Assembly (NCBI GenBank): GCA_002989075.1
Contig: PSQN01000004.1
Location: 682,001-746,000, forward strand
Length of the DNA: 64,000 nucleotides
DNA from: Arthonia radiata
Taxonomy: Eukaryota; Ascomycota; Arthoniomycetes; Arthoniales; Arthoniaceae
Direction of reading: 5' to 3'
Shown: in pieces, positions 1 through 64,000 of the stretch
How the letters are laid out: every line of letters begins with the position of its first letter
Position numbering within the stretch: position 1 is the first letter of the stretch
The notes under the pieces: generated by a model
Told to the model about the DNA's origin: nothing
What the model saw: the letters and a program-made list of their open reading frames with translations, nothing else
Databases searched by the model: none
Made by a program: the position numbers and the translations under genes

Positions 1-1750
1 AGAGCTTAACTTACTTAAGCTATAGGTATTCTAAGACGAGGCTGTATTCTATAAAGTTAGCTAAATATAGATAGAGTTAGTAATACCGTTTCTCCTTATA
101 TACGTCTCTTACGGTTATATTTACGTTATAAGCGCTATAAAGCTGTAGCTTATTTTTATTAAGGAACTTAGTATATAGAAGCTTTACTTTATATAATTTT
201 TGCTATCCTCTTTTAAGCACAATACGATAATTAATAAGGTTAATCTCTGTACTAAAATCTACTAGCGCGAGGACCTCTTGCGGCGACCTACCTAGCTATA
301 CTAAGACTTTAATTTATTCTCGCCGTTAATCGATAGTCTTAAGCTTTAAAGATACGAGACTTACTCTCGAAGTCTATCGTTTTTCTATCTAACTAGCGTC
401 GAATTGACACTAGTTTAGGGCGTAGTACATTTAGTAGTATAATACCCTTTCTAATTGTACGTAAAGTAGGTAATATTTGCCTTACTATATATTAACCCTA
501 GTTGCCTCTATACGGCAGAGCTATTGTCTCTTTATCGGACTAGTAAGTTGCCTCGTTCTCGGTATAAACTGCCTTGTCCGCGGTTCAACCCCTATAGAGA
601 TGCTCTAGCGTTATAACCGCTATAGTTTATATCTAATCCGCTACTAAAGCGATCTCAGTTTATATTAATGTTGCGGGCGTTCTGCGATATACTATAATTA
701 ATATTTATATATTAATAAACTTTCTTTAGAAGCTTATTTATATCTTTAAGCAGGTTCTTTAAAAGACTTTACTTAATTAGCTTCGCCTTAATCTATAAAG
801 GTAAGCGCGTATAGTAGAATACAGCTTAATTTAGGTTTAATATCTTACTACCTAGCAACTTGGTTTCTTTATTCTATAGAAAGCTTAAAAAGTTCTTAAG
901 CTTCTACGTTAAACTCTATATCAACGTAAAGAACTTTTCTACGTTAGCTGTAGTAGCCGTAGCTAAGTTAACAATACATTTTATTACTTATTCTTTAAAG
1001 TATACTTATATATAGAGTAACGTCTTCTCTTTATTCTTTTCAGCGTAAGTTCGCTATCTATCCGCTAGGTCTCTAGAGAGTTTCTAAACGTACTAAGTAA
1101 TAATATAAACGTTGTCGAGGTCCAATACGTTAGCTATCTAAAATCTTTTCTTAATGGTTTAAGTTTATTAAGTGCTTATAAAGCTTATAGCTCTCTTAAA
1201 CTTAGACGCCTCTTTCTTAAGAAGCTTGTTAATTTAGCTTTAAAGGCTTAAATCGCCCTATAGCCGCTTACTACTAGCCTTCAAATTGCGAGCGAACTAA
1301 AGCTTAACTTCGAGTATTTACTTTTTAAGCTTAAGCTTCTTAATAGTGTGCTGCTGCTACTATACTAGTAGTTCTTGTCTCAGCTTTTATATCTTAACGC
1401 TTAAAAAGGCGCTAAAGAGAGATTCTTTATAGTTAAAGCCTTAGTAAACCTCTTTATTGTTGTTATTGTTTTAATTTAGACTATCGTTCTTCTTAGTTTG
1501 CGATCTGCTCGGCGTCTGTTTACTAGCTTATAAGTTCTCTTACTTATTGTTGTTGTCGAATCCTATATAAGGGTTCTAGTCTTCTTCGACGTTGGCTATA
1601 TTTTACTACGCTCTGTGTTCTGCTTGTATAGCGGATATAAAGCGACTACCGTTGTATACTTAGTTCCTTGCTTATTCTCTTCGAATACAGTACTTATTAG
1701 CATCGATCATCAATTAATTTTAATATTATTTATTTTAACGTATGTGCAGA
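1..1750 (-). mobile_element. Ty3/Gypsy-like LTR retrotransposon fossil, gag and protease part, cut by window edge
   Basis: AT-rich, TpA-rich sequence with CpA and TpG strongly depleted, as expected of RIP. Degraded minus-strand similarity to a Gypsy-type gag runs through roughly 400-1700, and to a retropepsin-like region through roughly 1-380, so the rest of pol would lie beyond the left edge. It is broken by a great many stops and looks old or heavily RIP-mutated. No LTR can be paired inside the window. The right boundary is approximate, and the family call rests on weak residual similarity only. Confidence 0.5.
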
Positions 1751-1847
1751 GTCTCGGCTATACTTAATTATACCGGGTTAACCTCTAAGCGACGTTAATA
1801 AGGTACCTAACTGCCGGCCGCCCCCCTCGTAGGTTTAAAATAATTAG

Positions 1848-2047
1848 GATATAATCTAGATGTAGAGCAGGAAGCAGTTAGATAGCAAAAAGGGTCTAAA
1901 TAGGCCCTACTAGTATTTAAGCTAATTATTAAGGAGACCAGAAAGGGATGCGTCTACTAGAGAAAAGATATCCTTCTAGGATCGCAGCCTTCCTAAATAG
2001 GCAACATTCTGTCCTAATTCGCCATCGGGACGTCTATACATTACAAT
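1848..2047 (+). mobile_element. 200-bp fragment of pogo-type DNA transposon, reverse-oriented copy of 21755-21955
   Basis: The reverse complement of this stretch aligns along its whole length with about 21755-21955 of the large pogo element. Differences are almost all transitions of the C-to-T or G-to-A kind, as RIP would leave. In transposase terms it covers part of the DDE region, here on the plus strand. Similarity stops sharply on both sides, so this is a scrap captured in the fossil block and not a full element. A 12-bp inverted repeat (1823-1834 and 2230-2241) flanks it at some distance. Confidence 0.8.
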
Positions 2048-2099
2048 TTAGAAAGTCTATTTCTATTAACATTATAATAATTTCGATAAATTGTCTCTC

Positions 2100-4900
2100 T
2101 CTCTGAACGACGTTAAGATTAAATTGTTAGAGGTAGAGGTCTAATTTCTTTACAAAGACGTTCTCTAGCATCGGTTTTATACCCAAAGGTATCGCTATTA
2201 ACGGTACCGTTGATTGTTTAGTAGTCGCTACCTACGAGGGGAACGTTGTTGATATAGTTAAGAGAAATTTTACTTAAAAGAAAATCTTCTAGAACTTCTT
2301 CTAAAGTTAGTATATATAAACGGTCTTAATTTAGAATATCTATTTTACCTATTTATAGATCTTTGGGAACAGTATAGAATATAGTATTGTCTTCTTAAAG
2401 GTAGCTATAAGAGATATCGACTAAAACATTGTTATTTAGTGTAACTTAAAAGGTATTGTTAGTATTAGAGAACGACTATAAGTAGTTCTTAAATACTAAA
2501 GACTTATTAAAAGTAACGTATAGACTTTAATAAACTTTAAAGTCGATAAGATCGATAATTTAGTAAACGTAAGTAATCTAAGCGACAAACCTTACGAAGA
2601 TAAGCTTCTTTGCTTTAGATACGAACTTCTAGCTTGCCGTACGTATCTATATAAGTAGATATAGATAGGCTATATAACTAAATTAACGAAGGTAGCTTAG
2701 ATTAAGCGACTTTAAGGTTTTATCCTTAAGATTGTTAAAAATCTGTAGGGAACATCTATCCTTCTTACTGAATAGTATTTTGTTTAAAATATAAGTTGTA
2801 TATACTAACGTATTAGGCCAGAGGCGATCTAAAACGCTACTCTCGATTATTATACTCCTGGCTTTAATAAGAACGACCTTATTAAACGATTCTACTAAGC
2901 TATGTTTCTTAAACGTATATAGTATAGATATTTTTATCTGTGTTTTTAGCTTAAAAGTCTTAAAAACGACGGCGTTAAACTCCGTACTACCGTTAATATA
3001 GAACTCCGTAATATATTAGCCCGGGTAGCGATTATAGAGGTAAGTAAATAGGTAAATTATGCCCTCCGCAATATAGTCTTTCAATAAGAACGTTATTAAC
3101 TATCTGCGGCGGGTATAATCGTCTATAACAATAATAGTATACTTACTAGCTCTCTAGAGAACGTTGTCGTTATTAGTAAACGTAACTTAGCTAATAGTGT
3201 CTATATAGAGACGCTATATAGACCGTTCGAATCGTTCTGCGGTACTAAATTGTGCTCTTTAGAATTTTAATATATAGTATATCTTGTATTAAAAGACATT
3301 TAATAAGCTTTTTAACTTATTATATTCCTTTATTATCTTTTTTAAGATAAATATTCTTAAATAGCCTAGTTATTTATAAATAAGCTCTAATAATAGCGGT
3401 GTCGCTAGTACTACTAGTACTATAGTAGCGAACTGCCTTACTGTCTCAACGTTAGTAGGAATAATAAATAAAAGATTATTGATAATAGTAAGTTTAGCGT
3501 ATACTTTAGTTTTAACTATAAGACAGTTGTTTTAATAGTTAAGATATATTTTGTACTCTTTCTTTAATTTATAGGCAGAAATAATATTAATTGACCTCGA
3601 CGGTATATATAAAACGTCCAGTAAACACAGTACGCCCTTACTGCCGTCGGTAAGTTTAACGTTTAGGATTATATTACTAAATTAGGTAGTAAAAGTAAAA
3701 CCATCCGCAACTTTAATCTGCTTTAGTTCTTTAAGCTTCTTAATAGCTATAAAGGTGTTAATATCTGTACAAATATAAATAGTAGCTTTAGTATTGTATA
3801 TCTAGATACCGGAGAAGAAGGGTCTACTAAACCGTACAGACAGTCTACTAGACGTTATCGTCAACAGTATAAATATAGCGACGCCTGCTATATTAGAGAA
3901 CTTACTCTTATCTGTCTTATTCTTCTTATTTTTAGTAAGAGGGTTAGAGTACTATTTATAATATTCTAAATTCTTATATATTAAATTAAAATATAAATTA
4001 CATCGGCTTAAATGCCTGTTAAAATTCTTTCTACTTAATCTACCCTTAGCGGCTAAAGCGGCTAGTAAGTTGTTAGTAGCAATAAAGTTATTGTAAGACT
4101 TAGCTATAAATAGCTCTAGTCTCTTATTCTTTATTATTGAGATATTCTTATATTAATATTTAGCACAAATTTAGTTAATAATAACGTAAATAACTAGAAT
4201 TAAGTCTAAAAAGCGTAAATCTCCTATAACTATAGTTAATCTTATCTCTATCTTTAAGCTTTGTAGAAATAAGACACTGTTATAAAGTTTTAGGTATATT
4301 TAATCGTTATTCTCTAGAGTATAGAGTTTCTCTTTATACTTTAAGAACCGATAGATATAGTCTTCTAGACTTTTTAATTTATTAAGAGTAATATTAAAGA
4401 GATAGTTAATAAGCTTAAATATTCTAGGCAAGGGTAATATTTAATATTGCTTATAAGTATAATCCTATATATTTTAGGTAGTAAGGTAACTACCTATAAT
4501 AATAGCTATATTTATAAATAAATACCGTAAGAGTATCTACTTTACTTTACTATTTAGTTAATCTTATAGCTAGTGTTAGGTCTTCTCTTTATAACATTTC
4601 TTTTCTTTCTCTTGTATTAGCTTAGAAGCCTTATATAAGATAAAAGTCTTAAGGTCTGTAGCGCTAAGAGCATTATTAACTTTAATATAGTATCTTTAGA
4701 AGTCTTTTAAGCTCCTTATACGCTACTAAAAAGCTTTATTAAGGTAGTTAAAAAGAAATAAATTGTTAGTGTTTATAGCAAAAATTATTTTTAACGAAAA
4801 TAAAGATAAATACAGTTCAGTTTAATTTAAAGCGGGCAGATATTTATAATAATACTTAATTCTACTATCTATTAGTTTAGCTTATAAGATCTTTAGCATA
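2100..4900 (-). mobile_element. Ty1/Copia-like LTR retrotransposon fossil
   Basis: Heavily AT-rich, RIP-like sequence. On the minus strand, residual similarity to a Copia-type gag is seen near 4200-4750. Similarity to a Copia-type integrase core and the segment following it is seen near 2300-3200. The order gag then integrase on the minus strand fits Copia, where integrase precedes reverse transcriptase. No recognisable reverse transcriptase and no paired LTRs were found, so the element is partial as well as ruined by many breaks. Ends are approximate and the family call is tentative. Confidence 0.5.
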
Positions 4901-6941
4901 ATTAATACTTAAGCGTCGCTTTTACTGCTTAAAGGCGAGTTTAAACGACTTCGATAAGGTAAATCTAAAGGTCTAATTTTTAAGGAGATTGTACTTTGAG
5001 TGTAAAGAGGCACGCTAGTAATGTTAGAATAACGTTTGAATCTTAATATCTTACTATTTAACTTTACTTTCGATAGTAATAATATTACTCTCTGAGCGGT
5101 AAAGGGCAACTTCGGGTCGACGATAATAGCGACGCCGCTGGTAGTTAAAATTCAATCAAAAGTTGATAGTGATAACTCCTTGCTGCGTTGAAGCTACCGG
5201 GCTTATAACCTAATAAGGTATATAGCTTTTATTATGTTCCGACTGGTATGGTAGAAAGGTAGGTACATAAGGATGAGACGGAAAATATAAGTGCGTCCAT
5301 CACCTGATCTCGATATATGCCTATTCAGGCAATTCTTCACCAGGCATCCCGTGTCTTGGCATGGCCATCTGGACTGGGCGATCCTGCACACAACACTTGT
5401 CAACCTATTCACCCTCTGCCGTGTGCCATGCAGAAAATGCTCCGTTAACTACGTGTTCTTTGAAAGCTTGAGCGCTAGACTATTGCGAGTGTTGCACGAT
5501 CGGGTATGCAAAGACAGTCCAGGCTCTACCAATTGTGTCAGGCTAGGTTGCAGGCCTATTAATTGGTAGAGCCCATCGCCATCAGCAGAGCCTGTTCGTT
5601 GAACCGGTAATGTTTTTACCCCAACACATGCATGCTGCGCCGGGTCTTTGCTCTCGATATTGACATCCGATTTCAAACCTATTTCTATGCAAGTGCTCGA
5701 CATCTTTGACAGCAACCGTGTCGAGGGCTGGACTTCATTACTTCAAGGGCTGGCAACTTATCCTGATATGCATAGTATGCCTTGTGTCAAAACTTGATGT
5801 CACACGGTCTACTAATCGCCAGCGAGTAAGTTCGGAGGGATTCTCCTTCCTCTTTGAAGTTCTTCATTAACCTACAACGCATGACACATACCATAGTGTA
5901 GTATCGTACAGTGACGAATGGAAACGATGTCGTTCTCTGCTACTAGCAACGGCCCGTGAGTTAGCGTTTCCCCCTAAGTACAAAACAGCAACACTTGACC
6001 TCATGATGCACAGACGCCCTCAGCAGCTACAGTCACCCTCAAATCAGCCAGCAATTGTGAGCACACCGAAGTCGACTAAACAAAAGCATCAAAGGGGAGT
6101 TTGACGAAGGTTGCGAGGTGCTGTGTCTAGCCTCACTCCCGGCATGTACAACCAAGGTACGGCTTGAGTGCTATGTAAAAGTGGACTGGTGTGAAGACGA
6201 AGGGCTTTATAGACAGAGAGCTCTCTGCTGGGATCCTTCGTGGCAGGCGCAAGGAAGTTGCAAGATGTCCAGTGTCGTGGAATTCACTGCATGCTCCGGG
6301 CCAATTTCTGCGAGACGCTAGCGGGGAATGCCTCGGGCCATTCAAGGTCTGACTGAATGCACAGCCAGCTGTCATTGCATACAGTTCCTAGAGAGGCTTT
6401 GTCAACTACCTCGTGTACAGACGGCTCTCGCGCAAGCCCGCCCTCGTATTCGGTCCTGCCCGCGTTACGAAGCGGAAGGGCTATTGACTCGATCGAGGTA
6501 ATGAAATAGCTTAAACGTTCGTCATCCCATGCTAGAGACCGGACGCTTCGCGAACGGTAATGTATGTGCCCTTGAAAACGTGGGCATCAGTACTAATCAG
6601 CGTGTGTTTCTCGCGTCATCAGCTTCTCGTCAACACAGTTGTAAGTGCAATTGTGTCCAGCAACGGCTTGACTGCTACCATACTTGCGCATCTCAGGGTC
6701 TTAAGTGAGTCCACCTATGCCACATGCAACGTATGGGCCCATGCAAGAGCGTGGATAGGCGAGCACCGGCGCCGCAACGATACCGAAATTGTCAGACGTT
6801 CGCTTTGCAACAATTCCTTGGATCGATGTTTGATTTCGTGTTCCATGTTCCTATCGTCAATGTCCGCCCAAATGCAACTCGCGCGGTGAAGATCATGCAG
6901 CAGGCGCAGCCGACAACAGCGGTTCCGGCCGTGGAACTAGT

Positions 6942-7474
6942 CTATCCCAGCGTGGATGCAGGAGACTGCCAGAAACTTAGCATAATTGTTTGCCAAGAGC
7001 ATCGGAACACATACCAGCCCCAGTGCTCGAAGATGCTATCCCTCCGTTCCCGAGCTTGACGAATGCTGTCCGACGGGGACATGATCTGGGATTGTAGATT
7101 TTCCAGATGCTGATCGGCATCCTCCAGACGCTGTTGATACTCTCGCCGCAGCCGTTCAAGACTTGCGTGGTTACACGGTAGACGGTGAGACAAGAAATGG
7201 AGGCCCATGCGCTCAATTCTGACAGATGGGCCATTATCATTCATTGGAAGTAGAGTGGTGAATAGATTAGATGAAAAGTGCAGACTGGGAACAGGAGTTT
7301 TGCTTTTGCAAAGGAAGCAATCTGATCTTCGGATGGCTCAGTCGTAAATGATCGGCCAAGATACAACCACCTCCGCTCTTGCGAGGCTTTGCGCAACCTG
7401 TTATCATCTTCTTTATCTGTCAAGATCACACATGAGTCCTGCCCTATCAAGAAATTGTTCCTACGGTTTGACAA
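6942..7474 (-). CDS. Possible hypothetical protein fragment with coiled-coil stretch
   Basis: Two neighbouring minus-strand open frames (7241-7474, then 6942-7244) look more protein-like than their surroundings. The second has a heptad-like Leu/Glu/Arg/Gln stretch around SLERLRREYQQRLEDADQ, typical of a coiled coil. I could not find a GT..AG pair that joins the two frames cleanly, so exon structure, start and even coding status are uncertain. No family is recognised. It may be a remnant of a longer gene. Confidence 0.2.
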
Positions 7475-8474
7475 ATGCAGTAGATAATTGAATGATAGTG
7501 GGCGACCTGAGATGCCCTACTTGCGGATTACGGCAACAGCACATATCTGTGCAGCCAACCTCAACACATCATTACACCCTTTCGGCGTCGTCGGATTTGA
7601 ATGCGAATCGCTCTTTCGGCTGATTAGAGCTCCAGCGCAGAACTAGTTTGGTATTCATGGGCATCATGCTGACACCAAGTGACTGGCAACTGAGGAGGCA
7701 GTCGAGAACGGGTGGTGTACGGCGTCAAGTGTATGCACTGTCGCATGGTGTTCTCAATGACAATCGGAGCCAGAACCTACACACTAATTGGGACTACACA
7801 CCTGGCGAGGTCGTGCTACTCCTACGCCGCAGGTGCCGTATCACCATCGTTGGGCCCTGGGGGAGGCATTTCACGGTCCCGGTCTGGATGAAAAAGACAA
7901 ACCGGCTCTTAGTATATGAATAAATGCTGCATTCATGGAAACCTACAATGCGCAGTGCTCAGTAACGCTGTCTCTCCATCTCCGCACTCGCTCGACTTGA
8001 GTACTAGGCGCATGCTGAGGGATGAGTGCTAACAGGTTTCGCCCCGAATGTTGTGCATGCCCTTCGTAGAACTGGCGAAGGCGGCTCAGTTCGAAATGAG
8101 CTGTCGGCATCCAGTGCCAGTATCGGTGCAGACCCTGACGCTGATACATATCTGGTCTTGATCTGGTCTCGCTTCAATTCGTATGTCTTCTTGCTGATGA
8201 CGAGATTGAAGGGGAAAACTGTGAAAAGTTCGAAAAAGAAAAAGGAGCGGTGATGCGGGTGGCAGCGGTTTTTTGGATAAAAACCTCTTGGAAGTGTATG
8301 GCTTTCGCTGTGGCATTTTACCACCTTTTGACCGTACCTTATCATGCAACGCGCAACGTGTCAAGAAGTAGAACTTTTGAGTCATTCGCGGGGTAATTTA
8401 GAGAAGGAGGAGAAAATTCGAGATGGTGGGCATATTGGCCGAAGCGCGCTCTTTTCGCGTTTTATGCCAAGCCT

Positions 8475-8532
8475 AAAGCGCCCACTATTTTTTAAGCGAC
8501 TAGTGCTGACGCGTTCTGGGTTCTGGACGCGT
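8475..8532 (+). promoter_or_regulatory. BTB-cluster upstream block and two MCB-like ACGCGT sites (gene 1)
   Basis: The block 8475-8501 (AAAGCG, CCCA, a T-run, then AAGCGACT) resembles blocks upstream of the other three tandem BTB genes. Two ACGCGT hexamers follow at 8509-8514 and 8527-8532. The block ends 106 bp before the ATG at 8607. ACGCGT is the MluI cell-cycle box bound by MBF (Mbp1/Swi6-type) in fungi; its use here is inference. Confidence 0.5.
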
Positions 8533-8606
8533 CCCCTTTCACTTGTCTTGATACATCCACGATACCCTCCATTGCCTCCATTGCCAGACTGGGTGGCAGC
8601 GCCAAA

Positions 8607-9530
8607 ATGCCGCTCAAGCGAAGCGCCTCACCTGTCGACATGAAGCCAATCAAACAGCAGCGCACCTCCTCCGGCCCAGCACTCAAGCGCGAACCCAGTC
8701 CCGAGCGCAAACATCAGCGCCTCGTCTATCCTTCCGACGACGAAGACGAGGATATAACAAGCCAATCAGATACCCACCGCGCTCAACTGCCACCTTTCCA
8801 AAACCGGCTCACGAGCGCATATATCGGTCGCCCAGATCCTCACCTCCACTGGCGTCTCGTTCCCCAACACCCATCCAGACCTCACTGACAATGCTCGTAC
8901 AGAGCCCTTTCAGGCCTCACAACCACTTTGATAGCCGTTAGCAACCACAGCCGACGTTTTACAGTGCACAGTGGCCTCCTCTATCTTCTCTGCACCGACT
9001 TCTATTCGCGGCCAACCCACGCACGCAATACGCAACGCGCCGTCTCTAACACGTCTACCCGACGCAGCGTTCCCGCTGAAAACGGGGAGAAAATCCACCT
9101 CCGTAACACTCAAGCTGCCGTCTGCGATCTCTTCGTCCAATGGCTCTACGAACCACATGATGGTGACGACGCGCTCGTGCCCGTAATCAAGGTGAATTAC
9201 TCCAGTAGTGAGATCTCCCTACATGATCTTGTTGAGTTGTACGACGTGGCCGATTACTTGAAGTGTTACAAGCTTAGCGTGGAGATCATGAACGTGGTCG
9301 CGGAAAGTGAGGGACGCTCGTATTCCGGTTACTCATCAGACGTGCGTGTTTCCGCACCTGACGCGGAGACGGTGACGTATCTGTACGAGAGAGCAGACGA
9401 GGATGATTTCTTCCGGAATGCCGCGGCGAGGGCGGTCCTGGCAAGGGGCGGGTTGGCGAGTGTGGACAACCCGCGGGAGTGGCCGACCGAGTTTTGGTAT
9501 GATGTTGCGTGTTTGCAGCAGCGGAGGTAG
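8607..9530 (+). CDS. BTB/POZ domain protein, tandem paralogue 1
   Basis: Probable exons are 8607-8853 and 8905-9530, giving about 290 residues. The N-terminus is basic and disordered (KRSASPVDMKPIKQQRTSS), then acidic. The second exon opens with the shared BTB start (PLSGLTTTLIAV), then FTVHSGLLYLLCTDFY, the LFVQWLYEP strand/helix and the DLVELYDVADYLKCYKL helix. The C-terminal module (YLYERADEDDFFRNAAARAV ... WPTEFWYDVA) is common to its paralogues. BTB proteins often act as CUL3 ubiquitin-ligase adaptors or transcriptional cofactors; nothing here shows which. The donor (GTCTCG) is weak, so the 51-nt intron is a best fit forced by frame and by alignment to the paralogue at 24197. The BTB core is the most diverged of the four. 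Confidence 0.7.
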
Positions 9531-9847
9531 GTGAGGTGGTCTGCGGAGGGCCTGTAGGTGAACAGCATTTACTGCAAGGCTGTATCTCGAAATTTGGGTT
9601 ATCAAATGCTTCTGAGTAAGCTGTTGTCGTTTGTAATCGATCTGGAATAATCTAATTGCCCAGTTTGTTTATTAGTTGCCTGCATAGGAACGGTGTTCTT
9701 GCTTGCTTATACAGCAGCACGTGGCGCACTAATGTATGATGGTTTATGAGCGCGTGGTGGGTTGCCTAGTCAAGAGGCTGCTTACTGCACCAGATTTGGA
9801 GATTTCCACAGTCGGCATGCTTTCCATGGACATCCGACGATGAGCCA
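9531..9847. other. Intergenic, no feature seen
   Basis: About 320 bp between BTB gene 1 and the crotonase remnant. No open frame, RNA gene or repeat could be supported. Confidence 0.5.
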
Positions 9848-9979
9848 TTGATCATAACGCTGCATTCAATCTCAGAATACATCCTTCACAGCTCACCACT
9901 ATCTCACACAGCTATCTTGCAATTTCTTGTCCGGCATCTTCACATCTTCGAGACGCTCCGCGCTGCACCCACCCTGTCC

Positions 9980-10540
9980 AACGCAGACAATCAACCCACC
10001 TTCAACCTCTTCACGCCCGAGATGTACCCCTCCCGGCGCGTCACCTTGCCGACGCCGAGCAAAACCCCAACCTCGAACTCCTCGTCGTCGACTGCGCCCA
10101 CGCTGACTACTCCTGCGCTCATATCGACCAAACACGCATGCACGAGACACCTAACATCCGGGCTTCGTGCCGCTGACGGAGGACTACCCATCGTTTGCGC
10201 CCCTCTTCCGAATCTGGACGTGATCATCATCGCGCAGATTCGAGGCCGAGCAAGGGGTATGGGCAGCGAGATCGCCTTGGCTGGTGACGTACGTTTCTGC
10301 AGCTGTGGAGAAATTGCTCTCACGATCGGGATTGGCGGGTGGCACAACGCCGGGATGCGGTGCGGTGGGTTGCCTCACCGATATCGTGACTTGTACCATT
10401 CGGATAAAACCCTTGACTGCTAGCGATCTCCGGTCTTGGCGGTGCAAAACTGGCCATGGGCCGCGAACGCGGATTCCACGTGATGATCGGATGGCTCCTT
10501 CAAGTCTTACGGGGACAGGCCTGCTCAATCAGTAGACGTG
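9980..10540 (+). pseudogene. Decayed enoyl-CoA hydratase/isomerase (crotonase) gene
   Basis: Pieces of a crotonase fold appear in order but in different frames. FNLFTPEMYPS lies near 10000-10035, EQNPNLELLVVDCAHADYS near 10065-10115, the oxyanion-hole type segment IIIAQIRGRARGMGSEIALA near 10220-10285, and a Gly-rich segment (GLAGGTTPGCGAVGCLT) near 10330-10380. Keeping similarity requires at least three frame changes, and no start or complete frame remains. The family normally hydrates or isomerises enoyl-CoA, in mitochondria or peroxisomes. This copy seems dead, unless unseen introns explain the frame changes, which I consider unlikely because no GT..AG pairs fit. The DNA composition is normal, so this is not RIP. 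Confidence 0.65.
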
Positions 10541-11826
10541 TCTCGCCACAGAGCATCATCTAATATCGCTGCATTCGGAAGTGTCCATAGCTGCGTAGAA
10601 GCCCTTGCGTCCCTTGTCCAGCGAAAAGGGAAGCTCTGGATGATCTGATTTCGTTGTTCCTGCGCCGGCGAAGACGTTGGGTATAAAGTCTCTCCAGCTA
10701 AGTCATATAGTTCGATCCAATGATCCAGCGATAATCCCTCAGAATTGTTGATCATGCTCGCAGCTCCGATCGCATCAAAAATGCCACGTCGTTGGAGGTA
10801 CTCCGCTTTGTTCCATGGCAAGGTTGGATGAGGTTGACGAAGCTTTGCCTTGAGCAGCTCGATAACGTCGAGAGGGCTCAGATTCAGCTTGCAATTCTTT
10901 TGGAAATATGACCACTCCTCGGTTCCTAGGGTACCATCCGGTCGGAGATAGTGAGCGTCATCATTCATCCAGGTGCGTGTGTAAGTTGGGTCTTCGAACA
11001 CCACCGGCAGCAGGAATCGGTAGAAGAAGACGTAAATCTCAAGTCGCTCAACGGCAAGCACATTACTTTCCAGGCCGCCGCTCCACTCTCGCTTCGTCTG
11101 CACATCCAGTGAGAACATGTATTGCCATGATGTGCTGATGGATCTCTGGAAAAGCCAATGTAGCTCCATTGCGCACCAGTACTCGATGACAGCCGTGTAA
11201 AACCTACGCCGCCTCAAATTGTGCAAGCTGTCAGGTCTCTGACACGATCCGGTTGGTGAGTCGAATACGAGTTTAAGGAGCTCACTGGTCGTAGGCCCAC
11301 TTGCCAGATTTATGTCACCATAATCGTACTGCAACTCGACCTGAGCGAAATGTTCTCGAATTCGGGGATCCGCATAGACAGCAAAAGCGGACTGAACTCG
11401 GCGCCAACGATCAAGAATCTGCCTCAACTGATCTTCTCCAATTGTCGGCTTGGTATCGTTCAAAATGTCAACCAGTAAAGCCGAGCTAATGCGTTCACTT
11501 TCTGGAAGCTCTCTCCGCGTCATATAGACTGATCTCAGCTCAGCGCTGACTTGTAGGAGTCGGCAGAGTTGGATATCCCGAGCGTATACAGGCGACCGCG
11601 ACTGTTGTAAAAGTGAAGCATCAGCATATCTAGTACCAGTACAGGAGTACAGGACTATTACTCTTACAATAATGCACTTGAGGATGTTTTCACGTAGAGG
11701 CCTGTCTTGAACAGGCGCGCGGACTTGTCGACACGACAAAGAGAGGTGGGAGACATCATCAATGCTCTCCAGCTGACAATAAATGCCAGTGAGAATTTCT
11801 AGAGGCACATGAAGAATACTTGCCAT
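10525..11826 (-). CDS. F-box protein of unknown target
   Basis: The frame starts at the ATG at 11826 with MASILHVPLEILTGIYCQLE and continues IDDVSHLSLSCRQV, a clear F-box at residues 4-40. F-box proteins bring substrates to SCF (Skp1-Cul1) ubiquitin ligases. The rest, about 390 residues, is a helical region with no recognised repeats, similar in layout to the many orphan F-box proteins of Dothideomycetes. A 66-nt in-frame segment at 11602-11667 has a strong donor (GTAAGA), a CTGAT branch-like site and a CAACAG acceptor. It is probably an intron, so the mature protein is likely 411 rather than 433 residues. The gene is divergent from BTB gene 2 and shares its 240-bp promoter. Confidence 0.8.
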   Translation of the reverse strand: MASILHVPLEILTGIYCQLESIDDVSHLSLSCRQVRAPVQDRPLRENILKCIIVRVIVLYSCTGTRYADASLLQQSRSPVYARDIQLCRLLQVSAELRSVYMTRRELPESERISSALLVDILNDTKPTIGEDQLRQILDRWRRVQSAFAVYADPRIREHFAQVELQYDYGDINLASGPTTSELLKLVFDSPTGSCQRPDSLHNLRRRRFYTAVIEYWCAMELHWLFQRSISTSWQYMFSLDVQTKREWSGGLESNVLAVERLEIYVFFYRFLLPVVFEDPTYTRTWMNDDAHYLRPDGTLGTEEWSYFQKNCKLNLSPLDVIELLKAKLRQPHPTLPWNKAEYLQRRGIFDAIGAASMINNSEGLSLDHWIELYDLAGETLYPTSSPAQEQRNQIIQSFPFRWTRDARASTQLWTLPNAAILDDALWRDTSTD

Positions 11827-11950
11827 GCTAATGACGGTACGCTGGCGTGGCTGGTGCTTAGTTTGTAGGGGACGTGTTTGGCGGGTAAAGGAAATTGTGT
11901 TCCGCCTGCCCCGCAGAAGGCAAGCCTTGCCCCCACACGTGACCCAACAG

Positions 11951-11999
11951 AAAGCGGCCCACCGTTTTGTCAACGACTTTAGACGCGTCAACTACGCGT
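11951..11999 (+). promoter_or_regulatory. BTB-cluster upstream block and two MCB-like sites in shared divergent promoter (gene 2)
   Basis: The block 11951-11978 is nearly identical to 22820-22847 before BTB gene 3 (26 of 28 positions). ACGCGT hexamers follow at 11983-11988 and 11994-11999. ACGCGT is palindromic, so the sites could serve both the F-box gene on the left and BTB gene 2 on the right. Confidence 0.6.
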
Positions 12000-12063
12000 T
12001 GCCCTTCTTAACTTCTACTTCTTCTGACATCCGCGCTCGTTCACAAGTCCCGGCAACGCAACC

Positions 12064-13012
12064 ATGACACAAAAGCGCACCTCACAGCAAAGAGCCACAG
12101 AAGGCTCAATCATTGCCTGAGGACAACCCCGCAAAGCGTCAACGCTGCGCCTCAGAAGACCCATCTAGAAGCAAGAGCACCGCACATGGAGCTTCCGCCC
12201 AGCTCAACGAGACGTCCGGACTCCCAAAATACCACATGCACATTAATGATCACAACCTAAACGACGGCGTCGAGGAGGACCTCCTTCTGAACACCATCAA
12301 GTGAGCCTCCCTTTGACTCTTCACATACATCAAGCTTACACATATTAGAGCCCTCTCTGGGCCTATAGCCACTATTCTTGTCGGCCCACCTGGCTTCGCC
12401 GAACGCTTCAGTATCCACGAAGGCCTCCTCAGCCTAGATTGCGGCTTTATTAAAGGCGCATTCCGCGGCCGTGGCAATTTCCGCGAGAAGAACGAGCTCA
12501 CTATCTCCCTCCCGGAGACTGAACCAAGGACCTTCGATTTGTTCGTACAGTGGTTGTATGCAAACATCAACGCTGACAACGACAACCACACAATTATACT
12601 GCGCTACAACGACGAATTTCGTTCTGCTGGTGTCGATGACCTATTGCGGTTGCATTGGCTCGCAGACTTTCTGCAGTGCGAAGTGCTAACAAGGTCTGTC
12701 AAGGATGCGTTGAAGCATGACGGAGAGGACATGTCGACGGAGCAGGCGCCGACTGTGAATGAGGTTGAATATGTGTACGACAACGCGGATGAGGATGAAC
12801 AATTCCAGAAAGTGGCGTTGGCGCGTTTCCTACGCCAAAACGAGAATCTTGACGAGGTTGCAGACCCGGACGATTATCCAGCACGGTTCTGGTTCGATGT
12901 GGCGAAGAAGGAGAGGGAGATGAGAAATGAGATGAAGAAGATCGAAGCAAGGGCTGCTCGGTCGAGGCCGCGGGTGGTGGGGTTGGGTGACAACCCGAGG
13001 GGTCTCATGTAA
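12064..13012 (+). CDS. BTB/POZ domain protein, tandem paralogue 2, N-terminus apparently frameshifted
   Basis: Exon 2 (12349-13012) holds a good BTB domain (ALSGPIATILVG, FSIHEGLLSLDCGFIKGAFR, DLFVQWLYANI, DDLLRLHWLADFLQCEVL) and the shared C-terminal module (YVYDNADEDEQFQKVALARF, DDYPARFWFDVAKKE). The tail is basic and helical. The intron 12301-12348 (48 nt, GTGAGC..TTAG with a CTTAC branch-like site) joins it to an N-terminal exon. The ATG homologous to the other paralogues is at 12064 (MTQKRTSQQ), at the expected distance from the shared promoter block. That frame ends in a stop at 12118-12120, while the frame leading into the BTB is +1 to it. An in-frame ATG at 12236 could start a shorter protein lacking most of the disordered tail. 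So this is either a frameshifted gene still able to make the domain, a sequencing error, or a young pseudogene. Confidence 0.7.
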
Positions 13013-13443
13013 GAGTAGATCAGAGCACGTGACTCAGCAGGAATGGCGTTGATCCAGGGGTTGGATCGAAACCATGTCGCTGGCGTTGCGAAAAGGTCCT
13101 ATCCCGTAAGAGGGGTACAGCATGCGAGCTTCCAAGTCTACAGTTCCAAGGTCTCAACGCTTAGGTATGCCGAGGTGCACCAACAATGGCTCCTTCAACT
13201 GTTGCGCTCCTTCCGTGCTTCGACACCGCACGAAGACACATGGCGCGCTTGGCCCGCGCTGCTAATGTGTAGGAGCTGCGGTAGGCTATCTTGTACTGAG
13301 ATTTCGCAAAAGTATTCCATGACTCGTTTGTGGGTCTAAGACAGAGATCTAACATAAAAAAAACGCCGAATTCGCAGGAGCTTGCGGCGGTCTGTCATTT
13401 GGTATTCGACTCTTCCCGATTAGGAAGCATAACTACTTTGTAC
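13013..13443. other. Intergenic between BTB gene 2 and the transposon
   Basis: No gene or repeat is supported. Base composition is normal up to the TA at 13444-13445 where the pogo element begins. Confidence 0.5.
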
Positions 13444-13445
13444 TA

Positions 13446-13580
13446 CCCGCACCCTCCTCACTCGGTCCTATCGGACATAGAATCCTACGCTATTCCGCTT
13501 CGGGTTTCCTCATTCGTCGGTGCTAGCTGAAGCTAGCACCCCACGCTTATACAAAATCTCCGGTCACACGAGATCGATTC
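13446..13580 (+). repeat. Left terminal inverted repeat of the pogo element
   Basis: Matches the reverse complement of 22666-22800 over 135 bp with about three differences. It contains an internal near-perfect hairpin, GTGCTAGCT-GA-AGCTAGCAC, at 13520-13539. Confidence 0.95.
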
Positions 13581-13874
13581 GCTTATATTAGCTACTTATA
13601 GATCGTAACAAGCTCAGAACTCGATAATCTGCTCACCAATCGATAGCTTGGGTTCCAATCTTATAGCTGGCTTGCTTGTTTTAGCAATTAGAGCCCTAGC
13701 TTGTCCCGTTCCTGCGTTCTCCGCGCGCCGAGCTTCCCTTTGATCGCCCTCCCGATCCCGCTTTCCAACCATTGTTCTTAGAGGAAGCCGTAACCACGCC
13801 TCCTTTCTGTATCTAGCGACCATCGCCCTTCTTGCGCTTAAGTTCCTCACGTCTGCGCGCTTCTAATTGAATAG

Positions 13875-14346
13875 TGTAACGCCGGTCGCTGGGAGGACCG
13901 AACTAAGGCTCACTTGCCTTGTGTGCTTGTCGACCTTGGTGGTGGGTGTCTCGTGTGCTAGAGACTAAAAGGTAGGAGAGGCGAGACAGATTATAGAAAG
14001 TAAGAGGGGCTTAATGGAGATAGACAGAAGGTGAAGTATGTTACTTAAATAGGGTTAAGGAACTTATATTCAAATATTGAGTTAATAGACTAAAGTCTAT
14101 CCTAAGGTTAGCTATTAGTCTAACTATATAGTCTAAGGTATATAGAGAGAGTTCCTTTGTGTTCGCTAATTTAACAATGCTTATATTAGGTTTATAAGGA
14201 ATGTAGGCTCTTATAGCCGTCTTGTTCGATAATGCCTACGGCGGGTTTATAGGCTTAGTCGGGAATAATGCTGGTAGGGCTGAGATAATTGACGGTAGTT
14301 AACGCTTAGACGTACGCTAGGCCGTCTGGGGCTGGTGCTCGTAACA
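13875..14346 (-). repeat. LTR of the Gypsy fossil (3' LTR in element orientation)
   Basis: 472 bp, starts TGTAACGCC and ends GCTCGTAACA on the plus strand, with TG..CA termini. It is a direct copy of 20554-21025, with mostly transition differences. Preceded by the AATAG target duplication. Confidence 0.95.
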
Positions 14347-17300
14347 CAATCCCCCCTCTTTTAGTTAAATTGTCCTTAATTAACCCTTAGCCTTTTAAAT
14401 ACGTATAAGTTACGTTTCGTCCCCCTCTTTATAACTAATCTGTAAGTCGCTATACCTCGTATAAAGTCTGTTACTGCGGGTCTTAACAAAAAGTATAGTT
14501 AATACCTGTTGATTAAAGCCTACGGTATTAAAATGCCTCCTTGTTCTAGATGTGTGTCGACTAAGGAAAGATGTCTAGTTCAGTTTAAGAAGGCGATGTG
14601 TTCGATGTATACTCGGGACAAAAAGAGTTGTAATTTATGAGTATTAATAGCAGATAATATGCCTCGTTGCTGTCTTCTTGTAGTAACTGAAACTAACTTA
14701 GTTGCAGCGCGTTTGGTTTATTTTTAATATTCCTCTTAGTCGGCTGCCCTTTAGCGCGCGAAGCGCTAATTACGTTCGTTAAAGGCTTAGGTAGCAGCGT
14801 TCGTTGCGGCTGTACAGCGTAACCGATTTAAGGTCCGAAAGTTAAAAAAGGAGGTTAAGAAGACTCGTGCGCGGACAGCAGCGAAGTTAGCTTAGAATAA
14901 GTTGTTGGAGTAAGAAGAGCTTACTACGTCGATGGCTGGTAGTAATATATTTAAATGTCTAAGTAGGTTATCTATTGACTTTCGGAGTAACCCCTACTTA
15001 GTGTTGGGTAGCGGTCTTGTAACGTAGTAGGCTAGTTTGTTTAAAGATAATCTGGGTGCCGGTGAAGTACACTAGATAGTAAATTAGAGTATTAATGCTG
15101 CTACAACCGACTAATATTTTAGTTTCAATACTGTCGAATAGTAGCTTTATAGTTAGTTAGGTTTTATTCTGGTTCCCATTAATTTTTATGTTCAGAATAT
15201 CCTTTCTATTTTACAAGATACTGTCGTTTGCCTCGGTATTACCTATAAGCTCGAATCGTTTTAACCTCGTACTCGGGTTCTTAGTTGTTAGAAAGGATTT
15301 TAAGGTTGGATCATTCTACTTCTCGGGAGTAGGCTAGTTTTAACAGCGCTATATAGAATATAGGATGTATTCTTATTGTCTTTAGGAGTTTTAGTTTAAA
15401 TGTTATAGGTCTTAATTGCTATAAGATTTTAAACAGTTTTGTCTTAGTGTAGTCGAGTTTCTTACTTAGTCTAATAGTTTTTAAGTTTCTTATAAGTAAG
15501 TAAGCTCTTTCCCCCTCTTTTATGCTTATATTTAGGGTAGTTCTTAATTTATTATACTATCGTCTTGTTCGTTCGTTAATAAACTCGCTATTAGACTTTA
15601 ACTGCTAATATAGGGTTTTTATGCTTATAGCTATTCGTATAGCTATCTTGTTTTCGATAGTATTGTGTAGCTATCTTCCCTAAAGAGGGTGATAGCTATA
15701 TAAGGTATAGAACGGAGTTATCTTAGTTATATCGTTTTTAATGTTGTTGTACGCTGCTTGCGCTACTAGTAGCAATTATACCTAGTCGTTCTGCTAATAG
15801 TTAATATACGCCCAGAGATACTGTTCTAGCGTTTAATTCGTTTATTCTGTTTGTCTGTCTGTTTGCGGGTAGAATAATATTAACATTTTTTATTTAGTCT
15901 CTAGTTGTTGTATTAGGGATGTTTAAAATTGTAAGACAAATTTCTAGTCTCTGTCTAAGATAATTCTTTGCGGTTAACTATAGTTAGCTAAGATAATCCG
16001 TAGAAAGGTATACGCTAGTTATTCTAAGTTGCTAGCTTCCTTGTAAGGTACAAAGTATGCGTATTTTATTAGTTTATCGCATATAACGAGGATAGCGTTG
16101 TAAGCTACTTCTATAAGTAGATTCTTAGATATTAGTAGTTTGGTTATAAAGTCTAGTAAGACCGTATACTATAGTCTCTCGGATATCTCTAGTAGTTGTA
16201 GTTTACTGTATAGTAAATGCCTTGGGTACTTAGTTCTTGCGCATATATCGCATTCTTAGATATAATCCTCGACGTAGTGTCGGATTTTTAGAATGTAATA
16301 CGTTCTTATAATCTTTTCTATAGTATTGTCGATGCTTTTGTGTCCTTTAGTTTAGTTATTGTAAAAGTTACTAATAATGTTTCGGATTAGATTCCTTGGG
16401 ACGTAGATTTTGCTTTAGAATTCGTAATAGCCTCTATTGTTCTTAGTTAATCCTAGGTGTCGTTTCTCGTTTTCCTAGTAGGTCTTAGGGTCGTTTAGGA
16501 TGTCTAGGATTCGGCTATTTAGTTTAATAACAAACTCGGTTGTTATAGCTAATTAATTGTATCTAATCTTATTATTCTGTTCTTAGAATATTGCGTGCTC
16601 GATATATTCCTTGTTATTAAGGTAGTCTAGACGTCGGCTCAGTGCGTCGGCTCTATCGTTCTCAGAACCTTTCTTGTAGGTAATAATAAAGTTGTATAGA
16701 GCTATAGTTTCTAACTATCTAACTTGTCTGCGATTAAGCTTCTTCGTTGTTATAAAGTAAGTTAGGTTTTTGTGGTCCGTGTATACTATAATTGTATAGT
16801 TTGCTCCTTTTAGGTAAGCTCGCTATATTTCGAATACTGCTATAATAGCTAAAAGCTCTTTATTGTAAATGTTATAGTTCTGTTCTATGGGTAATATCTT
16901 TTTTGAGTAGAAAGCTACTGGTCTAAGCTTTCTTTCCTTGTTGTTTTAACTTATGTATACTCTAATCGTATAGTCTAACGCGTCTATTTCTATGATAATT
17001 GGTAGGTTAGGGTCAAATATCGCTAGTACAGGCCCGATCTTAAAAGCTTCCTTAAGCTCTTTAAATACTAATTGTTCTTTTTGCGTTTAAAAGAATCCTA
17101 TCGATTGTTTTGTTTGTTGAGACAGTGATGCTGTAATTCGGCCAAAGTTAAATATCCACCGCCTGTAGTAATTAGCAAAACTAAGAAACTGTTGTAGTTA
17201 TTTCACATTCTTTGGTATAGGCTAGGTTAGAACGGATTAGATCTTTGAATCTTCTATTTAGAGACCGTGCTCGGTAATTATAAATCTAAGAAATTTAACG

Positions 17301-20300
17301 GATTGTTGATGGAACTGGGTTTTCTCGATGTTAATTTGTAAATCGGCACGCGCTAATTTTTCTAATACCTTTTTAATATGTTTCTTATATTCTTCTAGTA
17401 TATAGCTGTATACTAGGATATCGTTTAGATAAGCAGTTATAAATATATCTAAGTAACTACTAAGTGTATTGTTAATTAGTTTCTAAAACGATACTAGTGC
17501 GTTTATTAGCCTAAAGAGTATAACGCAATACTCGAAAAGTCTGTGTCTAGTACGGAAGGCTGTTTTCTATTCTTTACCTTTCTTTATACAGATTAGGTTA
17601 TAGGCTCCTTGTAGGTCAAACTTAGTGAACTATTGCGCGTTATACAATCGATCTGTAATCTCGTCGATACGTAATAGAGGATATCGATTTTTAATAGTTA
17701 CTCTGTTTAACTGTCTATAATCTATATAGAGTCGTAGTTTGCTATTTTTCTTTGGTACAAAAAGTATCGGGTATCCGACTAGTAATGTTAATTTCTGGAT
17801 AAATTCTTTCTTAAGATTTTCTTTGAGGTAGTCGTAGAGCGCTTAATTTTCTGCTTCTAATAGAGAGTATATTAGACCGAATGTTGGCGTTTTGCCTTCT
17901 TATAAAGGTATTGTGTAATCCTACAGTTTATGTTCTAGTAGAGCTAAGTTTGGCTTAGCTTCTTTAAACAGGTGTTAAAATTGATCGTATTTCTTAAGTA
18001 TCTTAGTAATTAACTAAATACTCGTCGTCGTATAGAATCGTTGACATACAGTCGTCTCTTATTTATACTTGCGTGTAGCTGGCTACAGACAAGATACTGC
18101 GTTAGACTCCTCTTGTAGGATGTCTAAATGTTGGAGTGTAGTAGTACTAACCCGCGTAAGTTCTTTATCGCGCTCTTTATTCTTACTACTAAAGATAGCT
18201 TATAGAGTATCCGTTCCGTAGAACGACTCTTGTTTAGAGTGCTTGCACCTAGTAAAGAGGAGTTTCTTAGTTCTCTAATTTACTTCTAAATTATATTATT
18301 GCAACTAAGATATACCTAGTATAGCGTAGTACTAGTTAATTTCTACGATATTGTAAGTAATTTCTTCTTAATAGTTCCTAATTGTTATACCTATTGATAA
18401 AGTTTTGTAGTCGACTCTTCTCTCTGCCCCTCGAAATCTAAACAGTACGTAGGGTAATTTCTTCTTTTGTGTTTATATCTAGTACTCCTTAATGCAGCGT
18501 ATTGAGATAAAGTTGCCTGTTGCGTCTAAATCGATTATAATTTTAATATTCCTATAGTTTATCGTTGCCCGAGTGTATAAGTATGTTCCGTAAGAAGCTA
18601 AGCTTATACAGAGCTAGATTCTTAGAGAGTCTAACCGTTGAACGGGCCGGTACTACTGCCCTTAGAGCAGTCGGCCTAGTCTTTTCCCTGTTAATTGTGT
18701 ACGTTCTAGAGTAATCTAGGTACTAGAACCTATTGTTAGTTAATTTGCTATAAGAATTCCTGTATAAGGTGTTCTAATACTACTCTTATTATAACATCTA
18801 GTTTGTTGTTTGCGATCCCTGCTTTAATTATATAATTATTGCTAGTTAAAACCTATCGTGTTTATAGGTTGTATATTGTTAGTCGAAGATATTAGTACTA
18901 GCTGTGTAATTCTAGACCCCTAATAAGGTAGTCTACTAGTCGTCGTAGGCGTAAGTAAATATATCTTAGAATATTATTAATGTCTCTATTAGCGCTTAAC
19001 TTTCTATTATAGAAGGCTAACTAACAAAGTCTCTATATTATTCCTTCTCAACGGATTGGGGTTTGTTCTTCTTAGTTAGTATTGTCCTCGAGCGAGGATT
19101 CTATACCATTAGAATCTATATTTTTGTCTTTAAGTCGTTATCTTGTCTATAACGTATCGTAGCTGCTATCTTGCTTAGCCTCTACGGTCTGTTCTTCCTT
19201 AAATTCTCCTTGGGTTTCTAGGTAAGGCGACCTAGGTCGTCCTCGGATAAGGCCTAGTTTTTGTGTCGAACCTTGTTTTAGAGATATCGGTTTCTTTAGC
19301 TATTATCCTAACCCCAATTTGTTAGATTCGTGGGTCGTATAATCATTATTGTAGCACGTAGTTTAGAATAGTGTTTTATAGGGTGCAACGGTATCTCGTA
19401 CCTGCTACCTCGGAATAGTGCGGTTGATGTTGTTTCAGTCCTATAGGTTCTATTGTTTCTATTTTATTTGTCGTTCTTTTATTTCCTTTTATAACTTAAT
19501 GTCTGTATTCCAGTTCTTGTGTAAGTTAAACAAGTTCTATTTGTTGTGCTTTTCGTTAGAAGTAACCTGGTAGGTGTCCTCCTATGTCTAAGTAGTTATG
19601 TTAAAATATTGTCGTAGGAAACGGAGTTTCTAGGGTCGATCGTTGCACTCGTTTCTGCTAGTGCTATTAAACTATTGTTTCTTGGAACAGCATTCTTTAA
19701 CTTAATGCCCTGGTTTTCCGTAATACAAGCATAGCTTATTCTTTATTCTGTGTTCTCGTTCCTGGTTATTTAGTTTCCTACAGAGCTTCGTAAAGTCTAA
19801 TTCTATTAGATTACTCTAGTCTTGTCGTAAGTTGTGCTTACTCCGAATCTAAGCAAACTTACCTAAGTTAGTTCCTTTCTTTTCTAACTGTCGTTCGAAG
19901 TTACTATTGTTAATTTCCTTGGCTCGTTCTATAAACTTCTCTAGTTCAGTAAACTTTTCTCTACGAATATAGATAATTTCCTTAATATAGTCCTTTAAGC
20001 CTTTATAAAAGGCGTCGACCAGGGGTCCTTTATCCTATTCGGTTTAGTTAGCATACTATAGGAACTTAGCGGCGTATCGGCTAGTTGGTCCTATCTAACG
20101 GAGTATCTTAAGTTTACGTACAGCAGTACGCCTAGAATCTGTATTCCCGTACATCTGTCGGAGCTTTTGCTAAAACGCAGCAAAGCTAAAGAAGAGCTCG
20201 TTAGTCTCTTCTTATTGTTTGTTAGGTGCCTTATAGAGGTAGTCTTCGAGATAGAAGTTAAACTATTTATATGCCTCGCTATTTATATAGGATACGGCAA

Positions 20301-20553
20301 ATAAAACTATAGTGCTGTTATTCGGGAACTAATCCTTATAAGTCTTAAAATATATAGCTAAGCGTATTAGAAATAAAGTAAGTTCAGAACGTTTATTAGA
20401 GAAGCTTTTGCCTATCTTAGTGTTAACGTCTAATATCTTACCTATAGCGGTTATTTTACTAGCTAGCCTGTCCGTAGCGTTGCGGCTGTTGAGTGCTAAA
20501 GTAGTAGACATAATTAATCTACTTTCTCTGCTTTCGTAGCGAGTCTATTAAAG

Positions 20554-21025
20554 TGTAACGCCGGTCGCTAGGAGAACCGAACTAAGGCTCACTTGCCTTG
20601 TGTGCTTGTCGACCTTAGTGATAGGTGTCTCGTATACTAGAGACTAAAAGGTAGGAGAGGCGAGACAGATTACAGAAGGTAAGAGAAGCTTAACAAAGAT
20701 AGATAGAAGGTAAAGTACGTTACCTAAATAAAGTTAAGAAACTTGTATTTAGATATTAAGTTAACAGACTAAAGTCTATCCTAAGGTCGGCTATTAGTCT
20801 AACTATATAGTCTAAGGTATATAGGGAGAGTTTCTTTGTGTTCGCTAACTTAATAATGCCTATATCGAGTTTATAAAGAATATAGGCTCTTATAGCCGTC
20901 TTGTTCGATAATACCTACGGCGGGTTTATAGGCTTAGTCGGGAATAATGCTGGTAGAGCTAAGATAATTGGCGGTGGTTGACGCTTAGACGTGCGCTAGG
21001 CCGTCTGAGGCTGGTGCTCGTAACA
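20554..21025 (-). repeat. LTR of the Gypsy fossil (5' LTR in element orientation)
   Basis: 472 bp, same termini as 13875-14346 and followed by the AATAG target duplication. Because RIP, not clock-like mutation, dominates the differences between the two LTRs, LTR divergence cannot date the insertion. Confidence 0.95.
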
Positions 21026-22665
21026 AATAGAATCGAGATCTTTAAGAGCTAGATCCCGTTCGGTCATTGTACGCGAACTAGCACGCACAAGCTGGTTAAA
21101 TGCGTCCCAAGTCGGGTAAACCTGACGATCGGGACCTTGCAGGTACTGTACCTAATCTACGATCGAGTTAACGTATTGATCTAGTTTTTGTACTGTTTAG
21201 GGATTTTTAGGCGGCTTTTCCTAATCGGCATCTGGTTCCTGATAGGCTTTATACAGGTCCGGTATCTGATTAAGTACCTTACTTGCATTTAACGGCCAGA
21301 TTCCTGTTTTAGCAAAGCCTAAGCGTATAGTTGCCTCTTTAAACGTGTTCCTGCGTATCTCTGGAAGCTTATTAAGAAAGTCTATCTTCCTAAACTTGGT
21401 TGCGCCGGAACGTACTACCCGATCGAGCACCTACGCGTAGTAGTGCTTCTTAACTTAAAAGATCGATACGTTAAGCGGCTGTATTAGGTGTGTTATATGC
21501 GCTAGGAAGCAGAAGATCTTAATCTTGTAATTATCGGCATACTACACGAACTCTGCAGTAGCTTGGCCGGCAAACCTATCTAAAAGAAGCAGTCGATATG
21601 CTCTCTATTGCCTCTTTAAGGTAGCTTTGTTGAAGTGCTGTAGGTACTCAAGCATAATATTATTATTAGCATAGCCTGATTCGGAAAGAGCAAGCATCGT
21701 CTCGCCTCCGATATCTGTTCTGGCCCAGTATGCCTGGTGAACGACGCCTGTGTGATGCATAAACGTCCCGATGGCGAATTGAGACGGAATGTTGCCTATT
21801 TGGGAAGGCTGCGATCCTAGGAGGATATCTTCCCTCTAGTGGACGCATCCCTTTCTAGTCTCCTCAATAATTAGCTTGAACACCAGTAGGGCCTATCTAG
21901 GCCCTTTTTGCTACCTAACTGCTCCCTGCCCTACACCCAGATTACAGCCTGGAAGCACCACAATTGGGTCTAGCTTCGATCTAGTTGCAGAGATTGTCTT
22001 AATTAGGGTAACTAGTGTACGATCTGTTGCGCTTAGAGCTACTACTCTTGTCGTATGCGATCGTACTACAACCCAATTCGAAGCTCCTATCCCGACGCGG
22101 AAGCCTGCTTGGTCGATATTCTAGATATTATGCGGGTCGATCGCATACTCCTGTATTAGCTCCCTAAGCTCTTGATACCACTTTCGGATAGTATCTCGGT
22201 TCTGCGCCAGGTACCGCGTCATTTCCATTGGCTTCTGGCGTGCTAGCTTATACTGAGGATGCCGAGCTAGCCATCTTTGGCACCAAGACTTCGAAACTTG
22301 GGGGAGAGGTGCGTCTGTACCTGCATTTGACGCTCGCGCTAGGATCGAATTGGCCGCCGATACGATCATACGACGGGTCGGAGCGAGGTAGATCTTCCCT
22401 AAGCGATCAATATAGCTACAGAGAGCTCTATCTTGGGCAGTTGTAAGCCGCTCGGGGGTATTATGGCGCTCCCAGATCGATCCGCGCTTCCGAAAGCGGG
22501 CATAAAGCGTCGCGTATCGGATATTATTATCGCGAGCCAGCTGCTTAAAGTTAAGCTTCTTCTTTAATCGATTGGTATGTAGAAGCTCCTGGATCTTCTG
22601 TTCCTGTTTCTGTAGATCTCGTGCCATATCTGAAAGTTTGAAGCGTAGAAAGATGGTAGGGAGGT

Positions 22666-22800
22666 GAATCGATCTCGTGTGACCGGAGATTTCGTATAAG
22701 CGTGGGGTGCTAGCTTCAGCTAGCACCGACGAATGAGGAAACCCGAAGCGGAATAGCGTAGGATTTTATGTCCGAAAGGACCGAGTGAGGAGGGTGCGGG
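22666..22800 (-). repeat. Right terminal inverted repeat of the pogo element
   Basis: Inverted copy of 13446-13580, with the same internal hairpin at 22707-22726. The transposase start codon (22627) lies just inside this repeat. Confidence 0.95.
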
Positions 22801-22819
22801 TACGCAGGGTGGAATTTGG

Positions 22820-22868
22820 AAAGCGGCCTACCGTTTTGTCATCGACTACCAACGCGAACTGTACGCGT
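22820..22868 (+). promoter_or_regulatory. BTB-cluster upstream block and MCB-like site (gene 3)
   Basis: The block 22820-22847 is nearly identical to 11951-11978, and ACGCGT follows at 22863-22868. It lies between the pogo element (ends 22800) and the ATG at 22924, so the insertion stopped just short of it. Confidence 0.6.
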
Positions 22869-22923
22869 CGAAAGGGGTAATCTGTTTACGTAGCGTTCAA
22901 CGTTCACTGTACAATAGATCAAC

Positions 22924-23827
22924 ATGTCTCGTAAAAGATCGTCGCAAGGGGTTCCAGAAGACACACACGCAAATTTTACTCCATCAAAGCGTCCACGGCG
23001 CTCGACAAGCCGCGCTGCCCCGAAAGGTGATGGCGTCAAGCCAGCGAGGAAGCACCAAAAGCGCAGCCAGGACGACATCCCAGAGTACTACGGCGAGGTC
23101 GATGATGTAGACTTCAAAGATGATGATGACGGCGATGCTTACTGGAGGGTCGTGGGCCTTCGCTCACGGGAAGCGTCTCTCCGGCCCCGTCGCTACCGTC
23201 CTGGTAGGAGTCGGCAATGAGAAACGCTTCACCATCCATGAAGGGTTACTGTGCCTCCGCAGCGTCTTCTTTCGCGGCGCATTCCGCAGTAAGGGCTGCT
23301 TCAAAGAGCAAGACGACCTCACCCTTCGGTTGCCGGAAGTAGACCCGCAGGTGTTCCACCATTTCGTGCAGTGGCTCTATGGACATCTCAACCCACGCAC
23401 GCGCTGCAAGCTTACCATTAAATACGAATATGGGCCACGCGATGCGCCTGTAGACGACCTATTGCGCCTGCATCGGTTGGCCGACTTTTTGCAGTGCGAC
23501 TGCCTCATTGCGTCCATCCAGCAGGACCTGCTCGAGTTCGATTATGGCACGCGGGGCCCAGCGCTTCCGTCGGTGGAGGAAGTGGCGTACGTGTACGCAA
23601 ACTCGGATGATGGCGAGAAGTTCAGGAATGCGGTGGTGCGTAGGCTACTGAAGCGAATGCCGGACGTCAGTGCGGTCAGTGCGGTCAGTGATCCGGACCA
23701 GTATCCTACACGGTTCTGGTTTGATGTTGCGAGTGAGCAGAAAAAGCCAACAGCGTACGCTGGCAATCGTTCGAGCTTGGGGTATGTTCCAAGATATCGC
23801 GAGGTTCCAGAAGGGGATTCGGATTGA
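22924..23827 (+). CDS. BTB/POZ domain protein, tandem paralogue 3
   Basis: The N-terminus is basic (MSRKRSSQG, PSKRPRRSTSR) then acidic. The BTB domain (RLSGPVATVLVG, FTIHEGLLCLRSVFFRGAFR, HHFVQWLYGHL, DDLLRLHRLADFLQCDCL) and C-terminal module (YVYANSDDGEKFRNAVVRRL, DQYPTRFWFDVAS) are complete. The two parts are in different frames. A 67-nt intron at 23107-23173 (GTAGAC..GGAAG, with a GCTTAC branch-like site) joins them in frame, and exons 22924-23106 and 23174-23827 give about 278 residues. An alternative 25-nt GT..AG segment at 23149-23173 also restores frame but is too short for a normal intron. The domain lies at the same place relative to the intron as in its paralogues. Confidence 0.75.
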
Positions 23828-24090
23828 TGTTTGGCGGTGTGTTCGTCTATCTGATGCTAGAAATTGGAATGTTGGGTTGGCGCATTAAAACCTATTAGGA
23901 AGCACGATTACCGTTCACTACGCAAGCTGCTGCGGGGGCTCCACGAGTATTAGCTTGTAAGTACTCAACGCTTGACGCGAATCTTGCATGTGCGCGGGTA
24001 CTGCTCTAAAGAAGTGACTTTGAAGCACACTGGAGCGGCAGCCTGCAGGCAGGTATCCCTTCTGCAGCAAGGTCAAAAGCAAACGACTGT
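23828..24090. other. Intergenic, no feature seen
   Basis: Short spacer between BTB genes 3 and 4; nothing supported beyond the promoter block that follows it. Confidence 0.5.
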
Positions 24091-24121
24091 AAAACGGCGA
24101 CCCAGCGCTTTTTAAGCAACT
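24091..24121 (+). promoter_or_regulatory. BTB-cluster upstream block, divergent form (gene 4)
   Basis: AAAACGGCGACCCAGCG, then a T-run and AAGCAACT, aligns best with the gene 1 block (8475-8501). It ends 76 bp before the ATG. No ACGCGT is present here, unlike the other three genes. Confidence 0.4.
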
Positions 24122-24196
24122 GCAACCTCGTTACCTTCACGTCAGCCACTCACCTCAAGCCTTGGTCATCCTTCCAAATCATTCTCTCACCTAATA

Positions 24197-25105
24197 ATGC
24201 CACACAAACGACCCCCACAACAGGACAGCTTGATACCTGAGGGCACAACTACAAAGCGTGCACGACACACTGCGGACTCAGACATTGGCGACAACCCCGA
24301 AGAAGGTCCCATTGAGGAGATCGTTCAGCTTGACTTCAGCGGAGAAATGCCACCGAAGAGCAACGACAACACCTTACCTGATCATTACGAGCATATTGAG
24401 GATGGCCAACTCGACGGTGAAGACGAAAACAAGCGCCTGGCAGTCTCCTGGCAGTAAGCGCGTGCACTCCCCACCATTACAACTCTAACGACCCCCAGAG
24501 CTCTCGCCGGGCCAACAGCCACCGTCATCGTCGGTCGCTCAGAAAACGCCAGAACCTTCACCATCCACAAGGCCTTATTATGCACGTACAGCCACTTTTT
24601 CAAAGGCGCGCTGAGGGGTCAGTTTCGTGAGAAAGACGATCGCACCGTGCGCCTCCCCGAAGCGGATGGCCGCATCTTCGAGCTATACACGCAATGGCTG
24701 TACATCCGGCTAGCCGGGGGAGCACATTCTGAGCTAGAGTTCCGGTTCGACGACGGCTTCGGCTACGCAGCTGTCGACGACCTACTGCGGCTGTACCGGC
24801 TTGCGGACTTCCTCCAGAGCACCCAGCTCATCGCGGATGTGGAGCAACATCTCAAGGAGGGCTCAAAGGACGCGCCATGTGCCGACGAGGTCAACAAAGT
24901 GTACGAGGAATCGACGGACGAAGAGCCGTTTCGAGCTGCGGTGGTTCGGAGGATGCGGAAGAAACATAAGACGTTCGGATCGGTGACCGATGCTGAGGAT
25001 TTCACCGCGAAGTTCTGGTTCGATGTGTTGCGCGAGGAAACGAAAGGCAAGGAGGACGATGTCAAGCTTGCTCCACTTGTCAAACACGCTCGGAACCATG
25101 CGTAG
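24197..25105 (+). CDS. BTB/POZ domain protein, tandem paralogue 4
   Basis: Exons 24197-24453 and 24499-25105 give 287 residues. The 45-nt intron has a clean GTAAGC donor, a CTAAC branch site and a CCCAG acceptor, and is the best-supported intron of the family. The N-terminus is disordered (MPHKRPPQQDS, TTKRARHTADSD, then acidic). The BTB domain spans about residues 86-200: ALAGPTATVIVG, FTIHKALLCTYSHFFKGALR, ELYTQWLYIRL, DDLLRLYRLADFLQSTQL. The C-terminal module (VYEESTDEEPFRAAVVRRMR, EDFTAKFWFDVLREE) follows. It is closest in plan to paralogue 3. A CUL3-adaptor or transcription-linked role is known for BTB proteins in general; no MATH, Kelch or DNA-binding partner domain is visible. Confidence 0.88.
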
Positions 25106-25394
25106 AGCCGTCTGGTCTCATCATGGTCTGGCGATTCGTCATTCTCACCAAGAGCAGAAGGTCTGCATCACGAACACGGCTCCGTCTTCGAAGCTCGCGT
25201 GCTCAGTGTGCATGCTATTCAAAAAGTCATCCGGCTAGCTTGCATGTGTTTAAAAGGCTGGACCTTGATCTCATGCTATGCGGATCGACTTCGTACAGAG
25301 TTCCTTCCCATTCTTGTGCACAAGCAGTCCCATGGGTATCATCAAACAAATGCAACGCTTCTTATGCAAAGGACCTCCTCTCTCGTACTTTTCA

Positions 25395-26595
25395 TTATCC
25401 CTGCTTCCTCCTATCATCCACATCCAGCCGCTGCATCCCGCCGGCCTCAATGTCCGCAGGTGCCCAGCCAAATGTCCCAGAGTGACCAAGCCGCTTCCGA
25501 GGGCTCTTGACTCCCCAGGGCGTCTCCTGATCGTCACCCGCATTCTGTGAACCACTGTCCCACCCACCAGACAGCCCATCACTCGCAACCGTCTTGCCCC
25601 TACTCCGCCCTCTCTTGTCCAGCGCAACATGCTTGCCCGCCTCCGCATCCCGCTGAGCTCTCCTCGCAAGATGCGCATCATCCAGCATCGCCAGCGCACA
25701 CACAATACTGCTCACCGTACTCGTCCACGTAAGCACCAACGGCGCCTTCCCCGTCCAAATATGGCTCACCTGCGGCACAAACTGCATCCACTTCGCCAAA
25801 TGCAGCACACTATACGTCAGCGTGCCCGACGCCAACGCCAAACACAGCGCCTGCCCGAACATCGCCAGCGCCACCCGTGTCCGGATATCCGCGTTCCTCC
25901 TGCCCGCCCCACCAGCACCTTCAGCGACGACGCAGATGGGCAGCAGGACGACGCTGGTGGCGCAGCAGGCGGCCGCGATGAGGTAGAAGAGGAAGGGCGA
26001 GAAGAGGTCGACGCGGCCGACGACGGCGTCGTAGGCGCGCTCATGCGCGATGTAGGCGTCTGGGCTGTGCTGGGAGAAGCGGAAGGAGCCGAGGGGGCCG
26101 GCGTTGTAGCAGAGGCCGTAGCCGCGCTGGCGGGTGGGGTTGATGGCGCAGAGGCGGTTGAGCGTGAGGCGGTAGTGGTAGAAGTTTGCGATGGAGGTGG
26201 AGGGCGGGGGCCCGTCGAAGAACCACTGTGAAGTGTGGATTAGCATGTGATCCGATACATGGTCTTAGGCGTGTGCGAACAACGCGCAGTGAAAGTATTG
26301 GGAACGGGCGTTCCAGAGTATAGCGTACTTGTAGCAATTCAAAGCCTGGGTTGCCTAGCCTGCTGATTGGGTTGTCGCGGGTTGCCAGCGGCCAGCTCAC
26401 ACCTCCTAGATTTATACATGCTATCGTTGCCAAACTGAAGAGCGAGACCACCCACGCTGCTAGCGCGATGCAGCGCGATCTTGTGGGATGCAGTCTGACA
26501 CCTTGCGCCGAGAAGCTCGAGCCGTGATAATTGATGTTCTCGTAAAGCTTGTCAAAGCGCAGCGGAGGTGCTGGCGACCGCGACAGTATGCGCAT
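25395..26595 (-). CDS. Four-TM (tetraspan) membrane protein, SUR7/PalI-like layout
   Basis: Exons 26595-26329 and 26225-25395, joined across a 103-nt intron (GTACGC..TTCACAG), give 365 residues. The first membrane segment is CIALAAWVVSLFSLATIAC (about residues 42-60). A soluble loop follows, with WFFDG and a Tyr/Cys-containing stretch (RGYGLCYNAGP). Three more segments are LFSPFLFYLIAAACCATSVV, VALAMFGQALCLALASGTLT and PLVLTWTSTVSSIVCALAML. The last 85 residues are hydrophilic and cytosolic. One N-terminal segment, a large outer loop, three segments and a long polar tail is the plan of SUR7/FMP45 and PalI/Rim9 eisosome or pH-sensing proteins. I see no diagnostic motif, so the family call is tentative. 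Confidence 0.75.
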
Positions 26596-27888
26596 CGTGT
26601 GTGATCTGTCCAGGAGGCGGACAGAAGTGGCAAGTGAGGGCTTCGCTATTTGTGCGCACTGCTTTGGAGGAGCATGCCAGAAGTGTAGTGATGTCCTCGA
26701 AAGTACTCGTGTTGCTATCGAGGAAGCATATTACTCGCGCACCGTCGTCGCCTGTGCTGGAATGCCGTGTTTAGGAGCGGTCGAAGGAGGTTGTCCGAGC
26801 GCGGAAAGGAGCGCAGAGGGAAGGGGTGTGAAGGTGCGAAGGTGCGTCTAATGCGAGACGAAAGGGATGATCATGAGGAAGGAATTAGCTGTTGGATAGG
26901 TAGAGGTGTAGAAAAGGTGATCAACGCTGGACGAAGTGATTGTTGTATTGGTCGCTCACTCGAAGGAATTGGACGTCACAGGCAAAAGTGCCAAGACTGG
27001 ACGGGAAGACGGAAGGATCGACTGCGCGAGGCAGACTTCAATTGCACATCCACACATCTTCCACACTGCTTTTCATTTCTACGTAAGGGCTGATCGGTAA
27101 CTTACTCAATGTATCAGGAACCCTCGTGAGGTTCATTTCGAGCTATCAGCAGTCCTCGATATAGGAGAGATTTCTCCACGTTCTTCCACGCTGGCCCAAC
27201 ACGATGCGGCACGTTCTGTCGCCTTGCGCCGGATCCGTGAAACGGTGCTTAGAACATGCATGAGGACCGTTGCACTGCCTCCGAGTTGTACTACGGATCT
27301 AGAAAGGACACGCGCTGGCACGAAAAGCATTCAAACAGCGCTCAGAGACTAAGAATGCGACTGCTCCTCCCCCTATTAGGTCCCACTTCCCATTCGAGGG
27401 TGAAAAGACATTATTATTGCATGTGGCATTCGCCCAGTCACCTCCGCTTTATGCTCTTCCAGGCGCTACAACAGCTCATTCCATTCCTATCCCATACTAG
27501 CGCCTTCCATGCCCATCTGGCGACTTCTTGTCAGGCTTTTTGGGGGCTCGTGGAAGAAAAGCACGTCGTTTCACGGTCTCATGGGTAAGCTCAGCGTCCC
27601 CTCAGTATGATCATGATCAACGAATATCCCATTGAGCGTAACTAACACCCGTCGGCGGTAGTATAGGCTGTTAAGTCTGAGGTTCTCTCATCGGGGATCA
27701 CCCTTGCGTGGGACACCTTGTCTGCGAGACCAGCCGTGACGCGAGTTCCTGCATGCTGAACAACACTGGACCTCCTGTTGCAAAGATGTCCTCTCTAATT
27801 CGTTGAGGTCAGTGTACTTTCTTCTCACATAGTGCCATTTGCATGGGGCGGTGGCAAATGGATGCGGTTTCATGGCTCGCCGGATAAT
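26596..27888. other. Intergenic, no gene supported
   Basis: About 1.3 kb upstream of the tetraspan gene and downstream of the next F-box gene. Short open frames only, none splice-linked or recognisable. Confidence 0.5.
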
Positions 27889-28914
27889 TCATCGTTCGAC
27901 GAGTGCTGAAAGAAACCTTTTGCGAACTTTTTCGGGCAGCATACTGGCAGCCTCGATCATGGTGCGCTCATAATTCGGGCTCCACAGCATGAACCGCTGT
28001 TCTCGCAAACGGCTAGCTTCCGAAACCGCAAAGCTGTCGAGTATGTAGTCCAAACACAATTCATAGTATTGTAGCTGGGCCAGCGTGTCGAGCTTGGCTG
28101 GATTAGTGGCAAGCTCGTCAAGCGACAGTTTTCCAGCTACTGACATCTCAAAAATATCTGCCATGGATGGCTTTGCGTGGTGCACGTTTTTCAGTTTCTG
28201 TCCCATCCTTTGCGAAGCTTGCAAGGTGATGGATGAATTTGGCGCGTTTATCCCAATGCAGTCGAATGCTGAGAGCAGACGTCGCAGTATACCTACAGGC
28301 AGCTTTATGACCTCGTCATCAGACTCTGTCCTCGTCTGCCCAGCGTCAACATACTGGGCCACGGGCTTGATAGTCAGGCACGTCGGGCGATGCCGCTGCA
28401 TTACGGCTGCAATGAGTATAGCGCCCCTCCAGCTTGTCAGAAACGTGCCAGGGCACGACGGTTCCGGAGCATGCAATTCGACGATGACTGACTCCCAACG
28501 AGAATGGGATATATGTGCATAGCTGGCTGTTGATCTGCTGGCCGGCAAAGGTCCGGCGAAGTCTGGCATCCTCAGAGTCCCATGAGCTGGATGCGACGCT
28601 CTGGCTTCGATATAGGGGCGGTCATAACTCCAAGATTTGGGATCCAGAATTGTGTTCTTGTGTGATAAGACCAGTGTGAGGTGCCAGCCTTGGTACATGA
28701 GGTGAGCGCACTCCGCGTGGATGACACTGCTGGTTCGATGTAGGGCAAGGCTGTTGAGGGTGCGCTTTTTACTCTCAGAGATGCGTTGCAAGGAGAAACG
28801 CCACGCATGGTATCCAGGGTAAGTATTCCAGTGCATGAAGTACTCATATATCTTGTCTCGGATTTCTCGTGGGAGACGCTGAAGCTCTCCAAGCGGAGTT
28901 GGTGTTGATGCCAT
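27889..28914 (-). CDS. F-box-like protein with RDKIYEY-type N-terminal motif
   Basis: A single exon from the ATG at 28914, 341 residues. The start GELQRLPREIRDKIYEYFMH (residues 8-27) is the short F-box-like motif seen at the N-terminus of very many orphan proteins of Dothideomycetes. The pattern that follows (SLALHRTSSVIHAECAHLMY) is the usual second helix pair, in which the protein compares itself with structures of the same family. The remaining part has no catalytic motif I can name. A role as a substrate receptor of an SCF ligase is inferred from the motif alone. Confidence 0.8.
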   Translation of the reverse strand: MASTPTPLGELQRLPREIRDKIYEYFMHWNTYPGYHAWRFSLQRISESKKRTLNSLALHRTSSVIHAECAHLMYQGWHLTLVLSHKNTILDPKSWSYDRPYIEARASHPAHGTLRMPDFAGPLPASRSTASYAHISHSRWESVIVELHAPEPSCPGTFLTSWRGAILIAAVMQRHRPTCLTIKPVAQYVDAGQTRTESDDEVIKLPVGILRRLLSAFDCIGINAPNSSITLQASQRMGQKLKNVHHAKPSMADIFEMSVAGKLSLDELATNPAKLDTLAQLQYYELCLDYILDSFAVSEASRLREQRFMLWSPNYERTMIEAASMLPEKVRKRFLSALVER

Positions 28915-30990
28915 GGCGGTTAGCAGAGTCAGTCGCTCCGTGACTACCTTCAAAGGGATTCAGTAATCTGTTGCAGTGTATCGTGAGTCTACAACAAGGT
29001 TGCCATTAGTCTGATAAGTTCCTGCGTGCTCAGACACTACACTTTTTGTGGCACGGCAGTATGACTAAGCACAACGGCATATCAGACAGAGGCAGCATGC
29101 AAGGCGACCTATGCATTGCATATAAAATGGCACTATTGCTGCGGTTGCTAATTCCATTGTTGGCCAGGGACGCTACAGCCGCAATTGAAGGTCTCAAGAC
29201 TGGTTCGTAAATACAGCAGCCTATGATCTACATTTGATATTGTTGTAGGCAAGATGTTAAGATACACGGCCAGTCACATTTCGACCATAATGTGGCAGGA
29301 GGCACGGAGCATAGCCTACAGCTGGTGAGAGTGAACAAATGAGCCGCGCGCTCATGCACCTCCTAATCAAGAAATACACCCTCCAATTTTCCGGTGTCTT
29401 GGCATGGCCGCGTGGACTACCGTGACTACCAAGAGCGATCTCCTCGCCCAAGATTGAAGAGTGTTCGTACATCTCAAGCTCGTTGTCTAGGCGAAAGCGG
29501 CTCACTGGGGCTCGAACTGGAGCTGACTCAAGGCCAGTTTTGTTACCGTTCCTTACCTATAATGCACCTATTAAGATGCAAAAATAGCTCCAGCGTTCCA
29601 CACAAGGCAAATCAAACCAAGGATTCCTTTTGCCTTGGGTTACTCAAGGTACAATCAGGATGGCCTTGCCTTGACTGAGCTCGGACCTCCTCCTCCCATA
29701 GGCAATATACAAGTCAAATGCGGCTGCCTCGATTCAAGGCCCCCAAGGGCCTCGAAATGCCTTGCCCAATGCGGAACACTGAATAGCTCTTTGGCGGCTT
29801 TCCATGGGTAATCAATATATGCGCCATAGCCAATCTTCGTGATTGGCATATGCGGTCTTTGGTGCTCTAGGCGGTCTTCCTTGGATAAGCGCCTCGCCTC
29901 TCTACGCGCAGTACTCACTGCGACTTTTCAATGTTACCAATGCGTGACGCAAGCCTGTGGGATCGGAAAGGAATACATGTGAAATTTCGAGCCTTGAGGC
30001 TAGAGCCCACAGCGACCGGACCGCAGGGTCCAAATCACCATTGTCGCTCCTGAATCCTTCGACGCTCACTTCACATCGCTTTTGTGCCGTCTTCAATGAT
30101 GTCTTTGGCGCGCGTCGATTCCGGCATCGTCGGAGCCGTCAAGGTGCCCAAAGTATCTTGGAGCCCACCAGTGCTACGCATCAATCTCTCACCCAAGATG
30201 TAGTCGCTGGCGTTACAGATTCTTTTGGTTTGCCCGCCTAAAGCAAACCCTCCATTGTTGACATCGCCGGTTCAAACGCGACTTCTGGTTGGTACACGGA
30301 TATCAATTTGTCAGCAGTATATAAGAGGAGAAAGCATATCAGCACGAGAATTTAGGTGCAAACGAGCGCCAGAAAGATGGAGGTGTTGGGATATCACGGG
30401 TTGGCTCGCGGAGCACCAATATCGTACACCACTTTCCATAAATAACCAAGGTAAGTCGGCCCATCTTACTTCGCGACTTCCCTTTCTACTGCAAACATAT
30501 ACGTGATCTCTTCCCCTGGGGGGCGAGCATCACTTCTGAAACCTGGGTCGATCCAAGCCTGGCAGGGCCCCGCAAGAGGGACTCTCCGAAGGAAGGGAGT
30601 ATCTGCCCGAGGATCCAGGTGCAAAGAAGGACCAGGGGGCTGGGGGATCCTTGGGCAGACACCTTTTTCAAATTGGCGTATGAAATTGTGTTCCCTGAGC
30701 CGCATCGGGGTTATCAATTGGCGCACGGATGCGGTGAAATTCCGAGATGCCTCGTATAATGCTCAACACTGCACTCCTATAATTGCCACAATGAGTCTTA
30801 ACGCCCTACCTCAGTGATGACAACATTTATTTCAGCGTTTCATAAGAGCGGGTCTGATCTGTGCACACTAAGAAGGACGCAATCAGCCCGCAGGAGTAGT
30901 TTCACCTCGCGATGCCAAGAGACCCCTCGACCACTTGGAACTACTTGTCTCCATGCGTGACAGTTGGCTGTGGGCAAGAACAGGATATAA
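28915..30990. other. Intergenic, no gene supported
   Basis: About 2 kb with normal composition. Open frames on both strands are short and not recognisable, no tRNA A/B box pair was found, and no repeat was seen. Confidence 0.45.
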
Positions 30991-30991
30991 A

Positions 30992-32004
30992 ATCAGAGGT
31001 ACCTCTCATGCACCGCCAGTTCAAGAGACAACACATTCTTACATCAGCTTCATTCAGTCCTTGATCTCTTATTTACCAAGAGTATCACATCTACCAGCAA
31101 CACGGCGCAGTCTTCGAGTATTACATCCATCAACTCTAACGGTCAAGACAGCTCCCGGTCAGCGGCCAGTGCCAGCAGCGCCGGCACTGCTGCTGGTGGC
31201 AACCTTATAAGCTTACTCAGTCGCCTTTCCGCCGCCAAGACTACTGCAAAGGCCACCACTGGGACGTCTAAGACTGACGCCTCCTCGACGAAGACCTCGA
31301 GCACCAGTAGTGGCTGCTCCGCCTCGGCGACGTCGAAGACCCTGACGCGCGTTAAACGAGGCGTCGGCCCTGCCAATGCCAACAACGCCAACAAGGATTA
31401 CTGCGACAAGGTTGTGATGGATACCGTCCAATACATCAAAAACTATGCAACTAAGAGGGACGAAGCAATCAACTATGTTCGGGACAACTGGATGGTCGTC
31501 CGCCCCGCGAAAGACGGGTCCATTTTCTACATCGGCACCAAATCCGCCAACTTCTTGAAGGCGCCCCGGTTCGCGCAATTACTTATAAGGAAATCTGACA
31601 GTCGGATGTGAAACATCGAGGTGCCATTTGCGCCTTACAGCACGGGTTGCTTCGACGAAAACAAGATGCCGCTAAAAGCCCTTGCCGTGGCCTTTCCCAT
31701 CAAAACAGAGTACGAGGCGATGAAAGGGAACTGGTGGCGCGTGACGTCCGCCGCTTTCGCGCGCGAGTCCAGCGGAAATGCCTTTGTCATCTACGACGGT
31801 GACGACCCCACCAGAGCCGTATCGCCCAACTCCGGCGTGCTCTCTATTTTCGGCTCGGACGAGCTGCCGGAGCTGAAGAGGAACGCGCAGGATGTGTACC
31901 AGGTTCACTCACAGCTTCAGTTCGAGAACCTGGGAGAGTTGGCGCCTCAGCTGTGCGACGCCCCGGTGACGATTCCGAATAATGTGAAAAAGATTTCGCC
32001 TTGA
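30992..32004 (+). pseudogene. Unknown Ser/Thr/Ala-rich protein gene, one in-frame stop, 5' end unresolved
   Basis: One plus-strand frame stays protein-like from about 31000 to 32004. It has a low-complexity Ser/Thr/Ala stretch (about 31050-31330), a possible dibasic KR cleavage site (LTRVKRGVGP), and then a folded-looking region (DYCDKVVMDTVQYIKNYATK, NWMVVRPAKDGSIFYIGTKS; later WWRVTSAAFARESSGNAFVI). The two halves are in the same frame but separated by a single TGA at 31609-31611. No intron of workable length removes it. No ATG opens the frame: the nearest ATG leads into another frame. It may be a recently disabled gene, or one with unseen 5' exons and an assembly error. No family is recognised. 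Confidence 0.5.
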
Positions 32005-33053
32005 AGTGGTTGGGATGAGGAATGATTTGGCTGGCTGGTGGTCAAGTGGGGAAGGTCGAAATTGTGCGTCCATTATATGGCTCTGGCCCCTGATCTTCCC
32101 GTCTTTTCAGTATGCTGTGTATCTGTCTGTTCAATTGGTGTTTGAAATGTATCACTGTTCTTGCTGTCCATCTCGAACGGTAGCATTCGAGACCAAGCAG
32201 TCGGCAAGAGAAGTGTCTGCTATGAAGAACATACTCAAATAACTTCATAGATCCAATGCAGCCGCTACGGCGTTTTCAATCCCCCTTCCTTGAGCTATTT
32301 GCAGTAGATACGCTTGATCATTGCCCTAATGCAGTACCAGCGCAACCCGACGCAAACAGGTCAAGGTAAGTTTTGGAGAATTGCAGGTTTTCGACGGAGC
32401 ATCTTGTTGCATTCTCACACTCGAGAACTGGCACCACAAAGTCTTAATAATCCAGTGAGCCTAAGACATCAGTCCCATTTCCGTTTTGATCACGCAATAT
32501 GACTCTGCTAAAAAACTTTATAAATCTTTCCAGAAATCGGCCGTATAGAGAGCGAAAGCGTCTGTGTAACAGCTTACACTCATCCCGCCCATAGCTCAAA
32601 GCACCTGCTTGCAGTCTCACATGGGGGCTTTGCTGTTGTGCGAACGCTTTCAATCACTGAGCTGAAGGGTGAGAACACCGATGGCTTTGCTGCAACAAGC
32701 ATGCTTGCCGTAAACGTTGGATGAGACGATACAGCTGTCTTTGTTGTCCGAGTGCGCAGCAAGCTGCGCAGATGATGCTAATGCAGGGAGAGACCGCAAT
32801 AGATGAAGGCAGCAACACGCGCATTCATCCCACAAGATGAAAGTGGGACCACCTAGACTCTCTGTCCTTTCGACAAGCTGTCCTCACCTTCCACACCATA
32901 CATAAGCTTCTCCAAGCCTGACCTACAACTGGCGTTCGACAGACCCAACCGATTATTAGACTTGACCATCAGCATCCCCAAGGCCCATTCACTCTGAGCC
33001 ATTCCTTTCGAACTCAGCGCTCATCGCACAGCTTCGATTCAAAACTTACAACC
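32005..33053. other. Intergenic, no gene supported
   Basis: Pyrimidine-richer sequence toward 32850-33050 fits a promoter for the small gene that starts at 33054. Nothing else is visible. Confidence 0.45.
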
Positions 33054-33433
33054 ATGTCCGACGGAGGAAAAAACCAAATTAAGTACGTGAAAGGTCACCT
33101 CACGGGAGAAAAAAGGCAGTCAAGAAGCCCGATAGAACCTCCGATGGGAGCGCAAAACGGTAAGTTCCTGTTCCAGCAGCGAGCGAAGTGTTCTTCGCGC
33201 GAGTCCCCAACTGTCACTCGTGTTTCTGCACGCTTTCGTCCGGTCAACGTCGCACTTAGCCAGGCCAATGACAGTGACATGCAAAGCGGGGAAAGAACCT
33301 CGATGAGCTGACCATCCACAGTTGGTATATCCACAAGAGCACTGGTAAAGAGACTGTGAAGACCAACGACCAAACGAAGGAGGAGCGGAAGCGTGGTCAT
33401 GAAGCGGGGAGTGAATATAGCCGCGACACCTAA
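33054..33433 (+). CDS. Very small lysine-rich hydrophilic protein, three exons
   Basis: Best model: exons 33054-33082, 33109-33159 and 33322-33433, giving 63 residues. It starts MSDGGKNQIKKKAVKKPD, with WYIHKSTGKETVKTNDQ in the last exon. The second intron (33160-33321) has GTAAGT and CCACAG ends. The first would be only 26 nt (GTACGT..GGGAG), yet it is the only way to keep frame and gives a smooth peptide. The three exon lengths sum to a multiple of three. No signal peptide or membrane segment is present. The protein is charged and probably disordered; function is unknown. It faces another tiny lysine-rich gene at 34442-34751. Confidence 0.6.
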
Positions 33434-34441
33434 AATCTAAGGATATGGCATTGTTCGCCCGTTGCGGGCTAAGCAGTGGCGGCGTATCGATAGTAGACGA
33501 CTGAGATGTGGGTTTCCACTCTTTCACTACAATTCATCACAGAAGACTTCGTTCCGTGCTTCGGTGTCTTGAACATTTTTGGCGTTGTGAGTTAGGGGAG
33601 TCCTATACACTTATGGACACTATAGGTATACTGCCTCGTCTTCAAAGCTGACCTAACGGCCGGGGTAGCAAAGCTGCCGCCAACAGAGGAGCGCACTGCA
33701 TTCGTCCGCCGTCAGACTTTCTGGGTACATTTACTGGGTGCGAGCAAATCCGAGCGCAAAAAATCAACCTCATCGGAAATGTAATACTGACAAGCACTTC
33801 GCAGTAGCAATCACATTTATCAATTGTGTGATTGGTTTCTGTGTTGGAGGTATAGTATATCAGATTATAGTACCGTAGAAGCTGTAAAGAGCGGCGTAGA
33901 AGGCGAATGGACTTGGAAAAAGTATTTGGTCTGGAACGACAAACCGTTTTGATTGGTCTGCAGTTGTGGTTAACTATGCACACAGTCCTCGGTTACGCTG
34001 CATCTTCAAAAACTTTAGTACGATGCGCGACATGGACATCATCGTACGGGGGCCTAAGCAAAATAGACCGAACACCTAGGTAAGGCGCCAATTTCTGCAA
34101 ATACCCGATATTGCTGCCTCCTATCCATGGGCTTATACCCCGACGATATCAAGAGGCGGTAAGCTCCATAAGCGAAACGACTACGAATCGTTTGCATACT
34201 AAAGATGCAACGAAAGCTCTAAAGAACTCACAAAACACAAGATTGCCTGAGTTTTTAAAGAGGGACTAAAGTTAAATTCTAGCTTGGCTTGGATCTCGTC
34301 GTCCCAAAGCCTGGCCATCGGGCCTGAGACGATAGCTCATCCACAGACATCGCGCCATACTGGACTGAGTGGAGCCCGCTGACCACGAGATAACAGGGCT
34401 CAACATATATCCAGGCGGGTGTCAGGCGACGTCTTGTCACG
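33434..34441. other. Intergenic between two convergent small genes
   Basis: About 1 kb without a supportable gene or repeat. Confidence 0.45.
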
Positions 34442-34751
34442 TCAACGTCTACTGCTCTTACTCTTGGATTTGTCGTGCTCCTTCAAGTCGCCCTGATTAT
34501 CCTGTATTTGGTACGTCAGCACAAGCGATATCAATGCCCAGGATATGCTACTAGTGACCCTCACCGGACCCCAGAGCTTGTGAGTCTTTGGCTGTGGAGA
34601 GGACCAGGGACGAGGTGAGACCTCAGCATACCTTCTTGGGTTTACTGGGTGTTCCCTCATACTTCTGCTCCCTTTTGGGTTCCTTCTTGCCCTTCATTCT
34701 ATCCAAGGCCTCGTGGAACTTATCGCCGTATTTCCTGTCGTCGCCACTCAT
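34442..34751 (-). CDS. Very small lysine-rich hydrophilic protein, three exons
   Basis: Exons 34751-34632, 34591-34565 and 34501-34442 give 68 residues. The introns are 40 nt (GTATGC..CCACAG) and 63 nt (GTGAGG..ATACAG), both with good ends, and all phases are zero. The product begins MSGDDRKYGDKFHEALDRMK, continues KGKKEPKREQKYEGTPSKPK, then THKLWGPDNQGD, and ends KSKSKSSRR. It has no signal peptide or membrane segment, and is rich in Lys, Glu, Asp and Ser, so probably disordered. No family is recognised. The middle exon is only 27 nt, so gene finders easily miss it. Confidence 0.65.
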
Positions 34752-37660
34752 GCTGGCTACAAGGGCTGGTGCTTGGAAGGTGTAGTGGTAGCAGTCTGAC
34801 TGTTGTGGTAGTTATTTGGTTTCGTTCTCTTTGCTTTGCTGCAGAGCAACAATAATCGTGGACTCGACTGCAGTCTAAATAGTCTAATGTGAGAAGAGGA
34901 CATGTGTCCGCGAACAAGCTCACAGCTTGAGCGGGCTGCTCTTCTTGGAAACAGACAGTTGTGAGCGCCATCTGAAAACCTGTGATTCAAAAGTGGTAGA
35001 AAATCGAGATGTCTCATGGGAGCATCAACGCGTGTCTAGGGTGAATGATGGCCACTAAAAATAGAGCGCGTGTTTATTGTGATTGTAAGCAATCTTGGAT
35101 GACGCGAACAGACCGTGCACAGTCGCGTTCAAGAAGGCGAGAGCACTCTGAAGTCTGAAACGGGCGCACCGGAGATGTCCAATGAGACCCCGGCAACGGT
35201 GAAGTACGAGAAGAGAGTGGACGTCGGATGGAAAGAGGCGAGTGCGTCTCACTCGTTTCCGACTGATCCTGACGGCTCGAAACGGTGCTGATAAACCCCC
35301 CATTCGGTACGGAGAGATCCAAGTAGCGGTGTCTGTCAGCCACAGCCTGCAGCTTTTCAAGCCTGTGCTCTCACCAATTAGTGTCAAATCCGCGCACCCA
35401 GCAAAATTACCATGCGCCGCAAAGGTGCCCCTTTCCTCCGCTATGCTGAAAGCATCTCACTCGCAAACGCTTTTCCAGTTTCGCTCGACACATGTTCCAG
35501 GAGTGGCACCAGCCCTCGGGGTAACGTGTCTCTGTCGGCTATTCGCGGCAAGGCACCAATTCGAAGTGAGGTTGCCAGCAGTTCGCCGAACCGCCTATTT
35601 TGAATTAATAGTAGGATTGATGGTGCCATAAGCCTACCACAAGAAGCATTTGGTACTGACTATGTACCATGAACGATTTACACATGGACCCGGTGAAAGA
35701 TTTGGAAGTCGTCATATGGCTTTCAGACAGCTCCGGGCTCATAGAAGATTGTGCGAGTTCTGTCGCCGACATCCAATCTTCTTGAAAGGCGTTACGACTG
35801 ACATAGCTACACGTCTTCCACTAGCAGCGTCGCAGTTGCAATCGAGATTTGGGACAATGCTGTATATGCATTAGCAGGTGCGAAGGTGGCACAAGAGGGG
35901 AGTCAATTTACAAACGTCGCAGCCTGTGACTGCATCGACTGTGCTATTTCGGGGTTGCAGTACGTACTGTCCAGCATTTCCAAGAACAGGACATGTCAGA
36001 CACAGACCTGCCATAAGCAGAAGCTGATTAGAAACGGGTAGGCCGAGTCGCCGACAGGCTACGGCTGCGATACTGAGGTCGACGAGACACCAGTCGAGAA
36101 GAACTGGGGGCCGAAAAAGGGGCTCAACGGAACTCGCGAAGGATTCCGGTCGAACTCCTGGTAGTTTGAAGATAGCATTGACGAATGAGAGTCATCTTGC
36201 CGCGGAATGACGAATCATTGCGCGAGGCGGGCATACTGCGACGTTGTTGATCGTAAGGAGGACGTCGGGCCTCGTCCCTCGATCCCCACAGCTTGCAAAG
36301 AATAAAGTAGACATGCTCCCTCCGTCTCTAATGATGATAGTGCCATGACTGTAGAAGATTTCACAACGTCCCAGATAGAACGTGAAGGTGCCGTAACTTA
36401 TTTAATTCACATGAGGTGCAGGGCTATTCAGTAGGGCGAGAATAAAAAAGATTGAGCTGCACCCTAACCCTGGGGTGGACATCCATACTGCATCTCCCAA
36501 TAGAGAAACTTGTTCCGGACAGATAGTAGGTAGGTGGCTCATATACATCGCAGAGTACTTAACAACATTTGCTTAATACTAAGCTGAAATCCAATCAAGA
36601 CAAGAAGCAAAATGTGCAAGGCTACGAACTCTCACAGCACTTGCGAGATGAAGACCGTACATTACAGTGTCTGGCGTAACCTTTGGCAGTTGTGGCCCAT
36701 GCATGCGCACGCACACGCCTGTCCAAAGCGAGAATCCTGCTGTAGCCTCATGTAAGACTATTATATTGTGTACGTCTCTCACCCGAGCAAGTTGTCAGAG
36801 CTGGAGTCGCAGCGGTCCACAGAAATCCCGCCGGATGATAGCAGTTGAGGACTGTATGTATGCGACACCGCGCCAAGGAACGCGGCTTGGCAAGTGCGTC
36901 TTGGCAAATACCATACCGTGACACGTGAATTTTGAATGGTACCTCATCACCACAAACAAGACAGCTATCATGTGCCCACGCATTGGCAGGCTGTTTTTCG
37001 AGGGGCACCCGCGACTCTCAGCTTGTACTCGTATGGCACGTTGAAGCCCCGACAGAGTGGGCCTGAGCATAACAACAGCTGTATACCCGCCCCCTTTCCT
37101 CTCGCGCAATGCGACTAATTCTCCGGCTCTCCCTACACGAGGCGGCTCGCTGCCTAACGCATATGAAACTTGTAAGCACTGCACACCTACAGTGCGGGGC
37201 TCTTGCGGCCCCCGAGCCTATGTTTCCGGTACTGGTACTATCCGCGAGTCCTGTGACTATTTTATCCTGCTACCAAAACACAAATGATGCTAATCGCGAC
37301 ATGCGCCCGGTTTTTTCGGGTTGCATATCCACTCGAGTCGCAAGCTGTCTTTTCAGTGCCAATGTTGTGGGTATCTGACATCACTAAAGCTCGGGGCGGG
37401 CCTGATGCCTCTTATAATGTATCATGGCCGTTCACGTCTTAAGTGCAGATATAGAGATAAAGTACTGCATCATCGTTGTTTTTCATTGTTGCAAGAAGAT
37501 TCAGCGCAAGCACCCTGCACCCTCACAGCTAACGCCGACCTGAGTGACTTATCATCTTATTCTAGCATATTCATCAAGACCGAGCACAAGACAAAACACA
37601 CACATACCCGAGCCTAGCAACTCCAGCCTAGGGTTAAGATCAGAGCTCGGCAGCCACACA
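34752..37660. other. Intergenic, no gene supported
   Basis: About 2.9 kb. Many short open frames on both strands, none with splice-compatible neighbours or recognisable content. A small multi-exon gene of the kind found at 34442-34751 could still be hidden here. Confidence 0.4.
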
Positions 37661-38236
37661 ATGAGCAGTATTTCGGCCCTGAAGTGTCAGTACTGTGGTA
37701 AATTGTCGAAACGAAGTGACCACCACTCGAGTCATGAGAGCCACTGTGAGAAGAACCCTGACGCTAAGGTTGTGGGCAAGGGCAAGGGCAGAGCCAGGCG
37801 CGATAAAATATACCCGTGCCAACATTGTGGTAAAGAGTTCAACCGAAGCGACAATCGCGCCCAGCACGAGTGCATCCATAGGAAATCGGGCATAGAAGGG
37901 GCCTCGGCCGCTCAGGCATCCGCAGATGCCGAGCGTGAGGCGAGCCCCGCACAGTCGGAAGCAAGTAGCACCAAGAGCCATGAGAGTATTTATCAGAGCA
38001 TCAAGAGGAGGATAACGGGTATGTCGCTCGAGGAGGGTGAGTCGTCGAAGCCGAACAAGAAGAGGATGCTTGAGACGCCGATTCTCCAGACGCCGTGCCC
38101 GAATCCGAATTGTAGCAGGGCGTTTTGGCTTGCGAAGGCTGCGAGGAGACACTGTATGACAGCGCATCCGGAGTTTGCGCGGAACCATGGAGGGTTGATG
38201 GGGAGTTCAGACGAGGCGTCGAGTGATAGTGGCTAG
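37661..38236 (+). CDS. C2H2 zinc-finger protein, three fingers
   Basis: A single exon of 191 residues. The start is the ATG at 37661, chosen because the open frame upstream of it is not protein-like. Finger 1 (residues 9-29, CQYCGKLSKRSDHHSSHESHC) is degenerate, with Cys in place of the last His. Finger 2 (residues 52-72, CQHCGKEFNRSDNRAQHECIH) is canonical. After a Ser/Glu-rich linker with a basic patch (KPNKKRMLE), finger 3 (CPNPNC ... HCMTAH) has a C-X4-C-X12-H-X4-H spacing. Small fungal proteins of this plan are usually sequence-specific transcription factors. The C-terminus is acidic and serine-rich. Target genes are not suggested by the context. Confidence 0.82.
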   Translation: MSSISALKCQYCGKLSKRSDHHSSHESHCEKNPDAKVVGKGKGRARRDKIYPCQHCGKEFNRSDNRAQHECIHRKSGIEGASAAQASADAEREASPAQSEASSTKSHESIYQSIKRRITGMSLEEGESSKPNKKRMLETPILQTPCPNPNCSRAFWLAKAARRHCMTAHPEFARNHGGLMGSSDEASSDSG

Positions 38237-38686
38237 GAAGACGCCCACGGCGTGCGCGGCATCCTTGTACACAAGGCTTGAGCAGCAGTAGCATCGCATT
38301 GGAAGCCTATGTTGCATCCGGATGATGCATGAACACGGTCAGCGTGAGTCAGCAAGTTAGACGATGACCTAGGCTAGCAACCAATGGCAATGCCCCCAAA
38401 GGTCGCCACGAGAACGTCTCCTAGTTGTGCGGTTCTGCAATATTTTCGTTTAACAAGAGTGTAGATGTTGGCAGATTTCAGGATATTCCTCAATCTGGCT
38501 GCGCACCCTTTCGAAAAGACGACAGACCCTGAAGTCGATCAAGAAATGGGAGATCGTAGATCTCAAGGGTACAGATCGTAGACTCAGCTTGAGCTCTAGT
38601 GAGCTGTATACCCGAGCGCCAGAACGCCAGCGCTACTGAAAGATTGCCATCATGAGCTCGCATGCTCACATCGTACATGCTGAAGC
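38237..38686. other. Intergenic between convergent genes
   Basis: Convergent 3' flanks of the zinc-finger gene and BTB gene 5; no feature recognised. Confidence 0.5.
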
Positions 38687-39632
38687 TCAAACACCGCGTT
38701 TGGAGTTCATCTGGTCAAGCCGATGCTTGAAGTTGTTGCGGTCCTGCTTGAGCGAGTTGTTTTCTTTCCGCAACTCCTTCCGGTCATTGAAAAGGGTGGA
38801 CACTGACTGCCTGGCCGCATTTAACGTGTCGGAGAAAGCGTCCCGCTGAGTCTTCAACTCCTCGTTCTGCTCCTTCAATCCGCGCCCGCGAACAAGTTGG
38901 ACGCACGCGAGGTCGAACAAGAACTCATGCGGATAGTCAGTATGAGTATTCTGGCGCATCACAGATTCGCGCTGACGCTCTGTAAATCGCTCGACGAGGA
39001 CGCTTCGTGCAGACCTGCCAGCAGTTGTGTGATTGTAGATCTGGGTGACCGCTTCGGCGTCCAGAGCGTTGTCGAATACTTCTTTGTAATAGTATAGTGC
39101 ACCTTCAATGTGCGACTTGAACTTGGGAGCTTGCAGGAACTCCGCAAGTTCATAGAGATCGCAAATGTCCAGGGCTGTCACCATTTCATCTCCCGGTCTG
39201 GACACGATGCCATGCATCGGTTTCGTATACATCCAACGGACGAAGTCACTGAATATGTGTGGACTATGCTCTGCTTCCATATGGAGTTAAACGGAAAGCT
39301 CGAGATAGTGTTTTATGAATGGCAACTCTTGCATGGGCAATTTGCTTACCTGGCAAAGTCATCTGTCTGGTCTCTGCCTCCTTGAACCGTCCCTGGAGTG
39401 CATGTTTGAAGAAGTCCGAATAGTAGAACAGATAGCCCTCGTGCACATTGAAAGGCTCTTGTTCCTCCCCAACGAGTACATTTACCATCGGTGTGGAAAA
39501 TGCATAACTGTCGGCTTCCTTATCATTCTGATAGTCGTACTTTGCTTTCTTGGCTGTCGGCACTACGATGTTGGAGTTTGACGCCATTGACAGCGGGCGC
39601 TTATTAGTAGATGCTGACTTGGGCTTGGACAT
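38687..39632 (-). CDS. BTB/POZ domain protein with C-terminal coiled coil (paralogue 5)
   Basis: Exons 39632-39350 and 39273-38687, joined by a 76-nt intron (GTAAGC..GGAAG), give 289 residues. The start is the ATG at 39632 (MSKPKSASTNKRPLS). The BTB domain has TPMVNVLVGEEQEPFNVHEG, YLFYYSDFFKHALQGRF and, after the intron, HIFSDFVRWMYTKP and CDLYELAEFLQAPKFKSH. The C-terminal module (IYNHTTAGRSARSVLVERFT, DYPHEFLFDLACV) matches the tandem family. It then adds about 70 residues of heptad-rich coiled coil (EQNEELKTQRDAF ... KELRKENNSLKQDRNNFK). The intron is inside the BTB fold, not before it as in the tandem genes, so this is an older relative rather than a recent copy. Confidence 0.85.
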
Positions 39633-40070
39633 GAAGGTAAAGGATGACGAGTTGTCGACTGTCGAGGGAGGAGCTGTAGGCAAAGCACTGGTGTGGCGGG
39701 TGCGCTACTCCTAGTTAGGACTTATGTAGGGGCGAACGTGGCTGCCCAAATGGTCAGCGCCAACACTCCGTGATAATGAAAGGCTTTGTCCAAAGGACCT
39801 GAGCGTGCCATATTAACAAGGTAATCGTCTAAAAACTGTGCAGACTGCTCGAGCATTTGGTTGGATGGCGTGAACTTCAATTTGTTGTACATAGACTTCG
39901 CTGCAGCTCTGTCGGAATTTGAGAGGGACCCAGGGACCCTCGCTACATACAGACTCAACATACTCAAGAAACAAATCAACAGGACGTTAACACCTTACGC
40001 TATGCTTACCTATGAACGCTGCTTGTCACCGGAGGTCTTTTGGTTGCCACACATCTTTGTAGGTCTCACT

Positions 40071-41884
40071 TTACCGTCCCATCCGAATCACGCCGGCCGC
40101 CATCAACTTTTGAACGTTCGCCCTCACTCTCGTGTCCTGCATGTGGTCTTGCAAGGCCTTCGGATCACCCTTCGCCTGCTGCAGAATACTCTGCATGACT
40201 GGATCCTGCAAGATCGCCACGATCTCCGGGTCTTTCTGGATGCGCTCCATCGTCTGCTCCTCGGTCTCGCCGGCCTGGCGTGAATACTGCGCCTCCAGCG
40301 CCTTCTGCTCCTGCTGGCTGATCTCCCGCGAGTTCTTGCCGTCCTTGTCGTGCTCGTGCGCTTGCGTGCACACGTCGATGCACCTGCTGTACTCGCGCAT
40401 TGCGAACAGAGCCTGTGCTTTGCGGAGATAGGCGCGGATGAAGTCAGAGTCCAGCTTGATTGCCTCGTCGCAATCTTGCAAGGCAGAAGGGAACGTCAGG
40501 AGTTTGATGAAGCATGCCGCACGATTGGAATATCCACGTGGATCTTTGGGTGCGCGCTTGACCATCTCGCTGTATGCGTCTACAGCAGCGGGCCAGTCGG
40601 AGGCCTTGAACTTCTCATTGCCCAGCTCGCGTGCCTTCTCTGCCTCTTCAGGGCTGAGATATGCGTTCTTGTCCGCCGTGATCTTTGCCTTCTCAGCAGC
40701 GCGAAGCTTGGCAAGGATGTCAGGAGTGCGGTGCTCCGTCAGGGAGCGCTGATAGTTGTCAATGGCATTAGGCAGGTCGTCTTTCTTCTCATAGCAGGAG
40801 CCGATACGGCCGAAAGCTTTGGCGATGAGCTTGAAGTCTGACAGCATTTCACGACCTTCCGTGATGGCTTCCTTGCAGGAGGCAATCGCGGTGTCATAGT
40901 CACCCTTCTCAAACTCAGCGGCGGAGCGGTTAGTGAGGTATGTGATGTCTTTGTGCATGTCCCAAGCTTTGGTGTAATGCGCGATCGCATCATCGAATTG
41001 GCGTTTCTTGTAGTTCTCGGTGCCGAGCTTCTTTTCTTCGTCCGCCTTCGTCTTGGCCTCTTTCTTCGCTTTGGCATCCTCGTCGTCCGGTTCGGGCTCG
41101 GGTTCGGGTTCGCGCTTTTGCTGGTATGGCGGTGGCTGCGATGTGGGACGAGCATCAGGCATCTCCACGTCCTCTTCTTGTTCCCCGGCTTTTGCCTTGG
41201 CCATCTCCGCTGCCTCTCCTGGTCCACCCATTTGCATGTCGATGCCCAGCAGCACACTCATGACTTGGAGGAAACGGGGATCGCCCAGCTTCTGGCCCAT
41301 CATATTTGGGTTCTGCTGCAACTGCTGCAGCTCCTGCATGAACAAAGGGTCGGCCAGCAGCTTGCTCGTCTTGGGGTTGCCAGCCAGCTTTTGAATCATG
41401 TTTGGGTCGTTAAACATGTTGCCCAGTCCACCACTTGGGTCGCCTCCCATGCCGTCAGCTCTGGCTTCAGCATCGATTGCCCGCTGCACACTCTCTTTTC
41501 CGGTTTTCGCTTGCGCGTTGCTTGCGTCGAGCTTCAGCGCCTCCTCGAAGGCATCAATGGCGCCCACTAGATCTCCCTGGCCGTGCAATGCGCCGCCTTT
41601 CCGACTCCAACCCTTGCTCCAGTCAGGCTTAATCTCTGTTGTTTTAGTAGCATCCTCCAACGCATGAGCGTAGTTCTTCTTGGAGGCGTAGGCGCCGGAT
41701 CGGTTTGAGTAGAGAACGTGATTCTCCGGTTGGAGTTCGATCGCTTTGCCAAAGTATTCACTGAAGCCAGGTTAGTGAGGCATGAGTAGACACGCTATCA
41801 CCAGTGGATCACTAACATGGCCCCGTCAAAGTCTTTGGCAGTAAAAGCTTTATTGCCTTGAGCTTTGAACTCGTCCGCACTCAT
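40071..41884 (-). CDS. STI1: STI1/Hop-type Hsp70-Hsp90 co-chaperone
   Basis: Exons 41884-41817 and 41760-40071, joined by a 56-nt intron (GTTAGT..TTCAG), give 585 residues, the usual size for Sti1. The order is TPR1 (about 1-110, starting MSADEFKAQGNKAFTAKDFD), DP1 (about 134-198, NMFNDPNMIQKLAGNPKTSK), a charged EPEPEPEP linker, TPR2A (about 255-370), TPR2B (about 395-510, SPEEAEKARELGNEKFKASD) and DP2 (about 530-585, DPEIVAILQDPVMQSILQQA). Sti1 holds the C-terminal EEVD tails of Hsp70 and Hsp90 together in the cytosol and passes clients between them. The carboxylate-clamp residue pattern (K..GN..F, NR..) is visible in the TPR blocks. Nothing looks damaged. Confidence 0.97.
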
Positions 41885-42176
41885 GATGGATGGATGTGTT
41901 GGATGAAATCGGCAGCGAAGGCGCTCCTCACGAAATCTTTGAAGGTGTTTTCGATGCACATTCACCGCGCGACCTGAGACTGCACACGTGCAATAGAGCT
42001 TTCTACATATTCTGGAGTCTTGGCATTAGAAAAGACTAGTCCCGTTATGATCTTAGCGTCTTGTTTCGGCAATGCGGTCGGTCATCCGATGTCAGCCCTG
42101 CGAGGTGGGGAGTCGAGGAGGGAGTGAGGACAAGGTTCGCGGGCTCAACACTATTCGCTCTTAACATCCCGCAGAG

Positions 42177-43190
42177 ATGACCTCAAGTTTTCTCAGCCTC
42201 CGAAAATGGACGGAGCGAAAACCCTGGTCGTCTGATAGAATCTGCATATCCAAGCTGAGGGCCGACGTCAACGCTGGCTACGACGCGTGGGGTCGCTCAG
42301 AGATTCAGCCGGTTGAGTTGACTGTTGAGATTGGGCTGTCTGGCACCGTCTCGTCCGCAGCTGCTACCGATGCTTTGGACGAAAGTACGGTTCATTATGG
42401 CAATCTCAGTAAGATCATCCGTAACCACCTACCGACCGAAGGCGAGCAGTGGCAGCTGCCAGATGCTTTCGCGCACCAAGTCGCAGAAATTGTGCGGGAC
42501 GCTTCATCAAAGTCGTCAAAAGTTGCATCGGTCGTTGTGAAGGCGACCTTCCCAGAAAGCACTCTACAGGGCGATGGCTCAGGGCTTACAATGAGCCTCA
42601 GCCCAACTCTCGGTCTGTCTTCGGTGGTGTTCCAATTGACTAATGTTCGTATACCCACCATGATTGGTGTCAATGCACGCGAGCGAACAAGAAAGCAAGT
42701 CGTGGTTCTGAATCTGTGGATTGATCGTGTGAGACCGCACGTTTCTAATGAGTGTCATAAGGTTGAGCAACTTGTCGTAAAGGTGGGTTCATGCGGTCCG
42801 GGACTGTTGTCATCCGATAAGAATACCTCCCCATGCACGGCAGCGAATTTGCTGACACTAATTGCTTAGACGGTGGGAGAATCAGCATTCGAGACACTAG
42901 AGTCGCTATGTGAGAATGTCGTGGCGAAAGTCATCAAGTATTTCATTATTGCAAAGCAACCTCTTAAGCCAGATGCAGACGAGGAGCCTGCGGGCGTGGG
43001 CATCAGCATTGCAAAACCAAGCGCGATTTCCCGAGCAGATGCAGCCGTCGTGGAGATCTACAGAAGCGCTCAGCCTGATAATGCGTATGGTAAGCGACTA
43101 TTTGCAGAGCTAGGCAGCAAACGCCCTCAGATACCCTTCCCACTCGAAGGTCGTCTGGATGAGTATCTGCAGGCGTGGAAGCAGGACTGA
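42177..43190 (+). CDS. Dihydroneopterin aldolase-like protein with tandem FolB domains
   Basis: Exons 42177-42782 and 42870-43190, with an 87-nt intron (GTGGGT..GCTTAG), give 308 residues. Domain 1 (about 20-115) has RICISKLRADVNAGYDAWGR, EIQPVELTVEIGL and ESTVHYGNLSKIIRNHL. Domain 2 (about 160-245) has IPTMIGVNARERTRKQVVVL and NLWID. FolB makes 6-hydroxymethyl-dihydropterin in folate synthesis. In most fungi the two aldolase domains are the front of the trifunctional FOL1 protein. Here they stand alone, with no HPPK or DHPS domain in the 900 bp downstream. Whether it works in folate synthesis or is a specialised paralogue cannot be told from the sequence. The true 5' end may include more than this ATG. 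Confidence 0.82.
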
Positions 43191-44102
43191 ACGCCTGTGA
43201 TCATGAAAGCAGCATACTGGCGTTTGGTAAATGGTTCGTAAGACGGAGACCTGATGGACTCTGCACGGTGAGGTCTAGCATACGCTCAGGGTTTTTGGAA
43301 AGATGGAAATGTGCCATTTTGGTACAGACGGAGCCGCAATGGCAATCATTTTCGCCCCGTGCACATCTCGTTGCCCTTATTGCAAGCAGCTATGGAATGT
43401 TATGCTTGAGGATAGGGGCCAGGCTGTTCACAACATGGCATACCCGCCTCAAGAAGCTCGACGAGTGGAAAGGACCGAAAGTCTATCCCTGCAGGCCGCG
43501 ATGTTTGGCTTTGCTGGGAGCTCTAGCGGGAGGGTACAAATAGATGCTTGTACGAATACATCTGGGTATACAGATCTGAAAGCTGAAATTGCGTCGGACT
43601 CTGGGGCCCCAAAGGCCGATTTGCTTAGACGCCAGATTGTGAGCTGCAAACGAACTGGCCCTCGTCGAGGAGCGGGAGAAGGGACGTTTCGAGGTTGAGA
43701 AGGAGGCAAGGGGCCACGTGTTGAGTTTGAGGTTGTGAGGAGTGCACGAGTGGCAGCCATTGGCTTTGCCGTCGATCCTTCCCAACCGGGTCAGCTAGCC
43801 TTCACTAGCCTCGCAGGGTTTCAACTCGCCAAAATTCATTCTTCAACCCCAACTTTCTACTCTCTGTCGGGTATTTGAACTGTGTTTCGACTCCTACAGC
43901 AGCAACCCAACTTTCTGTTTCATCCTCGACTCCTCATTTGAAAAGCAACCCTTGCTGTACGTCCCTCCTCTCCTCTCGCAGTCCTCGGTGCAGCTCTTTC
44001 CGCTCTGCTCCAGATCCCTGGCCCAAATTTATTTTGCGGGCTCTCCGCTCGTCGTTTCCACTTCGTCTTTCTCACATCTTATCTCAGATCAGACAAGCAA
44101 TC
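43191..44102. promoter_or_regulatory. UGP1 upstream region with pyrimidine-rich tract and possible gene remnant
   Basis: 43830-44100 is strongly C/T-rich on the plus strand, a common trait of promoters and 5' leaders of highly expressed fungal genes. Between 43303 and 43728 the plus strand has protein-like stretches in two frames. One ends in a coiled-coil-like peptide (ANELALVEEREKGRFEVEKE). These could be the broken end of an unrecognised gene. Confidence 0.4.
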
Positions 44103-46020
44103 ATGGCACAGAAGGTCATGGACGCGCTTCCCTCTCACCTTAAGAACGCCGTCGGCAATGGCGCCGTCGACGGCGAGCGACACCACGGCAAGACCCAGAG
44201 CCATGTCGTAAGTGCTTCTCGAATTTGTGTCTCCTAGCACCGCAGTCCGATGTGTAGGGGACAGTCGATTCGAGGTTTAGATGGTGTCAAGCAAAGACTG
44301 CGGTTGCCCCCCTACACGTAGCATCACAAGTATTTGTTGTGCGAACGCACACACAAGTTCTTCTGGGCGGTCTGCAGACACTTCACCTTCACCACACATC
44401 TCCTCCACTATCCGGCCACGATGCCTTTACATCAAATTGACGGCTTGGAACTCCTTGAAAAGCTGAGAACACTCCCAGTGCTAACAAACATGCCCTCTGA
44501 CCAGGCCTTCGAAAACACTTCCACCTCCGTTGCCGCATCTCAAATGCGTAACGCTCTTAATGCCTTGGCCGACAGCGTCAAAGATTCTTCGGAGAAGCAG
44601 GTAAGCTATTATTCAGCGCTACAAACATTTCACGAACTGACCTTCCCACTAGCGCTTCGAGACCGAGATGGACAACTTCTTTGCCCTCTTCCGCCGCTTT
44701 CTGAACGACCGCGCCAAAGGCAACGCCATTGAGTGGTCCCGCATTGCTCCTCCAAAGCCCGAGCAAGTCGTTGACTACGCCGACCTCGCCAACTCCGAGT
44801 CTGTCGAGTTCCTTGACAAGCTTGCGGTCGTCAAGCTCAACGGTGGTCTTGGTACCTCCATGGGTTGTGTGGGCCCCAAGTCTGTCATCGAAGTTCGTGA
44901 CGGCATGTCCTTCCTCGACCTGTCGGTCCGCCAGATTGAATACCTCAATCGCACTTACAACGTCAACGTTCCATTCGTCCTGATGAACTCCTTCAACACC
45001 GACTCGGATACCGCCAGCATCATCAAAAAGTACGAGGGCCACAACCTTGACATCATGACATTCAACCAATCAAGATATCCTCGTGTGGTCAAAGATTCCC
45101 TCCTGCCCGCACCCAAGTCATACAACTCACAGAGTTCCGACTGGTACCCGCCAGGCCACGGCGACGTTTTCGAGTCGCTGTACAATAGTGGCATACTCGA
45201 AAAGCTTCTGAGCCGCGGCAAGGAGATCATATTCCTCTCCAATGCTGACAACCTGGGAGCTGTGGTCGATTTGAGCATTCTCCAGCACATGGTCTCGACC
45301 AAGGCCGAGTACATCATGGAATTGACCGACAAGACCAAGGCCGACGTCAAGGGTGGCACGATCATCGACTACGAAGGCCAGGCGCGTTTGCTCGAAATTG
45401 CTCAGGTCCCCAAGGAGCACGTCAATGAATTCAAATCAATCAAGAAATTCAAATACTTCAACACCAACAACATCTGGATGAATCTTCGTGCGGTCAAGCG
45501 CATCGTGGAGAACAACGAGCTGGCCATGGAGATCATTCCGAATGAGAAGAGCATTCCCGCCGACAAGAAGGGTGAGTCGGACGTCAGCATCATCCAGCTC
45601 GAGACCGCTGTAGGTGCCGCCATTCGTCACTTCGGCAATGCACACGGTGTCAACGTGCCTCGACGCCGCTTCTTGCCCGTCAAGACCTGCTCCGACCTCA
45701 TGCTCGTCAAGTCAGATCTCTACGCACTCAAGCACGGCCAGCTCGTCATCGACCCCAACCGCTTCGGTCCGGCTCCGCTCATCAAGCTCGGCAGCGATTT
45801 CAAGAAGGTGTCCAGCTTTCTCTCTCGTATCCCCAGCATTCCCAAGATTGTCGAACTCGATCATCTCACCATCACAGGCAAGGTCAACCTCGGTCGGGGC
45901 GTCACTTTGAAGGGCACTGTCATCATCGTGGCCACCGAGGGCCAGACCATTGACATTCCGCCAGGCTCGGTGCTTGAGAACGTCGTGGTGCAGGGCAGTT
46001 TGAGACTGCTCGAGCACTAG
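44103..46020 (+). CDS. UGP1: UTP-glucose-1-phosphate uridylyltransferase (UDP-glucose pyrophosphorylase)
   Basis: Exons 44103-44207, 44505-44600 and 44653-46020 give 522 residues, the normal length. Introns are 297 nt (with a CTAAC site near 44481) and 52 nt (GTAAGC..CACTAG). The nucleotide-binding loop [20 protein letters not shown] (about residues 126-145), NQSRYPRV, the [17 protein letters not shown] signature and [13 protein letters not shown] are all present. A left-handed beta-helix-like C-terminus follows ([20 protein letters not shown]). The enzyme makes UDP-glucose from UTP and glucose-1-phosphate in the cytosol, for beta-glucan, glycogen and trehalose synthesis. The first exon ([20 protein letters not shown]) is short and variable, as in other fungal Ugp1 proteins. 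Confidence 0.97.
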
Positions 46021-46269
46021 ACGAAAAGTTTGGGGAACCTGTACTTGCATCAGCATGTCCAGGAAAAGGCGTTTCGGTTCGATGACACCCCATTCACGAT
46101 TGGTTTGCATTACCATGGGCGGTAACGATTGCGTGTAGAGATTGATTATCTGCACTTCATGTTGGAAGGCACCACGGTACAGAACTTGCGAGATTCTTGA
46201 TAGGTACCTGATAATGAGAAGAGAAATGGACAGTGAATGACCTCCTCCATGCGTTGATACTCTTATTAT

Positions 46270-47439
46270 ATGTCTTTTAGTGGCGTCGATGAGCGCGCCT
46301 TGGCGTCTTCGAGGACTCGTTCCGATTCTCTCCATGCAATGTCTTCCACTACCATCGCCATACCATCGTCTCAAATCGCATTTCAACCCCCTCCGCTTCC
46401 GCCATCTCTTCTAAATAACGAGCAATCGCATTTCCTCGTCCAACATGGCCATCTTCCCATTTCCCTCCCGCCAAAGCTCCTCCAGCACCATCAAGACCTA
46501 CAAGCCGCCAGCAAAGCCTTCTTCACTCTCATCCGCGACATAAAAACAACGCTCCTACCCGCAGCCCAAGGCACAGAACTAGGCTACTACCACGTCGCAG
46601 ACAAGAAAGAATACGTCACGTTCCGCCATGCCTCGCAGTCGCACGACCAGCTCCCTGCTCTACGCAGACTTGTCGACGACGCAGACACCTTTGCAGCTGT
46701 TGAGAAGACCGTAAGACATCTCCAGGATACAGCACAAAAGACATGGTACCACACAGCCGCGCACCTGCACCGCGTCCTCCTCGACCTGTCCCGCTACATT
46801 GGCATTCCGCCCACGGCGTGGGACCCCTTGCTTGACGGGTGTTTAGCCCTGCCTCCGTGTCTCGCGGATTCGACGCCAAGTCTCCTGCGGACGTTCCTGT
46901 ATGAGCCCGAGAGAGGTGTTGCTGCGCCGCATAAAGACAACGGGCTTTTGACGCTGTGCGTGGGTAATGAGGAGGGTCTGCAGGTGTGGCGGGATGATCC
47001 TGAGGGGCCTGAGTTCTACGGCGATACCAGCACCAGCAATACCAACGACCCCATCACAGATAAACCGAGTGAAAAAGCAAACACAAGACGCGGTCGCTGG
47101 GACGACACACGCGGCCCCACCATCCTCATCGGCAGCGCGCTGTGGCTGCTCTCGGACGGACGGGTCCAAGCGGGCGGGCACAGGGTTGTTGCGAACACCC
47201 GGGGCCGGCAGAGCGTGGTTTTTGCGCTGAGGCCGAGCACGCGACATGCTGTTGATTTGGGGATCTTTGGGGGGGAGGGGGTGGTGGAGATGAGGGAGTT
47301 CTGGGGGCGGGTTGTGAATGGACGGGTTAATGTTAATGCTGTTGAGAGTGTGAGGGAGAGGCAACGAAGGGAGAGGGAGGGGAGGATGAAGAAAGCGGAA
47401 GGGAAGGGGGAAAGGGAAACAGTGGGGAATGGTGGTTGA
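46270..47439 (+). CDS. 2-oxoglutarate/Fe(II) oxygenase, isopenicillin N synthase-like fold
   Basis: A single exon of up to 389 residues. The ATG at 46270 opens the frame, but M24 (46339) starts a more typical N-terminus. Iron ligands are H221 and D223 (VAAPHKDNGLLTLC) and H304 (VQAGGHRVV). R313-Q-S315 (RGRQSVVFAL) is the Arg-x-Ser that binds 2-oxoglutarate, so the active site is complete. An LQVW strand follows the first motif, as in isopenicillin N synthase-like enzymes. Substrate is unknown: such enzymes oxidise many small molecules. The last 45 residues are a charged Arg/Glu/Gly tail not usual for the family. It lies 250 bp after UGP1 on the same strand, with no secondary-metabolism gene beside it. 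Confidence 0.85.
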   Translation: MSFSGVDERALASSRTRSDSLHAMSSTTIAIPSSQIAFQPPPLPPSLLNNEQSHFLVQHGHLPISLPPKLLQHHQDLQAASKAFFTLIRDIKTTLLPAAQGTELGYYHVADKKEYVTFRHASQSHDQLPALRRLVDDADTFAAVEKTVRHLQDTAQKTWYHTAAHLHRVLLDLSRYIGIPPTAWDPLLDGCLALPPCLADSTPSLLRTFLYEPERGVAAPHKDNGLLTLCVGNEEGLQVWRDDPEGPEFYGDTSTSNTNDPITDKPSEKANTRRGRWDDTRGPTILIGSALWLLSDGRVQAGGHRVVANTRGRQSVVFALRPSTRHAVDLGIFGGEGVVEMREFWGRVVNGRVNVNAVESVRERQRREREGRMKKAEGKGERETVGNGG

Positions 47440-48700
47440 AGAGCGTGCGCGGGCTATGAGCAAGACACGGGGTGTTGGACGGTGGTGTGGGAAGCTTCTT
47501 CGGCGGGCTGGATCACGAGGATGCTATGTGGTGAGCTGTCGCTGTCGAGCAGTCTGCTGAGCATGGTCGCTGGCCCTATACCATAAAGAAGCCCTTCGGT
47601 GAGCACCGCAAGCTCGAGTTCACAACTTGAAAGGTATGCATTGTAACAACAACATGAGCTTAAAGGGACATATTCGACACCTAAACACAGAATCACCACC
47701 CCAGGCTTGCGGTCTCCAACATCCATCATCAATCTTCTCGCCCGTGTCCACCGCCCAGAGCCCAAAAAGCGGAGGCACGGGGTACTCATCACCACCATAT
47801 TGATAATAGAGAAAGTCTTCAACGTATTGAACTAAGCTCAACATCCACAAGCTGCCCTTCATTGCAGCGTTACGTCCTGCCTGTACTGCAGATGAGTGAA
47901 ACATGAAGGTGGTAAGGACCCGGTACGCGCTGCAGTCGTGCCTTGTCCGTCCAACAGAGAATCATCACAAGCATTCCCTCGAACAACTCCTACACCTCGC
48001 AACACAACTGCAACGTCCTCCCCTATCGCCCAGTAGCCCGGCCCTACCTCCCGCTCGCCCCATCCATCCCACATACTCCTCATCTTCTCGACGCCGCGCC
48101 ACAGCAGACCTTCCACCCTTACGTCATTTTGCAAGCCGAAGGGCTGGCGTGCCACGCTACTTGCAGATCGTACTCTTTGCTTCATATGCAGGCTTCAACA
48201 GTCTGTGATCGCTTGCCAGTAGTCAGTGCGCCACCACCTAGATGTATCAAGTTCGCCTCACTCCCGAGCATCACACCCCTCAACATCTCCACACCGCTCA
48301 TCTACCACGCGATTGCTCACCATACTTCCGTCCCACGTTCAATCCAAAAATACCCATCCCCCATCTCCTCAAGATCTTTCCATTGTTACTCACCTATGCG
48401 TCTCCATCCTCACTCACCGCACAGCACAAACCCTTCCACTCTCTTGCCCTCTACACCATCGACTAAAGATCAAGACGCACAAACATCATCACTCTTGGTG
48501 TTCTGCATCCAGACGCTGGCGTTGAGAGTACTCTAAGGCGTGATGTGCGAAGTCTATGAAGAGCGACGATGGCGGTTGCGCTGCGATATGGCGGTGGGTG
48601 AGAGTTATTGGTTTCCAGGGGTAGAGGGAGGGAGAGGGAGGTGTGGAGGGTGGTGTACTAGAGGATGGCGGGGAATAGAAGACTGGAGAGATTGGATGGG
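47440..48700. other. Gene-poor stretch, no gene supported
   Basis: Includes a C/T-rich plus-strand tract at about 47985-48470. Open frames there arise from biased composition. No gene was recognised. Confidence 0.45.
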
Positions 48701-48716
48701 TTAATAGATGGATGTG

Positions 48717-48988
48717 CGAGCGGGTGAGTATGTGAGCGGATGGTTTTGTGAGCGGGTGGTTGTGTGAGCGGATGGTTGTGTGAGCGGATGGTTGCGTGAG
48801 CGGATGGTTGTGTAGGCAGGTAAGTATGTAAGCGGGCGATTGTGTGAGCTCATGAGTAGATAGAAGATTGAGCGGATGGGACTGTGAGCGGATGGGACTG
48901 TGAGCGGATGGGACTGTGAGCGGATGGGACTGTGAGCGGATGGGAGTGTGAGTGGATGGTTGCGTGAGCGGATGGTTGTGTGATTGAA
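48717..48988. repeat. 16-bp minisatellite
   Basis: Roughly 15 tandem copies of a 16-bp unit, GTGAGCGGATGGTTGT, with a second unit type GTGAGCGGATGGGACT in a block at about 48870-48955 (several near-perfect copies). The array is interrupted by a few diverged units. Because 16 is not a multiple of three and the unit lacks stops on the minus strand, a minus-strand frame stays open across the whole array, which is a composition effect and not evidence for a gene. Confidence 0.9.
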
Positions 48989-51900
48989 GAGATGCGTGTG
49001 GAGAGCTATGTGGGCAGATAGACGTATGAGCAGATAGAGCCGCGAATGCATCGATAGAAAAACGACCCCAATATATGTTGGTAAAAGTGCAAAAAGATAC
49101 ATTTCACTATCAATAAAAACATGAAGAAATTCATCTCTGATCATATAAACTTCAAAGCAAGCAGATTATGGAGGAGAAATTCTTTCCACGGGTAAGTCCA
49201 CGAACGAGTTTATATGCAAACAGTTTTATGTACCAAGAGATAACTATGTTAGCACAAGATTATACAGCATAGATGTCGCCAAGTGGCACAATAGCTATCC
49301 AATTAGTTGCTCAGATAAACAGCAATAGACAGAATAAGGTATTCAGTAAGGTATATGGAGATATGGGAGTCTTGCTTTTAGATATTCCCACATCTCATAG
49401 ATATGCAATTTCCTAGACATGTGCGCAGATCACCATGCAAGCCCGAGACTCTACAGTAAAACAGCTGTGTAATCGAAAACGTACGGGTACACATGATTCT
49501 GCGTGAAGCAGTATGCTATAGATTAGTAGTTGCATCGAATAGTTGTGTAAAGAAAACTCTGTCAAAGTTTGAACAGAATTTTCAGCTAATGCGATCTTGT
49601 GCTTGAGGTAACAACATCCCTGTGGGCAAATAGACACAGAAGTGGAAGAGAGTAAGGTCCTTAAGATGATGAAGAGATGGAGGTCGATGAGAAGCGGTTA
49701 CACCAAGGTCTCAGAGCATATTGTGTCTGGGTCTTCCGTGAACCCCTCGACGCGATGGCAGGTTGACTCTGTAGAAAGCTTGTGGCTAAGTATGAGGTGG
49801 TCGCAGAGGTCGTGGAGCGACAAGGTTCCGATTTTGAGTATGCTTCTTGAGAGCAGTCGTTGGCCTGAGTATTCATGGAAGCCTTGCACGATATGCTTCT
49901 GTCCCCTCTCTTGCTTTTACGATGGCCGACATACTGTCTTCCCGTCGAGGGTGCATTTGTTGAACGTCGCTTGATTTGTTTGGATGCTCTCTTGGTGTAG
50001 GAGGTCATGTTGCTGATAGCGTATGGCGAATCGGATATTTGTGACGCGGCAGGACTACTTGAACGGTACGTTCGGTGGTCGCATGCTTCTGTCCGCCGGG
50101 CAAGAGAGAAATCATTGTGTTTTTACTGTAGGTAGGAGCCTTGCCTGAGCCACAACGTGATTGTAGCCACTCTCTGCATGGTCGCTTCAAGACCGACCTC
50201 TTACGTACACCCTAGCAAGTTTGCTAGCAGGATCGTCGTATGCCTTGCTGTGGTTTAATGGCGAGAAGCGGTCTGGATGCTACAATGTGGTGCGACATTC
50301 AAGACTCGGTATGTCGATAGGTCACCTGCTTGTCAGAGGTATTAGCAGACCCACTGACGATGCTACCCCACCGCTGCGCACGTCTCACCGTGTATGAGGC
50401 TGAACGCTTGCAGCTATTATCCTGCTTTTTGAAACCTGCAGACGAGAGGTCCACCGTAGACGAAGAAGGTGAATGGCTGGCGTCGCACATAGCCTGCTTC
50501 ACCAATTGATGTCCACGGAAAGTTTGATCGCTGCACTGCCTGCGTACCAGACACGAGCGGACGCAAGGCAGCTTTTGTACCTTCGTGTCGATCAGTCAGC
50601 ACAGGTCGGATGACCAAAGGGGAATGTGCTCCACATACGCTGTATCAGGCAAATGAGTCTTCATTGGGTCAAAGGATTTGGTGTTCGGGATGGACGAGGA
50701 TGGTCGTTTGTCCATGGATGAAAGTCTGAAGTATACTGCCTATCTGGTGGCCTCTCTACCATGGAGAACTTGGGATTATGTGTGGAGATTAGAGGCTGAG
50801 TGTGTGATCTTCAGGGACGCCCGCTTGGACCATTGTGTGATGTGCGTATCTGCCGGTCGATCAATTCAATGTGAGTTGACTTCATGTCAACAGCATAGGT
50901 CTTCTTATGCCTATTGTACGCAATTCTGATTAGTCTCTGGGAGTTTTTGCGCTTCTAGTTGTATAGGCGAGGTACAAACTTATTACTGGCCTTCTTAAAT
51001 TGGCTGTCGTGATCTCCCATGATGTTACACAGCTCTCTTTGCTTTACTGGTTTTCTGCCTGTTGATTCGGCGTAAATGATCATGGTAATCTTCATACAGG
51101 CTCGTCGTCATGTCTATTGGTGCTGTAGAGAGTCTTGAAAGGATATGCTCGAGCGAGCGACAAGCCTTGGTCAGAACCAGTGAGCAGCTGCGTATGCGAC
51201 GTGGGACCGCTACTAGCCCCCTCGCCACGACCTCCCCGACGTTGCCTTTGCCAGATTTGCGTCGCCCGATCCTCCCTCACTGATGTCGACGTTGCTACCT
51301 CTGGCGGCACACATGTGCCCTCAGATTGCAACATGACAATCCCCAGACGAGACATTAAACGAGCCCTGAGAAGCCACACGGTCGAGTTTGAAACTGGTCT
51401 GTCCTCGCGTTTAGCAGTCAAGTCAGCCTGAAGCAATCCGTGGCGCTAATAACAGGAGCTGAGACAGTTCCTGCGCACGCTTCCCTCCCGCATAACCACG
51501 AGGTGGCTTGCATATCGACCGCATCGTTGACAGTGAGCTCGCGTGGCATTCGCGTGGCCGCCACGAAATGAGCGCCATGCAACGCGGATGCATACGTGCC
51601 GCTGTCTATTTTCCACGTGGTGGTTGGGTGTTTATTTGCATGGAGGGAGAGTTTGGCGGCATGCACAATGGCCGACCTCCGCGGTGAAGTTACCTGAGGT
51701 ATGCGGCACGATGCGATAGTTACCAAGAGTGGAAAATACGCCAAGGAATATGAGAGTTTTAGGATATTTTTGACGAAGACGGCATGAGTCGCGGGAATAG
51801 AACGCGGTCAATTTGCTTCTAGAAGCCCGACTGATGCTTCTGCGTGGCGTCACAACAGTCGTGCTGTCCGGACCGCCGCGGCGAAAGAGTCTCGTGCGCC

Positions 51901-54044
51901 TGCATGAAGCCGACGTGCATCTCAGCTGCAAGGCTGGGGGTTACGCCCAGACGTTGCTGTGACAGCTGCGGTATGCATAATGAGCGTGTGGGTGCGTTTC
52001 AGATATCGCACGGGACAGCCACGTGTCTGGAGTTTGCATCATTCTTAGCTTTGACGGCTCACGAACTGTGACAGTAGCATCACTGGCGAAGGGTGCCGAG
52101 GAAGTCTCTTGACATAAACAATGAAGCCAAAATGTGACAGGACAGAGCTAACGAGTCACCGAGGGAAGATCGGCTCTTGTGGATCTTTTGGGTGCTGGGC
52201 CGTGCCTGACAATATTGCGTCTTGTATGAGGTCGATCTTCGCAGCGATCAAGCAATACAGTAGGAGCTCTTCACAACAGACGGTGTGCCTACAGATGCCA
52301 ATTAGCAATTCCTTGTATGGGGCATGAATAGCGGCAGGTCTATAAAAAGGCGGTGCAAGGAAGTGAGATGACGGCGCTTGATGGCATGCATGTTGGTAGT
52401 TCACGCGGGTGCCGGTGCCACCGACTGGACCGAGCGTCCGCCATCTGATTGGTCGAATAAGCATTTGCTACAATCACCTTTTTGGAAATAGCTAGGTCCA
52501 TACGGAACGTAGACCGCCCACTAATGGTCTGCTTACAGGCTCAATCAGTAGCTGTCAAAGATATTGACTTTGCGATCACAGAATAGCATCTGAGCAAATA
52601 CATGAGCGTCCCTAGCGATCTTCAATGGCTGTGTTCTTTCGAGCGCGGAGATTGAGCTGCAGCAGAGTAATGTAGTCTTCGAGGTGGTGTTGACTCGCAG
52701 GCCAATCAACGGCAAGAGCCGAGCCTCCAAAGAGCCGGCACACCCGCGGCCTTTCTCGTTTGAGCGCGTGTTTGGTTCAACTCATGCACCACACTCGCCC
52801 AATTGTGCAAGAAGTCCACGGCCGGCGATCTCTACCGCTCGTCGATTCGTCCTTTCCACTTACCCCATCTGGGGGGAAGCAGTCCCTAGTAGTGCACGTG
52901 TTGGCCTGACCTGCTTTTGCTGCCTTCGCCAAACCCGCACTCCAGCAGGCAAATGGAGCGCGCGATGGGGATACTATGATTGGCATCGACCGGCGTCTGG
53001 TAGGGTATACGCACTGTACGGACTATCGGCGTGACGTAGAGATGTCCAGTCCGTGGACAAACAACGGTCCGCTTTAGGAGACTTCCACGGACCATATCGA
53101 GGCCTCCCCTGTTCGGCAGCTCCTTCCAACGCATTGCGCCCCAAGTGCGCGCCTTCTCTGCTCGACTAACCATGTAAGATGACTCGGCGCTCTCGAACAG
53201 CCGGCAACAATGCGGTATCGATCCATGGATCTTTGCTCATTTCGACTGCGCTGCTGTACCCGCCTCCGACGCTGACTCTCCCAACCAGGTGTGCGCGGGC
53301 CGCAACGCTGCCATTTTTGCCCTCGGGATCCTCTGCCCGGCTCTTTCCACTCGCTTCCCGTGCTTGGTGCTAATCACCATCTCGAAACATGGGTTCACAA
53401 ACCCAGACCACCCTGCGGCGTGATCGCCAGCAGACTCCATAGTGGAGCCGACCTCTTCCGCCGCCCCAGGCCTTGCCCACGACGCGGGCGTGCTCCCTCC
53501 TCCATGCATTTCTGGCAACGTACGCCAATCCGCATCTGCTGCAGCCATAGTCTCCAACGCTAAGCCACCTGCATTGCTCTCCATCATCATGGAACTTTAA
53601 CGCGCACGCACGGTTGACAATTTCTTTTCTCCCCGGAGGAAGTCCAACTTGAAACATGTACCTTTTCTCTAGTATTTCCTTCCCAATGTTGTAGCTCACA
53701 GACCATCATTCGCTTTTATATCATTCCTTGTGCGGCCTCCTACTTCGCCACTACAGCAGCGCACGAGCACACCTAACCAGATCATCCTCCTCCTACAAGG
53801 CTCATTCCTATCGTTCAGGGTGTAACGACCATTCTACATGCGCATCTGGAACAGATCACATCCATCCTACGTGCTCAATCCCTGTCCATCTGTGCCGGTC
53901 AAGCTGTCCTGTACACTATACTGCGGGTGGCCTTACCGACGTACATAAAAGTCTTGATCGTCGGCATCAGCATCACAAGGCTCACATCTATCGTGCATCA
54001 GCTTCTATCGGTTCACTTCCATTTTGGAAGACAAGCCGAAGCTC
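48989..54044. other. Gene-poor stretch, one possible decayed or cryptic gene inside
   Basis: About 5 kb without a firm gene, apart from the weak candidate at 49690-50620. AT-richer than the flanks near 49050-49600. No transposon ends, tRNA or rRNA seen. Confidence 0.45.
49690..50620 (-). CDS. Possible multi-exon hypothetical protein, structure unresolved
   Basis: On the minus strand, a phase-0 36-nt GT..AG segment (about 49905-49940) joins two protein-like pieces, TNQATFNKCTLDGKT and KHIVQGFHEYSGQRLLSRSI, the latter running to a stop near 49698. Other protein-like pieces lie upstream: TTERTVQVVLPRHKYPIRHT near 50030-50090 and GYVRRQPFTFFVYGGPLVCR near 50430-50490. I could not join these pieces with convincing splice sites. 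It may be a real gene with several short introns, or a decayed one. No family is recognised. Confidence 0.25.
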
Positions 54045-55131
54045 ATGGTATCCATCATAGCCACGACTCAGGACCTCTATAAATCCCAGTGGTCCTCCCC
54101 CGACTTTTACATGGACCACAGCAGGGCAACTGAGCGATCAAGTCCTCGACATCCTTACTCCGCTCCCTTGACCGATCCTACTCCCCTACAGTCGTTCCTG
54201 CCCACGGTCTTCCCATCAATCTCTCACCACCAACCACTCGAGCTCAAGCTTCCTGAGAAGGCCCCGTCGCGGAAACGAAAGGCTTCAGAGGTTGACGATC
54301 TCGCCATGAACCAGCACTTCCAACGGCCTCGGCATGATGGTCATCACGATGGAGCAACTATCGATCCGCAAAGCTTAACAACCCCATTCACGACCGCGTC
54401 TTATATGCCTGAACATTATGCTCCTTCGATAGAGACGACTTCACCTTACTCCACATGGCAACCAACGCCCCCTGTCCGAACCACCTCGGCACCTATGGAT
54501 CCCAACACTGCGAGTCAATACCCTTACAGCTACGTGGAGACATCACCAGTGCCGTCAAGTTACTCGCATCGATCTTCGATTGCCAGCACGGCGTCACAGT
54601 CAATGGGTCCCATCTATGCAAACTCCTTTCAACCCTCGTATCACACGATGCCATATTCGAATCAAAACTACGCGCAGCCGCCGCCGCCTCCACCAATGAA
54701 CTATCCTGTGTAAGTATTCTCGCCAATTCCTGATACACCTAACGTGCTCACACATTTCTAGTAGTTATATGATCCCGTTGCAAGTTCCGGTGCAACCGCC
54801 AACCACACTGGAGTCGTCGCGAGTACCACGAGCACGAACTCAATCAATCCCACAGGCAGGCTTGCCACAGACAATGCAGCCAACGCGCTCATACTCGACT
54901 ACGTTGCCGCCGCCAGCAGAAAACGTTCGACCGAAACCCCAATGCTGGGAGCACGGCTGCAATGGCCGCGAGTTCTCGACCTTCAGCAATTTATTACGCC
55001 ACCAACGTGAGCGCAAAGGCATCGCGCCTCGCTCTGTGTGTCCGCGGTGCGGCGCAGAGTTTACACGAAGCACGGCGCGCACCAATCACTTGCTCAACTC
55101 GAAGTGCAAGCAACGGAGGAGCTCTAACTAA
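54045..55131 (+). CDS. Proline/serine-rich zinc-finger protein, probable transcription factor
   Basis: Exons 54045-54709 and 54762-55131, with a 52-nt intron (GTAAGT, CTAAC branch, TTCTAG), give 344 residues. The first 280 residues are low in order: Pro, Ser, Tyr and Gln rich, with a basic PSRKRKASE nuclear-signal-like motif near residue 83 and a Pro-run ([11 protein letters not shown]). The C-terminus has two zinc-finger-like units. The first is [20 protein letters not shown], with a C-X4-C start and an RHQRERKG end. The second, [20 protein letters not shown], ends SKCKQ and so is of C2HC type. This plan is common in orphan regulators of Dothideomycetes. The frame extends upstream without an ATG, so the ATG at 54045 is taken as the start. 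Confidence 0.8.
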
Positions 55132-58100
55132 TGTTCGTTCATTGCACTGATGAACCATGTACGATTATGATCAGCGATGAAACACGCATTGTCCCATGGT
55201 GTCGCATATTCTTTGGGATTGGAAGGCATGTAGGAGGCACACACGCCCGGTAACCAGCATGAACCCGCATTCAAAAGTCATCGCATCAGGAGTCATTCTT
55301 TCATTTTCGCATTACCAACTGTAACCATAGCCACAATATGTTAACTTCTATTCATAGTCCTTTCCATTTCTCCAATCTCTTTCGGTCCCGTGAACGCGTT
55401 GTCCCTGTCTTCATGCATCAAAGTACATCAACACTAACCCGCTAACCTCAAGCCCCAGGCAACAGCGCAATACAATAAACCTTACTATCCGCCAGCCTCC
55501 GGGCGCGAAGCCAAAGACAGGCCCCAGCGCCACACCGCAACATTCAACAATCGCCGTCGCACCCGATTCCAATGGCCCCATTCAGCTGCATAATATGGCG
55601 TGGCCACAATAACGGAGCACGTTGGGGGCGGCGAATGGGGCTACAAACACCGTTACGGTTGGCTGACCGCCTAAACCAGTTGCTTACGGGGGCTGCTACT
55701 CCTAAGCGCCTGCGACGCTGCTTGCGCAGTGCGCATGCCCTTGCGAGCGTACCTTGTACGCCGTATTGAGTACTCGTAGCTTGCCATGCGGCGCGTGCTG
55801 CTGTTTTGGTAAGATGCTGGGTCGGCGCCGGCAGTTGCGCTGGGTCCAACGGCGCCGACAGGGGTGTACCGCCCGGGCTTGGCGGCGGTTATCTCGCCGT
55901 CACCGCTGCACACGACCATGCACCAGACCTGTTACCACGGAGGAGAAGCGGCGACAGTGGGATTGAGCTCCGCGGTCGCATGGCGAGCTCGCAAGGCTGG
56001 CGTTTTGTGTGCTGTCTGAGCGGTTTCAGTGATCGCCGCAGGTGTCGTTCGGGGCGGACCGGTGCTTATGTCAGCATCTGCGCCGACGCAGTGCGAGTCG
56101 CGGGTGGTGGGGCAGTGGCTATTTATAAGTGGGGGGGTGAAACGTAGCGCGTGGGGGTGTCACGTTTTTTTTGATCGGCGGGGGTGCTGGATTGAGTCGT
56201 GGTTCGGGATGAGGGTGGGAGGTGCTGGCTGAGTCGTGATTTGGGATGGCAGCTGGCAGGTGCCGGGGAGAGTCAGAACTCAGCGGGGATGTGATACTGA
56301 TGGTGCAGATGGTCTGGGATTTGGATAGGAGCATGCGCGAGCGTGAAATTGGGGCGGAGGAAGCGAGATTGGGATGCAGATGCTATTGCTGGTTTATTGG
56401 AGCACTACGGTGTACTGGGGTCTTGTTGTAGGGGATGAAGGCCATGTGGTTTATTTGGTAAGCGGATGGCTGCGTTTGCTCTTAGTGCTTTAAGAGCGAT
56501 GGTTGCTGCTTTGGTATAGTGCTATACGTTTGTATTGACTTGTAGGGATTACAAAGCACTAGAGGTTACCGTGGTCGGCGGAAGACTCCGCTGCTTATTG
56601 GTTGACAACTTGCGTCCAGGAAACTCCCGGCCGAGTCTTTTGCTCAGCCTTCGGATAGAGGCGATCACTACTGGTTCGCGGTGCTGTCGAGTGGAGATTG
56701 TAGAGGTGGAGAATGCATGGGTGGTTGACAGGAGCTTGGGTGCAAACCATGGTTTTAGTATTTGAGATAGACGGTTTTCAAGCTGAATTGGGTTAGTGCT
56801 ACCGTGGATTTAGGAGGATCGGAAAGGTTGAGAGGATTCGAGATGGTGCTGAGGGCCGAGATGTTTTCGGAGTGGGATCTCCATTGGAGATGGACAGGTG
56901 TCGTGTTCGCTCATAGGCACGGGCGGCATTTGGGTTTGAAGTGTTGCGGAGGCGACGGAGCAGGTGCCTTGCCTTGTGAGGATAGTCTACTCCGTCTGGG
57001 ATTGCTGTTGATAGCAAGTCGATGAAGAAACGGCCCACTGGTCGACAATAATTTCATAGAGTCACTAGGCTTTGCGCGAAAGTCTTTAGCCCAGGTCCGA
57101 GAATGGGTAGATCTCACGACGACCAAGAGGCTCCATAGCGCTACGTACGGGGATGTGGCGGGACAGACTGCCTGGGTTGAGTAAATGAATGGCGTTCCAA
57201 GTCTTCTCGGACGTCTCTCTCAAACTGAAGTTGATCCGTTGGGCCTGCGTAGTAGCTACCGTGGTCAATAGGATTGCCTTCTGCGGTCTGTTTCGGTCAA
57301 CAGCCCAGGCAAACGTAAAAGGACATATTCCGCGTCCGCTAGACCTTAGACCGTGGAGCCATCTTGAAGTGATCGCCCAGTAAAAAGCTTACCCGCAGGC
57401 TCCCCGATGTACTTGTGAACTTACCGAACCCTTCACGTTCGATGCGAAACGGAGAACGGGCACTGGCTAAACTCCCGAGACATTACTGCAATGTCAGAGA
57501 GTGAGACATCACCGAGGCTCGTCCGGAACGGCCGTAAACCATGTGCAAGATGCACACGGCTCCTGCCTACTGTGTATCCTTCGCCCTAGTTGTTGTGCAC
57601 GAGCCTCTTGTGAGGACTGTGCACACCCACATCTTGGTAGAAAAGCCGGGTCAATCAGTAAATCATTAATAGGTGGCAAAGTGCATGCCGTAGTGTGGAG
57701 GATTCGACGAGATGTGATAGATCGCCGGCGATGAAGTTAGAGTGCACGGATCTTTATTGCTGCCTTAGAAAAGAGGCACCCATTCTCCAAGATTGCGGAC
57801 GTCCCCCCATCTTTACCCCAGATACCGACGAGCGCCTGTACGCCGTCAAAGGTTCAGAGCCAACTGCAATCTTCGAGTGGAAGCCGCGACAGCGGATATT
57901 TCATTGCTCACTTTGGGAATAGAGACAATGAGTTACTCTGCCCTGAAATCGAAGCGTTTCTAGGGACGCCCCTTCCATTGTCTAGATTCATATTGTTCTC
58001 AGGGTACTCCTCACGTAACAAAACAATGGCTAAGGTCATATCTCTGAAGACCATGTCATCAAGTGGACCAATATTACCAATACTTCGATTACCTATACAC

Positions 58101-58219
58101 CGGTGTCACAAAGGGCATCGTTTATGGTAGAGACGAATAATTTGTACTTAAAGAGCCCGGGGCACACACATTTCTTAGCCAGCTGACTTGGTCTGCATTG
58201 GCTGAAATTGGAGGTAGCA
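55132..58219. other. Gene-poor stretch, no gene supported
   Basis: About 3 kb. Only short open frames on both strands. GC- and G-rich around 55540-56300. No repeat or RNA gene recognised. Confidence 0.45.
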
Positions 58220-60910
58220 ATGCAATCGATATTCACATTCGAACATGATCCTCCCAGGGTCTCATCCCCATGGAGATCAGTCAGTGCCACTAACGCTGGC
58301 ACTCCGGACGAGATATCTTCGAACCGGATCAGTGACCTTGACAAGCTAATAGACGAGATCGAAGCCGTGCATTTCGATGTCTCGCGGAAACTTGCCGTTG
58401 ACAAGCTGGATGCAGAGCCTCAAGAAGGGCCTACCGAATACAAGGTCCATCTCCTTCTTCGGCCTCGGCGAACATTCTTTGTGACTAGCAATGCGAAATA
58501 TGCTGCAGGCTCGCAGCATTCCAAGTCGCCTAGTTTAACGCCTCGTACGCCTCTTGAGAAGCCCAGCGGGAGTGCCTCTCCCCTGTCACATTCGAGTGCT
58601 ACACGCCAGCACAGGCTGGAACAGCTGACGACGCAACTGCTCTGGCGTCTGCAACAGTCTTCGCCATATCATGCAGCATCTGCCAGTAATGTGATTCTGC
58701 CAACATTTCCCGAGACCAGTGGCGACCTTTTAGAGCCGAGGACGCCGTCAATGCTTCTCCCTGGCTTAGAAGAAAGCAATGGCGCTTTATACGAAATCGG
58801 CGTTTCTGACGATGGTACGTTCGTCGGTCTCACCAGAGGGGAGATGCACGAAAGCTTGAACAATCTTCAGGCCATGGCAGCCTGTATTGGCTGTGCCACG
58901 GATGTTTTACGCATGGTTAAAGTAGGTGAAGCAGAGTGTGTGCAGGATACCGACGAGGCTACCCTGGAGACCCCTCCGCATCGAAAAGAGACGCTCTGGG
59001 TTGCTGAGGCGTATATCAAGCCACTCCTTGATAATGCTCGGCAGAGCACTGCGCTCGACAGAACGTCTTCTGAGAGCGAATTGAACGCTGTAGAATCCAG
59101 CCGGAAACCGTCGAGGACTTCTTCAAACGTCAACCTTTCTACGGCTCAGGAGCAAATACGAGTCACTGTTGCAGGTGCTACTATGAGCGGCAAATCTAGT
59201 CTACTCGGCACGCTGTCAATATCGACACTAGATAACGGCCGAGGTAAGAGTCGGCTCAGCCTTCTCAAGCATCGTCATGAAATTGCATCAGGAATGACTA
59301 GCTCCGTTACACAGGAGCTTATCGGCTATCAGGATGCCAATGGCGACCGTGTCTCTACATCTGTAGTCAATTACGCTACCAGCAACGTTTCGTCGTGGAC
59401 TGACATTCACAAATTATCCAGCACCGGCCGACTGGCGTTTCTATCGGACTCCGCGGGTCATCCACGTTACCGTAGAACCACAGTTCGTGGTCTTCTAGGA
59501 TGGGCACCTCACTGGACCCTTCTTTGCATCCCAGCCAGCAACAGTCTAGACACCCACAGCGTCGGCCTTGCTGTGCCTCAAGAAAGTGGACAAGCCGCAT
59601 TCGTAGGTGCGAGCGCGCACATTTCAATGGCTCAACTGGACCTTTGTCTGCGTCTGAGACTCCCACTTGTTGTGGTGATCACCAAACTTGACGCAGCTTC
59701 CAAGACGACCTTCCGCCAGATTCTGTCCGCGCTTCTCTCAGCACTGAAAACAGCTGGACGAAAACCTATCATGCTCGCCAACGACAACGCAGTTGTTGAT
59801 GCTACGCAGCTCGCTTCAATTTCAGGCCGTGACGTGATGGAAGCAAAGCGGGTAGCGCAAATGATTGACGATGAAGGCAACACCATTGTACCTATTGTCT
59901 TCACAAGCGCCGTCAACGGTACTGGCGTTGGAAAGATTCACGCGCTGCTGCGACATCTGCCCATCAGCGCGAAAGACATACCTGCAGAGCCAAGGTCACC
60001 GTCCTTGAGGTCGCCGCTACCCAGCGTCTTTCATGTCGACGATGTCTTCAAGCTGTCTCATGGCGTCAAACTCGGCAAGACAGCAGCATCCGAATCCTCT
60101 ACGCACGGATCCGTTCTTAGCGGTCATCTAGCTCGAGGTGGGATATACGTAGGTCAGCAAATGCTCTTGGGACCGTTCTCAACACAGATCGAAAGACCAC
60201 CAGGCGAGGCTGAAGAGATACCTCCAAGCAACCCAGATGATCCCTTTTTGACCCCTCGTTCATTCTCGGATGCCCTTGCAAGAGTGACTGCTCCCCCAAC
60301 ACGTATCGGTACTGCAGATAGCGAGTGGCGAACAGTAGAGATCGTCAGCATACGGAACTTGCGCCTGCCTTCGCAGACTCTTGAGGCCGATCGCGTGGGA
60401 ACTGTTGGTATTATTTCCATCGACGGCGGAAGTGATCCATTGAAGATGCCAATCCGGCGAGGCATGGTTCTGACAGACAAGCTTCTCAAAGCAGCACACA
60501 CATGCACAGCATCATTCGACATCGCAGACGCAAGCTCGTTGGTTGTCGGTAATAGGGTTGTCATCTACACCGCAAGCGTGCGCTCGTCTGCCAAAGTGGT
60601 CGCTGTGGCCCTGAGGAGCACAGCAGAGGTGGAAGTCTTTAATCGTCTATGGCAAGGAGCAGACGTAACCGAGGAGGCCGCCTTTGCCATGGACGATGAA
60701 GAAAGCATAAGAACGACAATCTCAGGGCCCGGCATTGATAAGATCCTTGTGACGCTACAATTAGACTCTTACCAAGAATGGATCGAAGTGGGAGCGAAGC
60801 TTTTGGTCATGCCAGGAGGCGGGCCTGGAATACATGCAGGAGACAGAGGGATCAAAGGCTTAGCCGGGCTGGAAGGATTTGTTGGGAGAGTAGTGGAGAC
60901 GTTTGGGTGA
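58220..60910 (+). CDS. GTPBP1/GTPBP2-like translational GTPase
   Basis: A single exon of 896 residues; the ATG at 58220 is the first in frame. An N-terminal region of about 310 residues with low-complexity Ser-rich stretches precedes the G domain. The P-loop is G319-ATMSGKSS (residues 319-327). The G3 motif is D410-SAGH and the G4 motif T488-KLD, within VVVITKLDA. Downstream is an EF-Tu-like beta-barrel region (LSGHLARGGIYVGQQMLLGP, then IVSIRNLRLPSQTLEADRVG) and a C-terminal barrel ending VMPGGGPGIHAGDRGIKGLA. GTPBP1 and GTPBP2 are linked to ribosome rescue and mRNA turnover in animals. The fungal role is less known. Asp-x-x-Gly is present, but the usual NKxD is TKLD, as in this family. Confidence 0.9.
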   Translation: MQSIFTFEHDPPRVSSPWRSVSATNAGTPDEISSNRISDLDKLIDEIEAVHFDVSRKLAVDKLDAEPQEGPTEYKVHLLLRPRRTFFVTSNAKYAAGSQHSKSPSLTPRTPLEKPSGSASPLSHSSATRQHRLEQLTTQLLWRLQQSSPYHAASASNVILPTFPETSGDLLEPRTPSMLLPGLEESNGALYEIGVSDDGTFVGLTRGEMHESLNNLQAMAACIGCATDVLRMVKVGEAECVQDTDEATLETPPHRKETLWVAEAYIKPLLDNARQSTALDRTSSESELNAVESSRKPSRTSSNVNLSTAQEQIRVTVAGATMSGKSSLLGTLSISTLDNGRGKSRLSLLKHRHEIASGMTSSVTQELIGYQDANGDRVSTSVVNYATSNVSSWTDIHKLSSTGRLAFLSDSAGHPRYRRTTVRGLLGWAPHWTLLCIPASNSLDTHSVGLAVPQESGQAAFVGASAHISMAQLDLCLRLRLPLVVVITKLDAASKTTFRQILSALLSALKTAGRKPIMLANDNAVVDATQLASISGRDVMEAKRVAQMIDDEGNTIVPIVFTSAVNGTGVGKIHALLRHLPISAKDIPAEPRSPSLRSPLPSVFHVDDVFKLSHGVKLGKTAASESSTHGSVLSGHLARGGIYVGQQMLLGPFSTQIERPPGEAEEIPPSNPDDPFLTPRSFSDALARVTAPPTRIGTADSEWRTVEIVSIRNLRLPSQTLEADRVGTVGIISIDGGSDPLKMPIRRGMVLTDKLLKAAHTCTASFDIADASSLVVGNRVVIYTASVRSSAKVVAVALRSTAEVEVFNRLWQGADVTEEAAFAMDDEESIRTTISGPGIDKILVTLQLDSYQEWIEVGAKLLVMPGGGPGIHAGDRGIKGLAGLEGFVGRVVETFG

Positions 60911-61508
60911 TTGACATCCTCGATGGCATGCCAGAATGTCATGAAAGCAGTTGAAAGCCCATCCATGCCAGCACGAGGTCGTTCAATAGAGACGCTAGCA
61001 TACCACAAAGCTAGCAGTTTGCGGCCTTGAAACACAGCTTATACCCAAACTGTATGAGAGATCTTCTAGTCGCTCACGTAGGCCATCAGTCAGCTTCTGA
61101 ATGTCATCTGCACTAGCGATAGTCATAGATATGCCTTTGGCCATCTAAATTCGCTTGTCACACGAAAGACTGGATAGACAAGCACGTGATTGGAGACTAG
61201 CTCCGTCACAGCTTCAGGCAGCTTTCAATGCGCTTCTTCTCACGTAGTTCCATCGCTTCTCACACGCAATCGCAATGTAACTCTTTCTGCTTCACAAAGG
61301 CCCAAACATTCGATTCTTGTCACTTTATTCGTAGTTCATATTTATATTGGGTGGCCCTCCATCCACACTCGTCGACTTCCACACACTCCGAACCGGCACT
61401 CTTTACGATTTGCACCTTTGGCACTGCAACGGCGCTGCAGGATCCGATCAGTCACTCCAATCTTGAGCGGCGCGCTGCGCAACAACCTCATCTCCCGTTC
61501 GTGCGATC
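60911..61508. other. Intergenic, no feature seen
   Basis: About 600 bp between two plus-strand genes. C/T-richer toward 61330-61500, as expected of a fungal promoter and leader. Confidence 0.5.
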
Positions 61509-64000
61509 ATGAGTGAGGCAGACTCGGAGCTGGTGCTTGGTGAAGAGTATGGAGATTTTGATTCAGATGCTGAGGGCATAGCGGAAGAGGATGAAGAGAT
61601 GCATGATGAAGAACAAGCAGTTGAGCCAACTACACTCCCCACGAACAGCCAGGTGGGAAGGAAGAGTGAGCTGTCGGCCTCGGATGCAAGCCAAAAGCAG
61701 GCAGATAAAGCTGCCGAGCTCAAGAAGATCAAGGACCAGCCCGGCCCATTAAATCTACTCAAGCTGCCGGTCGACATTTTGCGGATCATCGTCAACGAGG
61801 TATGAAATGCGTTAGAAGCTATACGACGCGCAGCATCGACACTGACCGTCGTCACAGCTCACGCACACAAACGATCTCAACGCTGTCGCCCTGACGTGTT
61901 CAGCCATCCACGCCCTCGCTGTAGAGCTCATCTACGGTCGCTTTGACATTGTTTGGCCCGATGATGAGGTTGAGCTTGAAGAGACCAGAGCGGGTGTAGA
62001 CGCCCTCACATACGGACTTTCTACGCTGGCGCTTGCAGAACCGATGTTTCGTGAGGAAGAGCAACACCCAAGTCCATGTTCGCAATGTGGACATGTGGAG
62101 TCTAGCACCACCAGCGAAGCGACCGTCACTCCGCCCCGACCCAGACACAGGGTGGGCAACAATTATGCTCGCTACATCCGCCGGCTTTCAATAGGCAACG
62201 GTCCACCGCAGTTCATCCGGGACTATACCGCAGATAAGGAGGCGGGCAAGATGCTCAACACACTTGTCGCGTTGGCAGTCGGACGTTGCAAGAATCTTGA
62301 AGAGTTCAAGTGGGACATGGCAACTGGTCTTACCCGCGACGTTTGGTTAGCTCTGGGGTCGCTCCGTAGGCGGCCAGATCGCAAGAAGGGCGGTCTTCAT
62401 AAAGTCTGGATCAGGTACGTCAGAGCGCAGCACAGCTTGAGAGGCTCTACCAGTGCAAGACGGCTGGAAGTTTTGCCAGCACGCCGGTCCCTGTAGTAGA
62501 TGCTAACTGCGCGACGAACAGGTTGCATGACAGAAAGCTGTCCGCATATGAGCCCTTTCCACGTCCCGCATCCGCAATGCCTCCACCGCCGCCTCCTGGA
62601 TCGTCGCCACCTCCTACTATCGGCAATCACAGTCCGCCTGGCGCTGCGCCCTACCCTCCATACCCAGGAGCTCCGCCTTCTCCCGAGATGCAGAGCCGCG
62701 ATAGACCTATTAACATTAAGAACGTCTCACTTCCTAGCCGCACCTTTTCTCTGCTTCAACCACTGCAGAACCTCTGTGTCCTGGAGATAGATGCGCCGCA
62801 GTATCTGTATGAGATGAGTGATCTCATTGGCAGATCTATTGATTCTCTTCGGGAGTTACGCGTTAGCCTTGCCGAATCCCTCTATAGTCGGCCTCGCGAC
62901 TGGAAAGAAGTATGGGAAGGTAAGCGGAGATTCCTGACGCGCACATATCTGCCTCCACTTCCTTAGCACCCGGAGCACCGGCGTTGGCTATCAAGAGCCG
63001 TTCCTCGGCCCACCTTTGTTGGCGTATATATTGCTTGGAATACACGTGTTAACTTCTCCTGACAGGTGAAGATGCCCTAGACCCCTATGAGGTGTACAAA
63101 ACGCCTACTGTCTCTCGATCCCAAAAGCGAGCAGGCGGTTGTTTGGGCACTCTGGTCGGACGTTTCTTTAGCGTCAAAGAATATGATCGCGCTTTGGCCT
63201 TTACAAACGAGCCACACGCCAGCTCTGATATCAAGACAGTAGAAGAGCGCATGGCCAAGTTGAACGGTGAGCTGCAAACAGTGTCGATTTCAGCGCGTCC
63301 GAAACCAAGTACCGAAAACAAGCCTCCAACGGATTTTGACATTGCAAACAAGAAGCTTGCTCTTGACACATTGGAAGTGAGTAGAACGCCTACGGCCCCC
63401 ATATCCGGTCTCTTACCTTCTCTTCTTCCGATCAGATCGGCATTGCTGCTTCACTTGAAGAGCGCATGCGGAGAGGCTTCCATAAGTATGTTATGCTAAT
63501 CGTCTTTCTCACAGCTCAATTTCGTTCCACTATCAGTAAGCACAATGGCTGGCGTACTGGATTGGTCCAAACTCACGAACCTCACTATTCTGGCGTGTCC
63601 GTTCGCGGACAATCTATGGGCGTCACTACGCCGGTTGTACACTCCAAAAGGGCCCGCCGATGGGAGCTGTTTTGTACAACTACACTTCCCACTTTCGCTT
63701 CGAAAGATCAGAACCGATGCTGTGTCAACACTTTTCGTGAAATTGCTTGGCGAAACACTGAAGCCTAACTCGGTGGAGGCACTTTTCTTGAAGGAAGTTT
63801 CGACGAATCCCAAGAGACGTCCAAGCAAGATTGCCATCAAACAGCTGTTCAAAGGTGCTATCCGTCGTCACGGCAACAGCCTGCAGAAGTTGTCCCTTGA
63901 CTCTGCACCTCGCAAGCGCAACGGCTTACTCGATGGTAAGGATGATAATTCGGACTACCAGCAGTGGATGGCGAACCGTGATGTGCTCTCCTATATCACT
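61509..64000 (+). CDS. F-box protein with long C-terminal region, truncated by window end
   Basis: Exons 61509-61799, 61858-62414, 62522-62919, 63066-63376 and 63515 onward, with introns of 58, 107, 146 and 138 nt; all phases agree. The N-terminus is acidic (GEEYGDFDSDAEG). The F-box starts at about residue 80 (LNLLKLPVDILRIIVNEV) and spans the first intron to LTHTNDLNAVALTCSAIHAL. A proline-rich loop (AMPPPPPPGSSPPP) interrupts the region after it. The later exons look like leucine-rich repeats (LQNLCVLEIDAP, LTNLTILACPFADNLW). F-box/LRR proteins recruit substrates to SCF ligases. The open frame reaches the last base, so the end of the gene is outside the window. More than 680 residues are visible. 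Confidence 0.88.

Follow-up and report, generated by a model that had tools for sequence, protein, structure and literature searches.

In Arthonia radiata, four tandem BTB-type genes, two of them separated by a transposon, raise the question of whether a promoter element has been kept by selection while the proteins behind it diverged, and which factors might read it. To our knowledge, the function of expanded fungal BTB families is largely open; one comparison lists a BTB family merely as an expanded orthogroup (PMC11412873). A promoter module outlasting its coding sequence would give access to the role of such a family and to its timing. All positions below refer to the window, the whole stretch of 64,000 nucleotides that was analysed.

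The tandem BTB-type genes and the transposon between them

The genes and the transposon are placed as follows.

8607..9530, forward strand: gene 1, the most diverged BTB-type paralogue (tblastn against gene 2, E = 1.4e-21)
12064..13014, forward strand: gene 2 (BTB), predicted intron 12301-12348
13444..22802, no strand assigned: DNA transposon, 137-bp terminal inverted repeats with 3 mismatches
22924..23827, forward strand: gene 3 (BTB), top Pfam score among the four
24197..25106, forward strand: gene 4 (BTB), predicted intron 24454-24498
38687..39632, reverse strand: fifth BTB-type gene, used as an internal control

Genes 2, 3 and 4 pass the curated cut-off of the BTB/POZ family PF00651 (20.5 bits) with 22.1, 38.8 and 30.9 bits, respectively. 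Gene 1 differs from that family in that its BTB exon gave no Pfam match at E 0.1 in a profile search, and a Pfam scan of the 3′ exon of the fifth gene found no BTB match there. Among the exons scanned, BTB is the sole domain above cut-off, the lysine/arginine-rich N-terminal exon lying outside the scan. The structure model of gene 3 (mean pLDDT 70) matches the BTB domains of KBTBD2, SPOP and KEAP1 (best E 7.4e-6), and Skp1 is also among its structural matches. The genes resemble the BTB/POZ family in the profile scores of genes 2, 3 and 4, and CUL3-adaptor BTB domains in the fold of the gene 3 model, but the TM-scores of that model are low, about 0.34-0.44 by query length. Searches with the BTB profile gave 41 pattern matches in IMG/VR viral contigs and 27 in bacterial and archaeal genomes, none of them confirmed; since neither collection is fungal, these negatives say nothing about fungi.

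The gene structures are uneven. Gene 1 requires an intron, for which the donors found are GTCGCC or GTCTCG only, and in gene 2 the reading frame opened by the ATG at 12064 is closed after only 18 codons and contains no GT before its stop, the next ATG in the BTB frame being at 12236. Genes 1 and 2 look partly decayed, so that expression of full-length protein from them is not assured. In gene 3, a 67-nt intron at 23107-23173, one of four combinations found, could link the N-terminal frame to the BTB frame. The intergenic region between genes 2 and 3 is split by the transposon, which carries an ORF with a Tc5-type DNA-binding domain and an AT-rich, RIP-like interior, and is probably flanked by a TA target duplication.

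A block shared by four upstream regions

The sequence-only reading had placed a conserved block before each of the four starting ATGs, and it is present there at the following sites.

8475..8501, forward strand: gene 1 block, one base shorter after AAAGCG, 16/22 core positions against each other copy
11951..11978, forward strand: gene 2 block, compared in sequence with the gene 3 copy
22820..22847, forward strand: gene 3 block, 17 bp from the transposon end
24092..24121, forward strand: gene 4 block, the weakest copy

The block lies 75-105 bp upstream of the ATGs used (8607, 12064, 22924 and 24197), at 105, 85, 76 and 75 bp for genes 1 to 4, and no ATG intervenes in any of the four. The copies of genes 2 and 3 are identical at 26/28 positions despite the transposon now lying between them, the same count on recomputation as first reported, and their conservation spans a GC-rich half (AAAGCGGCC) as well as a T-run. 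The centre is T-rich in all four genes; the blocks of genes 1 and 4 are weaker, at 14-16/22 positions.

When the 150 bp upstream of each gene were submitted to an ungapped star search without supervision, the block was recovered in 4/4. With a word of 22, a length taken from a core chosen by eye, the four genes score 52/66 where the best random quadruple reaches 45, and with a word of 28 they score 64/84 against 53; none of 1500 random quadruples was as high at either length. Without gene 3, genes 1, 2 and 4 are equalled by 0/1500 random triples (word 22) and 1/1500 (word 28), and without gene 2, genes 1, 3 and 4 by 1/1500 and 6/1500. These quadruples and triples were drawn as independent segments; an earlier null of mutually overlapping segments was inflated, giving 2 to 5 of 600 for triples and 0/600 for all four.

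Pairwise, the picture is more uneven. Among 3000 random pairs at word 22, those scoring as high numbered 0 for genes 2/3, 8 for 1/2, 100 for 1/4, 102 for 1/3, 545 for 2/4 and 1749 for 3/4, so that only genes 2 and 3 are strong as a pair, and nothing is seen when genes 3 and 4 are compared by themselves. Local alignment with gaps over 250 bp points the same way: 0 of 4000 random alignments were as high for genes 2/3, 98 for 1/2 and 424 each for 1/3 and 1/4, and in the pairs 2/4 and 3/4 the blocks were not brought into alignment. In genes 1 and 4 the block is convincing only when they are taken jointly with the others.

A leave-one-out matrix ranks every site 1st of 127,958 window positions, the margin for gene 4 being small (16.8 vs 15.0), and a four-site matrix scores the sites at 27.9-31.2 and every other window position at 13.6 or below. 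As the matrix consists of 22 columns chosen by eye from the four sites, these scores speak to specificity, not to independent discovery.

A T-rich centre in all four copies, at 75-105 bp before the ATG and with no ATG in between, is also what would be expected if the block were a core-promoter or transcription-start element (a TATA-like T-run with an initiator) common in the genome and involving no gene-specific regulator. We consider this improbable, as the block is missing from the 500 bp upstream of 16 of the 19 ORFs in the window (their highest score in sense orientation is 13.3, vs 27.9-31.2 at the sites), and genes 2 and 3 conserve the GC-rich half together with the T-run. The other three are gene 3 and two ORFs diverging from genes 2 and 3, which see the blocks of those genes in antisense. 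Some of the 19 overlap one another and are unlikely to be genes, among them the ORF with the top score of 13.3. ORF starts were taken at the first ATG, so that a gene with an intron near its 5′ end may in truth begin farther upstream. The fifth BTB-type gene has neither the block nor ACGCGT within 500 bp upstream. Within this window, then, the scan makes a general core-promoter element unlikely, and the block was not found upstream of unrelated genes.

Paired boxes after the block and the divergence of genes 2 and 3

Two WCGCGW boxes stand downstream of the block in each of genes 1-3, paired and within 100 bp of the start.

8509..8532, forward strand: gene 1 boxes, two ACGCGT at 8509 and 8527, 18 bp apart
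11983..11999, forward strand: gene 2 boxes, two ACGCGT, starts 11 bp apart
22852..22868, forward strand: gene 3 boxes, ACGCGA and ACGCGT, starts 11 bp apart

That ACGCGT follows three of the four blocks, as first noticed, stands for genes 1-3, with the correction that the second box of gene 3, ACGCGA at 22852, had gone uncounted. No box follows the block of gene 4.

The window as a whole holds fewer ACGCGT than shuffled sequence (11 observed, 15.3 expected), so the argument turns on clustering: 5/11 fall within the 110 bp upstream of three of the four genes, while elsewhere 0.88% of segments of that length contain one and no segment contains two, in a background drawn from 6001-13443 and 22803-63889 and excluding the AT-rich parts and the transposon. 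The binomial P for ACGCGT in 3/4 promoters, computed post hoc, is 2.7e-6. A weaker and approximate test, in which all 43 sites in the window are spread over 48.5 kb, concerns WCGCGW pairs no more than 18 bp apart: four were observed, one of them outside the promoters, where 0.69 were expected (P(3 or more) = 0.03). Outside the promoters, a WCGCGW pair at 51539/51550, also spaced by 11 bp, lies where no gene was recognised, the ORFs there being outside the Pfam search.

The boxes of gene 3 keep the register of those of gene 2 relative to the block. Over the 32 bases 3′ of the block, genes 2 and 3 are identical at 15/32 positions, made up of 12/12 box bases and 3/20 others; such a pattern fits selection on candidate binding sites rather than a recent copy. 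The 18 bases 5′ of the block, one of which is the transposon end in gene 3, are identical at 5/18. The two proteins share 43% amino-acid identity, fourfold sites are identical at 16/45 (pS 0.71 in the BTB exon), and the best coding 28-mer reaches 24/28, vs 26/28 for the block. Were the block only as conserved as the fourfold sites, 26/28 would have a probability of 3.4e-10; taking instead the identity of the coding sequence as a whole (0.53), the figure is 6.2e-6. At the level of nucleotide identity, the block of genes 2 and 3 is conserved above their coding sequence.

If a recent segmental copy or a short gene conversion had taken place between the promoters of gene 2 and gene 3, and genes 1 and 4 resembled them by chance, this would account for the strong pairwise likeness being confined to genes 2/3. 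We find such an origin very improbable: the coding regions are saturated at synonymous sites, the flanks are unalignable and at chance level, and identity falls in the spacers (3/20), only to be restored at precisely the two boxes (12/12). Genes 1, 2 and 4, moreover, retain their joint likeness without gene 3. Both recent copy and gene conversion were accordingly rejected, on 5/18 in the flank and 16/45 at fourfold sites against 26/28 in the block.

A candidate promoter module and its factors

The suggestion of a common regulator for the family survives in part. It is well supported that genes 2 and 3, and jointly all four, share a putative regulatory element kept by selection; the case is strong for genes 2 and 3 and holds for genes 1 and 4 only in the joint comparison. 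The sharing by four genes, the conservation above coding sequence in genes 2 and 3, the position and the register are read from the sequence, whereas protein binding, the identity of the factors and the timing of expression are inferred. We give an even chance to the reading in which block and CGCG boxes form an inherited promoter module, served by one or more block factors and an APSES factor, likely MBF, with G1/S expression. The module would descend from the ancestor of the tandem BTB family and have been preserved by purifying selection during the divergence of the proteins. One or two putative factors would recognise the 28-bp block, and the paired WCGCGW boxes downstream would be bound by a protein of the APSES-domain class, MBF (Mbp1 with Swi6) being the likeliest, whose binding would lead to expression around G1/S; in gene 4 the boxes were apparently lost and a weaker block kept. 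Counted against the module and MBF are the absence of a box in gene 4, the fit of 5/6 boxes to the StuA consensus as well, the weak or absent likeness of pairs 1/3, 1/4, 2/4 and 3/4, the 11-bp pair at 51539/51550, and the partly decayed look of genes 1 and 2.

One ascomycete comparison reports the MCB (MluI cell-cycle box) as enriched upstream of G1 genes in every species compared (PMC526180), and another source gives the Candida albicans MCB as ACGCGW (PMC5448814), which covers the ACGCGA of gene 3. Genes 1-3 resemble the MCB/MBF promoters of ascomycetes in their paired ACGCGT/ACGCGW boxes less than 100 bp from the start. They differ in that the putative targets are BTB genes rather than replication or G1 genes, in the additional conserved 28-bp block, and in gene 4 being without boxes.

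In an alternative reading of the same module, StuA or a different APSES regulator of development would occupy the CGCG boxes, and the genes would follow conidiation or development and not the cell cycle. The StuA consensus, quoted as (A/T)CGCG(T/A)N(A/C) in three sources (PMC10715145, PMC11641030, PMC4631450), gives seven strand-wise matches covering 5/6 boxes of genes 1-3, each of these fitting on at least one strand. By simple arithmetic, however, a palindromic ACGCGT fits on at least one strand about 3 times in 4 by chance, so a 5/6 match does not discriminate; 5/6 boxes are full palindromic ACGCGT, beyond what the consensus demands, and the boxes of genes 2 and 3 lie 11 bp apart, a further difference from the StuA response element. 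We regard StuA or a relative as a doubtful but serious candidate, and MBF as somewhat the likelier APSES factor. The module reading, with either factor, predicts that the paralogues are expressed together and that Mbp1 or StuA occupies the module.

More tentatively, we envision a lineage-specific regulon in which a block factor and MCB boxes paired at a distance of roughly one helical turn might put an expanding nuclear BTB (CUL3-adaptor-like) family under G1/S control, the module being selected more strongly than its proteins. Word searches of the open-access literature returned, among the matches listed, no report of fungal BTB genes having a promoter block in common. Zymoseptoria tritici is a Dothideomycete. 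Close spacing of such MCB-type boxes is also described in this fungus, where an LTR insert carries four ACGCGT spaced 13-15 bp apart, which the authors suspected of driving a gene (PMC5656749).

Block and boxes ahead of the tandem genes

We analysed four tandem BTB-type genes on the plus strand, with a fifth, minus-strand gene as an internal control; all sequence results refer to the 64-kb window, whose short introns, RIP-like AT-rich blocks and gene content suggest fungal DNA.

8607-9530, plus strand: gene 1, BTB-type, in tandem with genes 2-4
12064-13014, plus strand: gene 2, BTB-type, tandem
22924-23827, plus strand: gene 3, BTB-type, tandem
24197-25106, plus strand: gene 4, BTB-type, tandem
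39632-38687, minus strand: fifth BTB-type gene, 25-32% identity to genes 1-4
13444-22802: DNA transposon of 9.36 kb between genes 2 and 3, with 137-bp inverted repeats (134/137 identical) and a Tc5-type DNA-binding ORF

The sequence-only reading had placed a similar block of 27-31 bp before each start of genes 1-4, and it was borne out at all four positions (8475-8501, 11951-11978, 22820-22847 and 24092-24121), ending 105, 85, 76 and 75 bp before the ATG, respectively. The homology of these proposed starts is supported by an M-x-x-K-R motif common to all four. Between genes 2 and 3 the block is identical at 26 of 28 positions, compared with 5/18 of the preceding and 15/32 of the following bases; 12 of those 15 matches fall in two CGCG-containing boxes (ACGCG and TACGCGT, 12/12), and three in the remaining 20 bases. 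In both genes the first box begins 5 bp and the second 16 bp past the block end, an 11-bp spacing that would approximate one helical turn. In gene 1 the boxes are spaced by 18 bp, and in gene 4 no box follows the block. More CGCG sites, SBF/MBF-like by eye, lie upstream of the gene 1 block (8347-8464; ACGCG at 8349, TTTTCGCGTTTTA near 8456), and a WCGCGW pair 11 bp apart occurs at 51539-51555, a site without a recognised gene.

The strongest part of the observation is the contrast with coding sequence. The BTB exons of genes 2 and 3 share amino-acid and nucleotide identities of only 0.43 and 0.53, pS is 0.71, their fourfold sites agree at 16 of 45, and the best ungapped 28-mer in their coding regions reaches 24/28. 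The block is thus conserved above the coding sequence for this pair, and this comparison best backs an observation that we find good. Since pS is saturated in all six gene pairs (0.65-0.80), a recent copy is excluded as the source of the likeness.

Chance and specificity

An unsupervised star search of the 150 bp upstream recovered the block in 4/4 genes. Among random quadruples drawn from independent segments of the window, 0/1500 reached the score for all four genes with words of 22 and likewise with words of 28; the corresponding counts were 0 and 1 for genes 1, 2 and 4, and 1 and 6 for genes 1, 3 and 4. Pairwise support was weaker than these joint tests (of 3000 random: 2/3, 0; 1/2, 8; 1/3, 102; 1/4, 100; 2/4, 545; 3/4, 1749), and when the 250 bp upstream were aligned locally with gaps, only pair 2/3 was convincing (0 of 4000; 98 for 1/2 and at least 424 for each remaining pair). 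Because of these joint, pairwise and gapped results, we regard the block as certain in genes 2 and 3 and likely in gene 1, while in gene 4 it depends on the joint test and position.

A matrix of the four sites scores the blocks at 27.9-31.2 and every other window position, on either strand, at 13.6 or less. Of 19 ORFs scanned over 500 bp upstream, one is gene 3, and two more (10525-11826 and, within the transposon, 22121-22627) run divergently from genes 2 and 3 on the minus strand and see the blocks of these genes antisense. Within the window, no copy of the block precedes the other 16 ORFs, whose 500 bp upstream score at most 13.3 sense and 6.4 antisense and contain no ACGCGT. These include the fifth gene, which has neither block nor ACGCGT upstream. 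There is no general excess of ACGCGT, as the window holds 11 against 15.3 expected; five of the 11 sit in the promoters of genes 1-3.

Candidate factors and the transposon

Every species in one comparison shows MCB enrichment ahead of G1 genes (PMC526180); ACGCGW is the form given for C. albicans, with an ancestral motif argued to be MCB-like (PMC5448814). The M. oryzae homologue PCG2 contacts the core CGCG (PMC4862756), Swi6 and Mbp1 of Beauveria bassiana interact and are nuclear (PMC8273693), and Arthrobotrys AoMbp1 reportedly binds a promoter with CGCG and without ACGCGT (PMC12565038). The StuA consensus is (A/T)CGCG(T/A)N(A/C) (PMC10715145, PMC11641030, PMC4631450); it fits five of our six boxes, and sequence alone cannot choose between MBF and StuA as candidates.

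The conservation, position and register seen in these comparisons point to a conserved promoter element with boxes of known type. The mechanism we find best supported is that the tandem family inherited a single promoter module, from which selection would have retained the block, plus an APSES-type box pair in three of four genes. We infer binding by a putative box reader, most likely MBF and next StuA, and expression under its control; a further putative factor would read the 28-bp block. In gene 4, box control may have been lost, or a different site may be used.

The transposon interior (14001-21000) is AT-rich and RIP-like, with a TpA/ApT of 1.73, and both ends show this far less, which would fit a younger element enclosing older ones. 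A gap of 17 bp separates the transposon's end from the block of gene 3, so gene 3's own promoter is now about 120 bp long; minus the transposon, the coordinates space genes 2, 3 and 4 about 0.37-0.55 kb apart. RIP makes C-to-T changes before A; of the two positions at which the blocks of genes 2 and 3 differ, one shows such a change, which may be leakage of RIP from the transposon. A second AT-rich, RIP-like block occupies 1-5000 (GC 0.31, TpA/ApT 1.73), placing genes 1 and 2 between two such blocks.

Family membership and gene structure

When BTB exons alone were scanned, genes 2, 3 and 4 matched Pfam BTB above cut-off; the gene 1 exon gave no Pfam BTB match at E 0.1. Gene 1 is related to gene 2 (tblastn E 1.4e-21), and its 26-31% identity to genes 2-4 places it about as far from them as the fifth gene. 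The latter shows a possible coiled-coil tail (38687-39632, minus strand; Pfam matches under cut-off). The BTB region of gene 3 was modelled with AlphaFold from a four-sequence alignment (mean pLDDT 70); the top matches to this model include the BTB domains of KBTBD2, SPOP and KEAP1, at low TM-scores.

From its ATG at 12064 (M-x-x-K-R start, 12064-12123), gene 2 meets a stop after 18 codons; no GT lies between the two, so a GT intron cannot bypass the stop, and the BTB frame has its next ATG at 12236. The N-terminal and BTB frames of gene 3 differ, and four donor-acceptor combinations would join them, including a 67-nt intron at 23107-23173. Gene 1 requires an intron, the donors found being GTCGCC and GTCTCG only, and in genes 2 and 4 introns are predicted at an equivalent point, immediately before an A-L-S/A-G motif.
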